This document shows, one piece after another, positions 1 through 60,000 of a stretch of 60,000 bases of DNA. The position numbers and the translations under genes were made by a program. The notes under the pieces are model-generated. The model was not told the origin of the DNA. It worked only from the letters and a program-made list of their open reading frames with translations, and did not search any database. The stretch lies in NCBI RefSeq assembly GCF_026151205.1, contig NC_087072.1, positions 24,075,603 to 24,135,602 of the forward strand. Reading direction: 5' to 3'. This DNA comes from Bolinopsis microptera (lineage: Eukaryota; Ctenophora; Tentaculata; Lobata; Bolinopsidae). Each line of letters begins with the position of its first letter. Within the stretch, counting starts at the first letter, position 1.

Positions 1-84
1 AAAGTGTAATACACAATATGCATGTAACACTGTTACTGTACAATATTAACCTAATATCTTCCTTGTATTATTTAGATAATAGAT

Positions 85-1045
85 ATGCCTGTAGAACTTG
101 GATATTGGTCTCTGAGAGGATTAGGAGAACCCTGCCGATTACTGCTGCGATACACTGAGACAGGTATGTTCCATGTAGTTTTATATTATGTACCGTATGT
201 ACATTACTTTTTTAATGAACATTAGCTTCTTTATAAAAGAAACGAAATGAAATAAAAGCAATAATTATGCTTTGTCAAGATGAAGAATCCACACTTCTAA
301 TCTAGTAATAGCTAGGTCAGGGCAGGGAGTCTTCCGAACATTTCTTGCCAACAAAACTTTAAAGTAGTGCCACACAAAAAATCTATTTTTAAGGGGCAGG
401 GGTGAGGGGGGTCTTTGTGAAAATTCCTTTGAAATCGACCTTTTAGTAACTGTTATTTCAGAGTGGACAGATGCAGCAATACCACTATCCGAAGGGGATA
501 TGTGGTTTAAAGAGAAGAAACACAATCTCGGTCTTGACTTCCCAAATCTACCCTACATGCTGGATGGTGATGTGAAGCTCACTCAAACCTTGGCTATAAT
601 GAGGTATTTGGGCAGAAGATTTGGTCTATCCCCATCTGAGGCTGATATGGCTAAAGGCGATCTTCTTGAGCAGTATCTCATGGAAGTGCGCATAGGGCTT
701 TCCATGGTTTGCTACAGCAGCGCTGATCAGTTTGAAGGAAAGAAGGCCGAATTTAATGGTAAACTAGCAGGTCGTGTTGAAGAGTTAGGAAAGTTTATTG
801 GTGCTGGCCCATACGTTTTGGGAGAGGAGATCACATATGTTGATTTCTTGGCATTGGAGTTCATCGATCATGTTGCTGCGTTCTCTCCTGACCACTTTAA
901 GGAAGGACCTTTAGTTGACTATGTCAACAGAATGAAAGATCTACCTGCACTGAAAAAGTTCTACGAAAGTGATGACTGTACCCACAAGTCTTATTCCATC
1001 AATTCTCCAATGGCACAGTGGCCTGGATGGCCCAAGAAGGAGTAA
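85..1045 (+). CDS. Glutathione S-transferase, mu-like, copy 1
   Basis: Cytosolic enzyme that conjugates glutathione to electrophiles. Two coding exons, 85-163 and 462-1045, are joined across a GT-AG intron (164-461) in phase 1, giving 220 residues, the usual mu-class length. The N-terminus MPVELGYWSLRGLGEP carries the catalytic Tyr7 and the LRGLGEP thioredoxin-fold signature. NLPYML at 55-60 supplies the cis-Pro (P57) and QT at 68-69 the glutathione-binding pair (usually QS). The C-terminal helical domain follows, with the family ending MAQWPGW. ATG 85 is chosen because it opens the conserved first strand; an AG at 74-75 just upstream could be a splice acceptor for a 5' UTR exon or spliced leader. 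A near-identical gene follows 2.06 kb downstream. Class (mu versus sigma) is judged from motifs only. Confidence 0.9.
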
Positions 1046-2141
1046 AGATATTTTATTACAGATTTGTATTTTAATGGTATGTAAGTGACCCACATATGCA
1101 TGTGATACGGTCATTAAGTCAAAATTTATTATGTTTAGGTAATATATTATAACAATATTACAAAATTATTTACTTATTAGATAACATGTACAGTAAAACC
1201 CTGATTTACCGCACCCCGACTTATCGCGACCAATTCCTTCCCCCTAAGTGGGGCTTATATTATATTATATGTGAATGATGAAAACCCCCGATTTACTGCC
1301 AACCCCAATTGACTGCAGCTGCCAGCTGTTTCCTTTCCTACAAATTCCAGTGGTATATAAGGGTTTTACTGTATCATGGCATGGATGAAGATACTTATTA
1401 TTGTTTTGTGGTTTTTCACAACGGCCATTTTACTTTTAGTTTGAATGATATTTTGGCAGAATCCAATGACACAGCTCTGTGGAATTAAGCATGTAATTCG
1501 TTAAGCTATGTTAATTATTTCTAGAAAGTATCAGAAGTTGTTCTTAGAATTGAAGGACGCAATTGCATTGAAAATATAAAGAAATATAGCAATAATATTT
1601 GAATTTAGTTTCATCCTTATCTGGCGAAAAAGCCCTTCATTCCACTCGTAAGTTTTAATTAATAGGTTTCTAAAATATTTATGCTTAAATATTTAACTTA
1701 TATTTAAATTTATACTTAAATTTAAACTTATCATACTCAAATAAATTACAATGAATTTGATAGATACATTTTATTAAATAGTGAGATGATACTTTGTAGA
1801 GATGTGTGATAATGTGATATCATAATTTTACTTAACTTTACTTTATGTATGTAGGGCTTCTTGGATTTTGCCAGAATTTTAATGTTATTTAGGTGTTATT
1901 TTAGAATTATGTCTAATATTTTAGTGTTATTATATAATAATTGTCTATAGTTTCCTTTATCAGATAAGTCTCTTGCTTAAATTTTACAGGAATATGAAAT
2001 ATTTTGACTCTTGCATATTAACAGTACTAGAATTGAATATAAAATTATAAAGCTCACCAAAGTGTAATACACAATATGCATTTAACCCTATTACTAAACA
2101 ATATTAACCTAATATCTTCTTGTATTATTTAGATAATAGAT
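1046..2141. other. Intergenic region between the two GST genes
   Basis: AT-rich spacer with no coding sequence I can support. It holds the 3' UTR of the first GST gene, the pogo-type MITE at 1191-1371, and from about 2059 the start of the second duplicated unit, which matches window position 1 onward. The duplicated block therefore begins at or before the window edge, and more copies may lie upstream. Confidence 0.7.
1191..1371. mobile_element. Pogo/Tigger-type MITE (181 bp)
   Basis: The element starts CAGTAAAACCCT and ends AGGGTTTTACTG, an exact 12-bp terminal inverted repeat. TA dinucleotides flank it at 1189-1190 and 1372-1373, as expected for Tc1/mariner-pogo target duplication. The CAGTAAAACC terminus is typical of Tigger/pogo-like elements. 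It has no coding capacity, so it would be non-autonomous. The second GST copy lacks an equivalent insertion in its 3' flank, which suggests it inserted after the duplication. Confidence 0.8.
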
Positions 2142-3104
2142 ATGCCTGTAGAACTTGGATATTGGTCTCTGAGAGGATTAGGAGAACCCTGCCGATTACT
2201 ACTGCGATACACTGAGACAGGTATGTACTATGTAGTTTTATATTATGTACATTCCTTTTTTATCGAACATTAGCTTCTTTATATAAAAGAAACAAAATGA
2301 AATAAAAGCAATAATTATGCCTTGTCAATAGATGAAGAATCCACACTTCTAATCTAGTAATAGCTATGTGATAGGTCAGGGCAGGGAGTCTTCCGAACAT
2401 TTCTTGCCAACAAAACTTTAAAGTAGTGCCACACAAAAAATCTATTTTTAAGGGGCAGGGGTGAGGGGGGTCCTTGTGAAAATTCCTTTGAAATCGACCT
2501 TTTAGTAACTGTTATTTCAGAGTGGACGGATGCAGCAATACCACTATCCGAAGGGGATATGTGGTTCAAAGAGAAGAAACACAATCTCGGTCTTGACTTC
2601 CCAAATCTACCCTACATGCTGGATGGTGATGTGAAGCTCACTCAAACCTTGGCTATAATGAGGTATTTGGGCAGAAGATTTGGTCTATCCCCATCTGAGG
2701 CTGATATGGCTAAAGGCGATCTTCTTGAGCAGTATCTCATGGAAGTGCGCATAGGGCTTTCCATGGTTTGCTACAGCAGCGCTGATCAGTTTGAAGGAAA
2801 GAAGGCCGAATTCATTGGTAAACTAGCAGGTCGTGTTGAAGAGTTAGGAAAGTTTGTTGGTGCTGGCCCATACGTGCTGGGAGAGAAAATCACATATGTT
2901 GATTTCTTGGCGTTGGAGTTCCTTGACAATCTTGCTGCGTTCTCTCCTGACCACTTTAAGGAAGGACCTTTAGTTGACTATGTCAACAGAATGAAAGATC
3001 TACCTGCACTGAAGAAGTTCTACGAAAGTGATGACTGTACTCACAAGTCTTATTCCATCAATTCTCCAATGGCACAGTGGCCTGGATGGCCCAAGAAGGA
3101 GTAA
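2142..3104 (+). CDS. Glutathione S-transferase, mu-like, copy 2
   Basis: Tandem duplicate of the GST gene at the window start, with the same gene structure: exon 1 at 2142-2220, intron 2221-2520, exon 2 at 2521-3104, 220 residues. The catalytic Tyr7, NLPYML and QT motifs are unchanged. The few amino-acid differences cluster in the C-terminal domain (N-to-I in AEFNGK; FIGAG to FVGAG; EEITY to EKITY; FIDHVAA to FLDNLAA), near where the hydrophobic substrate site of this family is built. Intron and promoter sequence are also almost identical, so the duplication is recent. Substrate divergence is possible but not shown. Confidence 0.9.
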
Positions 3105-3789
3105 AAATGTTGAGTGCATTATTATGGATTTAGATTCTAATGGCCCTATTTTATTAATCCACATAGGTATGCATTATGCATGTGATGCGGCCATCAAGTC
3201 GAAATTCATTAGGTTTAGTGTATTACAATTTAATATGCATGCACTGATTGTATATTATATTTACATAATATCATGATTTATTAGATTTAAAGATAATTTT
3301 GTCACAGGCCATTTTGTACAGTGGCCAAATTGATTTCCTATAATTATTTAGCAGAATCCAAGAAGCACTATGCAGTTCCACGATACACCTCATACGATGC
3401 AAGTTAAAAGTAAACAATCAGCAGTTTATTGAACTTTATCGTGGACAAGAATAAACACACAAGGGATTTTATTTATCCCGAAGTCTTCTTTGTTCTATAC
3501 TATTGACGAAACTGCATCGGGCATCTTAGATCCTGCCAAAATGTTGAAATCATTATTTATTTAGTTTTCAATCAGATGTATTTAAACTATGTGTTATTAA
3601 ATTTATTCTATAATAGAAAAATTGTGTTTTACTTATCCAATGTGATCGTACCTAAAGTAGAAAAATAACATTTAAAGATCTATTATTCAATTACTTTCTA
3701 AAGAGATCAAAAATTTAAAACAAAGCTACGTAAGCAGAAATCTGAAAAATAAATTTAAAATGCACTAAATTCATGTAATCCCACAGGTC
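3105..3789. other. Intergenic region, GST 2 to GDPD
   Basis: AT-rich with no convincing gene. It presumably holds the 3' UTR of the second GST gene and the promoter of the phosphodiesterase. An AG at 3785-3786, four bases before the next start codon, looks like a splice acceptor (TGTAATCCCACAG), so a non-coding first exon or spliced-leader addition is likely. Confidence 0.6.
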
Positions 3790-4773
3790 ATGGAACTGAT
3801 ATGGGTAATTGTTTTAGCTATAGCGATAATATACTCGATAGTCTCAACAATCCTCTTCTTATTCCCCACCATTATTCACTACAACCACGAAAATAAGCTC
3901 GATAATGTGACAATATCCGCCCACAGGGGTGGAGCAGGGGAGTTTATTGAGAACACTATGCCAGCATTTGATCACGCCGTTCAGCTTGGTGCCAACATGC
4001 TGGAGATTGATGTTCAGGAAACTAAAGACTCCGTTATAGTGGTATCTCATGATAATGACATGTACAGAGCAACTGGAAAGAAGGGTCTGATATCAGAGAC
4101 CTTATACGCTGACCTACCTCCATACTCAAACCACTTGTTTTTGCAGTTCGACAGAGTCCAGTGCATCAGCAGTCAGACTGATTTCAGTTTTGTTAAGTTA
4201 GCCGATCTGTTTGAACACCACAAAGACGTTATAATTCATATAGACACTAAAGATGGCAAACCTTCGCTTATCAACACCGTCTCTGAGCTGGTTATAAAGC
4301 ATGATAGATTTAGTAATACTGTGTGGGGTAATATGGCTGAAGCTAAGAACGACCTCAGCTACTCTGTTAACCCTGATATCACCTTGTTCATGTCTATACG
4401 AAAAGTTGCACTTACATATGCCATGTTTTATCTGGGACTCATAGGTTTCGTTCCCATGAAAGAGGCAGTTTTTGATATCCCCATGCCAAGTGCAATAGTA
4501 GACCAGTTTAGTGATGTGCTATCAAGAGGACAGAAGGTACTGGCTTACACCGCCCACTTTCTCATAATGAACAGGTTACTGTTCTGGCATCTTAGAAGAC
4601 GTGGTGTTAAAGTGGTGGTGTTCGTGTTGAACCAGGAGAAGAACTTTGTGATTGCTGACAAGTACTGTGTGGATGGTATCATGACTGATTTCCCTAGTAG
4701 ACTTGTTAAGTATCACAGTGATAACTGTAGTGAGAGTGGGGAGACTAGTCAGATATTGGGCAATGTTAGTTAA
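3790..4773 (+). CDS. Membrane glycerophosphodiester phosphodiesterase (GDPD1/GDPD3-like)
   Basis: 327 residues in one exon. The family hydrolyses glycerophosphodiesters; the GDPD1/GDPD3 branch acts as a lysophospholipase D on lysophospholipids and N-acylethanolamine precursors at internal membranes. An N-terminal membrane segment (about residues 3-29) is followed by the GDPD TIM-barrel signature: HRGG at 45-48, ENT at 54-56, E72 and D74 in LEIDVQ, and H87-D88 in VSHD. These are the catalytic His pair and metal-binding acids, so the enzyme looks active. Length matches the roughly 315-residue animal GDPD1 type. The C-terminal VDGIMTDFPSRL is the usual last barrel strand. ATG 3790 follows a splice-acceptor-like CCCACAG. 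Which paralogue it is cannot be settled here. Confidence 0.9.
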   Translation: MELIWVIVLAIAIIYSIVSTILFLFPTIIHYNHENKLDNVTISAHRGGAGEFIENTMPAFDHAVQLGANMLEIDVQETKDSVIVVSHDNDMYRATGKKGLISETLYADLPPYSNHLFLQFDRVQCISSQTDFSFVKLADLFEHHKDVIIHIDTKDGKPSLINTVSELVIKHDRFSNTVWGNMAEAKNDLSYSVNPDITLFMSIRKVALTYAMFYLGLIGFVPMKEAVFDIPMPSAIVDQFSDVLSRGQKVLAYTAHFLIMNRLLFWHLRRRGVKVVVFVLNQEKNFVIADKYCVDGIMTDFPSRLVKYHSDNCSESGETSQILGNVS

Positions 4774-5407
4774 GATAACTAAGTTAAGAATTTGATATAC
4801 GTACTGAAACTGTGTTACTGTGCAGTAATTTTGTATTTTAAGGTTCTATGTCAGCCAGAGAATCGTGAGACGGTTCATCTATCATCATAGTGATTGTTTT
4901 ATTTCGAGGAATTTTGTGTAGCTCTAGATTTTAGGATTCCATGTACATTATGTTTGAAACTTGATTATTGAGATTGTTTATGATCGGTAGTTTTGTGATT
5001 TTTAAAACGTTTACATATTAATTAGTTAATTACTCTAATAAGTTTATTACTCTATTATTATTTAGTAACATGATATGTTGCCAGATTGTTCATGGTGTGT
5101 TGTTCTGTAGTTGGTTTATATTGTTTACAGTTTAGCTTTGATTTAGATGTAAGCTTGCGCTTGGTAATTAGATATCACGAAGTATTTTACATTCAAACAC
5201 TGATTAGATTTATTTATTACTTAATTCTTACGCAAATCATGGCTGCCCCTCTAAATTGTTGTACACGAACAAGTAGATCATATATTTAGTACTACTACTA
5301 TCGTCTATCACTTTAATAACTTATGGCACAAATGCCACTGCTATTTGGCACAAATGCCACTGCTATTTGGCTTATATCCTAAATAACATAACCCACCTCA
5401 GCTTGAA
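4774..5407. other. Intergenic region, GDPD to UBA3
   Basis: AT-rich spacer with no gene I can support. Near its end, about 5324-5370, a 22-bp unit beginning GGCACAAATGCCACTG occurs twice in tandem; each unit contains a short inverted repeat (GGCA...TGCC). Confidence 0.6.
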
Positions 5408-5475
5408 ATGGACTACACAAACACGATAAACTACGACCTGCACCTCTCCCGTCTGCTAACCCGACAGGGCGCTAA
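5408..5475 (+). other. Probable true N-terminus of UBA3, out of frame
   Basis: ATG 5408 opens a frame reading MDYTNTINYDLHLSRLLTRQ followed by GA, which resembles the FLERSGPF region before HPDFEP in animal UBA3. The matching PDFVP is in the main UBA3 frame directly after the TAA at 5473-5475. Adding one base around the partly duplicated GCTAACCCGAC (5455-5465 and 5471-5481) would join the two frames. An intron is not possible in so short a gap. This could be a sequencing or assembly indel at the short duplication, or a real lesion bypassed by starting at 5506. Confidence 0.6.
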
Positions 5476-5505
5476 CCCGACCCTGACTTTGTTCCCAACC
5501 CTGAC

Positions 5506-8500
5506 ATGGTACCCATGGTTCAAGAACACGTCAAGATCCTGGTAGTCGGGGCAGGGGGCCTGGGCTGTGAGATCATCAAGTGTCTGGCCATGACTGGCTT
5601 CAGGGATGTCCATGTTATTGACATGGACACTATTGATCTGTCCAACTTGAACCGGCAGTTTCTGTTTACTCCGCAAGACATAGGGAAGCCTAAAGCTGAG
5701 GCAGCTGTTAGAGCGGTTATGGAGAGAATACCTGGGCTGAAATACACTGCTCATTACAATAAGATCCAGGACTTTGATGATGACTTTTATCTGAAGTTTA
5801 ACATTGTTATCTGCGGGTTAGACTCTGTTTTCGCACGAAGATGGATAAACTCGACCCTAATGAACATAGCACTCCAAACAGACAACATCATTCCCTTCCT
5901 TGACGGAGGAACGGAGGCGTTTAAAGGTCACTGCCGGGTAGTTATCCCCACTAAAACAGCCTGTATAGAGTGTAACATGGACCTGTACCCACCTCAACAG
6001 AACTTCCCACTGTGTACTATAGCTAACACTCCCCGACTCCCCGAACACTGTGTGGAGTACGCTAAGATTGTGTTGTGGCCGAAGGAGCAGCCGTTTGGGC
6101 AGGGTGTGGTGGTGGACGGAGATAATCCTGATCATATAACCTGGTTGTATAAGACGGCTGTTGATCGGGCCAAGAGCTACAACATACCCGGTATGTATTA
6201 TAGAATTCGTATGTTATTTAGTATACCTGAGCTGTGTATGTGTGTATTTCGCTAAATTGTTATGTTGAAGTATTATGATGGTCTCTGCTCTTTGCATTGC
6301 ATGCATGATTATCACGTACGGGTAATAACCGCTGCTGAGCGGAGTATCTGTGTTTGTATCTTTAATAGCGTTGGATTGAACTATCTGCACTTGTGAGTTG
6401 CTGCCATCTTTGTTGATCTGGTAGTTGTTTCGATCAGATGCTAATAAATACTCGGGACATTCATTTTCTTCTGACATCGGAACAACCAGGTGTAAACTGG
6501 TGTACCAGGTGCTAATCAATACTAGTAATTTAATACCAGTTCGTGAAATAACGACGGCTTCTTTTTAGCGAATGATTTGCAAGGAGATCATATTTTGCAG
6601 TTCTATTAGATTACAAAATCCATTTCATGGCGAAAGTTAGAAACTAAATGAGGTCTGATCGTCATCTTCTAATACAGCGTTCGATGTCTGTGTGAAGGTG
6701 AAATGGTGACATCCTCTGGATCAGGCAGAGGTCGAGTGTTATCGGGTATACTTTTGTAAGTTTATAGTGGTTGTACAGCAATACTAAGGCAATGCCTTAG
6801 TATTGCTGTACAGTGTACAACCACTACAAAAGTTAGAAACATTCTTAAAGACATACATTGTTGCATAAATATTTACTAGATAAATTATCGATGGTTGCTA
6901 ATGGTTGGTATGGTTACTGTATATAATGTTATGGCCTTGTTAGTTGTTACAATGTAAGTCATGATATCGAGGATTCGGGACATTCATTTTCTTCTGACAT
7001 CGGAACAACCAGGTGTACAACTAGGTGTACAGAATACCAGAACAACCAGGTGTACAATGATATCAAATGATTTTTGCTAAAATGCTAAATGTAACCCCTT
7101 CTTTCACTTACACACATACCTTCTCACACACATAGATATAATATCAATGTGTGTATATATAACAGCTAATAACTAAATTATATACTGTCTAGTTTGAAGA
7201 CACCGGGCAGCTTCTTATCATATACCAGTTACCACTGTAATTATGTGTATATATTATGTAGCGTAGTTATGTGGAACATACATTTCCGCAGCAGTACACT
7301 AAAATCTCCACAATGGCACACTAATTCATATCACATGTCGTTTGGTACCAGGAGTGTAAACCTTGTTTTCTGAGAGAGAGTTTCAAGTTACACTCTCTGC
7401 TTTGTAAAGTCACGTACGCAGCTTCTAGATGCTGCGTACGTGACTTTACAAAACAGAGAGTGTAATTATCTTCAGTTGTATTGGTTGCTGTGACGCTGAG
7501 TTGGGTGTGTTGGATTTCCACGTATTCTTACTGTGTTGCGTTGTAGAGTGTTACCTTTACTGAATTGGGTATTTGTTAAGCTTTTGTCTTTGAAAATACG
7601 TGTATAATGTACACACTATGTAACAGTGGTATGTGATATGTAACTCCAGCATTAGTTTTCAATCCGTTTATTGATTTACAAGTCTGTTAGAATTCTACAC
7701 TGGAATCAAAACCAAGGGTAGATCTCAGCTCCACTAAAGAGTTGAATTCCTTCTGAAAATAATATGATACACTGGAATGTGTTGACCATGAATATGACAA
7801 GTTCTAAAATAATGTTGTGTTATGAAAAAATGTGTGCTCTGTGCTGTAATGATAGGATAGCCAATTCAGTGAATAGTTACCATACTTTAACTTATCAAAC
7901 CAAAATTGTAAATTTAATGTCTTTTTTTTTCGTCGAGTTACAAATTTATTTGACTCAGAATCGTCACTGTATATCGTAACATGTTCAGCTCAGCATTCTT
8001 AGCTTGCTTAATATTTGATTGTGTATAACTCGTCTTCGTCAAATAAAATTTCATTTGATACCCATGCCAGTAGATGTTCATTCCAATATCCGATCAGATT
8101 ATCTGAAATTCCCTCTTACCCTGGTCTTACTACACAAGGTTTTGTGCAGCTATTTGGCTAGCTAAATAAAGCTTTATTAATGAACCACCCCTCCATATCC
8201 AGGAGTCACATACCGCCTAACGCAAGGAGTAACAAAGCGGATAATACCAGCAGTAGCGTCCACCAACGCCACCATTGCAGCAGCGTGTGTCACTGAGTGC
8301 CTCAAGATTGCAACTTCCTCTTACAACTACCTGGACAACTACATGATGTTCAACAATGTTGACTCTATCTACACTTTTACTTTTGCGAGCGAACGGAAGG
8401 AAAACTGTCTGGCTTGTTCGAGGTGTTCTCATGATCTAGCATTCTTTGAGTCAGATAAACTCCAGGTGTTTTTAGATAAGATTGGGGAAGAGACTGAGTT

Positions 8501-8708
8501 TAATTTACAGAAACCAACTTTGACAACCATCTCCTCGTCTGGAGAAAACAGAACTTTGTACATGAGCAACCTAGCGTCCATGGAGGAGGCACTGAGACCA
8601 AACTTAGAGAAGACTTTTAAAGAGCTGGAGTTTGAAAGTGGGCAGGAGGTTGTTGTGACTGATCCTGGAGTCAAAATGCCGGTTCATTTTAAACTTCGCC
8701 TGACGTAG
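5506..8708 (+). CDS. UBA3: NEDD8-activating enzyme E1 catalytic subunit
   Basis: With APPBP1/NAE1 this subunit adenylates NEDD8 and holds it as a thioester before transfer to UBC12, driving cullin neddylation. Exons 5506-6190 and 8203-8708 join in phase 1 (IP-G-VTYRLTQG), giving 396 residues from ATG 5506. Visible are the nucleotide-binding loop GAGGLG (15-20), DLSNLNRQFLF (44-54), the zinc-ligand pair in ACIEC (C153, C156), the catalytic Cys170 in NFPLCTIA, RLPEHC, and the second zinc pair in ENCLAC. The ubiquitin-fold domain that recruits the E2 ends at the stop. The animal protein is near 440-460 residues. The missing N-terminal part appears upstream from ATG 5408 in another frame (LLTRQGA), with PDFVP in the main frame after a stop at 5473-5475, so a one-base frameshift lies near 5465-5480. 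Confidence 0.93.
6750..6834. repeat. Near-perfect hairpin in UBA3 intron
   Basis: A left arm ending TACAGCAATACTAAGGC faces a right arm starting GCCTTAGTATTGCTGTA across a 3-base loop. Outer pairing (ACTTTTGTA...TACAAAAGT and TAGTGG...CCACTA) extends it to about 85 bases, with an 8-base bulge on the left and a small one on the right. It could be a fold-back element or a precursor of a small RNA. Confidence 0.8.
7388..7465. repeat. 35-bp-arm hairpin in UBA3 intron
   Basis: Arms 7388-7422 and 7431-7465 pair with a single mismatch around an 8-base loop (TTCTAGAT). The arm core is TTGTAAAGTCACGTACGCAG. The size (78 bases) and tight loop resemble a miRNA-like precursor or a very young fold-back insertion. 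Confidence 0.8.
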
Positions 8709-8840
8709 AACAATGGGGTTGACTTTACTCTTTACAGGTAATTATATTGGTTATTGGTCGGGACTCGGGAGTGACTTGCTCCTGATATTAATCTAGTTTG
8801 ATTTGTTCTGGATATATAATGTAATGGGATATTTAACTGT

Positions 8841-9210
8841 AGGAGTTGTTGGGCTACTTTTGGATGTTATAGCAACAATTAACAGTTGCTGGGCTACTTT
8901 TGGGTGTTATAGCAACAATTAACAGTTGTTGGGCTACTTTTGGGTGTTATAGCAACAATTAACAGTTGCTGGGCTACTTTTGGGTGTTATAGCAACAATT
9001 AACAGTTGCTGGGCTACTTTTGGGTGTTATAGCAACAATTAACAGTTGCTGGGCTACTTTTGGGTGTTATAGCAACAATTAACAGTTGCTGGGCTACTTT
9101 TGGGTGTTATAGCAACAATTAACAGTTGCTGGGCTACTTTTGGGTGTTATAGCAACAATTAACAGTTGCTGGGCTACTTTTGGGTGTTATAGCAACAATT
9201 AACAGTTGCA
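8841..9210. repeat. 40-bp minisatellite, nine units
   Basis: Unit AACAGTTGCTGGGCTACTTT followed by TGGGTGTTATAGCAACAATT. The first unit (8841-8880) is diverged, the next eight (8881-9200) are nearly identical, and a partial unit follows. Each unit has a short inverted pair (GTTGCT...AGCAAC), so each transcript copy could fold into a small hairpin. It starts about 130 bases after the UBA3 stop and could be in its 3' UTR. Confidence 0.95.
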
Positions 9211-9314
9211 TTCGGGATCAATCTTAAAGGGTGTGTAATTTATGTATTTGTTACAAACTTTAGAATCTATTTAATGAGATATTTGATAAAATCAAGACAG
9301 TTATCAGTAATCAC

Positions 9315-9496
9315 CAGTGGTGTAAAGTTACAATTTAATTTGTCCCTTTACTTCCGAAAGAATTGGCGAATAACCATATACATTTATGTACCAGATCGGA
9401 TCTTTAATCTTTATTCATAATTTCATAAAGAATATTAAAATCCCTGCCCCTCTGATAATGTTCCGCAGCAGGGTCTGTGGGGCCGTTACACCACTG
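9315..9496. mobile_element. Degenerate hAT-like MITE (182 bp)
   Basis: Inverted ends CAGTGGTGTAA and TTACACCACTG. The flanking octamers GTAATCAC and GTGATCTA agree at 5 of 8 positions, consistent with an old 8-bp target duplication. The ends resemble those of the fresher element at 10276-10576. It has no coding capacity. Confidence 0.6.
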
Positions 9497-9711
9497 GTGA
9501 TCTAATATATGCAATTTGTTATACAATGAATTTTTGATAGAATCAGAATTTCTCTGATTCCTTGACCTTTGTTGAATGTCGATTTCAAATAACCACATTT
9601 ACTCTAGTAATTTCATAATCATATTATAATTGCCTTTCTTCCAGAATATAAAATATGTTACTCTAGAGCCAGGTGTTAAACAAACTGATATAATTTAGTA
9701 GGTTAGCGGAG

Positions 9712-9817
9712 ATGTACCGAGCGTTGCAGATAGTGGGAAGCCGTGCCAGCCATGCTGCCATCTCCTACAACCACATTTACCTCAGCCAGACAGTCAGAAA
9801 CGCTTCAACTTTACTTG
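9712..9817 (+). CDS. Probable first coding exon of F6: mitochondrial presequence
   Basis: ATG 9712 opens a 35-residue peptide, starting MYRALQIVGSRASHAAISYN, before a GT donor at 9818-9819 (GTATGC). It is rich in Ser, Ala and spaced Arg/His and has no acidic residue, the profile of a mitochondrial targeting peptide. The exon ends in phase 1, the phase needed by the acceptor at 13654 of the F6 repeat exon, and joining them reads [11 protein letters not shown]. No closer ATG exon with that phase was seen. The join is an inference: it implies a 3.8-kb intron containing an SLC22 gene on the other strand. Confidence 0.6.
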
Positions 9818-10139
9818 GTATGCCGTTTGTTTTGTTTTTAATTTTATTTATGTAATATGATAGATATGGATTGTGGTGGGGAGGTGAGGCAAAACGTTAA
9901 AAATGAACATAATGCTTCTGAACAGAGTTGATGGGCCCAATATAAATAGGACAAATTACTTATCGAATCAGAAGTCCAAATTGCGCCTCAATAAAGGGTC
10001 TTCTTAAAAAAGTTGAAGGAAGACGCGTTAATATTTATCCAATACGCGCACGTACGAAAATAAATTGAATTGCATACACGGCTGCGCTGTCATGTTCAGA
10101 AGGGCGATTTCTGCGATTTTAATCAGATAGAGAGATATA

Positions 10140-10770
10140 ATAGGATTACCCTAGGATTTAAAGCGCGTCCGAGATATCCCAGATTTTATCAATCCTTACG
10201 CCGATCCGGTTCCCCTAGGATACCCCCGATGAATTCCTATCGCCGAGCGGCGATAGGATGTGTAAGTTCCGAGAGCAGTGGCGTAACGTTGCCTGTTGGC
10301 GCCCCCCTGCCGAAAAAAGCGCCCCCCTGTTGGCGCCCCCTCCCCTTTTGGTGCCCCTCCCTAAAATTGAACAAATTAGGTGATTTTAAAGAATACGCCG
10401 GTAAAATCTCTAAAAAAGTGTGTATCTAGAGCAAAACGCGCAGTTTTGCTAGTACTTTAGTTAAGTTTTCGAAATTGTCCCACATTCAAACGACGATTTG
10501 GCGCCCTAAGATTTACCCCCCTAAGACGGCGCCCCCCTGCACAGCGGGGTCAGCAGGGCCTTTCGTTACGCCACTGTCCGAGAGGCGATAGGATTTGCTT
10601 TCGGACCCGATAGGAAATTAAAAACCTATCGGATCCGAGCGCTAATCCTAGCGGAGATAGGATTTAACAATTCCGAGTGCCGATAGGATCTGCTATCGGA
10701 CCTGATAGGATACTCAAATCCTATAGGATCCGAGAGCAAATCCGAGAGGCGATAAAATTTCAAATATCAG
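10140..10770. repeat. CGATAGGA palindromic repeat tract
   Basis: Many short inverted and direct copies of TCCTATCG/CGATAGGA, including a perfect palindrome TCCTATCGCC-GAGC-GGCGATAGGA around 10235-10258. Units such as ATCGGACC..GATAGGA recur after the hAT insertion. This is probably a decayed fold-back or satellite element that existed before the hAT insertion, because the insertion's target duplication lies within it. Confidence 0.6.
10276..10576. mobile_element. hAT-type MITE with perfect 8-bp target duplication
   Basis: Starts CAGTGGCGTAACG and ends CGTTACGCCACTG (13-bp exact inverted repeats). Both sides are flanked by the identical octamer TCCGAGAG (10268-10275 and 10577-10584). An 8-bp duplication plus CAGTGGCGTA ends points to the hAT superfamily. 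The 301-bp interior is rich in GCGCCCCCCT and has no transposase, so it is non-autonomous and fairly recent. Confidence 0.92.
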
Positions 10771-11238
10771 GACCGATATAATTGGAAGACGACGCCTATC
10801 GCAAGAGAGAAACTCGCTGATATTTTCGATTATTTAAAAAAAAAGACATTGGGACAAAAGTAAAACCAATTTTATAGTCAGCAAAAGATAATAAAAATTT
10901 AGCAAATAGCAATATAAGATTGAGAATTGTATAAATCTTTGAGAATCAGGCAATAGTTTTACGTTTGCGGGCCTGCATCATGAATATAAATAATTTTGGT
11001 GTTATGCTTTATGTTGCAAGCACTTTAATCTCCTTTAGTAACACAATTGACAACGTCTGGTTTCGTCAAGCTGATTCTAATCTCTGACATCAGTTCCAGG
11101 GTTGTGGAAAGTTTAAAGGGCCTGAAACATAAACGAATAAAAATTAATAAATCACTTTGGTGTTCTTTAATCTTCTTTAGTAATCTTCTATAGTAACTTT
11201 GACCATAATTTACAACGTTTGGTTTCATCTAGCTGATT

Positions 11239-12789
11239 CTAATCTTTGATATCTTTGGGGGTTTCGGGAATAGCAACTCCAGTAGTATCAGGCAGGAAGA
11301 AAGAAGCCAAACACCCACAGAAAGCCAAACCGGCGAACAAAGCCAGGGGGACCCTCCTATCACTAACTCCGTACAGTAGACTTACATAGGGTCCGAGGAA
11401 ACTGCCAACCCTGGCACTACTGGAACTCAAACACATTATCATGCCACGGTGAGAGGTCGGAGATAGTTCTCCTGTGTACAAATAGACCATGGCGAACGCC
11501 GCTGTCCCAGATACACTGCCGAGTAAACTGGCAACATGTTCCAGCGTCCAGGACTCTGAAAACTTCACGTCTAACATGGCTATGAAGTTAAATACAGCTA
11601 TGCCTCCAAAAAGGAAGATTGTGGCTCGTTTTCTTCCAAGAAGTTTGCAAACAGGAATCGAGGAAACGTAGCCAATAGCTCCTCCTAGCGCACCAAAGAA
11701 GTAGCTGGTGTAAAGATTGCTCCCAATTTTGCTCCAACCAAAAGTGTACCCATATCCTATCATGGACACGAAGAACCAGCAAAGCATGGAGAGTAGAGCT
11801 CTTTTCAGCATAGCCGGATATCTCTTAAAATCACTGACTTGTTTGAAATAATTTTGCACCCTTTTCTCGTAGATTAGATTTACACCTTCAAAGGAGAAGC
11901 GGTTACCAGTAGCACGGAAAAAGGACAACAGACATTTTTTTGCTTCTTTTTCCTCACCTCGGACCAAATGAAACCTAGGGGATTCTGGAAGAGGATTCAC
12001 GATAAACATGATAGTGCTAAACGCGCAAATTCCAGCTGCAGCAAGGTAAACATGCTGCCATTTGTCAACCAAGTACCCAAGTAGCACCAAAATAAGGTAG
12101 CTTATCGACCAGCCAGTGTTGTAGAACCCACTTGCTATGTTCCGGAGGTTTGTTGGGGCAAATTCAATGATCCAACAGTAAGTACCCGTGTAGCTGATCA
12201 TCAGGCCAAACCCAGACATTATCCTAAATACGAGCAGGGCCTCGTAGTTGGGGGCAACAGCGCTTGCTGCAGTAGCCAGTGTGGTAATAGCACTTCCTAA
12301 AAGTGCTCCCTTTTTGCGACCTATCCTATCGAAGATTCCAGTTGAGCATAACAATCCAAAGATTCCACCAAAAAAATATACTCCAGATATTGTAGACAAC
12401 TTCGCCTCGTTCTTGCAGTAGATATTCCAGTCCGTTGTGAAAGTCGTCTTTTTTGTGGCCCAATCAAAATCTATCCCAGCGATAAAGTCGTTGTCGCACA
12501 TCGTCTGTTGAGAGAAGAAGGTTTCTTTGTCGGAAGCTGCTGCATAAAGAGAGGTGCATTTTTTCGAAGAGCATGTCCAGTCTTTATAGGGTATGTTTCC
12601 AGTTATCACAGTCATGTTAGTTACAGCGCCTGATTGGAAAACCGTACTGAGTGCGGCCCAGTAGATGAAAGCAACCCTAAAGTTCAGTCTTTTCACAGTT
12701 TTGTCGATGACATCTTCGATCGTGAAAAATTCTTCTTGAAGAGAATCTTTCGGCATCTCCTTGTCAGCGATTTGTTCAATTGAAGTCAT
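11239..12789 (-). CDS. SLC22-type organic ion transporter, copy 1 (inverted)
   Basis: 516 residues in a single exon, start codon at 12787-12789. A major-facilitator protein of the plasma membrane that would carry organic cations, anions or zwitterions; the substrate is not predictable. The layout is that of SLC22: first membrane segment near 36-58, a long Cys-containing extracellular loop (CSSKKC...MCDNDF...TTDWNIYC) to about residue 130, then GIFDRIGRKKGALLG (about 150-164), NPLPESPRFHLVRGEE (about 262) before the cytoplasmic loop, and YTGELSPTSHRG (about 437). It is the only minus-strand copy of five and lies between the proposed F6 presequence exon and F6 exon 2. It is closest to copy 2, but its first 60 residues differ most (MTSIEQIADKEMPKD). 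Confidence 0.92.
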   Translation of the reverse strand: MTSIEQIADKEMPKDSLQEEFFTIEDVIDKTVKRLNFRVAFIYWAALSTVFQSGAVTNMTVITGNIPYKDWTCSSKKCTSLYAAASDKETFFSQQTMCDNDFIAGIDFDWATKKTTFTTDWNIYCKNEAKLSTISGVYFFGGIFGLLCSTGIFDRIGRKKGALLGSAITTLATAASAVAPNYEALLVFRIMSGFGLMISYTGTYCWIIEFAPTNLRNIASGFYNTGWSISYLILVLLGYLVDKWQHVYLAAAGICAFSTIMFIVNPLPESPRFHLVRGEEKEAKKCLLSFFRATGNRFSFEGVNLIYEKRVQNYFKQVSDFKRYPAMLKRALLSMLCWFFVSMIGYGYTFGWSKIGSNLYTSYFFGALGGAIGYVSSIPVCKLLGRKRATIFLFGGIAVFNFIAMLDVKFSESWTLEHVASLLGSVSGTAAFAMVYLYTGELSPTSHRGMIMCLSSSSARVGSFLGPYVSLLYGVSDRRVPLALFAGLAFCGCLASFFLPDTTGVAIPETPKDIKD

Positions 12790-13312
12790 TTTAAGATGTG
12801 AGTCAAACTATTAAAGAGGACTACAAAAGCTGTTCTCGTAAAGAAATGAGAGTTAATTAAGTCATCATCATCAATATTTACCGCCCCTAATATAGGGTTT
12901 CTACCACCTAAGAAGAATTTAGGTTAATTGTTCTCAATTGAATCAGCCACAGTTCATGCTGATAAATCTGGTGTCGAGGTGACTGGTCAGGTTAATTTAA
13001 TCAGACGCCGAGAAGATAACCGACTTTAATTTATGATCAATATCTTCTGTGCTACTCGAACTTATCATAGCAGCAGATCTTTCGAAAATATTAGCTCAGT
13101 CTAGCTTCAACCACAATGTCCACAAGTATGAATCTTAACTGCCATAATCAATACCTTCAACCAGCAATTGATGCACACCTGATTTATTTCGATATTTGAT
13201 TAGATAAAATCTTATCATGGATCGGAAAGATTGATTGAGGATATCATATCGGTCGAATTTATTTCAGTGATCGATAGCATATTGGATAGTATCGTGAGGT
13301 TCACCCTAAATT

Positions 13313-13336
13313 GGGGGGGGGGGGGGGGGGGGGGGG
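13313..13336 (+). repeat. 24-nt poly-G tract
   Basis: Uninterrupted run of 24 G, followed by CGGGGAGGGG. It could form a G-quadruplex. It lies near the edge of the inverted SLC22 segment. Confidence 0.9.
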
Positions 13337-13438
13337 CGGGGAGGGGTTACTTAGCTTGCTGGTCTATTGCTCACTTCTCTTAGGGAGCAAAAGTGAAATA
13401 AATGCTCACGATCTTGAAGGGAATATCACGCTAGGTAA

Positions 13439-13461
13439 GGGGGGGGGGGGGGGGGGGGGGG
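13439..13461 (+). repeat. 23-nt poly-G tract
   Basis: Second uninterrupted G run, 102 bases after the first. Such lengths are error-prone in sequencing, so the exact counts are uncertain. Confidence 0.9.
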
Positions 13462-13653
13462 CGGGCGCGGCATTTTTCCGAAGTGAGGGTCTTTTTTAGA
13501 TTTGTGTATTTTCTCGTCCACTTGAACGTTCGGTCGACAAGGAAAATAATTGGGTACAAACTACAAAATGCTCCCAGGGGCGAAAAAAAGGTCTGATCTT
13601 TTAAACACATAATCAATTCTATGTTAATTTGGATTCTGAATGCTGTTTTTCAG

Positions 13654-15820
13654 TGAGCAGGGGATACGAACCTAACAATGTCACGGGGAGCACTATTTTG
13701 GCCAAGTTCGGTACTCCACGAAATCTCTCTGATGGAGGAAAAAAGAAAAAGGGAAGAAAAGGAAAGAAAGGCAAGAGTAGTTCTTCTGTACAAGAAGTCA
13801 TGGACAAAGTAAAGACAGAGGCTGTGGAAGCGAAAGAAGTAGAAGTCGCAGAAGCCGCTGCAGCTGAAGCCGCCGCTGCCGAAGCCGCCGCTGCCGAAGC
13901 CGCCGCTGCCGAAGCCGCCGCTGCCGAAGCCGCCGCTGCCGAAGCCGCCGCTGCCGAAGCCGCCGCTGCCGAAGCCGCCGCTGCCGAAGCCGCTGCTGCC
14001 GAAGCCGCTGCTGCCGAAGCCGCTGCTGCCGAAGCTGCTGCTGCCGAAGCTGCAGCTCTCGAGGCTGCAGCTGCTGAAGCCGCAGCTGCCGAAGCCGCAG
14101 CTGCCGAAGCCGCTGCTGCCGAAGCTGCTGCTGCCGAAGCCGCTGCTGCCGAAGCTGCTGCTGCCGAAGCTGCTGCTGCCGAAGCCGCTGCTGCCGAAGC
14201 TGCTGCTGCCGAAGCTGCTGCTGCCGAAGCCGCTGCTGCCGAAGCTGCTGCTGCCGAAGCCGCTGCTGCCGAAGCCGCTGCTGCCGAAGCTGCTGCTGCC
14301 GAAGCCGCTGCTGCCGAAGCTGCTGCTGCCGAAGCTGCTGCTGCCGAAGCTGCTGCTGCCGAAGCTGCTGCTGCCGAAGCTGCTGCTGCCGAAGCTGCTG
14401 CTGCCGAAGCTGCTGCTGCCGAAGCTGCTGCTGCCGAAGCTGCTGCTGCCGAAGCTGCTGCTGCCGAAGCTGCTGCTCTCGAGGCCGCTGCTGCCGAAGC
14501 TGCTGCTGCCGAAGCCGCTGCTGCCGAAGCCGCAGCTGCCGAAGCTGCTGCTGCTGAAGCTGCAGCTCTCGAGGCCGCTGCTGCCGAAGCTGCTGCTGCC
14601 GAAGCTGCAGCTCTCGAGGCCGCTGCTGCCGAAGCTGCTGCTGCCGAAGCTGCAGCTCTCGAGGCTGCTGCTGCCGAAGCCGCTGCTGCCGAAGCCGCTG
14701 CTGCTGAAGCCGCTGCTGCCGAAGCCGCTGCTGCCGAAGCCGCTGCTGCTGAAGCTGCTGCTGCTGAAGCCGCTGCTGCCGAAGCCGCTGCTGCTGAAGC
14801 TGCTGCTGCTGAAGCCGCTGCTGCCGAAGCTGCTGCTGCTGCCGAAGCTGCTGCTGCCGAAGCTGCTGCTGCCGAAGCTGCTGCTGCCGAAGCTGCTGTT
14901 GCCGAAGCCGCTGCTGCCGAAGCTGCAGCTCTTGAGGCTGCTGCTGCCGAAGCTGCTGCTACTGAAGCTGCTGCTGCCGAAGCCGCTGCTGCTGAAGCCG
15001 CTGCTGCCGAAGCTGCTGCTGTTGAAGCTGCTGCTGCCGAAGCTGCTGCTGTTGAAGCTGCTGCTGCTGCTGAAGCTGCTGCTGCCGAGGCCGCTGCTGC
15101 CGAAGCTGCTGCTGTTGAAGCTGCTGCTGTTGAAGCTGCTGCTGCCGAAGCCGCTGCTGCCGAAGCCGTTGCTCTCGAGGCCGCTGCTGCTGAAGCTGCT
15201 GCTGCCGAAGCTGCAGCTCTTGAGGCTGCTGCTGCCGAAGCCGCTGCTGCAGAAGCTGCTGCTGCCGAAACTGCTGCTGCTACCGAAGCTGCTGCTGTTG
15301 AAGCTGCTGCTGCCGAAGCTGCTGCTGTTGAAGCTGCTGCTGTTGAAGCTGCTGCCGAAGCTGCTGCTGAGGCTGCCGCTGCTACAGAGGTAGCAGCTGC
15401 TGAGGCTGCTGCTGTTGTCGAGGCTGCTGAAGCTGCCGAACCCGAGGCTGCTGCTGAAGTTGCCGAACCTGAGGCCGCTGCCGAAGTCGCCAGCGTAGAC
15501 CCCGTCAAGGATGCGTTTATCGAATTACTTAAAGAATTCACCACTGAGGCGGCGAGCGCGGAGTCTTTACCAGGTACTCATTTCCCGTCAAATAATGCAA
15601 CTCTTATGTAGCTGTAATAACATTATTATTTCAATTCATCCGATATATAGTATTGATCACGATAAATTATATTTATTCGAGATTGATCAGTTTTTAACCA
15701 AATTCTATCACAGGATTGACACCAGAGATATTAGCCGCTCACCAAACCGAGCTGGATAGGATTAAGAAAATGTACGGAGGGGCAGATGACATAGAATCCT
15801 TCCCTACCTTCAAGTTTTAG
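13654..15820 (+). CDS. ATP-synthase coupling factor 6 with giant EAAAA repeat, copy A (exons 2-3)
   Basis: Exon 2 (13654-15573) and exon 3 (15714-15820) join in phase 1 across a 140-base GT-AG intron; with exon 9712-9817 the protein is 710 residues. Order: presequence, [18 protein letters not shown], a basic patch ([12 protein letters not shown]), about 100 pentads of E-A-A-A-A (about 101-605, occasional Leu, Val or Thr), an AEPEAAAEV zone, then the F6 domain (about 650-710). That domain reads [15 protein letters not shown] ... [14 protein letters not shown] ... FPTFKF-stop, matching F6 (human LDPIQKLF ... KLKQMFGNAD ... FPTFKF). F6 sits in the mitochondrial ATP-synthase peripheral stalk and is normally near 100 residues. 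ATG is absent just before the acceptor, so an upstream exon is required. F6 identity is strong; tolerance of the insertion is unknown. Confidence 0.85.
13848..15360 (+). repeat. 15-bp coding minisatellite (EAAAA codons), array A
   Basis: About 100 units of the type GCCGAAGCTGCTGCT, all in frame. The 5' part uses GCCGCCGCT, the middle GCTGCTGCC, and the 3' part carries GTT, CTT and ACT variants. Blocks with CTCGAG (Leu-Glu) recur at irregular spacing, a footprint of block duplication. The array is open in several frames on both strands only because of its composition. Confidence 0.95.
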
Positions 15821-16796
15821 AGTGATACCATCGAGTTTAATCATCGAAGATGATAATTTTGATTAATTTATTCAACGTACCCCGAGGGTTGCTACCATTG
15901 GACAGCTGTTTACGCTCCATGCTGAACTTGACTGTAATCATGTCACGAATATTTTGGGTTCATATATTTTTGAACTTTTAATTCAATGTTAAGGATGATC
16001 TTGAAGGGCTTGAATAATCGCTTGTAGTGGAATGAAAGCATAAAATCTGTGCGACACCGCATATGGAAATTGATTTTGCTATGTTTTGTGTTTGAAATGT
16101 AGCCTAATCTGAGGCTTGTCTAAAATTATTGTTTGTCAAGTCTTTTTAGTTTCAGTGAAACTTTTGATAAGAGCTGATACGTCCTATGATAGCGTGAATC
16201 GTTCAGTTTGATAATACATATATTGATCCTAGGAGGCAGAAGCTTTGGCTTATCACGTGAATCCTTATCCAGACATTTGGTATTAAAATGTTAATTATTA
16301 TACCAATTCTTCTCTATGAGTTTTATCATTTACTTTGATATTTTATACACATTGGCGGTTTTTATTTTCCTTTGCTGACTGAGGAATCATCGGACCACTA
16401 CCGGATCCAAATCATGTAACTTATCAAAAAGGTCAAACAATTTTCATTTTAAAAATGTAACATCACAAAATATCTGAAATTCCTAAACGTTTTCGAAATC
16501 CAACATGATGATTTCAGGATTGACTTCACATTTAAGCATTTGGTTTTCTTAAAGTTAAAACCCTCAAGACTAATTGCATCGTAAAATTATTTAATTCCTA
16601 GACTTAGAGCGAGATAAGGCTTCAGATTTTGAAACGTTGGATTTCGATCATGTTACCTTTAAAGTTAAAGTGTGAATAAATATAAACAGCTCTTAAACTT
16701 TCCACATTACAGACTCTAACTGTGATGAAGATGTACATAACTAGATGATACCGAGCTAATAAGTGAAACCGATCGCTAATACTATAATATATACTA

Positions 16797-16894
16797 TAAT
16801 AGTCGTGCGCGGGGGGGGGGGGGGGGTCTACTTACCTGTACAGTGTACAGGTAAGTAGATCACCTCCCCCGCACTGGTACGGTAACGACTATTA
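16797..16894. repeat. Fold-back with poly-G arm
   Basis: The core TCTACTTACCTGTACA faces TGTACAGGTAAGTAGA with almost no loop. The outer arms AGTCGTGCGC + 16 G and CTCCCCCGCAC...ACGACT also pair imperfectly. The matching spacer at 23275 lacks it, so it arose after the unit duplication or is an assembly artefact. Confidence 0.75.
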
Positions 16895-17320
16895 GCTCAG
16901 ACCGACCTTCAAGTTACATCTTCATGACAGTTACATTTGGAAACTTAAACTGTAATACAATAATCAATGTTCCTATGACCTTCATAATCATTATGACACA
17001 GAAAATTTTTTTCACGATTGATAATGATTATACCACTTTTACATTCATCATTTGTAGCAAGATTAGGCGGTTCATGACGAATCATGGTAAGTAGATCACC
17101 TCCCCCGCACTGGTACGGTAACGACTATTAGCTCAGACCGACCTTCAAGTTACATCTTCATGACAGTTACATTTGGAAACTTAAACTGTAATACAATAAT
17201 CAATGTTCCTATGACCTTCATAATCATTATGACACAGAAATTTTTTTTCACGATTGATAATGATTATACCACTTTTACATTCATCATTTGTAGCAAGATT
17301 AGGCGGTTCATGACGAATCA
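16850..17320. repeat. 236-bp tandem duplication
   Basis: Two near-identical units (16850-17085 and 17086-17320) beginning GGTAAGTAGATCACCTCCCC and ending GACGAATCA. The corresponding spacer (about 23270-23450) has a single copy. The second unit begins with sequence from the fold-back right arm, so the fold-back came first or the two formed together. Confidence 0.85.
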
Positions 17321-18177
17321 AATCATGCCAATCTGCCAATCGTCAGTATGCTGAACGAAAAATGAAATCCTCTTGATCTTATGGACTTTGATAAAGATCT
17401 ACACAACTATATCATGATCTATTATAACTATAAGGTACGTACGACTTGAAATTCCAAGTATTTTATTTGTAATTCAATGTCCAATATTTTGGGGGTTTTA
17501 CTTTCAGATTGCCGTTTTAACTTTGGCTTATAAAATAAAAATAATATACATCGATTCAAGTTGGTTTCAACTTACAATTGTCGGGGGCCCATTTAGAAAA
17601 TATTTGAACTTCGAGTGTAGAGTGATTAATTAGCACGCTCGTTTAACATAATATATGAATGACCCCTAATTTAAAGCCAAAGGCCCTCCACATGACACCG
17701 GCCACGGTCCAGTCCACCAAATTTTGAGTCTTGGTTAAAATGATCTTATCAGCGTCTCATTCAGTTAACCCAGCCACCTCGGGGTTAAAAATGTTACAAG
17801 AATCCACAGAGTTTCGGTAATTACTCTAAAAATTGGAGATTTAATTTTATCAGCAGGAACTGTTGATGAACTTGAAGTTAAATTACCTGGGCCTGGGTGA
17901 GGAGTCCCCACTGGGGACCCTAGGTTATTAGTATTATGTACATAAAATAGAGATTCGGTGGAATGTCAGGCTGAGCGCCAGGCCCAGTAAATTTTAAAGT
18001 TTAAACTGTTGTTGATTCGATCAGGAACAGTAGTAACCTAAACCTGAATTATTCTTAGGTGGATCCGGGATTTCCTCTTATCATTTAGGTAAATACCGAT
18101 ATCACCTCATGTTCACTTCATTTTTTTACGAGAACAGCTTTTTTAGTTCTCTTTAATCGTTTGACTCACATCTTAAA

Positions 18178-19728
18178 ATGACTTCAGTCGAACCCATCAC
18201 TGGAAAGGAGAAGCCGAAAGATTCTCTTCAAGAAGAATTTTTAACTATCGAAGATGTTATCGACAAAACTGTGAAAAGACTGAACTTTAGGCTTGCTTTC
18301 ATCTACTGGGTCGCACTCAGTACGGTTTTCAACGCAGGTGTTGTAACCAACATGACAGTGATGACTGGAAACATACCCTATAAAGACTGGACATGCTCTT
18401 CGAAAAAATGCACCTCTCTATATGCAGCAGCTTCCGACAAAGAAAACTTCTTCACTGAACGGACAATGTGCGACAATGACTTTATCGCTGGAATAGATTT
18501 TGATTGGGCCACAAAAAAGACGACTTTCACAACGGACTGGAATATCTACTGCAAGAACGAGGCGAAGTTGTCTACAATATCTGGAGTATATTTTTTTGGC
18601 GGAATCTTTGGATTGTTATGCTCAACTGGAATCTTCGATAGGATAGGTCGCAAGAAAGGAGCACTTTTAGGAAGTGCTATTACCACACTGGCTACTGCAG
18701 CAAGCGCTGTTGCCCCCAACTACGAGGCCCTGCTAGTATTTAGGATAATGTCTGGGTTTGGCCTGATGATCAGCTACACGGGTACTTACTGTTGGATCAT
18801 TGAATTTGCCCCAACAAACCTCCGGAACATAGCTAGTGGTTTCTACAACACTGGCTGGTCGATAAGCTACCTCATTTTGGTGCTACTTGGGTACTTGATT
18901 GACAAATGGCAGCATGTTTACCTTGCTGCAGCTGGAATTTGCGCGTTCAGCACTATCATGTTTATCGTGAATCCTCTTCCAGAATCCCCTAGGTTTCATT
19001 TGGTCCGAGGTGAGGAAAAAGAAGCGAAAAAATGTCTGTTGTCGTTTTTCCGTGCTACTGGTAACCGCTTCTCCTTTGAAGGTGTAAATCTAATTTACGA
19101 GAAAAGGGTGCAAAATTATTTCAAACAGGTCAGTGATTTTAAGAGATATCCGGCTATGCTAAAAAGAGCTCTACTCTCCATGCTTTGCTGGTTCTTCGTG
19201 TCCATGATAGGATATGGGTACACTTTTGGTTGGAGCAAAATTGGGAGCAATCTTTACACCAGCTACTTCTTTGGTGCGCTAGGAGGAGCTATTGGCTACG
19301 TTTCCTCGATTCCTGTTTGCAAACTTCTTGGAAGAAAACGAGCCACAATCTTCCTTTTCGGAGGCATAGCTGTATTTAACTTCATAGCCATGTTAGACGT
19401 GAAGTTTTCGGAGTCCTGGACGCTGGAACATGTTGCCAGTTTACTCGGCAGTGTATCTGGGACAGCGGCGTTTGCCATGGTCTATTTGTACACAGGAGAA
19501 CTATCTCCGACCTCTCACCGTGGCATGATAATGTGTTTGAGTTCCAGTAGTGCCAGAGTCGGCAGTTTCCTCGGACCCTACGTAAGTCTACTGTACGGAG
19601 TTACTGATAGGAGGGTCCCCCTGGCTTTGTTCGCCGGTTTGGCTTTCTGTGGGTGTTTGGCTTCTTTCTTCCTGCCTGATACTACTGGAGTTGCTATTCC
19701 AGAAACCCCCAAAGATGTCAAAGATTAG
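18178..19728 (+). CDS. SLC22-type organic ion transporter, copy 2
   Basis: 516 residues, single exon, with the full SLC22 layout: loop 1 cysteines (CSSKKC, MCDNDF, NIYC), GRKKGALLG near 155, PESPRFHL near 266 and GELSPTSHRG near 439. Twelve membrane segments are expected and no break is seen. Its first 200 residues are identical or nearly so to copy 3, while its second half (FYNTGWSISYLILVLLG, FFRATGN, MIGYGYTFGW) matches copy 1. The upstream sequence has lost the TATA-like box seen in copies 4 and 5 (reads TTTAGGTAAATACC). F6 copy B follows 450 bases downstream on the same strand. Confidence 0.93.
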   Translation: MTSVEPITGKEKPKDSLQEEFLTIEDVIDKTVKRLNFRLAFIYWVALSTVFNAGVVTNMTVMTGNIPYKDWTCSSKKCTSLYAAASDKENFFTERTMCDNDFIAGIDFDWATKKTTFTTDWNIYCKNEAKLSTISGVYFFGGIFGLLCSTGIFDRIGRKKGALLGSAITTLATAASAVAPNYEALLVFRIMSGFGLMISYTGTYCWIIEFAPTNLRNIASGFYNTGWSISYLILVLLGYLIDKWQHVYLAAAGICAFSTIMFIVNPLPESPRFHLVRGEEKEAKKCLLSFFRATGNRFSFEGVNLIYEKRVQNYFKQVSDFKRYPAMLKRALLSMLCWFFVSMIGYGYTFGWSKIGSNLYTSYFFGALGGAIGYVSSIPVCKLLGRKRATIFLFGGIAVFNFIAMLDVKFSESWTLEHVASLLGSVSGTAAFAMVYLYTGELSPTSHRGMIMCLSSSSARVGSFLGPYVSLLYGVTDRRVPLALFAGLAFCGCLASFFLPDTTGVAIPETPKDVKD

Positions 19729-20179
19729 AATTAGCTCGATGAAACCGAACGTTGTAAATTATGTTACTAAAGAAGATTAAAGTGTTTGCATAACACCACA
19801 ATGATTTATATTCATGATGCAGGCCCGCAAACGTAAAACTATTGCCTGATTCTCAAAGATTTATACAATTCTCAATATTATATTGCTATTTGCTAAATTT
19901 TGATTATCTTTTGCTGACTATAAATTGTCCCAATGTATTTTTTTAAATAATCGAAAATATCAGCGAGTTTCTCTCTTGTGATTTCCTATGTGACTTGAAA
20001 AGTAACAGTGTCTACCTTAAAAGGATTGACATTTCGTATTATATAGTAAATTCGCCATGGTCCATCCATTCACCCAAAAAAACTACGTTCTCTAGCTTAG
20101 ATTTATTAAATTATGACTAGCTTATGAATCCACATAATCAATTCTATGTTAATTTGGATTCTGAATGCCTGTTTTTCAG
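19729..20179. other. Linker, SLC22 copy 2 to F6 exon 2 (copy B)
   Basis: SLC22 3' flank followed by the F6 acceptor TTTTTCAG (ends 20179). No exon resembling the presequence exon at 9712 is present here. ATG 20146 is in frame with the F6 exon but would use intron-side sequence as protein. Confidence 0.7.
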
Positions 20180-22312
20180 TGAGCAGGGGATACGAACCTA
20201 ACAATGTCACGGGGAGCACTATTTTGGCCAAGTTCGGTACTCCACGAAATCTCTCTGATGGAGGAAAAAAGAAAAAGGGAAGAAAAGGAAAGAAAGGCAA
20301 GAGTAGTTCTTCTGTACAAGAAGTCATGGACAAAGTAAAGACAGAGGCTGTGGAAGCAAAAGAAGTAGAAGTCGCAGAAGCCGCTGCAGCTGAAGCCGCC
20401 GCTGCCGAAGCTGCCGCTGCCGAAGCCGCTGCTGCCGAAGCCGCTGCTGCCGAAGCCGCTGCTGCCGAAGCCGCTGCTGCCGAAACCGCTGCTGCCGAAG
20501 CCGCTGCTGCCGAAGCCGCTGCTGCCGAAGCCGCTGCTGCCGAAGCCGCTGCTGCCGAAGCCGCTGCTGCCGAAGCCGCTGCTGCCGAAGCCGCTGCTGC
20601 CGAAGCCGCTGCTGCCGAAGCCGCTGCTGCCGAAGCCGCTGCTGCCGAAGCCGCTGCTCTCGAGGCCGCTGCTTTCGAGGCTGCTGCTGCTGAAGCCGCT
20701 GCTGCCGAAGCTGCAGCTCTCGAGGCTGCTGCTGCCGAAGCTGCTGCTGCCGAAGCTGCTGCTGCCGAAGCTGCTGCTGCCGAAGCCGCTGCTGCCGAAG
20801 CCGCTGCTGCCGAAGCTGCTGCTGCCGAAGCTGCTGCTGCCGAAGCTGCTGCTGCCGAAGCCGCTGCTGCCGAAGCCGCTGCTGCCGAAGCCGCTGCTGC
20901 CGAAGCCGCTGCTGCCGAAGCCGCTGCTGCCGAAGCCGCAGCTGCCGCAGCTGCCGAAGCCGCTGCTGCCGAAGCTGCTGCTGCCGAAGCTGCTGCTGCC
21001 GAAGCCGCTGCTGCCGAAGCTGCTGCTCTCGAGGCCGCTGCTGCCGAAGCTGCAGCTCTCGAGGCCACTGCTGCCGAAGCTGCAGCTCTCGAGGCTGCTG
21101 CTGCTGAAGCCGCAGCTGCCGAAGCTGCAGCTCTCGAGGCTGCTGCTGCCGAAGCTGCTGCTTCCGAAGCCGCTGCTGCTGAAGCCGCTGCTGCCGAAGC
21201 CGCTGCTGCTGAAGCCGCTGCTGCCGAAGCTGCTGCTGCCGAAGCTGCTGCTGCTGAAGCCGCTGCTGCCGAAGCTGCTGCTGCTGAAGCCGCTGCTGCC
21301 GAAGCTGCTGCTGCTGAAGCCGCTGCTGCTGAAGCCGCTGCTGCCGAAGCTGCTGCTGCTGAAGCCGCTGCTGCCGAAGCTGCTGCTGCTGAAGCCGCTG
21401 CTGCCGAAGCTGCTGCTGCTGAAGCTGCTGCTGCTGAAGCCGCTGCTGCCGAAGCTGCTGCTGCCGAGGCTGCTGCTGCCGAAGCTGCTGCTGCCGAAGC
21501 TGCTGCTGCCGAAGCTGCTGCTGCCGAAGCTGCTGCTGCCGAAGCTGCTGCTGCCGAAGCTGCTGCTGCCGAAGCTGCTGCTGCCGAAGCTGCTGCTGCC
21601 GAAGCTGCTGCTGCCGAAGCTGCTGCTGCCGAAGCTGCTGCTGCCGAAGCTGCTGCTGTTGAAGCTGCTGCTGCCGAGGCTGCTGCTGTTGAAGCTGCTG
21701 CTGCCGAGGCTGCTGCTGTTGAAGCCGCTGCTGCCGAAGCTGCAGCTCTCGAGGTTGCTGCTGCCGAAGCCGCTGCTGCCGAAGCTGCTGCTGCCGAAGC
21801 TGCTGCCGAAGCCGCTGCTATCGAGGCCGCTGCTCTCGAGGCCGCTGCTGCTGAAGCTGCCGAACCCGAGGCTGCTGCTGAAGTTGCCGAACCTGAGGCC
21901 GCTGCCGAACCTGAGGCCACTGCCGAACCTGAGGCCGCTGCCGAACCTGAGGCCGCTGCCGAACCTGAGGCCGCTGCCGAAGTCGCCAGCGTAGACCCCG
22001 TCAAGGATGCGTTTATCGAATTACTTAAAGAATTCACCACTGAGGCGGCGAGCGCGGAGTCTTTACCAGGTACTCATTCCCCGTCAAATAATGCAACTCT
22101 TATGTAGCTGTAATAACATTCTTATTTCAATTCATCCGATAATATTGATCACGATAAATTATACTTATTCTAGATTGATCAGTTTTTAACCAAATTCTAT
22201 CACAGGATTGACACCAGAGATATTAGCCGCTCACCAAACCGAGCTGGATAGGATCAAGAAAATGTACGGAGGGGCAGATGACATAGAATCCTTCCCTACC
22301 TTCAAGTTTTAG
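20180..22312 (+). CDS. ATP-synthase coupling factor 6 with giant EAAAA repeat, copy B (exons 2-3)
   Basis: Paralogue of copy A. Exon 2 is 20180-22069 (1,890 bases, ten codons shorter than copy A) and exon 3 is 22206-22312, with the same phase 1 join. It carries the same SRGYEPNN start, basic patch, about 95 E-A-A-A-A pentads, five AEPEA-type units, and an F6 domain identical in sequence to copy A (VDPVKDAF ... MYGGADD ... PTFKF). The frame stays open through 1.5 kb of repeats, which argues for selection or very recent origin. It lacks its own presequence exon nearby; it could be an alternative cassette spliced from exon 9712, be expressed from ATG 20146 without a clear presequence, or be unexpressed. 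Confidence 0.75.
20374..21800 (+). repeat. 15-bp coding minisatellite (EAAAA codons), array B
   Basis: About 95 in-frame units. Composition and block order differ from array A (long GCCGCTGCTGCCGAA runs first, alternating GCT/GCC blocks at 21160-21440, then uniform GCTGCTGCC units), so the two arrays have expanded or been homogenised separately since the duplication. Confidence 0.95.
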
Positions 22313-24310
22313 AGTGATACCATCGAGTTTAATCATCGAAGATGATAATTTTGATTAATTTATTCAACGTACCCCGAGGGTTGCTACCATTGACAGCTGT
22401 TTACGCTCCATGCTGAACTTTAATCATGTCACGAATATTTTGGGTTCATATATTTTTGAACTTTTAATTCAATGTTAAGGATGATCTTGAAGGGCTTGAA
22501 TAATCGCTTGTAGTGGAATGAAAGCATAAAATCTGTGCGACACCGCATATGGAAATTGATTTTGCTATGTTTTGTGTTTGAAATGTAGCCTAATCTGAGG
22601 CTTGTCTAAAATTATTGTTTGTCAAGTCTTTTTAGTTTCAGTGAAACTTTTGATAAGAGCTGATACGTCCTATGATAGCGTGAATCGTTCAGTTTGATAA
22701 TACATATATTGATCCTAGGAGGCAGAAGCTTTGGCTTATCACGTGAATCCTTATCCAGACATTTGGTATTAAAATGTTAATTATTATACCAATTCTTCTC
22801 TATGAGTTTTATCATTTACTTTGATATTTTATACACATTGGCGGTTTTTATTTTCCTTTGCTGACTGAGGAATCATCGGACCACTACCGGATCCAAATCA
22901 TGTAACTTATCAAAAAGGTCAAACAATTTTCATTTTAAAAATGTAACATCACAAAATATCTGAAATTCCTAAACGTTTTCGAAATCCAACATGATGATTT
23001 CAGGATTGACTTCACATTTAAGCATTTGGTTTTCTTAAAACCCTCAAGACTAATTGCATCGTAAAATTATTTAATTCCTAGACTTAGAGCGAGATAAGGC
23101 TTCAGATTTTGAAACGTTGGATTTCGATCATGTTACCTTTAAAGTTAAAGTGTGAATAAATATAAACAGCTCTTAAACTTTCCACATTACAGACTCTAAC
23201 TGTGATGAAGATGTACATAACTAGATGATACCGAGCTAATAAGTGAAACCGATCGCTAATACTATAATATAGCTTCAAGTTACATCTTCATGACAGTTAC
23301 ATTTGGAAACTTAAACTGTAATACAATAATCAATGTTCCTATGACCTTCATAATCATTATGACACAGAAAATTTTTTTCACGATTGATAATGATTATACC
23401 ACTTTTACATTCATCATTTGTAGCAAGATTAGGCGGTTCATGACGAATCAAATCATGCCAATCTGCCAATCGTCAGTATGCTGAACGAAAAATGAAATCC
23501 TCTTGATCTTATGGACTTTGATAAAGATCTACACAACTATATCATGATCTATTATAACTATAAGGTACGTACGACTTGAAATTCCAAGTATTTTATTTGT
23601 ATTTTATTTGTAATATTTTGGGGGTTTTACTTTCAGATTGCCGTTTTAACTTTGGCTTATAAAATAAAAATAATATACATCGATTCAAGTTGGTTTCAAC
23701 TTGCAATTGTCGGGGGCCCATTTAGAAAATATTTGAACTTCGAGTGTAGAGTGATTAATTAGCACGCTCGTTTAACATAATATATGAATGACCCCTAATT
23801 TAAAGCCAAAGGCCCTCCACATGACACCGGCCACGGTCCAGTCCACCAAATTTTGAGTCTTGGTTAAAATGATCTTATCAGCGTCTCATTCAGTTAACCC
23901 AGCCACCTCGGGGTTAAAAATGTTACAAGAATCCACAGAGTTTCGGTAATTACTCTAAAAATTGGAGATTTAATTTTATCAGCAGGAACTGTTGATGAAC
24001 TTAAAGTTAAATTACCTGGGCCTGGGTGAGCGGTCCCCACTGGGGACCCTAGGTTATTAGTATTATGTACATAAAATAGAGATTCGGTGGAATGTCAGGC
24101 TGAGCGCCAGGCCCAGTAAATTTTAAAGTTTAAACTGTTGTTGATTCGATCAGGAACAGTAGTAACCTAAACCTGAATTATTCTTAGGTGGATCCGGGAT
24201 TTCCTCTTATCATTTAGGTCTGTAAATACCGATATCACCTCATGTTCACTTCATTTTTTTACGAGAACAGCTTTTTTAGTTCTCTTTAATCGTTTGACTC
24301 ACATCTTAAA
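22313..24310. other. Spacer, F6 copy B to SLC22 copy 3
   Basis: Non-coding and colinear with 15821-18177, but with a single copy of the 236-bp segment and no poly-G fold-back. The promoter-proximal part reads TCTGTAAATACC where copies 4/5 have TCTATAAATACC. Confidence 0.7.
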
Positions 24311-25861
24311 ATGACTTCAGTCGAACCCATCACTGGAAAGGAGAAGCCGAAAGATTCTCTTCAAGAAGAATTTTTAACTATCGAAGATGTTATCGACAAA
24401 ACTGTGAAAAGACTGAACTTTAGGCTTGCTTTCATCTACTGGGTCGCACTCAGTACGGTTTTCAACGCAGGTGTTGTAACCAACATGACAGTGATGACTG
24501 GAAACATACCCTATAAAGACTGGACATGCTCTTCGAAAAAATGCACCTCTCTATATGCAGCAGCTTCCGACAAAGAAAACTTCTTCACTGAACGGACAAT
24601 GTGCGACAATGACTTTATCGCTGGAATAGATTTTGATTGGGCCACAAAAAAGACGACTTTCACAACGGACTGGAATATCTACTGCAAGAACGAGGCGAAG
24701 TTGTCTACAATATCTGGAGTATATTTTTTTGGTGGAATCTTTGGATTGTTATGCTCAACTGGAATCTTCGATAGGATAGGTCGCAAGAAAGGAGCACTTT
24801 TAGGAAGTGCTATTACCACACTGGCTACTGCAGCAAGCGCTGTTGCCCCCAACTACGAGGCTCTGCTCGTATTTAGGATAATGTCTGGGTTTGGCCTGAT
24901 GATCAACTACACGGGAAGTTACTGTTGGATCATTGAATTTGCCCCCACAAACCTCCGGAACATAGCAAGTGGGTTCTACCCCATGGGTTGGTCTATAAGC
25001 TCTCTTATGTTGGCGCTTCTTGGGTACTTGATTGACAAATGGCAGCATGTTTACCTAGCTGCCGCTGGAATTTGCGCGTTCTGCACTATCATGTTTATCG
25101 TGAATCCTCTTCCAGAATCCCCTAGGTTTCATTTGGTCCGAGGTGAGGAAAAAGAAGCTAAAAAATGTCTGTTGTCCTTTTTCCAGGCTACTGGTAACCG
25201 CTTCTCCTTTGAAGGTGTAAATCTAATTTACGAGAAAAGGGTGCAAAATTATTTCAAACAGGTCAGTGATTTTAAGAGATATCCAGCCATGCTAAAAAGG
25301 ACTCTTCTCTGTATGCTCTGCTGGTTCTTCGTCTCAATCATAGGATTTGCATACACTTTTGGTTGGAGCAAAATTGGGAGCAATCTTTACACCAGCTACT
25401 TACTTGGTGCGCTAGGAGGATCTATTGGGAACGTTTCTTCGATACCTGCTTGCAAACTTCTTGGAAGAAAAGGAGCTACAATCTTCTTTTTCGGAGGCAT
25501 AGCTGTATTCAACTTCATAGCCATGGTACACGTACAGTTTTCAGAGTCCTGGACGCTGGAATATGTTGCCAGTTTACTCGGCAGTATATCTGGATCAGCG
25601 GCGTTCGCCATGGTCTATTTGTACACAGGAGAACTATCTCCGACCTCTCACCGTGGCATGATAATGTGTTTGAGTTCCAGTAGTGCCAGGGTCGGCAGTT
25701 TCCTCGGACCCTATGTAAGTCTACTGTACGGAGTTAGTGATAGGAGGGTCCCCCTGGCTTTGTTTGCTGGTTTGGCTTTCTGTGGGTGTTTGGCTTCTTT
25801 CTTCCTGCCTGATACTACTGGAGTTGCTATTCCCGAAACCCCCAAAGATGTCAAAGATTAG
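24311..25861 (+). CDS. SLC22-type organic ion transporter, copy 3 (mosaic)
   Basis: 516 residues, single exon, intact, with the same SLC22 landmarks as the other copies. It is a patchwork. Residues 1 to about 200 equal copy 2 (ENFFTERTMC, GIDFDWATKK). From about 220 on it follows copies 4/5 (FYPMGWSISSL, FFQATGN, SIIGFAYTFGW, VHVQFSESWTLEYV), except for a copy 2-like KWQHVYLAAAGICAF block near 241-255. It also has private changes (INYTGSYC, FCTIMF). This pattern indicates gene conversion or unequal crossing-over within the array. Changes in membrane segments 7-9 could alter substrate choice. Confidence 0.93.
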   Translation: MTSVEPITGKEKPKDSLQEEFLTIEDVIDKTVKRLNFRLAFIYWVALSTVFNAGVVTNMTVMTGNIPYKDWTCSSKKCTSLYAAASDKENFFTERTMCDNDFIAGIDFDWATKKTTFTTDWNIYCKNEAKLSTISGVYFFGGIFGLLCSTGIFDRIGRKKGALLGSAITTLATAASAVAPNYEALLVFRIMSGFGLMINYTGSYCWIIEFAPTNLRNIASGFYPMGWSISSLMLALLGYLIDKWQHVYLAAAGICAFCTIMFIVNPLPESPRFHLVRGEEKEAKKCLLSFFQATGNRFSFEGVNLIYEKRVQNYFKQVSDFKRYPAMLKRTLLCMLCWFFVSIIGFAYTFGWSKIGSNLYTSYLLGALGGSIGNVSSIPACKLLGRKGATIFFFGGIAVFNFIAMVHVQFSESWTLEYVASLLGSISGSAAFAMVYLYTGELSPTSHRGMIMCLSSSSARVGSFLGPYVSLLYGVSDRRVPLALFAGLAFCGCLASFFLPDTTGVAIPETPKDVKD

Positions 25862-26360
25862 AATTTGCTGGATGAAACCAAACGTTGTAAATTATGTTCA
25901 AAGTTACTAAAGAAGATTAAAGAAGACCAAAATCATTTTGGCAAGATTATTTATTGATTTTTATTCATTTATGTTGCAGGCCCTTTAAACGTTTCCACAA
26001 CCTTAAAACTGTAACTTGACCCTCAAAGATTTAATTTTATACAATTCTCTATCAAAATATTCGCTAAGTATTGATTATCTTTTTGCTGACTATAAGACTG
26101 GTTTTACTTTTGTCTTTTTTTATAATCGTAAATAACAGCGAGTTTCTCTCTTGCGATTTCCTATGTGACTTGAAAAGTAACAGTGTCTACCTTAAAGTTA
26201 AAAGGATTGACTTTTCGTATATAATAAATCCGCCATGGTCCATCCATTCACCCATAAAACTATGTTATAGCTTAGATTTAATAAATTATGACTAGCATAT
26301 GAATCCACATCATGAAATGTATCATGTATGTTAATTTGAATTGTAAATGCTATTTTTCAG

Positions 26361-26775
26361 TAAGCAGGAGATACGAACCTAACAATGTCACGGGGAGCAC
26401 TATTTTGGCCAAGTTCGGTATTCCACGAAATCTTTATCTATCACCAAGAATGTAATTTTATTAGGAATGTTTTGAAAGCAATAAAAGAAGTTCTGGAGAA
26501 CCCGGGCATTGATCCCGGTACCTCTCACATGCTAAGCGAGCGCTCTACCATTTGAGCTAGTCCCCCGATACAGTTTCGAGAAATCACTTGGTAAAAATCA
26601 AATTAATAGAAGTCTCTTAATTGCAAAAAAAAGTCTCCACGGAATATAATTTGGATTTTATTAATATGTAAACATTCCCAATCATATTTGAATTATGACA
26701 TTTGATTACCTTTCACTAATGATTATGAAGCTGCCGATCCCGACGCCAGATACATTACGGCTTACATTCACATAT
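26361..26775 (+). pseudogene. F6 remnant, unit 3
   Basis: After an intact acceptor (TATTTTTCAG) the first 75 or so bases of F6 exon 2 are kept ([11 protein letters not shown]... to PRNL), then the frame runs into a stop at 26453-26455. The alanine repeat is gone. Near 26728 a short stretch GAAGCTGCCGATCCCGACGC matches the AAEPEA zone, followed by a degraded exon 3 start. A tRNA-Ala gene occupies the middle. Confidence 0.75.
26494..26566 (-). tRNA. tRNA-Ala (AGC), copy 1
   Basis: Read on the minus strand: acceptor GGGGGAC pairs with GTTCTCC including the alanine identity pair G3:U70, discriminator A, D arm AGCTCAAATGGTAGAGC, anticodon loop TTAGCAT (AGC) and T arm CCGGG-ATCAATG-CCCGG. A54 in the T loop is also found in the fly tRNA-Ala I recall. 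No intron, and CCA is not encoded. A TTTT terminator follows within about 12 bases. Confidence 0.93.
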
Positions 26776-28310
26776 TTGTAGCAAGATTAGGCGGTTCATG
26801 ACGAATCAAATCATGACAATCATCTGCACGAAAAATGAAATCTTCGTGATATTATGGACTTTGATACATGATACAGATCTGCACAAATATTAGGTACGTA
26901 CGACTGGAAATTCCAAGTATTTTATTTGTAATTTAATGTCCAATATTTTGGGGGTTTTAACATTTAAATTGTCGTAATATCAACTTCAATTTCAAGTAAT
27001 TACCCAACAACATTTAATTTTAATAAAGTTTATAGCGTTAGTACTAATTTCAACGCTAATATTTATCAAATAATTAGAGTTCGTGTATTGAGCTAAAGAA
27101 TATACCATGTACCCAATGCGAAGGGGCGTCAACACGAAACAAACGTCGAATAAGTTAGTCAGTATAAGACTCCGCCAAAACTAAAATGTAAAAGCAGGGT
27201 GCGATTACTATTAGATTTCGATTGTAGGTTTATATTTATAATTATAACCAACCAGGACTTGTAGGTTTATAACCTACCAGGACGCGCACCGAATTGGACT
27301 CGTCGACGGTATTATACGAAACAAATATTTTAAGCGAGTATCCCCCGTTAAGATTTCGACGTCTTCGCGTATAACCTACATTAACATACTATGCTACAAG
27401 ACTAGCCATATATAACGCTGCTCAAGTTGCCCGGGTATGGCAGATGGCTGTTGATTTTAAAAGCATTACAAATTTTTAAAATATTTTAGGCTCATATTAT
27501 GATCATGGAATTGGAACTGGATGCATATAGCGAAGATAAAAGTGGTTCCCAGGAAAAAAATTTAAAAACGTTGAACTTCGAAAATTGAAGTCATTCTCCA
27601 TACTATTCTGTAATCTGTATAGTTATACGTATCTCTGAAGGCAGGCTCCCTGGGCCGGGGTCCTGCTACATGCAATTTTTGATCGCGTGCCCTGAGAATC
27701 GTTTTTTGATGGTTTTTCGAGGTCTAAGATTTTTCAAAATCGAATAAAATATTTTTAAAGGCCTCTCTCAAAATTATGTCTGGCTCATCTCTTCTGAATG
27801 ATCCCTAGAACATATCCTAAAAGTTTCAGGGTGATTGCTCAAAAAATGTAGGAGGAGATTGATTTTTAGACTCGATTTCAGGGCACTCGATTTGAGAACC
27901 CCATTAGGAGTAGGACGAATTTACGAATTTTTGGAAAACTGCCAAAAATCAACCAAATTATGAGTTAGAATCAAATAAGAGGCAAAAATGAAATTTGTCA
28001 CATTTATGAACTGATAGCAATTCACCTTTCAAAATTTGCTCCTTTATAAAAAAAATGATCGATTTTTACATTCTACACACTATTTTCAACTCACCCTGTA
28101 TATAGATAAAAAAGGCAAAAGTGTAGCAGTATAGTATAGTATAGTGTAGTATATACTTATAGTGCAATAGTGTAAAAATGTAAAAAATAAATTAATTAAT
28201 CACTTTGCACTTGACTATCATGTGTGACGTGGTCTACTTTAACACGTTCTCTAGGTGGCCCTGAGTGACAATATTGAAAACATTAACAACCCTCTGATCT
28301 GGCAATTATC

Positions 28311-28490
28311 CAACCCTAACCCTAACTAAAATTGAAGTAAATTCTTAATCATATGCTAAAACCCTAAGGCCAACCCTAACCCTAACTAAAAGTAAAGCAT
28401 ATTTATAATCATATGCTGATACCCTAACCCAATCTCTAACTAAAACTAAAAGTAAAGCATGTTCATGATCATATGCTGCAACCCTATAAG
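28311..28490. repeat. 60-bp repeat with telomere-like CCCTAA
   Basis: Three units of exactly 60 bp, the first two starting CAACCCTAACCCTAACTAAA and each ending near AATCATATGCTG. Partial units recur at 29126-29235, 33763-33870 and 34520-34625. CCCTAA is the complement of TTAGGG, but only two copies occur per unit. Confidence 0.85.
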
Positions 28491-28584
28491 TATAACCCTT
28501 ACGTCTACGAGAATGTATATTGTATACCAATTTCTTTACAATAATACAATATAGTCATGTCAGTGACATTGTCACATGATCAAG

Positions 28585-29850
28585 ACAATTTTTCGCTGAT
28601 ATCTCCCCCGGGAGCATTTTTACCCTATGCCATGTGGGGTGATTCGGAATCAGCGTTCAAAAATACATCGATACAAGTAGGTTTTATTTGTGGGGGCCGT
28701 TTAGAAGAATATCGAGCTTCGAGTGTAGAGTGATTTAGCACGCTTGTTAGTTGTGAACCATCCCTAATTTAAAGGCCCTCAATGCTAGCCACGTTCCACC
28801 AAATGTTTAGTCTTGGTAAGCGTCTTATCAGAGTCTTACTCTTTTGATCTTATCAGCGTCTCATTCGTTTAACGAATTAGCCCAAACAACTCGGCCTGAA
28901 AATACATTAAAAATGTTACAATAATTCACAGATTTTCGGTCATTATTCTAAAGATTGGAGATTTATCAGCAATCAGCATGAGCTGTTATTTAAATTAAAC
29001 TGTTGTAGATTCGATTAGGAACAGTAGTAACTTATAAACCTAAATTATTCTTAGGTGGATTCGGGATTCCCTCTTATCATGTAAATACCGATATTACTTC
29101 ATGCTCACTTCATTTCTTTACGAGAAACTAAAAGTAAAGCATATTATATTCATAATCATATGCTGAAACCTTAACCCAAACCCTAACTAAAGCATATTCA
29201 TAATCGTATGACTATGCTGAAACCCTATAACCCTTACGAGAATTTATACCAATTTTTACCATACAATATGGTCATGTCACATGATCATTGTTGGATCAAG
29301 ACAGTTTTTCGCCGATATCTCGCCCGGGAGCATTTTTACCCTATGACATGTGGGGTGATTCGGAATCAGCGTTCAAAAATACATCGATACAAGTAGGTTT
29401 CATTTGTGGGGGCCCGTTTAGAAGAATTTCGATCTTCGAGTGTAGAGTGATTTAGCACGGTTGTTAGTTGTGAACCATCCCTAATTTAAAGGCCCTCAAT
29501 GCTAGCCACGTTCTACCAAATGTTTAGTCTTGGTTAGCGTCTTATAATCAGCGTCTTTTGATCTTAATTTCTTATCAGTGTCTCATTCATTTAACGAATT
29601 AGCCCAAACAACTCGGGCTGAAAATACATTAAAAATGTTACAATAATTCACAGATTTTCGGTCATTATTCTAAAGATTGGAGATTTATCAGCATGAGCTG
29701 TTTTCGAAGTTAAACTGTTGTAGATTGGATTAGGAACAGTAGTAACTTAAACCTAAATTATTCTTAGGTGGATTCGGGATTCCCTCTTCTCATTTAGATC
29801 TATAAATACCGATATCACTTCATGTTCACTTCATTTCTTGACGAGAACAG
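28585..29850 (+). repeat. Duplicated SLC22 upstream region before copy 4
   Basis: A segment of about 540 bp (28585-29125) is repeated at 29299-29850. Both begin near TTTTTCGC-GATATCTC and run through ATACATCGATACAAGTAGGT to TTCATTTCTT-ACGAGAA. The distal copy stops where the proximal one enters the SLC22 5' UTR. The same arrangement occurs before copy 5 (33965-34515 and 34690-35246). Confidence 0.85.
29801..29808 (+). promoter_or_regulatory. Candidate TATA box, SLC22 copy 4
   Basis: TATAAATA, 83 bases upstream of the start codon, within sequence conserved among copies. It is inferred from position and consensus only. Confidence 0.5.
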
Positions 29851-29890
29851 CTTTTGTAGTCATCTTTAATCGTTTGACTCACATCTTAAA

Positions 29891-31449
29891 ATGACTTCAG
29901 TCGAGCCCATCACTGGAAAGGAGAAGCCGAAAGATTCTCTTCAAGAAGAATTTTTCACAATCGAAGATGTTATCGACAAAACTGTGAACAAACTGAACTT
30001 TAGGCTTGCTTTCATCTTCTGGGCCGCACTCAGTACGGTTTTCAACGCAGGTGCTGTAACCGACATGACGGTGATGACTGGAAACATACCCTTTAAAGAC
30101 TGGACATGCTCTTCGAAAAAATGCACCTCTCTCTATGCAGCAGCTTCCGACAAAGAAACCTTCTTCTCTCAACAGACGATGTGCGACAACGACTTTATTG
30201 CTGGGATAGATTTTCATTGGGCCACAAAAAAGACGACTTTCACAACGGACTGGAATATCTACTGCAAGAACGAGGCGAAGCTGTCTACAATATCTGGAGT
30301 ATATTTTTTTGGTGGAATCTTTGGATTGTTATGCTCAACTGGAATCTTCGATAGGATAGGTCGCAAAAAAGGAGCACTTTTAGGAAGTGCTATTACCACA
30401 CTGGCTACTGCAGCAAGCGCTGTTGCCCCCAACTACGAGGCCCTGCTCGTATTTAGGATAATGTCTGGGTTTGGTCTGATGATCAGCTACACGGGTACTT
30501 ACTGTTGGATCATTGAATTTGCCCCCACAAACCTCCGGAACATAGCAAGTGGGTTCTACCCAATGGGCTGGTCTATAAGCTCTCTTATGTTGGCGCTTCT
30601 TGGGTACTTGATTGACAAATGGCAGCATATATACCTAGCTACAGCTGGAATTTGCGCGTTCAGCACTATCATGCTTATCGTGAATCCTCTTCCAGAATCA
30701 CCTAGGTTTCATTTGGTCCGAGGTGAGGAAAAAGAAGCGAAAAAATGTCTGTTGTCGTTTTTCCAGGCTACTGGTAACCGCTTCTCCTTTGAAGGTGTAA
30801 ATCTAATTTACGAGAAAAGGGTGCAAAATTATTTCAAACAGGTCAGTGATTTTAAGACTTTAAGAGATATCCGGCTATGCTAAAGAGGACTCTTCTCTGC
30901 ATGCTCTGCTGGTTCTTCGTCTCAATCATAGGATTTGCATACACTTTTGGTTGGAGCAAAATTGGGAGTAATCTTTACACCAGCTACTTACTTGGTGCGC
31001 TAGGAGGATCTATTGGGAACGTTTCTTCGATACCTGCTTGCAAACTTCTTGGAAGAAAAGGAGCCACAATTTTCTTTTTCGGAGGCATAGCTGTATTTAA
31101 CTTCATAGCCATGGTACACGTGCAGTTTTCGGAGTCCTGGACGCTGGAATATGTTGCCAGTTTAATCGGCAGTATATCTGGATCAGCGGCGTTCGCCATG
31201 GTCTATTTGTACACAGGAGAACTATCTCCGACCTCTCACCGTGGCATGATAATGTGTTTGAGTTCCAGTAGTGCCAGGGTTGGCAGTTTCCTCGGACCCT
31301 ATGTAAGTCTACTGTACGGAGTTACTGATAGGAGGGTCCCCCTGGCTTTGTTTGCTGGTTTGGCTTTCTGTGGGTGTTTGGCTTCTTTCTTCCTGCCTGA
31401 TACTACTGGAGTTGCTATTCCCGAAACCCCCAAAGATGTCAAAGATTAG
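29891..31449 (+). pseudogene. SLC22-type transporter, copy 4 (frameshifted)
   Basis: The same single-exon gene as its neighbours, broken at about codon 325. Where other copies read GATTTTAAGAGATATCC, this one reads GATTTTAAG-ACTTTAAG-AGATATCC, an 8-base insertion. The first frame ends after 330 codons (29891-30883) in an altered TLRDIRLC tail; the remainder is open from ATG 30877 (190 codons to 31449). The first part has six membrane segments and the central loop, and the second the last six. Everything else is almost identical to copy 5, so the lesion is recent, or a sequencing error. Two half-transporters from one message cannot be excluded but are less likely. Confidence 0.85.
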
Positions 31450-31940
31450 AATTTGCTGGATGAAACCAAACGTTGTAAATTATGTTCAAAGTTACTAAAG
31501 AAGATTAAAGAAGACCAAAATCATTTTGGCAAGATTATTTATTGATTTTTATTCATTTATGTTGCAGGCCCTTTAAACGTTTCCACAACCTTAAAACTGT
31601 AACTTGACCCTCAAAGATTTAATTTTATACAATTCTCTATCAAAATATTCGCTAAAGATTGATTATCTTTTTGCTGACTATAAGACTGGTTTTACTTTTG
31701 TCTTTTTTATAATCGTAAATAACAGCGAGTTTCTCTCTTGCGATTTCCTATGTGACTTGAAAAGTAACAGTGTCTACCTTAAAGTTAAAAGGATTGACTT
31801 TTCGTATATAGTAAATCCGCCATGGTCCATCCATTCACCCATAAAACTATGTTATAGCTTAGATTTAATAAATTATGACTAGCATATGAATCCACATCAT
31901 GAAATGTATGTTAATTTGAATTGTAAATGCTATTTTTCAG

Positions 31941-32355
31941 TAAGCAGGAGATACGAACCTAACAATGTCACGGGGAGCACTATTTTGGCCAAGTTCGGTA
32001 TTCCACGAAATCTTTATCTATCACCAAGAATGTAATTTTATTAGGAATGTTTTGAAAGCAATAAAAGAAGTTCTGGAGAACCCGGGCATTGATCCCGGTA
32101 CCTCTCACATGCTAAGCGAGCGCTCTACCATTTGAGCTAGTCCCCCGATACAGTTTCGAGAAATCACTTGGTAAAAATCAGATTAATAGAAGTCTCTTAA
32201 TTGCAAAAAAAAAGTCTCCACGGAATATAATTTGGATTTTATTAATATGTAAACATTCCCAATCATATTTGAATTATGACATTTGATTACCTTTCACTAA
32301 TGATTATGAAGCTGCCGATCCCGACGCCAGATACATTACGGCTTACATTCACATA
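31941..32355 (+). pseudogene. F6 remnant, unit 4
   Basis: Almost identical to the unit 3 remnant: acceptor kept, exon 2 start (to PRNL) and then a stop, tRNA-Ala in place of the repeat, and a short AAEP-type and exon 3-like fragment from about 32308. Confidence 0.75.
32074..32146 (-). tRNA. tRNA-Ala (AGC), copy 2
   Basis: Identical in sequence to the gene at 26494-26566, with the same G3:U70 pair, AGC anticodon and TTTT terminator. It was duplicated together with unit 4. Confidence 0.93.
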
Positions 32356-33964
32356 TTTGTAGCAAGATTAGGCGGTTCATGACGAATCAAATCATGACAA
32401 TCATCTGCACGAAAAATGAAATCCTCGTGATATTATGGACTTTGATACATGATACAGATCTGCACAAATATTAGGTACGTACGACTGGAAATTCCAAGTA
32501 TTTTATTTGTAATTTAATGTCCAATATTTTGGGGGTTTTAACATTTAAATTGTCGTAATATCAACTTCAATTTCAAGTAATTACCCAACAACATTTAATT
32601 TTAATAAAGTTTATAGCGTTAGTACTAATTTCAACGCTAATATTTATCAAATAATTAGAGTTCGTGTATTGAGCTAAAGAATATACCATGTACCCAATGC
32701 GAAGGGGCGTCAACACGAAACAAACGTCGAATAAGTTAGTCAGTATAAGACTCCGCCAAAACTAAAATGTAAAAGCAGGGTGCGATTACTATTAGATTTC
32801 GATTGTAGGTTTATATTTATAATTATAACCAACCAGGACTTGTAGGTTTATAACCTACCAGGACGCGCACCGAATTGGATTCGTCGACGGTATTATTCGA
32901 AACAAATATTTTAAGCGAGTATCCCCCGTTAAGATTTCGACGTCTTCGCGTATAACCTACATTAACATATTATGCTACAAGACTAGCCATATATAACGCT
33001 GCTCAAGTTGCCCGGGTATGGCAGATGGCTGTTGATTTTAAAAGCATTACAAATTTTTAAAATATTTTAGGCTCATATTATGATCATGGAATTGGAACTG
33101 GATGCATATAGCGAAGATAAAAGTGGTTCCCAGGAAAAAAATTTAAAAACGTTGAACTTCGAAAATTGAAGTCATTCTCCATACTATTCTGTAATCTGTA
33201 TACGTATCTCTGAAGGCAGGCTCCCTGGGCCGGGGTCCTGCTACATGCAATTTTTGATCGCGTGCCCTGAGAATCGTTTTTTGATGGTTTTCGAGGTCTA
33301 AGATTTTTCAAAATCGAATAAAATATTTTTAAAGGCCTCTCTCAAAATTATGTCTGGCTCATCTCTTCTGAATGATCCCTAGAACATATCCTAAAAGTTT
33401 CAGGGTGATTGCTCAAAAAATGTAGGAGGAGATTGATTTTTAGACTCGATTTCAGGGCACTCGATTTGAGAACCCCATTAGGAGTAGGACGAATTTACGA
33501 ATTTTTGGAAAACTGCCAAAAATCAACCAAATTATGAGTTAGAATCAAATAAGAGGCAAAAATGAAATTTGTCACATTTATGAACTGATAGCAATTCACC
33601 TTTCTAAATTTGCTCCTTTATAAAAAAAATGATCGATTTTTACATTCTACACACTATTTTCAACTCACCCTGTATATAGATAAAAAAGGCAAAAGTGTAG
33701 CAGTATAGTATAGTATAGTGTAGTATATACTTATAGTGCAATAGTGTAAAAATGTAAAAAATAACCCTAACTAAAAGTAAAGCATATTTATAATCATATG
33801 CTGATACCCTAACCCAATCTCTAACTAAAACTAAAAGTAAAGCATGTTCATGATCATATGCTGCAACCCTATAATCCTTACGTCTACGAGAATGTATATT
33901 GTATACCAATTTCTTTACAATAATACAATATGGTCAATGACCATTGGTCATGTCAGTGACATTG

Positions 33965-35246
33965 TCACATGATCAAGACAATTTTTCGCTGATATCTCCC
34001 CCGGGAGCATTTTTACCCTATGCCATGTGGGGTGATTCGGAATCAGCGTTCAAAAATACATCGATACAAGTAGGTTTTATTTGGGGGGCCGTTTAGAAGA
34101 ATATCGAGCTTCGAGTGTAGAGTGATTTAGCACGCTTGTTAGTTGTGAACCATCCCTAATTTAAAGGCCCTCAATGCTAGCCACGTTCCACCAAATGTTT
34201 AGTCTTGGTAAGCGTCTTATCAGAGTCTTACTCTTTTGATCTTATCAGCGTCTCATTCGTTTAACGAATTAGCCCAAACAACTCGGCCTGAAAATACATT
34301 AAAAATGTTACAATAATTCACAGATTTTCGGTCATTATTCTAAAGATTGGAGATTTATCAGCAATCAGCATGAGCTGTTATTTAAATTAAACTGTTGTAG
34401 ATTCGATTAGGAACAGTAGTAACTTATAAACCTAAATTATTCTTAGGTGGATTCGGGATTCCCTCTTATCATGTAAATACCGATATTACTTCATGCTCAC
34501 TTCATTTCTTTACGAGAAACTAAAAGTAAAGCATATTATATTCATAATCATATGCTGAAACCTTAACCCAAACCCTAACTAAAGCATATTCATAATCGTA
34601 TGACTATGCTGAAACCCTAACCCTTACGAGAATTTATACCAATTTTTACCATACAATATGGTCATGTCACATGATCATTGTTGGATCAAGACAGTTTTTC
34701 GCCGATATCTCGCCCGGGAGCATTTTTACCCTATGACATGTGGGGTGATTCGGAATCAGCGTTCAAAAATACATCGATACAAGTAGGTTTCATTTGTGGG
34801 GGCCCGTTTAGAAGAATTTCGATCTTCGAGTGTAGAGTGATTTAGCACGGTTGTTAGTTGTGAACCATCCTTAAAGTTAATTTAAAGGCCCTCAATGCTA
34901 GCCACGTTCTACCAAATGTTTAGTCTTGGTTAGCGTCTTATAATCAGCGTCTTTTGATCTTAATTTCTTATCAGTGTCTCATTCATTTAACGAATTAGCC
35001 CAAACAACTCGGGCTGAAAATACATTAAAAATGTTACAATAATTCACAGATTTTCGGTCATTATTCTAAAGATTGGAGATTTATCAGCATGAGCTGTTTT
35101 CGAAGTTAAACTGTTGTAGATTCGATTAGGAACAGTAGTAACTTAAACCTACATTATTCTTAGGTGGATTCGGGATTCCCTCTTATCATTTAGATCTATA
35201 AATACCGATATCACTTCATGTTCACTTCATTTCTTGACGAGAACAG
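33965..35246 (+). repeat. Duplicated SLC22 upstream region before copy 5
   Basis: Distal copy about 33965-34515, proximal copy about 34690-35246, separated by telomere-like CCCTAA sequence. Equivalent to the pair before copy 4, so the doubling predates the unit 4/5 duplication. Confidence 0.85.
35197..35204 (+). promoter_or_regulatory. Candidate TATA box, SLC22 copy 5
   Basis: TATAAATA at the same distance from the start codon as in copy 4. The distal upstream duplicate lacks it (reads CATGTAAATACC). Confidence 0.5.
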
Positions 35247-35286
35247 CTTTTGTAGTCATCTTTAATCGTTTGACTCACATCTTAAA

Positions 35287-36837
35287 ATGACTTCAGTCGA
35301 GCCCATCACTGGAAAGGAGAAGCCGAAAGATTCTCTTCAAGAAGAATTTTTCACAATCGAAGATGTTATCGACAAAACTGTGAACAAACTGAACTTTAGG
35401 CTTGCTTTCATCTTCTGGGCCGCACTCAGTACGGTTTTCAACGCAGGTGCTGTAACCGACATGACGGTGATGACTGGAAACATACCCTATAAAGACTGGA
35501 CATGCTCTTCGAAAAAATGCACCTCTCTCTATGCAGCAGCTTCCGACAAAGAAACCTTCTTCTCTCAACAGACGATGTGCGACAACGACTTTATTGCTGG
35601 GATAGATTTTCATTGGGCCACAAAAAAGACGACTTTCACAACGGACTGGAATATCTACTGCAAGAACGAGGCGAAGCTGTCTACAATATCTGGAGTATAT
35701 TTTTTTGGTGGAATCTTTGGATTGTTATGCTCAACTGGAATCTTCGATAGGATAGGTCGCAAAAAAGGAGCACTTTTAGGAAGTGCTATTACCACACTGG
35801 CTACTGCAGCAAGCGCTGTTGCCCCCAACTACGAGGCCCTGCTCGTATTTAGGATAATGTCTGGGTTTGGTCTGATGATCAGCTACACAGGAACCTACTG
35901 TTGGATCATTGAATTTGCCCCTACAAACCTCCGGAACATAGCAAGTGGGTTCTACCCAATGGGCTGGTCTATAAGCTCTCTTATTTTTGCGCTTCTTGGG
36001 TACTTGATTGACAAATGGCAGCATATATACCTAGCTACAGCTGGAATTTGCGCGTTCAGCACTATCATGCTTATCGTGAATCCTCTTCCAGAATCCCCTA
36101 GGTTTCATTTGGTCCGAGGTGAGGAAAAAGAAGCGAAAAAATGTCTGTTGTCGTTTTTCCAGGCTACTGGTAACCGCTTCTCCTTTGAAGGTGTAAATCT
36201 AATTTACGAGAAAAGGGTGCAAAATTATTTCAAACAGGTCAGTGATTTTAAGAGATATCCGGCTATGCTAAAGAGGACTCTTCTCTGCATGCTATGCTGG
36301 TTCTTCGTCTCAATCATAGGATTTGCATACACTTTTGGTTGGAGCAAAATTGGGAGTAATCTTTACACCAGCTACTTACTTGGTGCGCTAGGAGGATCTA
36401 TTGGGAACGTTTCTTCGATAACTGCTTGCAAACTTCTTGGAAGAAAAGGAGCCACAATTTTCTTTTTCGGAGGCATAGCTGTATTTAACTTCATAGCCAT
36501 GGTACACGTGCAGTTTTCGGAGTCCTGGACGCTGGAATATGTTGCCAGTTTAATCGGCAGTATATCTGGATCAGCGGCGTTCGCCATGGTCTATTTGTAC
36601 ACAGGAGAACTATCTCCGACCTCTCACCGTGGCATGATAATGTGTTTGAGTTCCAGTAGTGCCAGGGTTGGCAGTTTCCTCGGACCCTATGTAAGTCTAC
36701 TGTACGGAGTTACTGATAGGAGGGTCCCCCTGGCTTTGTTTGCCGGTTTGGCTTTCTGTGGGTGTTTGGTTTCGTTCTTCCTGCCTGATACTACTGGAGT
36801 TGCTATTCCCGAAACCCCCAAAGATATCAAAGATTAG
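35287..36837 (+). CDS. SLC22-type organic ion transporter, copy 5
   Basis: 516 residues, one exon, intact and the closest relative of the broken copy 4. It has the SLC22 features described for copy 1: a Cys-rich first extracellular loop, GRKKGALLG near 155, PESPRFHL near 266 and GELSPTSHRG near 439. It differs from copies 1-3 at VNKLNFRLAFIFW, VTDMTVMTG and GIDFHW in the N-terminal third, and has a private SSITACK where others read SSIPACK or SSIPVCK (a helix-breaking Pro is lost near residue 379). Its upstream region is duplicated and carries a TATA-like box. Confidence 0.93.
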   Translation: MTSVEPITGKEKPKDSLQEEFFTIEDVIDKTVNKLNFRLAFIFWAALSTVFNAGAVTDMTVMTGNIPYKDWTCSSKKCTSLYAAASDKETFFSQQTMCDNDFIAGIDFHWATKKTTFTTDWNIYCKNEAKLSTISGVYFFGGIFGLLCSTGIFDRIGRKKGALLGSAITTLATAASAVAPNYEALLVFRIMSGFGLMISYTGTYCWIIEFAPTNLRNIASGFYPMGWSISSLIFALLGYLIDKWQHIYLATAGICAFSTIMLIVNPLPESPRFHLVRGEEKEAKKCLLSFFQATGNRFSFEGVNLIYEKRVQNYFKQVSDFKRYPAMLKRTLLCMLCWFFVSIIGFAYTFGWSKIGSNLYTSYLLGALGGSIGNVSSITACKLLGRKGATIFFFGGIAVFNFIAMVHVQFSESWTLEYVASLIGSISGSAAFAMVYLYTGELSPTSHRGMIMCLSSSSARVGSFLGPYVSLLYGVTDRRVPLALFAGLAFCGCLVSFFLPDTTGVAIPETPKDIKD

Positions 36838-37372
36838 AATTTGCTTGATGAAACCAAACGTTGTAAATTATGGTCAAAGTTACTAAAGAAGATTGAAGGG
36901 TTGCAACCTAAATAATAACAAACACTAAAATGTTTTATTAATTTTTATTCATTTATGTTGTAGGCCCTTTAAACTATTCCACAACCTTAAAACTGTAACT
37001 TGATCCTTAAAGATTTTATTTTATACAACTGTCTATCTTATATTGCTATCAAAATATTCGCTAAATTTTGATTACTTTTTGCTGACTACAAACTTGTTTT
37101 TTTTTGTCACAATGTCTATTTTTAGAATCGAAAATATTAGCGAGTCTCCCTCTTGAGATTCTTATTTGACTTAGAAAATAGCAGTGTGTATTTAAAAGGA
37201 TGGACTTATTGTAGATAATAAATCCGCCATAATCCATCCATCCACCCATACATCCATATCATAAAACTACGTTCTAACTCAGATTTATTAAATTATGACT
37301 AGCTTGTGAATCTATATCATCTAATCTTGAATCTATGTTAATTCTGAATGGATTCTGAATGATATTTTTTAG

Positions 37373-37425
37373 TGAGCAGGAGATACGAACCTAACAATGT
37401 CACGGGGAGCGCTATTACTTCGGTA

Positions 37426-37456
<31 letters not shown>

Positions 37457-37535
37457 TGATAATGTAATGTGAGCCGCTGTTTCCGAGGCTGCTGAAGCTG
37501 CCGAACCCGACGTCAGAGATATTACGGCTTTCACC
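37373..37535 (+). pseudogene. F6 remnant, unit 5
   Basis: Starts with exon 2 sequence (AGCAGGAGATACGAACCTAA) after an AG, then breaks into a TC dinucleotide run (about 37428-37451) where the basic patch and repeat should be. It resumes with GAGGCTGCTGAAGCTGCCGA-ACCCGA (the AAEP zone) and a fragment like exon 3 (AGAGATATTACGGCT). No tRNA is present here. Confidence 0.75.
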
Positions 37536-39002
37536 AATTTGTAGCAAGATTAGGCGGTTCATGACGAATTAGGCAAATCATGCCAATCATCTGGCCGAAA
37601 AATGAAAACCTCGTGATCTTATGGACTTTGATAAAGATTTGCACAACTGTGGTCTATTACAAGGTACGTATGGTCGGAAATTTCAAGTATTTCATTTTGT
37701 CCAATATTTTGTTGTCGTTATCAAGTAATTACCCAATTATCAATTTATAACCTACCCAACCAACATTAAATTTTAATTAAGTTGATAGTTAACCAATTTT
37801 AATCTTCTTTTTCAACATTAAATTTTAATTAAGTTGATAGTTAACCAATTTTAATCGACATTTATGAACAGTGGTCACATGACGTCAGATGTGGTTGCAC
37901 ATTACACAAATCAGCTGCATTGTGGTGAGTATTACAGATTGTACCGTCTAAATGTACTGGATACAATCAACATGTTAGCACCATTAACACGGGCACCTGT
38001 TTCCAGTTTTCTCTGTGTATTATGTACACCGGATTCCACTGTATTTGCTCTTACGTTAACGTATATCTGTCGTGACATGTGTTTGATACAAGTTAGGAAT
38101 CGTTCATGTATTTCAGTATGTCTGGGCAAAGAGGGGCCAAAGAGGGAGTAGCTAAGAATGGTGGAAATTGTGACGCTTCTATTTTATAACTGTATATTGT
38201 ATCAAAATATGTTAACCTTCTCACGGATTCAGAAGGATAGCTGGATAGGGGCCTTTAAGTTGCAAAGTTTTAAAAGACGTACTAATATAGTAATATGTAC
38301 AGTAATTGTTTGCCTATCAGATAAAATTTAGAGACATTAAATCGTTTATGGAGCATAGCAATTTAGTTTCTTCCAAATATAGCGCAAATCACAAACACAT
38401 GCATCATATTGTATTAGATTACATAATACATATTATTATCATCACAAAACGTTGAACGATTACCATAATATGTTTAAGATTTGAAAATGTTAACACTTAT
38501 TTACGTTCGGCACCCTGACGTTTCATAAAACTTGCTACCTTACACAGTTAATGCGCTTAATTCAGTGTAGCTTCATGGTTCATGCATCCTACCTCTAGTG
38601 GTTTACAGCTCGTTCTAGCATTTCGCAAGGTAAAAGGTTTCCATTTCATTCGCTTCCGAAATTTTATTTAAGTTCTACTAGTATTAGTTCCTGAAAATGT
38701 TAACAGATCCCACGGTACAAAATCTGGAGCTTACTCAAACCGTGTTTTCGTTACTGTTGGAAGTCAGCCAATATATCGTCAATGTTTGAAGGAGCCCAGT
38801 GTACTCCTAATGGCAAGGTAATTACTGAGCCCGGCAGACTGATATGCGTATAATTAATTATCAATTAACAGCTGATAATTGACGTGATTGACATTTCTAA
38901 GTTAAAACGTAACTTTTGCCTGCTTTGACACGACTGCAGTACGAGATGACCTTCACTGCATTGTTCCTTTATTCGACCGTACGACGTTCACTTAGCTAGT
39001 TT

Positions 39003-39104
39003 ACCTATATAAGTTGACTTCTTTAATTGTTCATGTTGTTCCTTACCCTTATTCTAAAGTTAGAGCAGTTTTGTAGCACTACGAGTATTACCATGATCTG
39101 CAGG
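39003..39104 (+). promoter_or_regulatory. Possible promoter and first exon
   Basis: TATATAAG at about 39006 is followed some 95 bases later by ATGATCTGCAG and a perfect donor GTAAGAA. It could be a short first exon of a plus-strand transcript, but no downstream partner exon is evident. Confidence 0.25.
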
Positions 39105-40974
39105 TAAGAAATTCTGTGCAGCCATGGTACATTTCATGACTGGATTGCATTACCAGTAATTTTAAATTAGTTTACCTTTTAAGGAAGTAAAATTAGTCTA
39201 GTAGGTAAAGTTGTGTTATATATATTGTGTTCGTTATAATTGCTTTCATTTCAGTCTTTCTGCTCGTCTATTCTATTGTTTGTTACTTTAACAATGATCA
39301 TTGATGCGTTCAGCAAATTTCTACTGTCTTTCTACCACTATATTATTCAGATGCTACCTCTCTGATAGCACTTATTAAATTATTAATTGTAATTTCTTAA
39401 TTTTCTCTTTAAATTTATTTTTCTGATGATAATTCAATTATTCGTACGAATATAAATTGAATTTGAGACTTCATGTTGCCATTATCTACGCTGTTAAGGC
39501 CAAAAGTAGGTATAACGATATATAAACACAAAGTATAATGAACTGCATTAAGTAGGTATACGAATTACCTCACCAAATGGTATATCTGTACACTGCACAT
39601 ATCCTAGTTAGCTAGCTAAGTTAGCTAGTTAGTTAGTTAGTTGTACACATAAACACAGTCTACACCGTTTTAATGGTATTACGTGCCAGCTTGCATGTGT
39701 ATGTTTGTGATTTGGTTTGTAATTAATGATCAGTTTTGTAGATGGTCCTGTTAATGTTTCTTCTTTGAGTGAGTAATATTGCTCCCTTCTCGTTCTAAAC
39801 CGACCACCTGCATACTCGCCCAGCCAACCCCTGCAGTTCCCACCAAATACAGGACCCCACCCCTATTGCCCTTCTTCGAGCGGGAGAGGAGAAGTTACTT
39901 CGTGGGTTTGTACACTTCATTGCTAAATTAAACTTTCTTAAATGGTCGATCAGTGAATATACCGTAATCCACAAACCGCTTAAATGATCGATCAGTGAAT
40001 ATACTGTAATATCTTCTGAAACCGCTTAAATGATCGATCAGTTGAATTTATAACCGTAGTATCTTCAAACTCATTTTCTTAGCTACTGCTGTCCTGTTGT
40101 GTGTCATGTAATTATATCATACATAGCAATATTTATAATGCCTACATTATACTGACTTACTGATGCTTGCGACAATAACTGTGCTGCTCAAGTATTTTAA
40201 CCGTAGGATAGGATTTCAACATCTCCTAGATTTTATTGTATGATCAGTGGCAAGACATTGTACCTGCTCGTAAGAGTATGTCCAGTATCTTGCCTAATTC
40301 ACAACGCTTCTCACGCCTGACTCTGAAAGTAATTACCCCATCCCCCGGTTATCTTGTAACCCCGAATTAGTACCTCCAGATTAGAAGGTTCCTCACACTC
40401 TAGTCTGTTAAAGTACACCGCTTCAATTAGTTTCTCATTTCTCTTCTTGTTGCTAGTTCTGTTTACATACTTCACTCTACTTAACTCTACAGTCTACTCT
40501 CCACCTCTACTTCCTGTATCTATATCAGAAATACGGACTTCGTAATTTGATGAAATGATGCCCGTGTAAGTAAATATGAAACCCTTAACTTAAATTGCAC
40601 GTTTACTCCACAGTATTGGATATCCACATATTATTATCAGTGATACATATCAGATTCCTGTGCATTTACACTGAAATGTTTTTTAAATTACATATTATCG
40701 GTTATGGAAGCTTTGAGACTTGAGAGTGAAAGGGCTTTTCAGTCTTCGTTCTTGTTTGTCTTTTTAGTTCTAACTTTTGTCCTTGCTGTCCTTTTCTTCC
40801 CAAATGTTTGCCTTTACTTTTTATTATTGTCCTCCTTGTCCTTGAAAAAAAAGAATCCAAAAAGGAGTAGGAAAATAGACTGTGCTACCATGATGCCCCC
40901 TCACCTCCCTCGCCGCTTCCTGCGATGTGGTTGTCTATAACATTCTATAACATTAGTATATTTGACTCGAGTTA

Positions 40975-41368
40975 CTTTATCGGTCATAATTATCACGGAC
41001 ATTATTTTTACGCTGAAGACCTTAGCGTGAATAATTGTGCCCGTGAAAATAATGTCTGTGGCATTAAGGTCCGTGAATAATGAAGTCCGGTAATTATTTC
41101 CATTAATTTTAGTGTGTGTGTCCCTACATATTCGTAGATATGTGTGTATAAGCCGATTATTATATTAGTTGATTAGTATACTAGGACAAATATAATCACT
41201 CCTCGGCCTCAGTCACATTTTATATAAGAGTTCAGAAAAAGAGTAAAAAACTTATTAAAAAATCACCAAAAATGTTCACAATGTTTTGGACATTTTTGGG
41301 CGGTCATTATAAGCGTGAATAATTATGTCCGTGAAAAATTTGGTCCGTGACAATTATGTCCGATAAGG
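40975..41368. mobile_element. MITE related to the 46.6-kb pogo-like element
   Basis: Left end CTTTATCGGTCATAATTATC and right end ...ATTATGTCCGATAAGG are imperfect inverted repeats. Internal GTCCGTGA motifs are repeated in both orientations. The terminus CCTTATCGG is shared with the transposase-bearing element at 46615-47607, which would be a candidate source of mobilisation. The TA at the left side is clear, at the right it is mutated. Confidence 0.65.
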
Positions 41369-42699
41369 TGGTTATAATAGTGTAATAATAATATCTATAG
41401 ACTCAACAAACTGGGGAATAACGACCATTAACTCAATAATTTACCGCATTTTATTATATGAAACTTACATAACCAACTCATATCCACACTAACATTGGCC
41501 AAGAATAACCATTGTTCATCCCCCCGCTGTGTTTCTGCGAACTCATTATACCTCAAATAGTGCAGCACCGCGTGTATCATAGAATGTGAGCATCCAATAT
41601 GTTATTGTTGTCATTTTCTCTATACAGGAGTCCTGTTTCGTTCCTTCTCCTTGTTCTATTGTAAATAGCAAATTCGTTCACTAATTTATCTCACGAAAAA
41701 GTGAATGGCTGTGGTAATATGAAAGTGTTGCACTATTATTTTAAGCACTCTATACTAGTGGAAGTTAATTATTGAAGGGTGCCTTATCGCCTCCAAATTT
41801 CGGTCGCAGCGAATGATTGCTCAGGTGCTGCTTTAATAACTATATAGAGTTACTGTTGCCGCTAGGTAACATGATATCTCTGCTTTTAGCAGAACTGTTC
41901 CCGTTCTTTTGCTCAATGTCTACTGAACCTAGATCATACGTCAATTCATTGTTTTAGTTTGTTCAGTTTGTGTGAGTAAGTGCAAATTCGAGAATATGTT
42001 AATTTCAGTACGATGGGTTAAAACTTCAGTACAATTTTTAAATGATAAGCTTAGTTTGTTGATAAAATATCATGATTCTAGTTGTAACCGTAAAATGTTA
42101 ACACCTTTGCGATATTAAAGTATTAAAACTCACAACGAAAATTCTAGAACCTGGATGTCTTTTTTTTATTTATTCGTTGCACTCTTTAGAACCAAATTTA
42201 TCCAGTTATTATAAACTTGACTACATCTCAATCAGTAGTATAGGTCCTACTCACCTCCATACTTCCTTCCCCCCCCCCCCATTACGGTTTACCCGTAATA
42301 CAGCATTTATCGTATAAAACAATCCCAAGATACCTAACAGGTTTAGAACAGCGTTCATGTCTTTGAGAAAATCTTTTGACCCCGTAGGTCAGATTCGGAG
42401 ATTCCATCATCACCCAGCAGTTAATCGCTACTGTTCCAGATTATCTCGGGCACCAGACTACACAACAGACACTTTAAAATTGATGCACCACCAGCTTGAG
42501 TACAGAAAACGCTTCCAGTAATATTGACCCCATCATATCCACCACCACATGGTACAAACTATTCAATGAGTGGTGTGAAGAATCATGCCTGAAGTGTGGG
42601 GTTGGTACCAAAAACTCGTGATTCCCGACTCACATGGGGAGTGAGTTTCCATTAGAAATTCCGAGTTTTGATACAAAGCTTGACATGATCGTAGTCCAC

Positions 42700-42838
42700 G
42701 CTCGTTGGATCAACGACTTTTGTATATTTAAAAGGGAGGCCAGATGACATAAGGAAAGGCTTTGAGAAGTCGGGTATAACTGATGCTTATAGATCAGACT
42801 TTACGGTGGATGATAATCCATTTGCAGATCTTGTTTAA
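42700..42838 (+). pseudogene. Transposase remnant (pogo/jerky-like C-terminus)
   Basis: A frame ending in a stop at 42836-42838 reads KGRPDDIRKGFEKSGITDAY followed by RSDFTVDDNPFADLV. The I..GF..SGI pattern plus an acidic end is typical of the region after the DDE domain in pogo/Tigger/jerky transposases. No upstream DDE domain is seen, so it is a fragment. Confidence 0.5.
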
Positions 42839-43448
42839 ATCTCTAGCTATCCGTACCTCTAGCCATTTGTTTTATTAGTAGCTGTTAGCTATTCCAGTTC
42901 TTTCTATTCATTTAAAATATAAGCCTTTTTACTTGGTCAAGCCATGAATGACAGATTAGAAAACTAAAATTTCAAATATTATTTCACTTGGATATGAAGA
43001 AAAAGCCATCTTTCTATAGATTTCAGGGCCACAGGCCAAATGCCAAAAGTTTGGTTAGCAAAAAATTTAGCAGACGGAAAAGATTTATGCAATTAATTTG
43101 GTCTGCAAAAAATTTGGGCGAGAGGCCCGCTCAAATTTTTTGTCGCCCAAATTTTTGGGAATTAAGGTATTTTCTTTCTTTATTTGTTTGACAATGAGGC
43201 ATCTCCGTCACTGATCCAGTTGTTGTAAGTATCTTCTTTTTATGACAACTTCTACATTCAAGTAGAGGCTGGTGGACCATGGTTCACCCAGTAATCTGAC
43301 CACTATAATATATCATCAAGCTTAGAGCACGGTATAGTAGGACATTGGAGTAGTTCTAACATTTAGGAACCAATTAACGCAGATTATGCTAAACTAAGAA
43401 CCACCAGAAAACCACCAGGTACCCTATTCATCTCCATATCTTCCACAT

Positions 43449-45269
43449 CTAGCTTTGATGTTGCTCGTTGATGTAAGTAAGTTCGTTAACTCTCGTATCA
43501 ATCAGCTGCTCTCCCCTCGTCTCCCGTTTCATAAACAAAATAGTGAGACACGCCACGGCCTGCACAACCACGAAACAGTACAGAGAATACTTGATATCAT
43601 AATCATCTAGATACTCAGTCAGAAAGGTGCCAGCTGCAGCCCCCAACTTCCCTATCCCATTCTGTACCCCCACTGCAGTCCCCCTCATGTAGGTTGGGTA
43701 GAACTCAGGAGCGTAGATCCATAGCACCTCGTTATAGGCAGAGTAACAAACAATCGCTCCAAACACCTCAACATAGGTTAGAACTGCGTTCATGCAGATG
43801 AGAAGAAGGACAGTGAAAGCTGCGCCGAGATAGATTGCGGAGATAAAGGTCCATCTTCTGCCCACAGTTTCCGCTCCCACTGTTCCAAGAATAAACCCTG
43901 GAACAAATGCCAGAGCTACTACGATGAGAAACAAGTATTCAGCTTTAGTGTAAACTTTGCAACCCCAGGCGTTGATGTAAGTAGTTTCAAAGAACGCCTC
44001 CATGTAGCAGTAGTTATCCGCCATCATGTCCACCACTAACATGGTGATACCAAACACTAAGAACATATTACAAATGTAGTGGATGGTGATCTGGATGCTG
44101 CCTGAAGTGTGGGGTTTGGTCCAAATCTCGCCGTACTCTCCAGACCTCACATCGGAGCAGTAGAGTGTCCCTGCAGGAACTTCCGCCTGGTTTTGCTGAC
44201 AAATTTTCTCAATGACTCTCATTGCCTTCTCACGCTCCCCGTGGATAACCAGATAGCGGGGGGACTCGTCCATGAAGTGGAGGAGAAATAGCATAATGGC
44301 ACACGGCACAGCCGTGAGGAGTATTTGATACCTCCACCCGCCCTCTAGATCCATAACCCAGAACGCTATCACACACTCGTACACTGATCCAACTGTCCAG
44401 AAAAACTCCAAGATACACATGTTCCAGGACCGCTTTTTAGCTGGAACCATCTCCGCGGAGTACACCACTGAACAGCCGTAACTGCCACCAATACAGAACC
44501 CAGTAACTCCTCTACAGCAGAGGAAGAAGTAGTAGCTGGGGGCGAAAGCTGATGCTACTGCTGATAATACCAGCAAGTAGCCGTTAACGATCATAACAGG
44601 AAATCTACCGAATTTATCAGCTAGTTTCCCAGAGATAATACTCCCTATCGCATAGAAGAAATAAACGATCGCCGGGATCAGAGCCTTTTCAAGACTTGTC
44701 AAATTCCATTCGCACTTGAGGTTTTGTAAAATGATGGTCGCCAGCCAGACCTCAGCCGCATCGGCAAAAGACATGATGCCCATTACAAATACAACCTTGT
44801 ATTGATACCAACCCCATCCAGTTTTCTCAATAACCGTGTTCACCTCAAACATCTCCTCATCGTCTATTACCTTCTTATATGGATTTGGCGGTGGTGGTTG
44901 AGGTGGTGACGATGGTGGTGGGGTTTCCACTTCTTCAAATGGTCTGGATTCTCTAATCGCAGTCCCTTGTGGCGGCTGTGGTGGAGTTTCTGGCGGTGTG
45001 GTGTAGAGGTTACGAATAGCTGCTCTCTGTAGCACAGTATGGGGACTATTAGCAGCAGCAGAGGAGAAATACTGTGTCTCTTCTGAAACAGGAGTAGAAA
45101 CACCAGACCTCTCCCTGAGCGTCTCTAAGGGCGAGACTCCAGCGGGTGCTGCTCCAACGTCAGGAGATGGTGTTTCTTCACTCTCAAATGCTTGGGTTCC
45201 CCTTCTCTGCCTCAATCTGATCAGCTCTAAGTTAGTGGGAACTACTGCATGGGGCCCGCCCTCAGCCAT
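43449..45269 (-). CDS. SVOP/SV2-like major facilitator transporter
   Basis: 606 residues in one exon on the minus strand. The family (SV2-related protein, SVOP) comprises 12-segment MFS proteins found on synaptic or other vesicles in bilaterians; substrates are uncertain, with nucleotides and organic ions proposed. After a Pro/Ser-rich cytoplasmic N-terminus (PQPPQ, PPPSSPPQPPPPNPYK, to about 133) come VNTVIEKTGWGWYQYKVVF (the SVOP-type lead-in), MSFADAAEVWLATIIL, CEWNLTS, GKLADKFGRFP (about 213), WRYQILLTAVP, MDESPRYLVIHG (about 331) and PEFYPTYMRGTAVG (about 521). The acidic/aromatic ADAAEVW in segment 1 resembles ADAMEMM of SVOP. The N-terminal tail is longer than the usual SVOP tail. A CT-rich run lies just upstream of the start. 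Confidence 0.85.
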   Translation of the reverse strand: MAEGGPHAVVPTNLELIRLRQRRGTQAFESEETPSPDVGAAPAGVSPLETLRERSGVSTPVSEETQYFSSAAANSPHTVLQRAAIRNLYTTPPETPPQPPQGTAIRESRPFEEVETPPPSSPPQPPPPNPYKKVIDDEEMFEVNTVIEKTGWGWYQYKVVFVMGIMSFADAAEVWLATIILQNLKCEWNLTSLEKALIPAIVYFFYAIGSIISGKLADKFGRFPVMIVNGYLLVLSAVASAFAPSYYFFLCCRGVTGFCIGGSYGCSVVYSAEMVPAKKRSWNMCILEFFWTVGSVYECVIAFWVMDLEGGWRYQILLTAVPCAIMLFLLHFMDESPRYLVIHGEREKAMRVIEKICQQNQAEVPAGTLYCSDVRSGEYGEIWTKPHTSGSIQITIHYICNMFLVFGITMLVVDMMADNYCYMEAFFETTYINAWGCKVYTKAEYLFLIVVALAFVPGFILGTVGAETVGRRWTFISAIYLGAAFTVLLLICMNAVLTYVEVFGAIVCYSAYNEVLWIYAPEFYPTYMRGTAVGVQNGIGKLGAAAGTFLTEYLDDYDIKYSLYCFVVVQAVACLTILFMKRETRGEQLIDTRVNELTYINEQHQS

Positions 45270-45947
45270 CTAACCGAGGTGGTCTCTCTCTCTCTTTAAC
45301 GTACACTACATTAGTTTGGAGAAACCTAATCTTTTATCCTGGTCATCTGAACAGGTTTAAAATGAGTTAGTATTTGTACAAATAGTAACTTAGCTTCACG
45401 AAATTGTAACAACGAATTACGAAAGCATTAAAAAGACTAACGATGTCACTATCAAAACTGCAGCACAAGTCGGAAATATTCGGCAATGAATGTTCACAAC
45501 ATGGAAAATAATGCGCTACGCTCACGCAATGTCTACAGGATTGTGCATCATAGAATGTGTGCTGCACAGAATGCCAGGCCCTGCGTTTACGTGCTTGGTG
45601 ACGCGTATGTTTGTTAATATATATTATACTAGGATGCATTGAAACTATCGGACTACGATGAAACTATTTGTCGAACTAGAGTACGCTACCTGGACTCTAA
45701 TTCGACAGGGGTGATATCTGGCGAACTTAAGTAGTCGAACTATAGTGCGTGTCGAACTAGAATACGTGAATCAATCTTTAACATCCAAAATATTTCCTTT
45801 AGCCCATTAACTTCATATGAGACTCCTAACGGTCCTAAACAAATCTCCTAACCCTTTAGAACAGCATACTAAGAGATGAGAACTTATAAAGGAAAATTGA
45901 GGAAATTATGATTATTTCTCACCGGGTAGTGTTTTTTGAGACACCCT

Positions 45948-46144
45948 GTATATACCTCAAGTGTATATAATAATGAGGTATATACCTCAAGTGTATATAA
46001 TGAGGTATATACCTCAAGTTTATATAATGAGGTATACCTCAAGTGTATATAATGAGGTATACCTCAAGTGTATATAATGAGGTATATACCTCAAGTGTAT
46101 ATAATGAGGTATATCTCAAGTTTATATGAGGGATATACCTCAAG
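45948..46144. repeat. Palindromic minisatellite (GAGGTATATACCTC)
   Basis: About eight units of 24-28 bp with the pattern TACCTCAAGTGTATATAATG followed by AGGTATA. Each unit junction is the palindrome GAGGTATATACCTC. The array begins directly after ACACCCTGTATATA, a sequence that recurs near 28093 and 33667 and looks like a transposon terminus. Confidence 0.85.
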
Positions 46145-46614
46145 TAAAATATACCCAATAAAAATACCACTTGAGCTAGTTTTTGAAAGGATACCAGTTA
46201 GTAATGAGTAAAATATGAGCCAATATCTGAAAGTTTTTGCCGGACCAGAACCGGGTGTTCAGAAGAGGACATTTAGGCTGCCGAAAATTGCCAAAAAAAT
46301 GTAATTTTAATCCCATTTTTTTCTCATGCCCTATTTCAGAGGCAACATATATATAAGTACGATGGGTGTAAAATCACACTATTGATCTAATACCACCCCT
46401 TTTTCCACCATTCGTTCTACCAGATTTGTGTACTTCAACTTACAATGTACAATGAGATAGGATCGACATGCCAATTATAACTAATAACTATTAAATATGG
46501 TTATGGTCAAACGTTTAACATGCATAAAATTAAAGTCATCGCAAAATAGAATTAATCTCGTAAATCAGGAAAAACATAATATACTAAGGCAACTTAAACA
46601 ATAATCAAATAATA

Positions 46615-47607
46615 CCTTATCGGACCTTATTTGAACGAACATTAATTGAACACTGGAGGCCGCCCTAACGTTCATCTTAATGTCCGTTCAAATAAAGTCC
46701 GTTCATTTAAGGTCCGTCCAAGTTAAAGTCCGTTGAATTTTTTTCAAACATTTTTACACTTCGAACTTTTTGTCCAGAATATGACAACTATGATAACTTT
46801 ATTGTGCCGTAAGTTAACGAAGGAAAGGTTCTCCTTGGTCTGCCAGAGGCACAGAAAACTCTACTAGTATATGATGTTTTCAAGGGTCACTTGGCGTTGG
46901 CGGAAAAAGTCAACGAAATTATGGCACTCAACAACATAGTTCATGAGCTAGTCCCCGCCAACATGACAAACTTGTTCCAGCCTCTAGATATTACGGTAAA
47001 TCGTGTTGCCAAGGACACTGTCCGACGTTGTTATATAGATAAGGTATATGTGAATACTCTATTTTAATTACCTTTCAAAAGTGGGTACGCTCGGACGCTC
47101 GGTTCACGCGGGTAATTTTCGCTAGGAGTACCGGGAAGAAACATTATTATATAGGACTCACACAATTTATTACACTGATATTTGCAGAAAAGAAAAACTT
47201 GTTCATGCTGCTTAATAGTACAACTTTATTGAAAGGACAACTGTCGGCTGCTGTAATGTAATATATTGAGTGTTGAGTATTGAGATTAAGTTACCGTTGT
47301 AGTAGGTTTTAGTAACAATAAATAGTTGGTTTTAGAAACAATAAATATAGTAGGTTTTCGTAACTGTTCTGTATTGCGGTCGGCTGCTGCAATGTAATAT
47401 ATTGAGTGTTGAGTATTGAGATGCTTATATTATATGCTATCGTATAAAAATGGATTTAAAGATCATTTGCTGGTATAAAAAAACTTCAAAAGAAATGAAA
47501 CAAATTCGGATTTTTGATGGTTTTGAATGCCTTCTAGCGTTCATATTAATGTCCGTTCATAATTATGTCCGTTCATTTAATGTCCGTCCAAATAAGGTCC
47601 GATAAGG
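46615..47607. mobile_element. Pogo/Tigger-like DNA transposon, decayed
   Basis: Terminal inverted repeats CCTTATCGGACCTTATTTG and CAAATAAGGTCCGATAAGG are exact over 19 bp and flanked by TA (46613-46614 and 47608-47609). Subterminal copies of GTCCGTTCA in both orientations fill about 120 bp at each end. The interior holds one transposase fragment on the plus strand. Length is about 1 kb, so the element is deleted. Confidence 0.85.
46813..47067 (+). pseudogene. DDE transposase fragment inside the pogo-like element
   Basis: An open stretch of 84 codons between stops. It reads TLLVYDVFKGHLA, then NNIVHELVPANMTNLFQPLD, then ITVNRVAKDTVRRCYIDKV. This is the second half of the pogo/jerky-type DDE endonuclease domain (the D of YDVF and the D of QPLD). 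The first catalytic Asp, the DNA-binding helix-turn-helix and the C-terminus are missing, so it is inactive. Confidence 0.8.
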
Positions 47608-49131
47608 TAGAACAATAATTAATCTTCCCAAAAATAATCTCAGGGACGAGGTTTTCAACAAAGGCATACTAATTATCCGTAGGAACAACAAACTTCGTTC
47701 TCAATAAGCCACCCTGTATTCACATTTTAGAGTTTAGTCCTTTTTCGGTCGGCAATTTAGACTCTATGCTACATAATAAATATAATCAAGAAAATTTCAA
47801 TTAGTACAAGAATTCGTGACAAGTTGACCTATGTCATCATGCAAATATGTTAGATTATGCCTTCCCTTTCTATTACCAATACTTGTGTTGTATTGTTCAA
47901 ACATCCTGGTACCCGGCGTGTCTGCAATCAGCACTGGTTGAGATATCTACCTCCAAAATAGTGCAACAATTATTCCTATCCGGTTCTCATCTACAAACTT
48001 TAACATTAAGGTTGCTCTACAATCAAACTGCATTCACTTCGGCTGAAATAACCACAAGTACCACTTCTCGGACATATTGTATTGTAAAGAAATGTGTTTG
48101 AGATATCCATTACCTAGCTGGGGCCTATCAACTTTATTTAGCGGCTTTTGTATTTTATAAATGATAAATATTACAACAGCTAATGTATCGCGACTAAGAA
48201 ATTCCCGTGACTTTAGGGAATTTAGGGAATGTGGATGTGCGTGACGTACGACGCACTACATGCGGCTATATTAGTACTATATTCAGTGCTAAATTAATAG
48301 TTACTCGTACATCATCTTGGTAAACTAGTGTCTAAGACCTAAGGGACATCTCACATCAAAACAAAAATGTGTCATTTGTCAGTTAAGCATAAGTGTAAGG
48401 AATAGTTTTACAACAAAGATCAAAGAAAATGTTCGAATAACCAAGTTGTATGTACTTGTTAATGTGTCTATCTATTGTTTAATATAGCTCTATTGTTTTC
48501 CATGATGATGAAGGAACATGAACGAGTACAGCCCTCACATCCGTGTTTGAATGCTGCACATACACTGCTGTACTTAAGTCTCAAAGTTTTTTTACGACAA
48601 AGAAAATTGAAACGCTCATTAAGAAAGAACTGATCGAGCAACGAACATCAGCATTAGAAAATGTATATCAAAATGTATAGAAGAACTGATATAAAACTCA
48701 AAATATTACTTATGACATAATTGGACAATATTACCGTGCTATTGTAAGAATTTGCATCAAATCTTTTATAGGCACACTGTGGCAAACCCGGAGCATAAAT
48801 GTGAATTTTATCAGTTAATTTATCAACTTTAACACAAATAAAATATATATACAACATATTACATATAATATAATAGTTTATACTACTGATCTAATAGTAA
48901 TAAGGTACCCAGCTGTTCCTGCGGGCCCATGTTATAATTATTAAATAATATCATTGTTTAAAATTTACAGTGCAGTTATATTGAATGTTCAATGTAAGTC
49001 ACGTGAACAATGATCTTGCAGCCAGCTCAACATAATAAGAATTCAAATAAAATATTTAGTGTTCTGTTGCAAATATGGAGAACATGCATAAATTTTATCA
49101 GTCTACCACGGGATTCAAACTTTCAGATCGC

Positions 49132-50406
49132 TTAGTCTAAAGATCCCAAGTGATCCCTGGAAGAGATGTCTCTTGAAGCTGAGTCTTTAGAAACTATGTC
49201 TCTTGATGCTGAGTCTTTTGAAACCATGTCTCTTGAAGCTGAGTCTTTTGAAACCATGTCTCTTGAAGCTGAATCTTTTGAAACCAAATCTCTTGAAGCC
49301 AAGTCTCTGGACACTGAATCTTTGGAAGCTAAACTTCTAGACCTGGAGACTTTCGACGCCTGCTCCCTGGACACCGAGTTTTTAGAGATAGACCGTTCAA
49401 CTTTCAATACTGCAGGTCTGAGTAACCTGTTCTTAACATAGTTTCTGAAATTAGTTATCCTACAAAAGTAAACAGCTGGGTTAACCATACTGTTCATACT
49501 GACACTCACAACACACACCATGGGCATGAAGTAAGCATTAAAGAAATCACTAGCAGTCGGTTTCAAAGTTCTCCCATTCAAATACTCCATAACAGTGATC
49601 TCCTCACTGAGTGTCCACTCACTTACCAGCAGTCTGTACACCAGCGCACCGGAGTAGGGAATGTTAAAGATAATGTAGAGGAGAGTCACCAGTATTACTG
49701 TTTTTGCTGCTTCCAGCTGTCTCTTGTAGGAGGTGGCAATGTTGACTGATTTGGTGCTGGACTTCTTCAGATAGTACAGTGAAAGAGTAAAACTGATGCT
49801 GATTGGTACGATTGAAGCTGCTGGTATGATGTTGTAGATAGTTGTAAACAGCAGGCCCTTATCCAGATCTTGTTGAGTCAGTGTCCTGTTTAAATCAGCC
49901 CCGGGGGTAAGTGCAGTAAAGGTGCACCCCAGCCACTCTTTAATGTAAACCCCGTGCATCACCCCGGACACCAGCAGAGTTATACTGGTGGTTACAAGAG
50001 CAAATAAACAGAGCGCTGGCAGAATAATGGCTAGACTGGGGTGCAACTGCCTGGTGGGTTTCACCAGGACAACCAGTCTGGAAACACTCAGCACCCCCAC
50101 CATGTAGATTGAGAGTTGGGGTAATGTGCTCCAAATAGTGGCCCACATTCTACAAATTGTTTCGTTCTTGAACAGTGCACCCTCTCGGTTGTCTGACAGC
50201 GCTGCATTTATAACAGGAATCACTAACACACATATAGCGGTGTCTGTTATGGTAATCACCATGTAGAGTCGTTGGAAGAACAGGGCGTTGTTACTCTTTG
50301 AGATCCGGGTACGAAAGTAACAAAAACTAATGATGTTGTTGAAGGTACCCACCAGGGATATAACTATGAGGAGGGTTCCGATGAGGTAGTCATAAGAGAA
50401 TGTCAT
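49132..50406 (-). CDS. Class A (rhodopsin-like) GPCR with pentapeptide-repeat tail
   Basis: 424 residues from the ATG at 50404-50406, minus strand, single coding exon. Seven membrane segments: TM1 about 8-31 with GTFNN, TM2 with the conserved Asp in TITDTAICV, the ECL1 Cys in ETICRMW, TM3 ending VSRLVVL (SR in place of DRY), TM5 with several Pro, TM6 FNIP instead of CWxP, and TM7 NSMVNPAVYF (NPxxY kept). The intracellular tail is about 16 tandem pentads of the form x-S-[R/K]-D-x, rich in Ser flanked by Asp and Arg, a dense set of possible kinase and arrestin sites. The ligand is unknown; the altered DRY and CWxP suggest a lineage-specific orphan. TCTATTTCAG just upstream looks like a splice acceptor, so a 5' exon may exist. 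Confidence 0.88.
   Translation of the reverse strand: MTFSYDYLIGTLLIVISLVGTFNNIISFCYFRTRISKSNNALFFQRLYMVITITDTAICVLVIPVINAALSDNREGALFKNETICRMWATIWSTLPQLSIYMVGVLSVSRLVVLVKPTRQLHPSLAIILPALCLFALVTTSITLLVSGVMHGVYIKEWLGCTFTALTPGADLNRTLTQQDLDKGLLFTTIYNIIPAASIVPISISFTLSLYYLKKSSTKSVNIATSYKRQLEAAKTVILVTLLYIIFNIPYSGALVYRLLVSEWTLSEEITVMEYLNGRTLKPTASDFFNAYFMPMVCVVSVSMNSMVNPAVYFCRITNFRNYVKNRLLRPAVLKVERSISKNSVSREQASKVSRSRSLASKDSVSRDLASRDLVSKDSASRDMVSKDSASRDMVSKDSASRDIVSKDSASRDISSRDHLGSLD
49145..49385 (-). repeat. 15/30-bp coding repeat in GPCR tail
   Basis: Alternating codon blocks encode SKDSA and SRDMV (or SRDIV, SRDLA). The 30-bp unit is almost identical across the four central copies, and the more membrane-proximal units (SKNSV, SREQA, SKVSR, SRSLA) are diverged. 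Confidence 0.9.
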
Positions 50407-50470
50407 CACACTGAAATAGAGTCAGTTCATTAGTTGCTTGCATTAAATATTCATTTCAGAAATATTGTCA

Positions 50471-50655
50471 GTTAGAAATTTGTAAAAAGTTTTTAACATC
50501 CTTCATTAGCCAAACTTTTTGACTCTAGCGACGCTTTTGAGTTTCGACAATTGACTTCCGTACTATTCAAAACTCGAAAGCGTCACTAGAGTCGAAAAGT
50601 TTGACATTCTGCAGAATTAATCAATGATGTTAAAAACTTTTTACATATTTCTAAC
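50471..50655. mobile_element. Fold-back element (185 bp)
   Basis: Imperfect inverted repeat spanning the whole element. The ends GTTAGAAAT-TGTAAAAAGTTTTTAA and TTAAAAACTTTTTACATATTTCTAAC pair, as do the inner arms AAACTTTTTGACTCTAG and CTAGAGTCGAAAAGTTTG. It lies 65 bases upstream of the GPCR start codon, within its probable 5' region. No clear target duplication. Confidence 0.7.
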
Positions 50656-53154
50656 AAGAAAAACGTAGATTGAAATATATCGAGAATGTTGAAAAATGTT
50701 GGGATTCTCTTAAGCTCATTTACGAAAATATCGGAATGTCAGAACAAAGTTTCGAAATCCACTGTATAATTACACGTGTTGTAAGCACTCTAGAATCACA
50801 AAAAAAAATCTAACATTAAGCAGTTTCAATTAGTCATCACTAATACCTACATACTCTGAGGAAACTAAATAAATCATGTGGTGCAACAACAAAACATCAA
50901 ACTAAAACATAATACAATCTGCCCTGCCTGACTGGGTTTCAACAGCAGGATCAATAGCTTCTCAAAGTGACCCTGTGACGTTTGTCATGGCTATTTACCC
51001 TGACACCGGCAGTTTTCCTAACAATCTCACAACGAGATTATAACGATAAAACATGTTTCTTAGCGACGGTATTATGTATGCAAGGTTTAACACGCGAGGG
51101 TTGCGGGTTTCCAAAACAAAATCAGTTAAACGTACCTACCTCCGTGTACATCTTGATTGAGGAAATAAATTCCAAATATTCATAAAGTCAAAAAGAGCTG
51201 TAAATAAATACTGAATAACTTATTTTGCAGCGATTTCGATGAAAACATGCAAATGCCCTCGTTACTCGTTACTCGTTACTCGTTAGCAAGTATATTGCAA
51301 TAACTACACGTCGTGCCCGTTTGCATGGTTTAACAGTCTCAGTCTATCCAACAATTGAACGGTATCGTGCATTTTTGACATGTCAAGACTCAAGATCAAA
51401 GATATTTTTTACAAATCTTGGGTACAGTTGATAACTTCATGACATGTGGAGTAAGGGCGCCTAATTTTGAATAATCCAGGAAGTCAGTTCGAAGCGACAT
51501 ACTTCAGCAGTGCTCTAAACTGTCCCCCTAAAAATAAGAATGTTGTCGCCATTAGTCAATAGTCATGAAACAGGTCGTAAATGGTCCACATAAATTGTAA
51601 CAATGATGAGATTAATGTTTTGGTAGTGCTTCATTCATCAAACATCTGGTTATAATCTATAGCAGAGTTGTGTCGTGTTGTCAATATAGGGCTATACAAC
51701 TATAAGCCTATGTATGCAAATTACTTTGCTATGATAGGGCAACCAAATGGTAACTATCCGGTAAACGGTTACCGAACCAACCACAATTACACGTTAGCGG
51801 TCCCTATTATATACGCTAGTTAGCAACTGTTGTGTTAATTTTGACTTCATCTTTAACCCATAATATTTTACGCCTGTTTAATGCTTCCGATGATGTCGCC
51901 TGAACACTACTCATACCAATAATTACATTTACTAAAAAGCAAGATAAAGAATGTGAAAGAAATGAGAGTCATTAAACGGGAGGTCACTCAATATACCAGA
52001 GCTTGCAAGGTGTCAACGCGCTACCCGGTCGATGCTAGCTTCAAACAATACAACTAGATACATCAGTCTGCCAGTCTATAGAAATTGTTTCCGACCGCCG
52101 ATCCATCTTTTCCCTTAATTTCACGACCCATGCATTTAGCTGCTACATTTTAATCGTCCTTCGTCACAGCGCAGTGGTGTGAGGTGCCAGATGTGTGGAT
52201 CTCAACATATGCGCAATTGGGCTGACAGGTAAGAGCGTGGGCGGGGATGAACTCTTTAGTTACAGTCATTACAGCACGTTTTGGTAGAGCCATCAAATAT
52301 ATCGCACACTTGCACCTAGGCTGACGCTTCGGTTGTAGACACGCTAATTTGGACCAGACTGAATCTTAAAATTAGACGGTCAAAGAACGAAAGCACAAAT
52401 TAACTGATATCTGAAACAACCGAGAATATGTTAACTAAAATAGCATATCTAATGTTTCAATTGTAGCAACGCGCTTTCCTATGAGAGGGTTTGGTGTTTG
52501 AAGAGAAACTTGTAGTGCCCCAACTGAGCCCTAACTAGGGGGCGCACCCCCTACTCTAACGCCCTCCTGGCGCCCCTCGACTGAATATCCTACGCGAGTA
52601 AAGAATTCGCACGTTCGGGGAGCGACTTGCGGTAATATTAAATGGCATAAACTGAATGGATGGGTCACAATTTCACAGATTATAAACTCACTCAAATTAC
52701 AAATTCAATCTGACCTTGTGATGCCAAAAATGCGAATCGGGATCAAAATTTGACGCAACAGTTCATGAAATGAACAGACACATAGCAAGAATCGGGAGAC
52801 CTCATAATGATACTAACAGAGCGGACACACCAAACCTAGGCTATTGGAGTGTTATCAGTTATCGGGATATTATTTAGAGACTGAGGGCCTGCAGACTCCC
52901 CCAACACAGGGCCCCTCCACCCTACATCTTAACCTTTAATTATACGATTAGTAAGTGACATGTTTACCTCATGTTTACCGCCCCTTACCTCACTTGCCCC
53001 AAATAGCCGCCACCCTGTGTTCGTTTAAGTAAGATAAAAGATCAGCTCCAAAGCGCGGGTCACTGGCTATCCCCCCATTGTAGGGGTACGAGTTTCAGGT
53101 TTCTTCACCGCACGGGATTATGACGTTACAATGAAATATGAGCTGGTGTTTGCA

Positions 53155-53235
53155 GTCTGAGGAAGTGATGTAGACTGTAACTCCGGTTGAAGTGTTTGGT
53201 CTGAGGAAGTGATGTAGACTGTAACTCCGGTTGAA
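53155..53235. repeat. 37-bp direct repeat
   Basis: GTCTGAGGAAGTGATGTAGA followed by CTGTAACTCCGGTTGAA occurs at 53155-53191 and again at 53199-53235 (period 44). Both copies are identical. Confidence 0.9.
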
Positions 53236-55482
53236 TTAATGTTATTAAATTGCTTACAATGCCGCTATTATTAGTATTAGTTTGGTTTGGTATCAAAAAT
53301 AAAGCGGTATAATGATAATCGTACATAAACGTGGTTTTAAGAAGTTTTTCGGTTTGACACGATATCAAAACTAGAAAAAAAAGGAAAATTGTTGAACTCA
53401 GCACCTAATACAATCTTTTCGTATAATAAGTGAATGTTTCAGTTTATATCGAATATTTTAAAATACTCCGCATGATCATTGTCTATTGATTGAACTTCAT
53501 AAATTAGATAGAAATATCAAATATTTACACAAGGCCAGTTCAAAGCTGATAAGATGTATTTGGCACAATGAAAGGAAGCAGTGTCAGGTCATAAATCATA
53601 ATTCGTATAGTGATAAGCAAAAAGGTTCGGATAATCTTTTAAAACCTAGATTTTTAAAACAATAATTATAGGCAAAGAATTATACCCGAAAGAATTGAAA
53701 TCGATAATAAATCATTTCTTGTTTGCTGTGCCAACAGGTTAACAATGAAATTGTGGTTTGGATTGTTTAACTTTTTCTTTTCCTAGAAGAAAATAATACA
53801 TTTTTCACGATAATCTTTTAACACTTTAGAGTAAAAAATGCGTCATAAATTTCTCTTAAAGTCACTTTTAAGTGATTAAATATATTTCTCATAGATTAGG
53901 AATATTACCTACATAAAAACGTATAATAAATTAAAAAGGTAATTTCCCATGTAGAAGAATAAAGTTCAATTGGAATTAATGTCATAGAGATATTATGTCA
54001 ATTAGTCATAAAATATGTAATGAAAAGTATTATCAAACTTAGAGGGCGAGTTGTACCACACCCTAGGATAATAATATTAATGGTCGTTCTAATACACAAA
54101 GCAAATTACGTAAATACTGCAATTAATGGCAATATTCATGTTGAATAAGTTAATCATCCTTATCATGATAAGGTAATCAGAATTGCGTGAGATTATTGGT
54201 TTAGTTAAATAATGCCAATTTCATTTCCCCTAGTTCAATTAATAAAGTCGACATGATATCATCTATTAATGTTCAGTTGAAGCGGGATCGGAGAGGAAAA
54301 GTCTCGATTATGCGGTCACTACAATCAAATGAAACTGCCAGTTTGACAAACTGGATAGATTCCGTTTGACATTCAAAATAATAGCTATTATAAAAATAGG
54401 CCATTATTAAAATACTTACGGGATAAAATGTCAAACTCATAAGGTGTCTGGAGAGAAGTATTAGCTTATTAGAGTGCTGAAGCTCTTGATCCCCCGACCT
54501 GATCGTAGCCTCACAAATCCATTTTGTAATTCGCTTACCGTTCACAGCATAGATTATGAAGAGAGATCGCGTGCTCCTGCCAGCAGAGAGCGTTCCAATT
54601 TGTACCTTGTCGCCACTCGGGTAGATAGTGTATGTGCGCTCCTCCGTTACTTTTAATTTGTGTACTTTCCTTGTTTCAGCGAAATTTGCAGGACGTTTAT
54701 AATGTAAGGTTATGAGGTTTAGTAAGGTTTAGCTTACATTTTTATTCTTTATAAAACGAGTAAGATAAGTTTTAATGCTCGCGACTTTAACCCTCGAAAA
54801 GTAATGAAATCAGAGAGATGGCGTCTCTATAATTGTACACAATGTGTTAGTGCCAGGAGCTTGATCGATTCCTTGGCATGCTGGTAAAATCTCGATTAGT
54901 AGTGTGTGACCATTCTCTCAAATCTCCATCTATGGAAATTAACAAAATACTTTGTAGCTCACCGGTATCAAAGATATTCATTTTAGTTTTCCTGGTTTCT
55001 CTGATCCCCTGACTCCAGGTTTCTTAACCGCTTTATATTATATTAATTTTTAATATAGATATTATATCCTTCTTCGAGAGTAAAAAAGAAGAGCCATTTT
55101 AAATTTGAAATATAATTTACTGTATTTTGTTCGCAGCTTGTCCGAAAGTATTTATTATATAATACATACAAAATGAAACGACGGGTTACGTCAAACAAAT
55201 GTTTCGATCAAAAGCAAAGCATGATCTCTTGTCATTTCGTATTCCACTCTCGGCTAGACAACAAAGCACTGCCAGCAGACGACTGCACCTCCCAAAGTAT
55301 ACAATAATATATAAATATTATTGTAAATATATAATATCAAATATGAATTAAATAATCTGATGTAAAGATACTAAAGAAAGTTAATAGAATATAACTTACT
55401 TCGCACCCTCCACAATAACCACATTAATATATTCTCAACAGTAGGAAGTTTATACCTCATGTGACAATAAGAATCAAACACT

Positions 55483-56158
55483 GGGGGGGGGGGGGGGGGG
55501 GGCAACCATATTAAAGTATATTAAAGTATATCCCCGGGTCAAAATCGGAAAAAATCCTACATTTTAATATACTTTAATATACCTACAATTAGAAGATTTA
55601 TATTCTTCGTTAAGATTTACATTATGAACTATATTTTTCACTCAGATTCGCAAGATAAGCCTGTTTTAGGACTAGTACATGAATTTCCATCCAGATTGGT
55701 TAAAAATTGGCTGAGCTATGAGCTTAAAAAAATATGCCCACATTTGGGCATACGCTTTTGCCCAAATTCGATAAAATTTTAATATTTTTTAATGAGACTA
55801 ACTCTATGTGAAAGATATAACTCAGTGTTTGTTGAATATAGTGGATACTAAGTAAAAAGACCTCCATGAACAAAATTGGGAAAATTGCACATAATATCTC
55901 GGTTATGAATACTAGCCAAAATGACTTCATTAAAATTGAAGTAACTCCATCAGTTTTCAATATTTTTTCAAGAACTTTTTGGAATCGATTAAGAATTGCA
56001 TTTCAAGCTTATTTTGGGCAACAATTTTTGATGTAGGCCTCCAAGGAGATAGGGATATATTTAAGTTTATTGTAGGTATATTAAAGTATATTAAAGTATA
56101 TCCCCGGGTCAAAATCGGGAAAAATCCTACTTTAATATGGTTGCCCCCCCCCCCCCCC
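55483..56158. mobile_element. Transposon-like element with poly-G/poly-C termini
   Basis: The left end is 20 G then GCAACCATATTAAAGTA; the right end is the inverse, TACTTTAATATGGTTGC then C (about 15). AACACT lies directly outside both ends, a probable 6-bp target duplication. Subterminal sequence is also inverted, except that a block of about 45 bp within each end (containing CCCCGGGTCAAAATCGG) lies in opposite relative orientation. The 500-bp interior has no recognisable protein. Confidence 0.75.
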
Positions 56159-56425
56159 AACACTAGATCCTGATCTCACTGATATATCTTTATTCATTTA
56201 TCACTTACATGGTACAAATATAATTCCAGTATTATAAAGATACAGCAGATGTCCTATCCATGCAGATGTAGCTACAATTAGTGGATGTAGCTTTCATGCA
56301 TCATACTCTACCAAATATAGCTGAATTAAAGCTATTATTAGATAGTATTGCTATAAGGTAGCGCCCTGTTGATTGGGGTAAATTATAAGTGCCAATGTGG
56401 GTCTGAGATCAGCATAGATGATACG

Positions 56426-56835
56426 TACGAACTCTACGAACTCCTCAGTGACAACGAACTCTACGAACTCATCAACCCAAAATTACGAACTCTTGAGGAG
56501 TTCGTTTTGTACAACTTACGTAAAATGAAATTAAACAGAAATTGTATTTACAATTCAGCCAATTCAACACATAACATACGATTGTAAAACAACTAAATAT
56601 ATTGGTACTCGAAACTTCTACCACGCGTCGCGTGTACACTGTACATTTCACAGTACAAGGACTGGTCGATCGACTATCAGAGATCATGCGAGAAATCCTG
56701 AGCTGATTACTTTTTTTTAAAAACATTTTCCATGTTTTTTTTTGAAAAATTGACTAACGAACTCCAACGAACTCTAACGAACTCCAAATTTTGAACGAAC
56801 TCCACGAACTCTACGCCAAAAATCAACGAACTCCG
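56426..56835. repeat. Cluster of ACGAACTC motifs
   Basis: ACGAACTC(T/C) occurs repeatedly at 56426-56515, including a palindrome ACGAACTC-TTGAG-GAGTTCGT, and again at 56756-56832. The two clusters bracket a 240-bp interior, so this may be a short element whose subterminal regions carry a transposase-binding motif. Confidence 0.5.
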
Positions 56836-57580
56836 CATCTATGGAGATCAGTAATTGCTACTCTGTCACGCGAGTTGGTAAAGTATTCCATTATATATGT
56901 GTTATATTTTGCATATTTGATATATTCGAACATGATTAGTTGACTCGCTGATCTGTTAATATTCACATAACATTTATGATACTTCCCAAGTAAAATACTT
57001 CCCAAGTGAATTACACTTCTTCTATCTGATACTGTATATAATATACTAAAGAACAGATAGCTAATACATTTTACAACGCTGCCGCCTTATCTTCCTCGCT
57101 AAGTACTCTCACATTTATTAAATCTTTGTTATTCTACAATAATATGTCATAATATAACATACACATGTATTATATTGTATCTTAGTATATGACATGAATA
57201 TTACGTATTATATATACATTGTAATATATTTCATAATTTATTATCATATTATGATAATATGTAACATCGATCATTTCTCCGTTACACGGGAATCGCACCG
57301 CAATTTTAGCTTTTTGAGCTTGTTCAACTAAACTTTAAGTTAATATAATTACTTCCTCTCTCCGCTCTCGGTAAAATTAGCTTTTATGCCATGAAACTAG
57401 CTTGACAGTTATGTTCCGACATTTAAATTAAGCTTCCAGGCCCTCCGTCCGGAAATTTGTTTATGTAATGGTTTTGTTGGGAATATGATTAAATAACGTC
57501 AAGCCACTGCCAACAATTACTTCAAATAACCACTGCCACTGCCAACAATTACTTCAAATAACTCGAGTTTTCCAATCAGG

Positions 57581-59945
57581 ATGTTGACGATAGAACTCTC
57601 ATCCGGAGAAGAAGAAGAAGAAGACGAGAAGAGTTTAGAAGAAAATGATGCAGAGGAGGAGAATGTGGAGATCTCTGCCGACCACGAGAAGTCACCACAG
57701 AATGATAATAGCTCAGTGTTTCTTGATAACCAAGATAGGGTACCAGAGTTAACAGAGAAGGAGGTCAAAGGGTGAGTTTGTAGTTTTGTAGTTTTTTGCT
57801 TTATAATAATTATATCTTGCCAGTAATCGTTGCTGGAAAGTCGGCTGTCAGCCGGCTGCAGTTATAGATAGATCTGATCCCATAATTAGTATTCATTTTG
57901 GAAGAACTTTACAATCTGTCGAAGCACGCCTGAAGCAGACTTGGCGCACAAAAATAATTTCGGACACATCTCTAAATTCAGAGAAACAATGGTGTGCACA
58001 AATATTCTTGAAAATATAGCAGATTACCAAGATAATTATGGCACTAACTAGGTAATCTGAATTAAAAATAATAAATTAAATCAAAAATTATAAAACTTTG
58101 GTCACTCGTTGCATTTTCTAGTAGTTATCTATCAAGAAGGATTGTGTTTATAATTTTTAGTTTTAATTAATTTAATTTAAATTTTTGATTTTTGAAACGA
58201 TTTTTCCTGTTTGCCAATTTTCCAGATTTTTCGATTGATCCATTGATCGAACATTGACGTGAAATATCAATCAGAAATTTTCGTTCCAATATTAACTCCT
58301 TAAATTTAATTTGGTTAGTTATCAAGCCGAAATTTAATTTGGTTAGTTATCAAGCCGAAAAAAATTATAAAAACTTTAAAGCATTGACGCCGCGCTATAG
58401 CTTTTATCTTCAATTTTCAAGTTAATGAACCTGAAAAAAAAGCTTAAAGTGCTATTAAGTGGTGTCAACAGCTTGAAAATCTTGCTAACATACATGATCA
58501 CACCTCCATAAAAATATTAGCCACACTAAAAACAGTGAGATATTTTGTACAGTTTTGTTGTCTTGTTTTTCTTGTTGGATCGATTCATCTCATGTCTGAG
58601 CACGTATTTTGGAGGCCGCTTTTGAACAATCTCGTGAAACAGGGGGTGAAAATTTCTGAAGCAAAGTGCATTCTTAATGCTTCATTTATTTGCGGTACTA
58701 ATGACCGAGTATATAGGTTGAGGTTTGGTAGGGCGTCAGAATTTCACAGACGACTTCTAATTAATTCTCTGTTGTTGTTACCCTTCCGCGAGTATCAAGT
58801 TAACGGCCCGACGTGTAATACTATTCCCGTCAAATGTTCGTAACATAATACTGTGCTTGTCCTACATTTTCTAAAATAATCAGACCTTTAGTAGATTTTG
58901 AGAGCCTGAAACCACAGTCTGCCCGAGTCATGAGTTTCAAAGTTTCTCGGGCCACAAGAGTCACTGTATATTGTATTTCTCACTTTTCCCCCACATTTCG
59001 ACCGGGGAATGGGGATGTGTTATTATGATGTGGTAATCTCTCTGCAGATATTGTCAGGCTTTATTGCTGTAAGATTGCCGTAATGTTACATGATGTTTTG
59101 TGGCTTGGTAGTTGGTATGTCCCTACTTTGGACTATGTTGTACGTTGGTTTTGTCATCATCTCGTGTACAACGCGTCACATCATGCGATCGTATGATTTG
59201 TGACGGTAACTTACGACAACTCATTACAGTTCTCAAGGAAGTCTGCTCTCAATTGTCACATTTGGTAGCAACCTATCAAATATTAAACGTTCATTTAATT
59301 CGCTCTTCCTCGAAGCGCTACTTTTGCGATTCGTAATTTCCCCAACTTCCTTAACGTTCGTTGTACGCTTTCGTAGCAACTTTGATCGTAAAATAAAACA
59401 CCAAAATATAAATTCGTTAATTGTGTTAGAATAGATAATGATATCCTGTTAGTAGTTTAGTTAAGTAGCTCAACTTAGTTTAACTTAGTCTAGTGATCAA
59501 CACTAGTTTAACTTAATAACGTAGTCATCTTAATTATATACAATCCCAAGAAAGTCATAACATATATTATTTAATGTTCACATTCCTCCACTTCACACTC
59601 CAAATAAAGTAGTCCTGATAAACCACCCACTTCACGCACACTTTACACTCCAAATAAAGTAGTCCTCATAAACCACCCACTTCACGCACACTTCACACTC
59701 CAAATAAAGTAGTCCTGATAAACCACCCACTTCACACACACTTCACACTCCAAATAAAGTAGTCCTGATGAATCACTCATCAATTCTTCAGGAGGATGGT
59801 CATGTACCGGAACCCTAGTACAGAGAAGTTTCAAGCAGCGGTAACCAAGGTGAAGTTAGCTAACAGTGTAGTCCGTAGACTTCAGTTCCACACCACCAGA
59901 ACCGTAGCCAGAGCCATTGATGGACCTGATTCTGCTCCTAAACGG
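57581..59945 (+). CDS. Unrecognised acidic protein, first two coding exons (partial)
   Basis: Exon 1 (57581-57771) opens with MLTIELSSGEEEEEDEKSLE and is rich in Glu, Asp and Ser up to VPELTEKEVKG. The donor GGTGAGT leaves phase 2. Exon 2 (59792-59945) begins after TTCTTCAG with matching phase and reads RMVMYRNPSTEKFQAAVTKV, KLANSVVRRLQF, HTTRTVARAIDGPDSAPKR, then the donor GTAGGT; the gene continues beyond the window. Exon 2 is basic and probably helical, so an acidic head is followed by a basic segment. I do not recognise the family. Support is the two compatible splice sites, the matching phase and the biased composition. Expression and the exact start are unproven. Confidence 0.6.
57772..59791 (+). 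other. Proposed intron of the acidic-protein gene
   Basis: 2,020 bases with no supported gene. A frame at 58535-58843 would need a GTG start and shows no family features. The 3' end carries a 50-bp minisatellite. Confidence 0.5.
59591..59790. repeat. 50-bp minisatellite, four units
   Basis: Units start at 59591, 59641, 59691 and 59741, each CTTCACACTCCAAATAAAGT followed by AGTCCTGATAAACCACCCAC. The last unit runs directly into the acceptor of the next coding exon, so the array replaces much of the usual branch-point and polypyrimidine region. Confidence 0.9.
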
Positions 59946-60000
59946 GTAGGTTTATCAATTATATAATCGTTTATGATTCCTTTATCAAGATACTAGTTTA

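Follow-up and report, generated by a model that had tools for sequence, protein, structure and literature searches.

Extensions of peripheral-stalk subunits have been described in the ATP synthase of C. elegans, for which extended forms of b, d and F6 are reported (PMC10903453). In human cells, assembly of the peripheral stalk is reported to need F6, in whose absence a vestigial complex of F1 and subunit c predominates (PMC7703580). In ctenophores, mitochondrial DNA is reported to lack atp6 and atp8 (PMC5924465). No repeat-bearing F6 was found in titles or abstract openings among the matches listed in our literature search, which lay mostly outside subscription journals and is weak evidence of novelty.

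Here we describe an F6-family gene of the ctenophore Bolinopsis microptera whose reading frame carries a very long (EAAAA)n array. It lies in a window of 60,000 nucleotides (contig NC_087072.1, positions 24,075,603 to 24,135,602 of the forward strand), which also holds a second copy; we call the two copy A and copy B, and all coordinates below are positions in this window. Genome searches were run on the assembly of 264.65 Mb in 232 contigs. The iGluR ligand domains encoded in it have as their best PDB match ML032222a, an iGluR of Mnemiopsis, and the 114-residue piece of that entry is 82% identical to its best match in the assembly, as suits a ctenophore that is probably not M. leidyi. Our preferred reading, to which we give a probability of roughly 0.45 as a whole account, is that copy A is a real ctenophore F6-family gene encoding a second, extended F6 with a hinged acidic arm.

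Structure of copy A and identity of its C-terminus

Copy A lies on the forward strand, and its three exons splice to a stop-free frame of 710 aa. Exon 1 (9712..9817) encodes 35 residues, MYRALQIVGSRASHAAISYNHIYLSQTVRNASTLL, and is followed by a GT donor at 9818; intron 1 (9818..13653) and intron 2 are both GT-AG and both in phase 1. Exon 2 (13654..15573), whose frame is read through the spliced join, contains a 65-residue segment with a polybasic stretch (13656..13850; without a Pfam hit up to an E-value of 1), the (EAAAA)n array of 526 aa and 105 Glu units (13851..15428), a Pro-Glu-Ala hinge (15429..15494) and the first 26 residues of the F6 domain plus the first base of the next codon (15495..15573). 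Exon 3 (15714..15820) supplies the remainder of the domain, with the C-terminal FPTFKF and a TAG stop. From N- to C-terminus the order is the exon-1 segment (35 residues), the polybasic segment (65), the array (526), the hinge and the F6 domain (61). The stop-free join of 710 aa bears out the original prediction that the repeat array is joined in frame to an F6 end across a phased intron, and the claim made for the sequence of copy A is confirmed. The array had also been placed at the very start of the frame, and this needs correction, as the exon-1 segment and the 65-residue segment precede it.

The final 61 residues (VDPVKDAF...MYGGADD...FPTFKF) match the Pfam family PF05511 (ATP-synt_F6) with 42.7 bits and an E-value of 7.4e-11, well above the gathering cut-off of 27.9 bits, and cover profile positions 36-95 of 97. 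Of 14 PDB matches up to an E-value of 10, the ten top-ranked are F6 chains (E 1.4e-7 to 0.016), and the other four are unrelated proteins at E 0.089 or worse. The proposed membership of this end in the F6 family has thus been checked against the profile and agrees with it, and on these matches we assign the C-terminus of copy A to F6. At 710 aa, copy A falls outside the usual F6 length of about 70-110 residues, which is a usual trait of the family and no strict criterion.

Exon 1 is free of acidic residues and has a net charge of +3, the first acidic residue of the protein being at position 41. Its hydrophobic moment was matched or exceeded by 1873 of 2000 shuffled sequences, so that it is not amphipathic, which counts against copy A as a working extended F6. 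Mitochondrial import of the product is a plausible prediction.

An ordinary F6 gene elsewhere in the genome

A six-frame search of the genome with PF05511 gave two places, at 10.60 Mb and 10.15 Mb of contig C5 (23.6 Mb); copies A and B were missed because an intron splits their domain. The two C5 copies sit in segments 450 kb apart that share 99.3% identity across at least 4.8 kb, and these may be real duplicates or an effect of the assembly. In each copy an F6 of 85 aa reads MSLTMSLRKALQTLPALRHMSTGSQDPIAALF...FPEAKF across one intron (766 or 761 bases), which was placed by eye and on which the 85-aa length depends. The C5 domain scores 38.8 bits against PF05511, compared with 42.7 for copy A, its best PDB matches are F6 chains, and it is identical to the copy A domain at 20 of 61 residues. 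Queried with exon 3, the genome gave copies A and B, and the C5 pair as a weak match (E 0.039). The two kinds of gene are alike in having an F6 domain and a first exon that may resemble a presequence, followed by an intron, but the C5 gene has 85 aa, lacks the array and has the higher N-terminal hydrophobic moment (0.32 versus 0.18 for copy A, where the shuffle control covers exon 1 of copy A only).

Given the C5 gene, the extended gene is best read as a diverged paralogue of ordinary F6, an additional F6 rather than the sole one. This weakens the earlier suggestion that copy A is the animal's F6, as an ordinary F6 of 85 aa with its own presequence-like exon is encoded on C5. It also bears on what the original prediction had named as evidence against itself, namely a normal-length F6 elsewhere that is the only one expressed: the existence half of this holds, as the C5 gene is present and intact.

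That F6 proper comes from another gene leaves room for the F6 domain of copy A to have been co-opted, with the polybasic N-terminus anchoring something to ATP synthase, or to another partner, via a long acidic helical spacer. The layout of polybasic segment, array and F6 end as anchor, spacer and anchor would suit such a role, but the N-terminal 102 residues of copy A match nothing in Pfam up to an E-value of 1, hence no partner can be named for them and the proposal is purely conjectural; we regard it as very unlikely.

Copy B and the transporter neighbourhood

Copy B, also on the forward strand, consists of an exon 2 (20180..22069) with an array of 492 aa in 98 units (20377-21852) and an exon 3 (22206..22312, stop included) with one synonymous difference from that of copy A. 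No first exon was found for it, a genome query with exon 1 giving a single place, that of copy A; copy B would either lack a first exon, have an unrelated one or use that of copy A. Two truncated starts of exon 2 follow on the same strand, at 26363..26437 and 31943..32017, each with 25 aa matched at 88% identity and without an array.

The F6 exons are interspersed with tandem transporters of the major facilitator superfamily (MFS), at 11239, 18157, 24290, 29870 (with its frame split in two) and 35266. The three that were tested match MFS_1 and Sugar_tr in Pfam, and we take the transporters of the locus to be SLC22-like. The first of them is an intronless open frame inside intron 1 of copy A (11239..12807), on the reverse strand and thus inverted relative to its downstream relatives. 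F6 exons 2 and 3 seem to have been copied together with a transporter.

The protein of the F6 domain and the 65-residue segment is identical in copies A and B. Outside the array, their coding sequence has two synonymous substitutions over 374 aligned bases, of which two lie 3′ of the stop; this count leaves out the stretch directly after the array, where there are 5 substitutions in 145 bases and 72 gap columns and the hinge is longer in B. Intron 2 has 5 substitutions in 136 bases, and the 3′ flank of exon 3 has none in 946 aligned bases, with 22 gap columns. Because the flank is free of substitutions, a recent duplication or gene conversion is suggested, with fast turnover of the array, and identity of the F6 part is then weak evidence of constraint.

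A neighbourhood of this kind raises the question of whether the gene still works. In one account, tandem multiplication of the transporters would have shuffled it, the array would have expanded, the product would be little or not expressed and the C5 gene would be the working F6. The missing exon 1 of copy B, the two truncated copies, the inverted transporter within intron 1 and the intact ordinary F6 on C5 are all as this account would have them. Set against these, copy A is free of stops and frameshifts across 710 codons, and its F6 domain fits the family model better than the C5 domain does; we consider a disturbed locus with little or no expression doubtful.

Variation within the (EAAAA)n array

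In copy A, 79 of the 105 Glu units are exactly EAAAA, and 15 of the 26 others are five-residue units with Leu or Val in the last place; in copy B, 79 of 98 units are exact. Although 8 of the 105 units of A and 2 of the 98 of B depart from the five-residue length, the E/A frame runs unbroken through both arrays. Loss of a Glu would give a unit of about ten residues, of which there is none in either array, the closest being one eight-residue unit in B. All 28 exact genome matches of a 30-mer of the array fall at the F6-array locus, and the array was accordingly rejected as a dispersed repeat, as far as exact matches go. An exact-pattern search for EAAAEAAA written with GCT codons only gave no matches.

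Openness of the array frame is weak evidence of coding because several other frames are open too: sense frame 0 and antisense frames 0 and 1 in both copies, and also sense frame 1 in B. Coding is better supported by the recognisable coding sequence on both flanks together with the unbroken E/A frame in A and B. A minimum spanning tree was built from the 31 distinct units of exactly five residues, which between them account for 97 of the 105 units of A and 96 of the 98 of B. Of its 32 changes, 19 are synonymous and 13 non-synonymous, against a neutral expectation of 2.49 non-synonymous changes to one synonymous (p 2.8e-4); taken alone, A gives 16 synonymous and 7 non-synonymous changes and B gives 14 and 10. 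This bias towards wobble positions suggests that the array is translated. Part of it could stem from the mutability of CpG where codons end, from slippage in triplets or from homogenisation, and it would equally suit an antisense (SAAAA)n reading, since the wobble positions are common to both frames.

Predicted shape of the arm

Among the 526 residues of the copy A array are 105 Glu, and Lys, Arg and Asp are absent. As a single helix the array would be 78.9 nm long, so the arithmetic of the earlier figures (some 500 residues with some 100 negative charges, and about 75 nm) was correct; a straight rod of 79 nm is the upper limit for the length of the array. An AlphaFold model of exon 2 of copy A, made from two sequences and of low confidence (mean pLDDT 64.2, pTM 0.21), has a single helix at residues 44-593, a break with pLDDT below 50 at 594-614 and then the F6 helix at 616-636. 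By an illustrative two-state Zimm-Bragg estimate, the array would form helical blocks of 21-97 residues. A continuous rod of about 75 nm fused to the stalk, as had been proposed, is thus not favored, as a Pro-containing break precedes the F6 helix in the low-confidence model and the estimate divides the array into helical blocks. Because the Pro-Glu hinge and the AlphaFold break separate the array from the F6 helix, the models make a rigid extension of the stalk by the array unlikely.

Two known kinds of long helix were compared with the array and rejected. With a period of five, Glu winds round the helix, and its moment in 36-residue windows has a mean of 0.11 and a maximum of 0.44 (0.77 for ideal heptad a/d positions), which leaves no apolar heptad stripe for a coiled coil. 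ER/K single alpha-helices are defined by acidic and basic residues paired at i to i+4, and the array has no E-K/R pairs at +3, +4 or +5.

A hinge also offers a place where the arm might be lost. The protein could be expressed and imported and a matrix protease could then remove the N-terminal part with the array near the hinge, leaving an F6 of normal size and the array as a neutral passenger. The F6 domain is complete alone, following a hinge that is modelled without structure, and the unequal lengths of the arrays (105 units in A, 98 in B) fit a tolerated passenger. The wobble bias suggests instead that the protein sequence of the array is held, and we think cleavage of this sort unlikely.

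A proposed extended F6 and its comparison with known systems

Several results count for copy A as a real F6 gene: its PF05511 score is higher than that of the C5 paralogue, two phase-1 GT-AG introns connect exon 1 to the array and the domain in a stop-free frame, the protein outside the array is identical in A and B with both coding substitutions synonymous while intron 2 has 5 in 136, and the array units show a deficit of non-synonymous changes within an unbroken E/A frame. The intact C5 gene, which could do the entire job, counts against the extended-F6 account. We infer that the product is expressed, imported and incorporated into the enzyme and that the arm has a role. In some ATP synthase complexes, the C-terminal domain would sit in the peripheral stalk where F6 normally does, and the polybasic stretch and some 105 E-A-A-A-A units would form an acidic, mostly helical arm reaching into the matrix on a Pro-Glu hinge. 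The array may have grown by slippage of its 15-base unit; it would be tolerated and might serve as a spacer or an acidic brush.

A giant arm on ATP synthase is thus possible, in an animal that also has an ordinary F6. A bolder version, which we regard as a long shot, is that some ctenophore ATP synthases bear on F6 a hinged acidic helical arm of up to about 79 nm whose polybasic tip would extend through the matrix as far as membranes or nucleoids and space or tie neighbouring complexes. A stalk subunit of about seven times the usual length would be a probe of what a rotary enzyme tolerates and of whether long acidic helices can order cristae. Should the array be no more than a product of slippage in a spare paralogue, it would still be an extreme case of repeat growth in a gene family that serves an essential enzyme.

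OSCP, b and d were also sought, with general inflation of the stalk in mind: contig C5 gave two matches and contigs C3 and C13 gave one each (matching exons only), the open frames being 47, 121 and 169 aa long. Single alpha-helix (ER/K) domains and designed (EAAAK)n linkers are long charged helices that serve as spacers; the array shares with them the long charged helix but has neither Lys nor Arg, hence no acid-base pairs. The C. elegans enzyme likewise has an extended F6, although its changes in d and F6 are described as more subtle, and the available part of that account mentions no repeat array (PMC10903453). Known F6 chains, as represented by the ten PDB chains matched, share with copy A the domain, which in copy A covers profile positions 36-95 of 97 and ends FPTFKF, but they are 66-108 residues long, whereas copy A has 710 aa with an N-terminal array of 526 residues.

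Genes and repeats surrounding the F6 gene

Five MFS transporter ORFs, all without introns, form a tandem array in the window, and the Pfam search of this array covered ORFs 1–3 of the five. ORF 1 (11239–12807) is inverted, on the minus strand, and lies within intron 1 of the F6 gene; ORFs 2, 3 and 5 lie at 18157–19728, 24290–25861 and 35266–36837, while ORF 4 (29870–31449) consists of two overlapping frames instead of one. Two minus-strand tRNA-Ala (AGC) genes (26494–26566 and 32074–32146) each stand directly behind a truncated copy of F6 exon 2. The place of this amplified tRNA-Ala alongside an F6 gene with approximately 400 Ala codons is a curious pairing, but the tRNA was probably just carried along with the tandem unit.

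Between exon 1 of the F6 gene and a neighboring gene with ThiF and E2_bind domains (Pfam), which we take to be UBA3-like, sits a 40-base unit repeated nine times with 98% matches (8844–9209). A minus-strand ORF of 429 aa (49132–50421), judged by eye to be a putative GPCR, has at its end a repeat with a unit of about 30 bases (SKDSASRDMV).

Genome-wide matches to subunit b and iGluR domains

Across the whole assembly (G000), two equal-score matches to ATP synthase subunit b were found 53 kb apart (C5:20539677 and C5:20592932); the ordinary-length F6 gene, too, has a pair of matches on C5. The assembly gave 32 matches to iGluR ligand domains, and 10 of them (e.g. L009 and L012) fall within single open frames of at least 900 codons, which means that these receptors largely lack introns in this genome.
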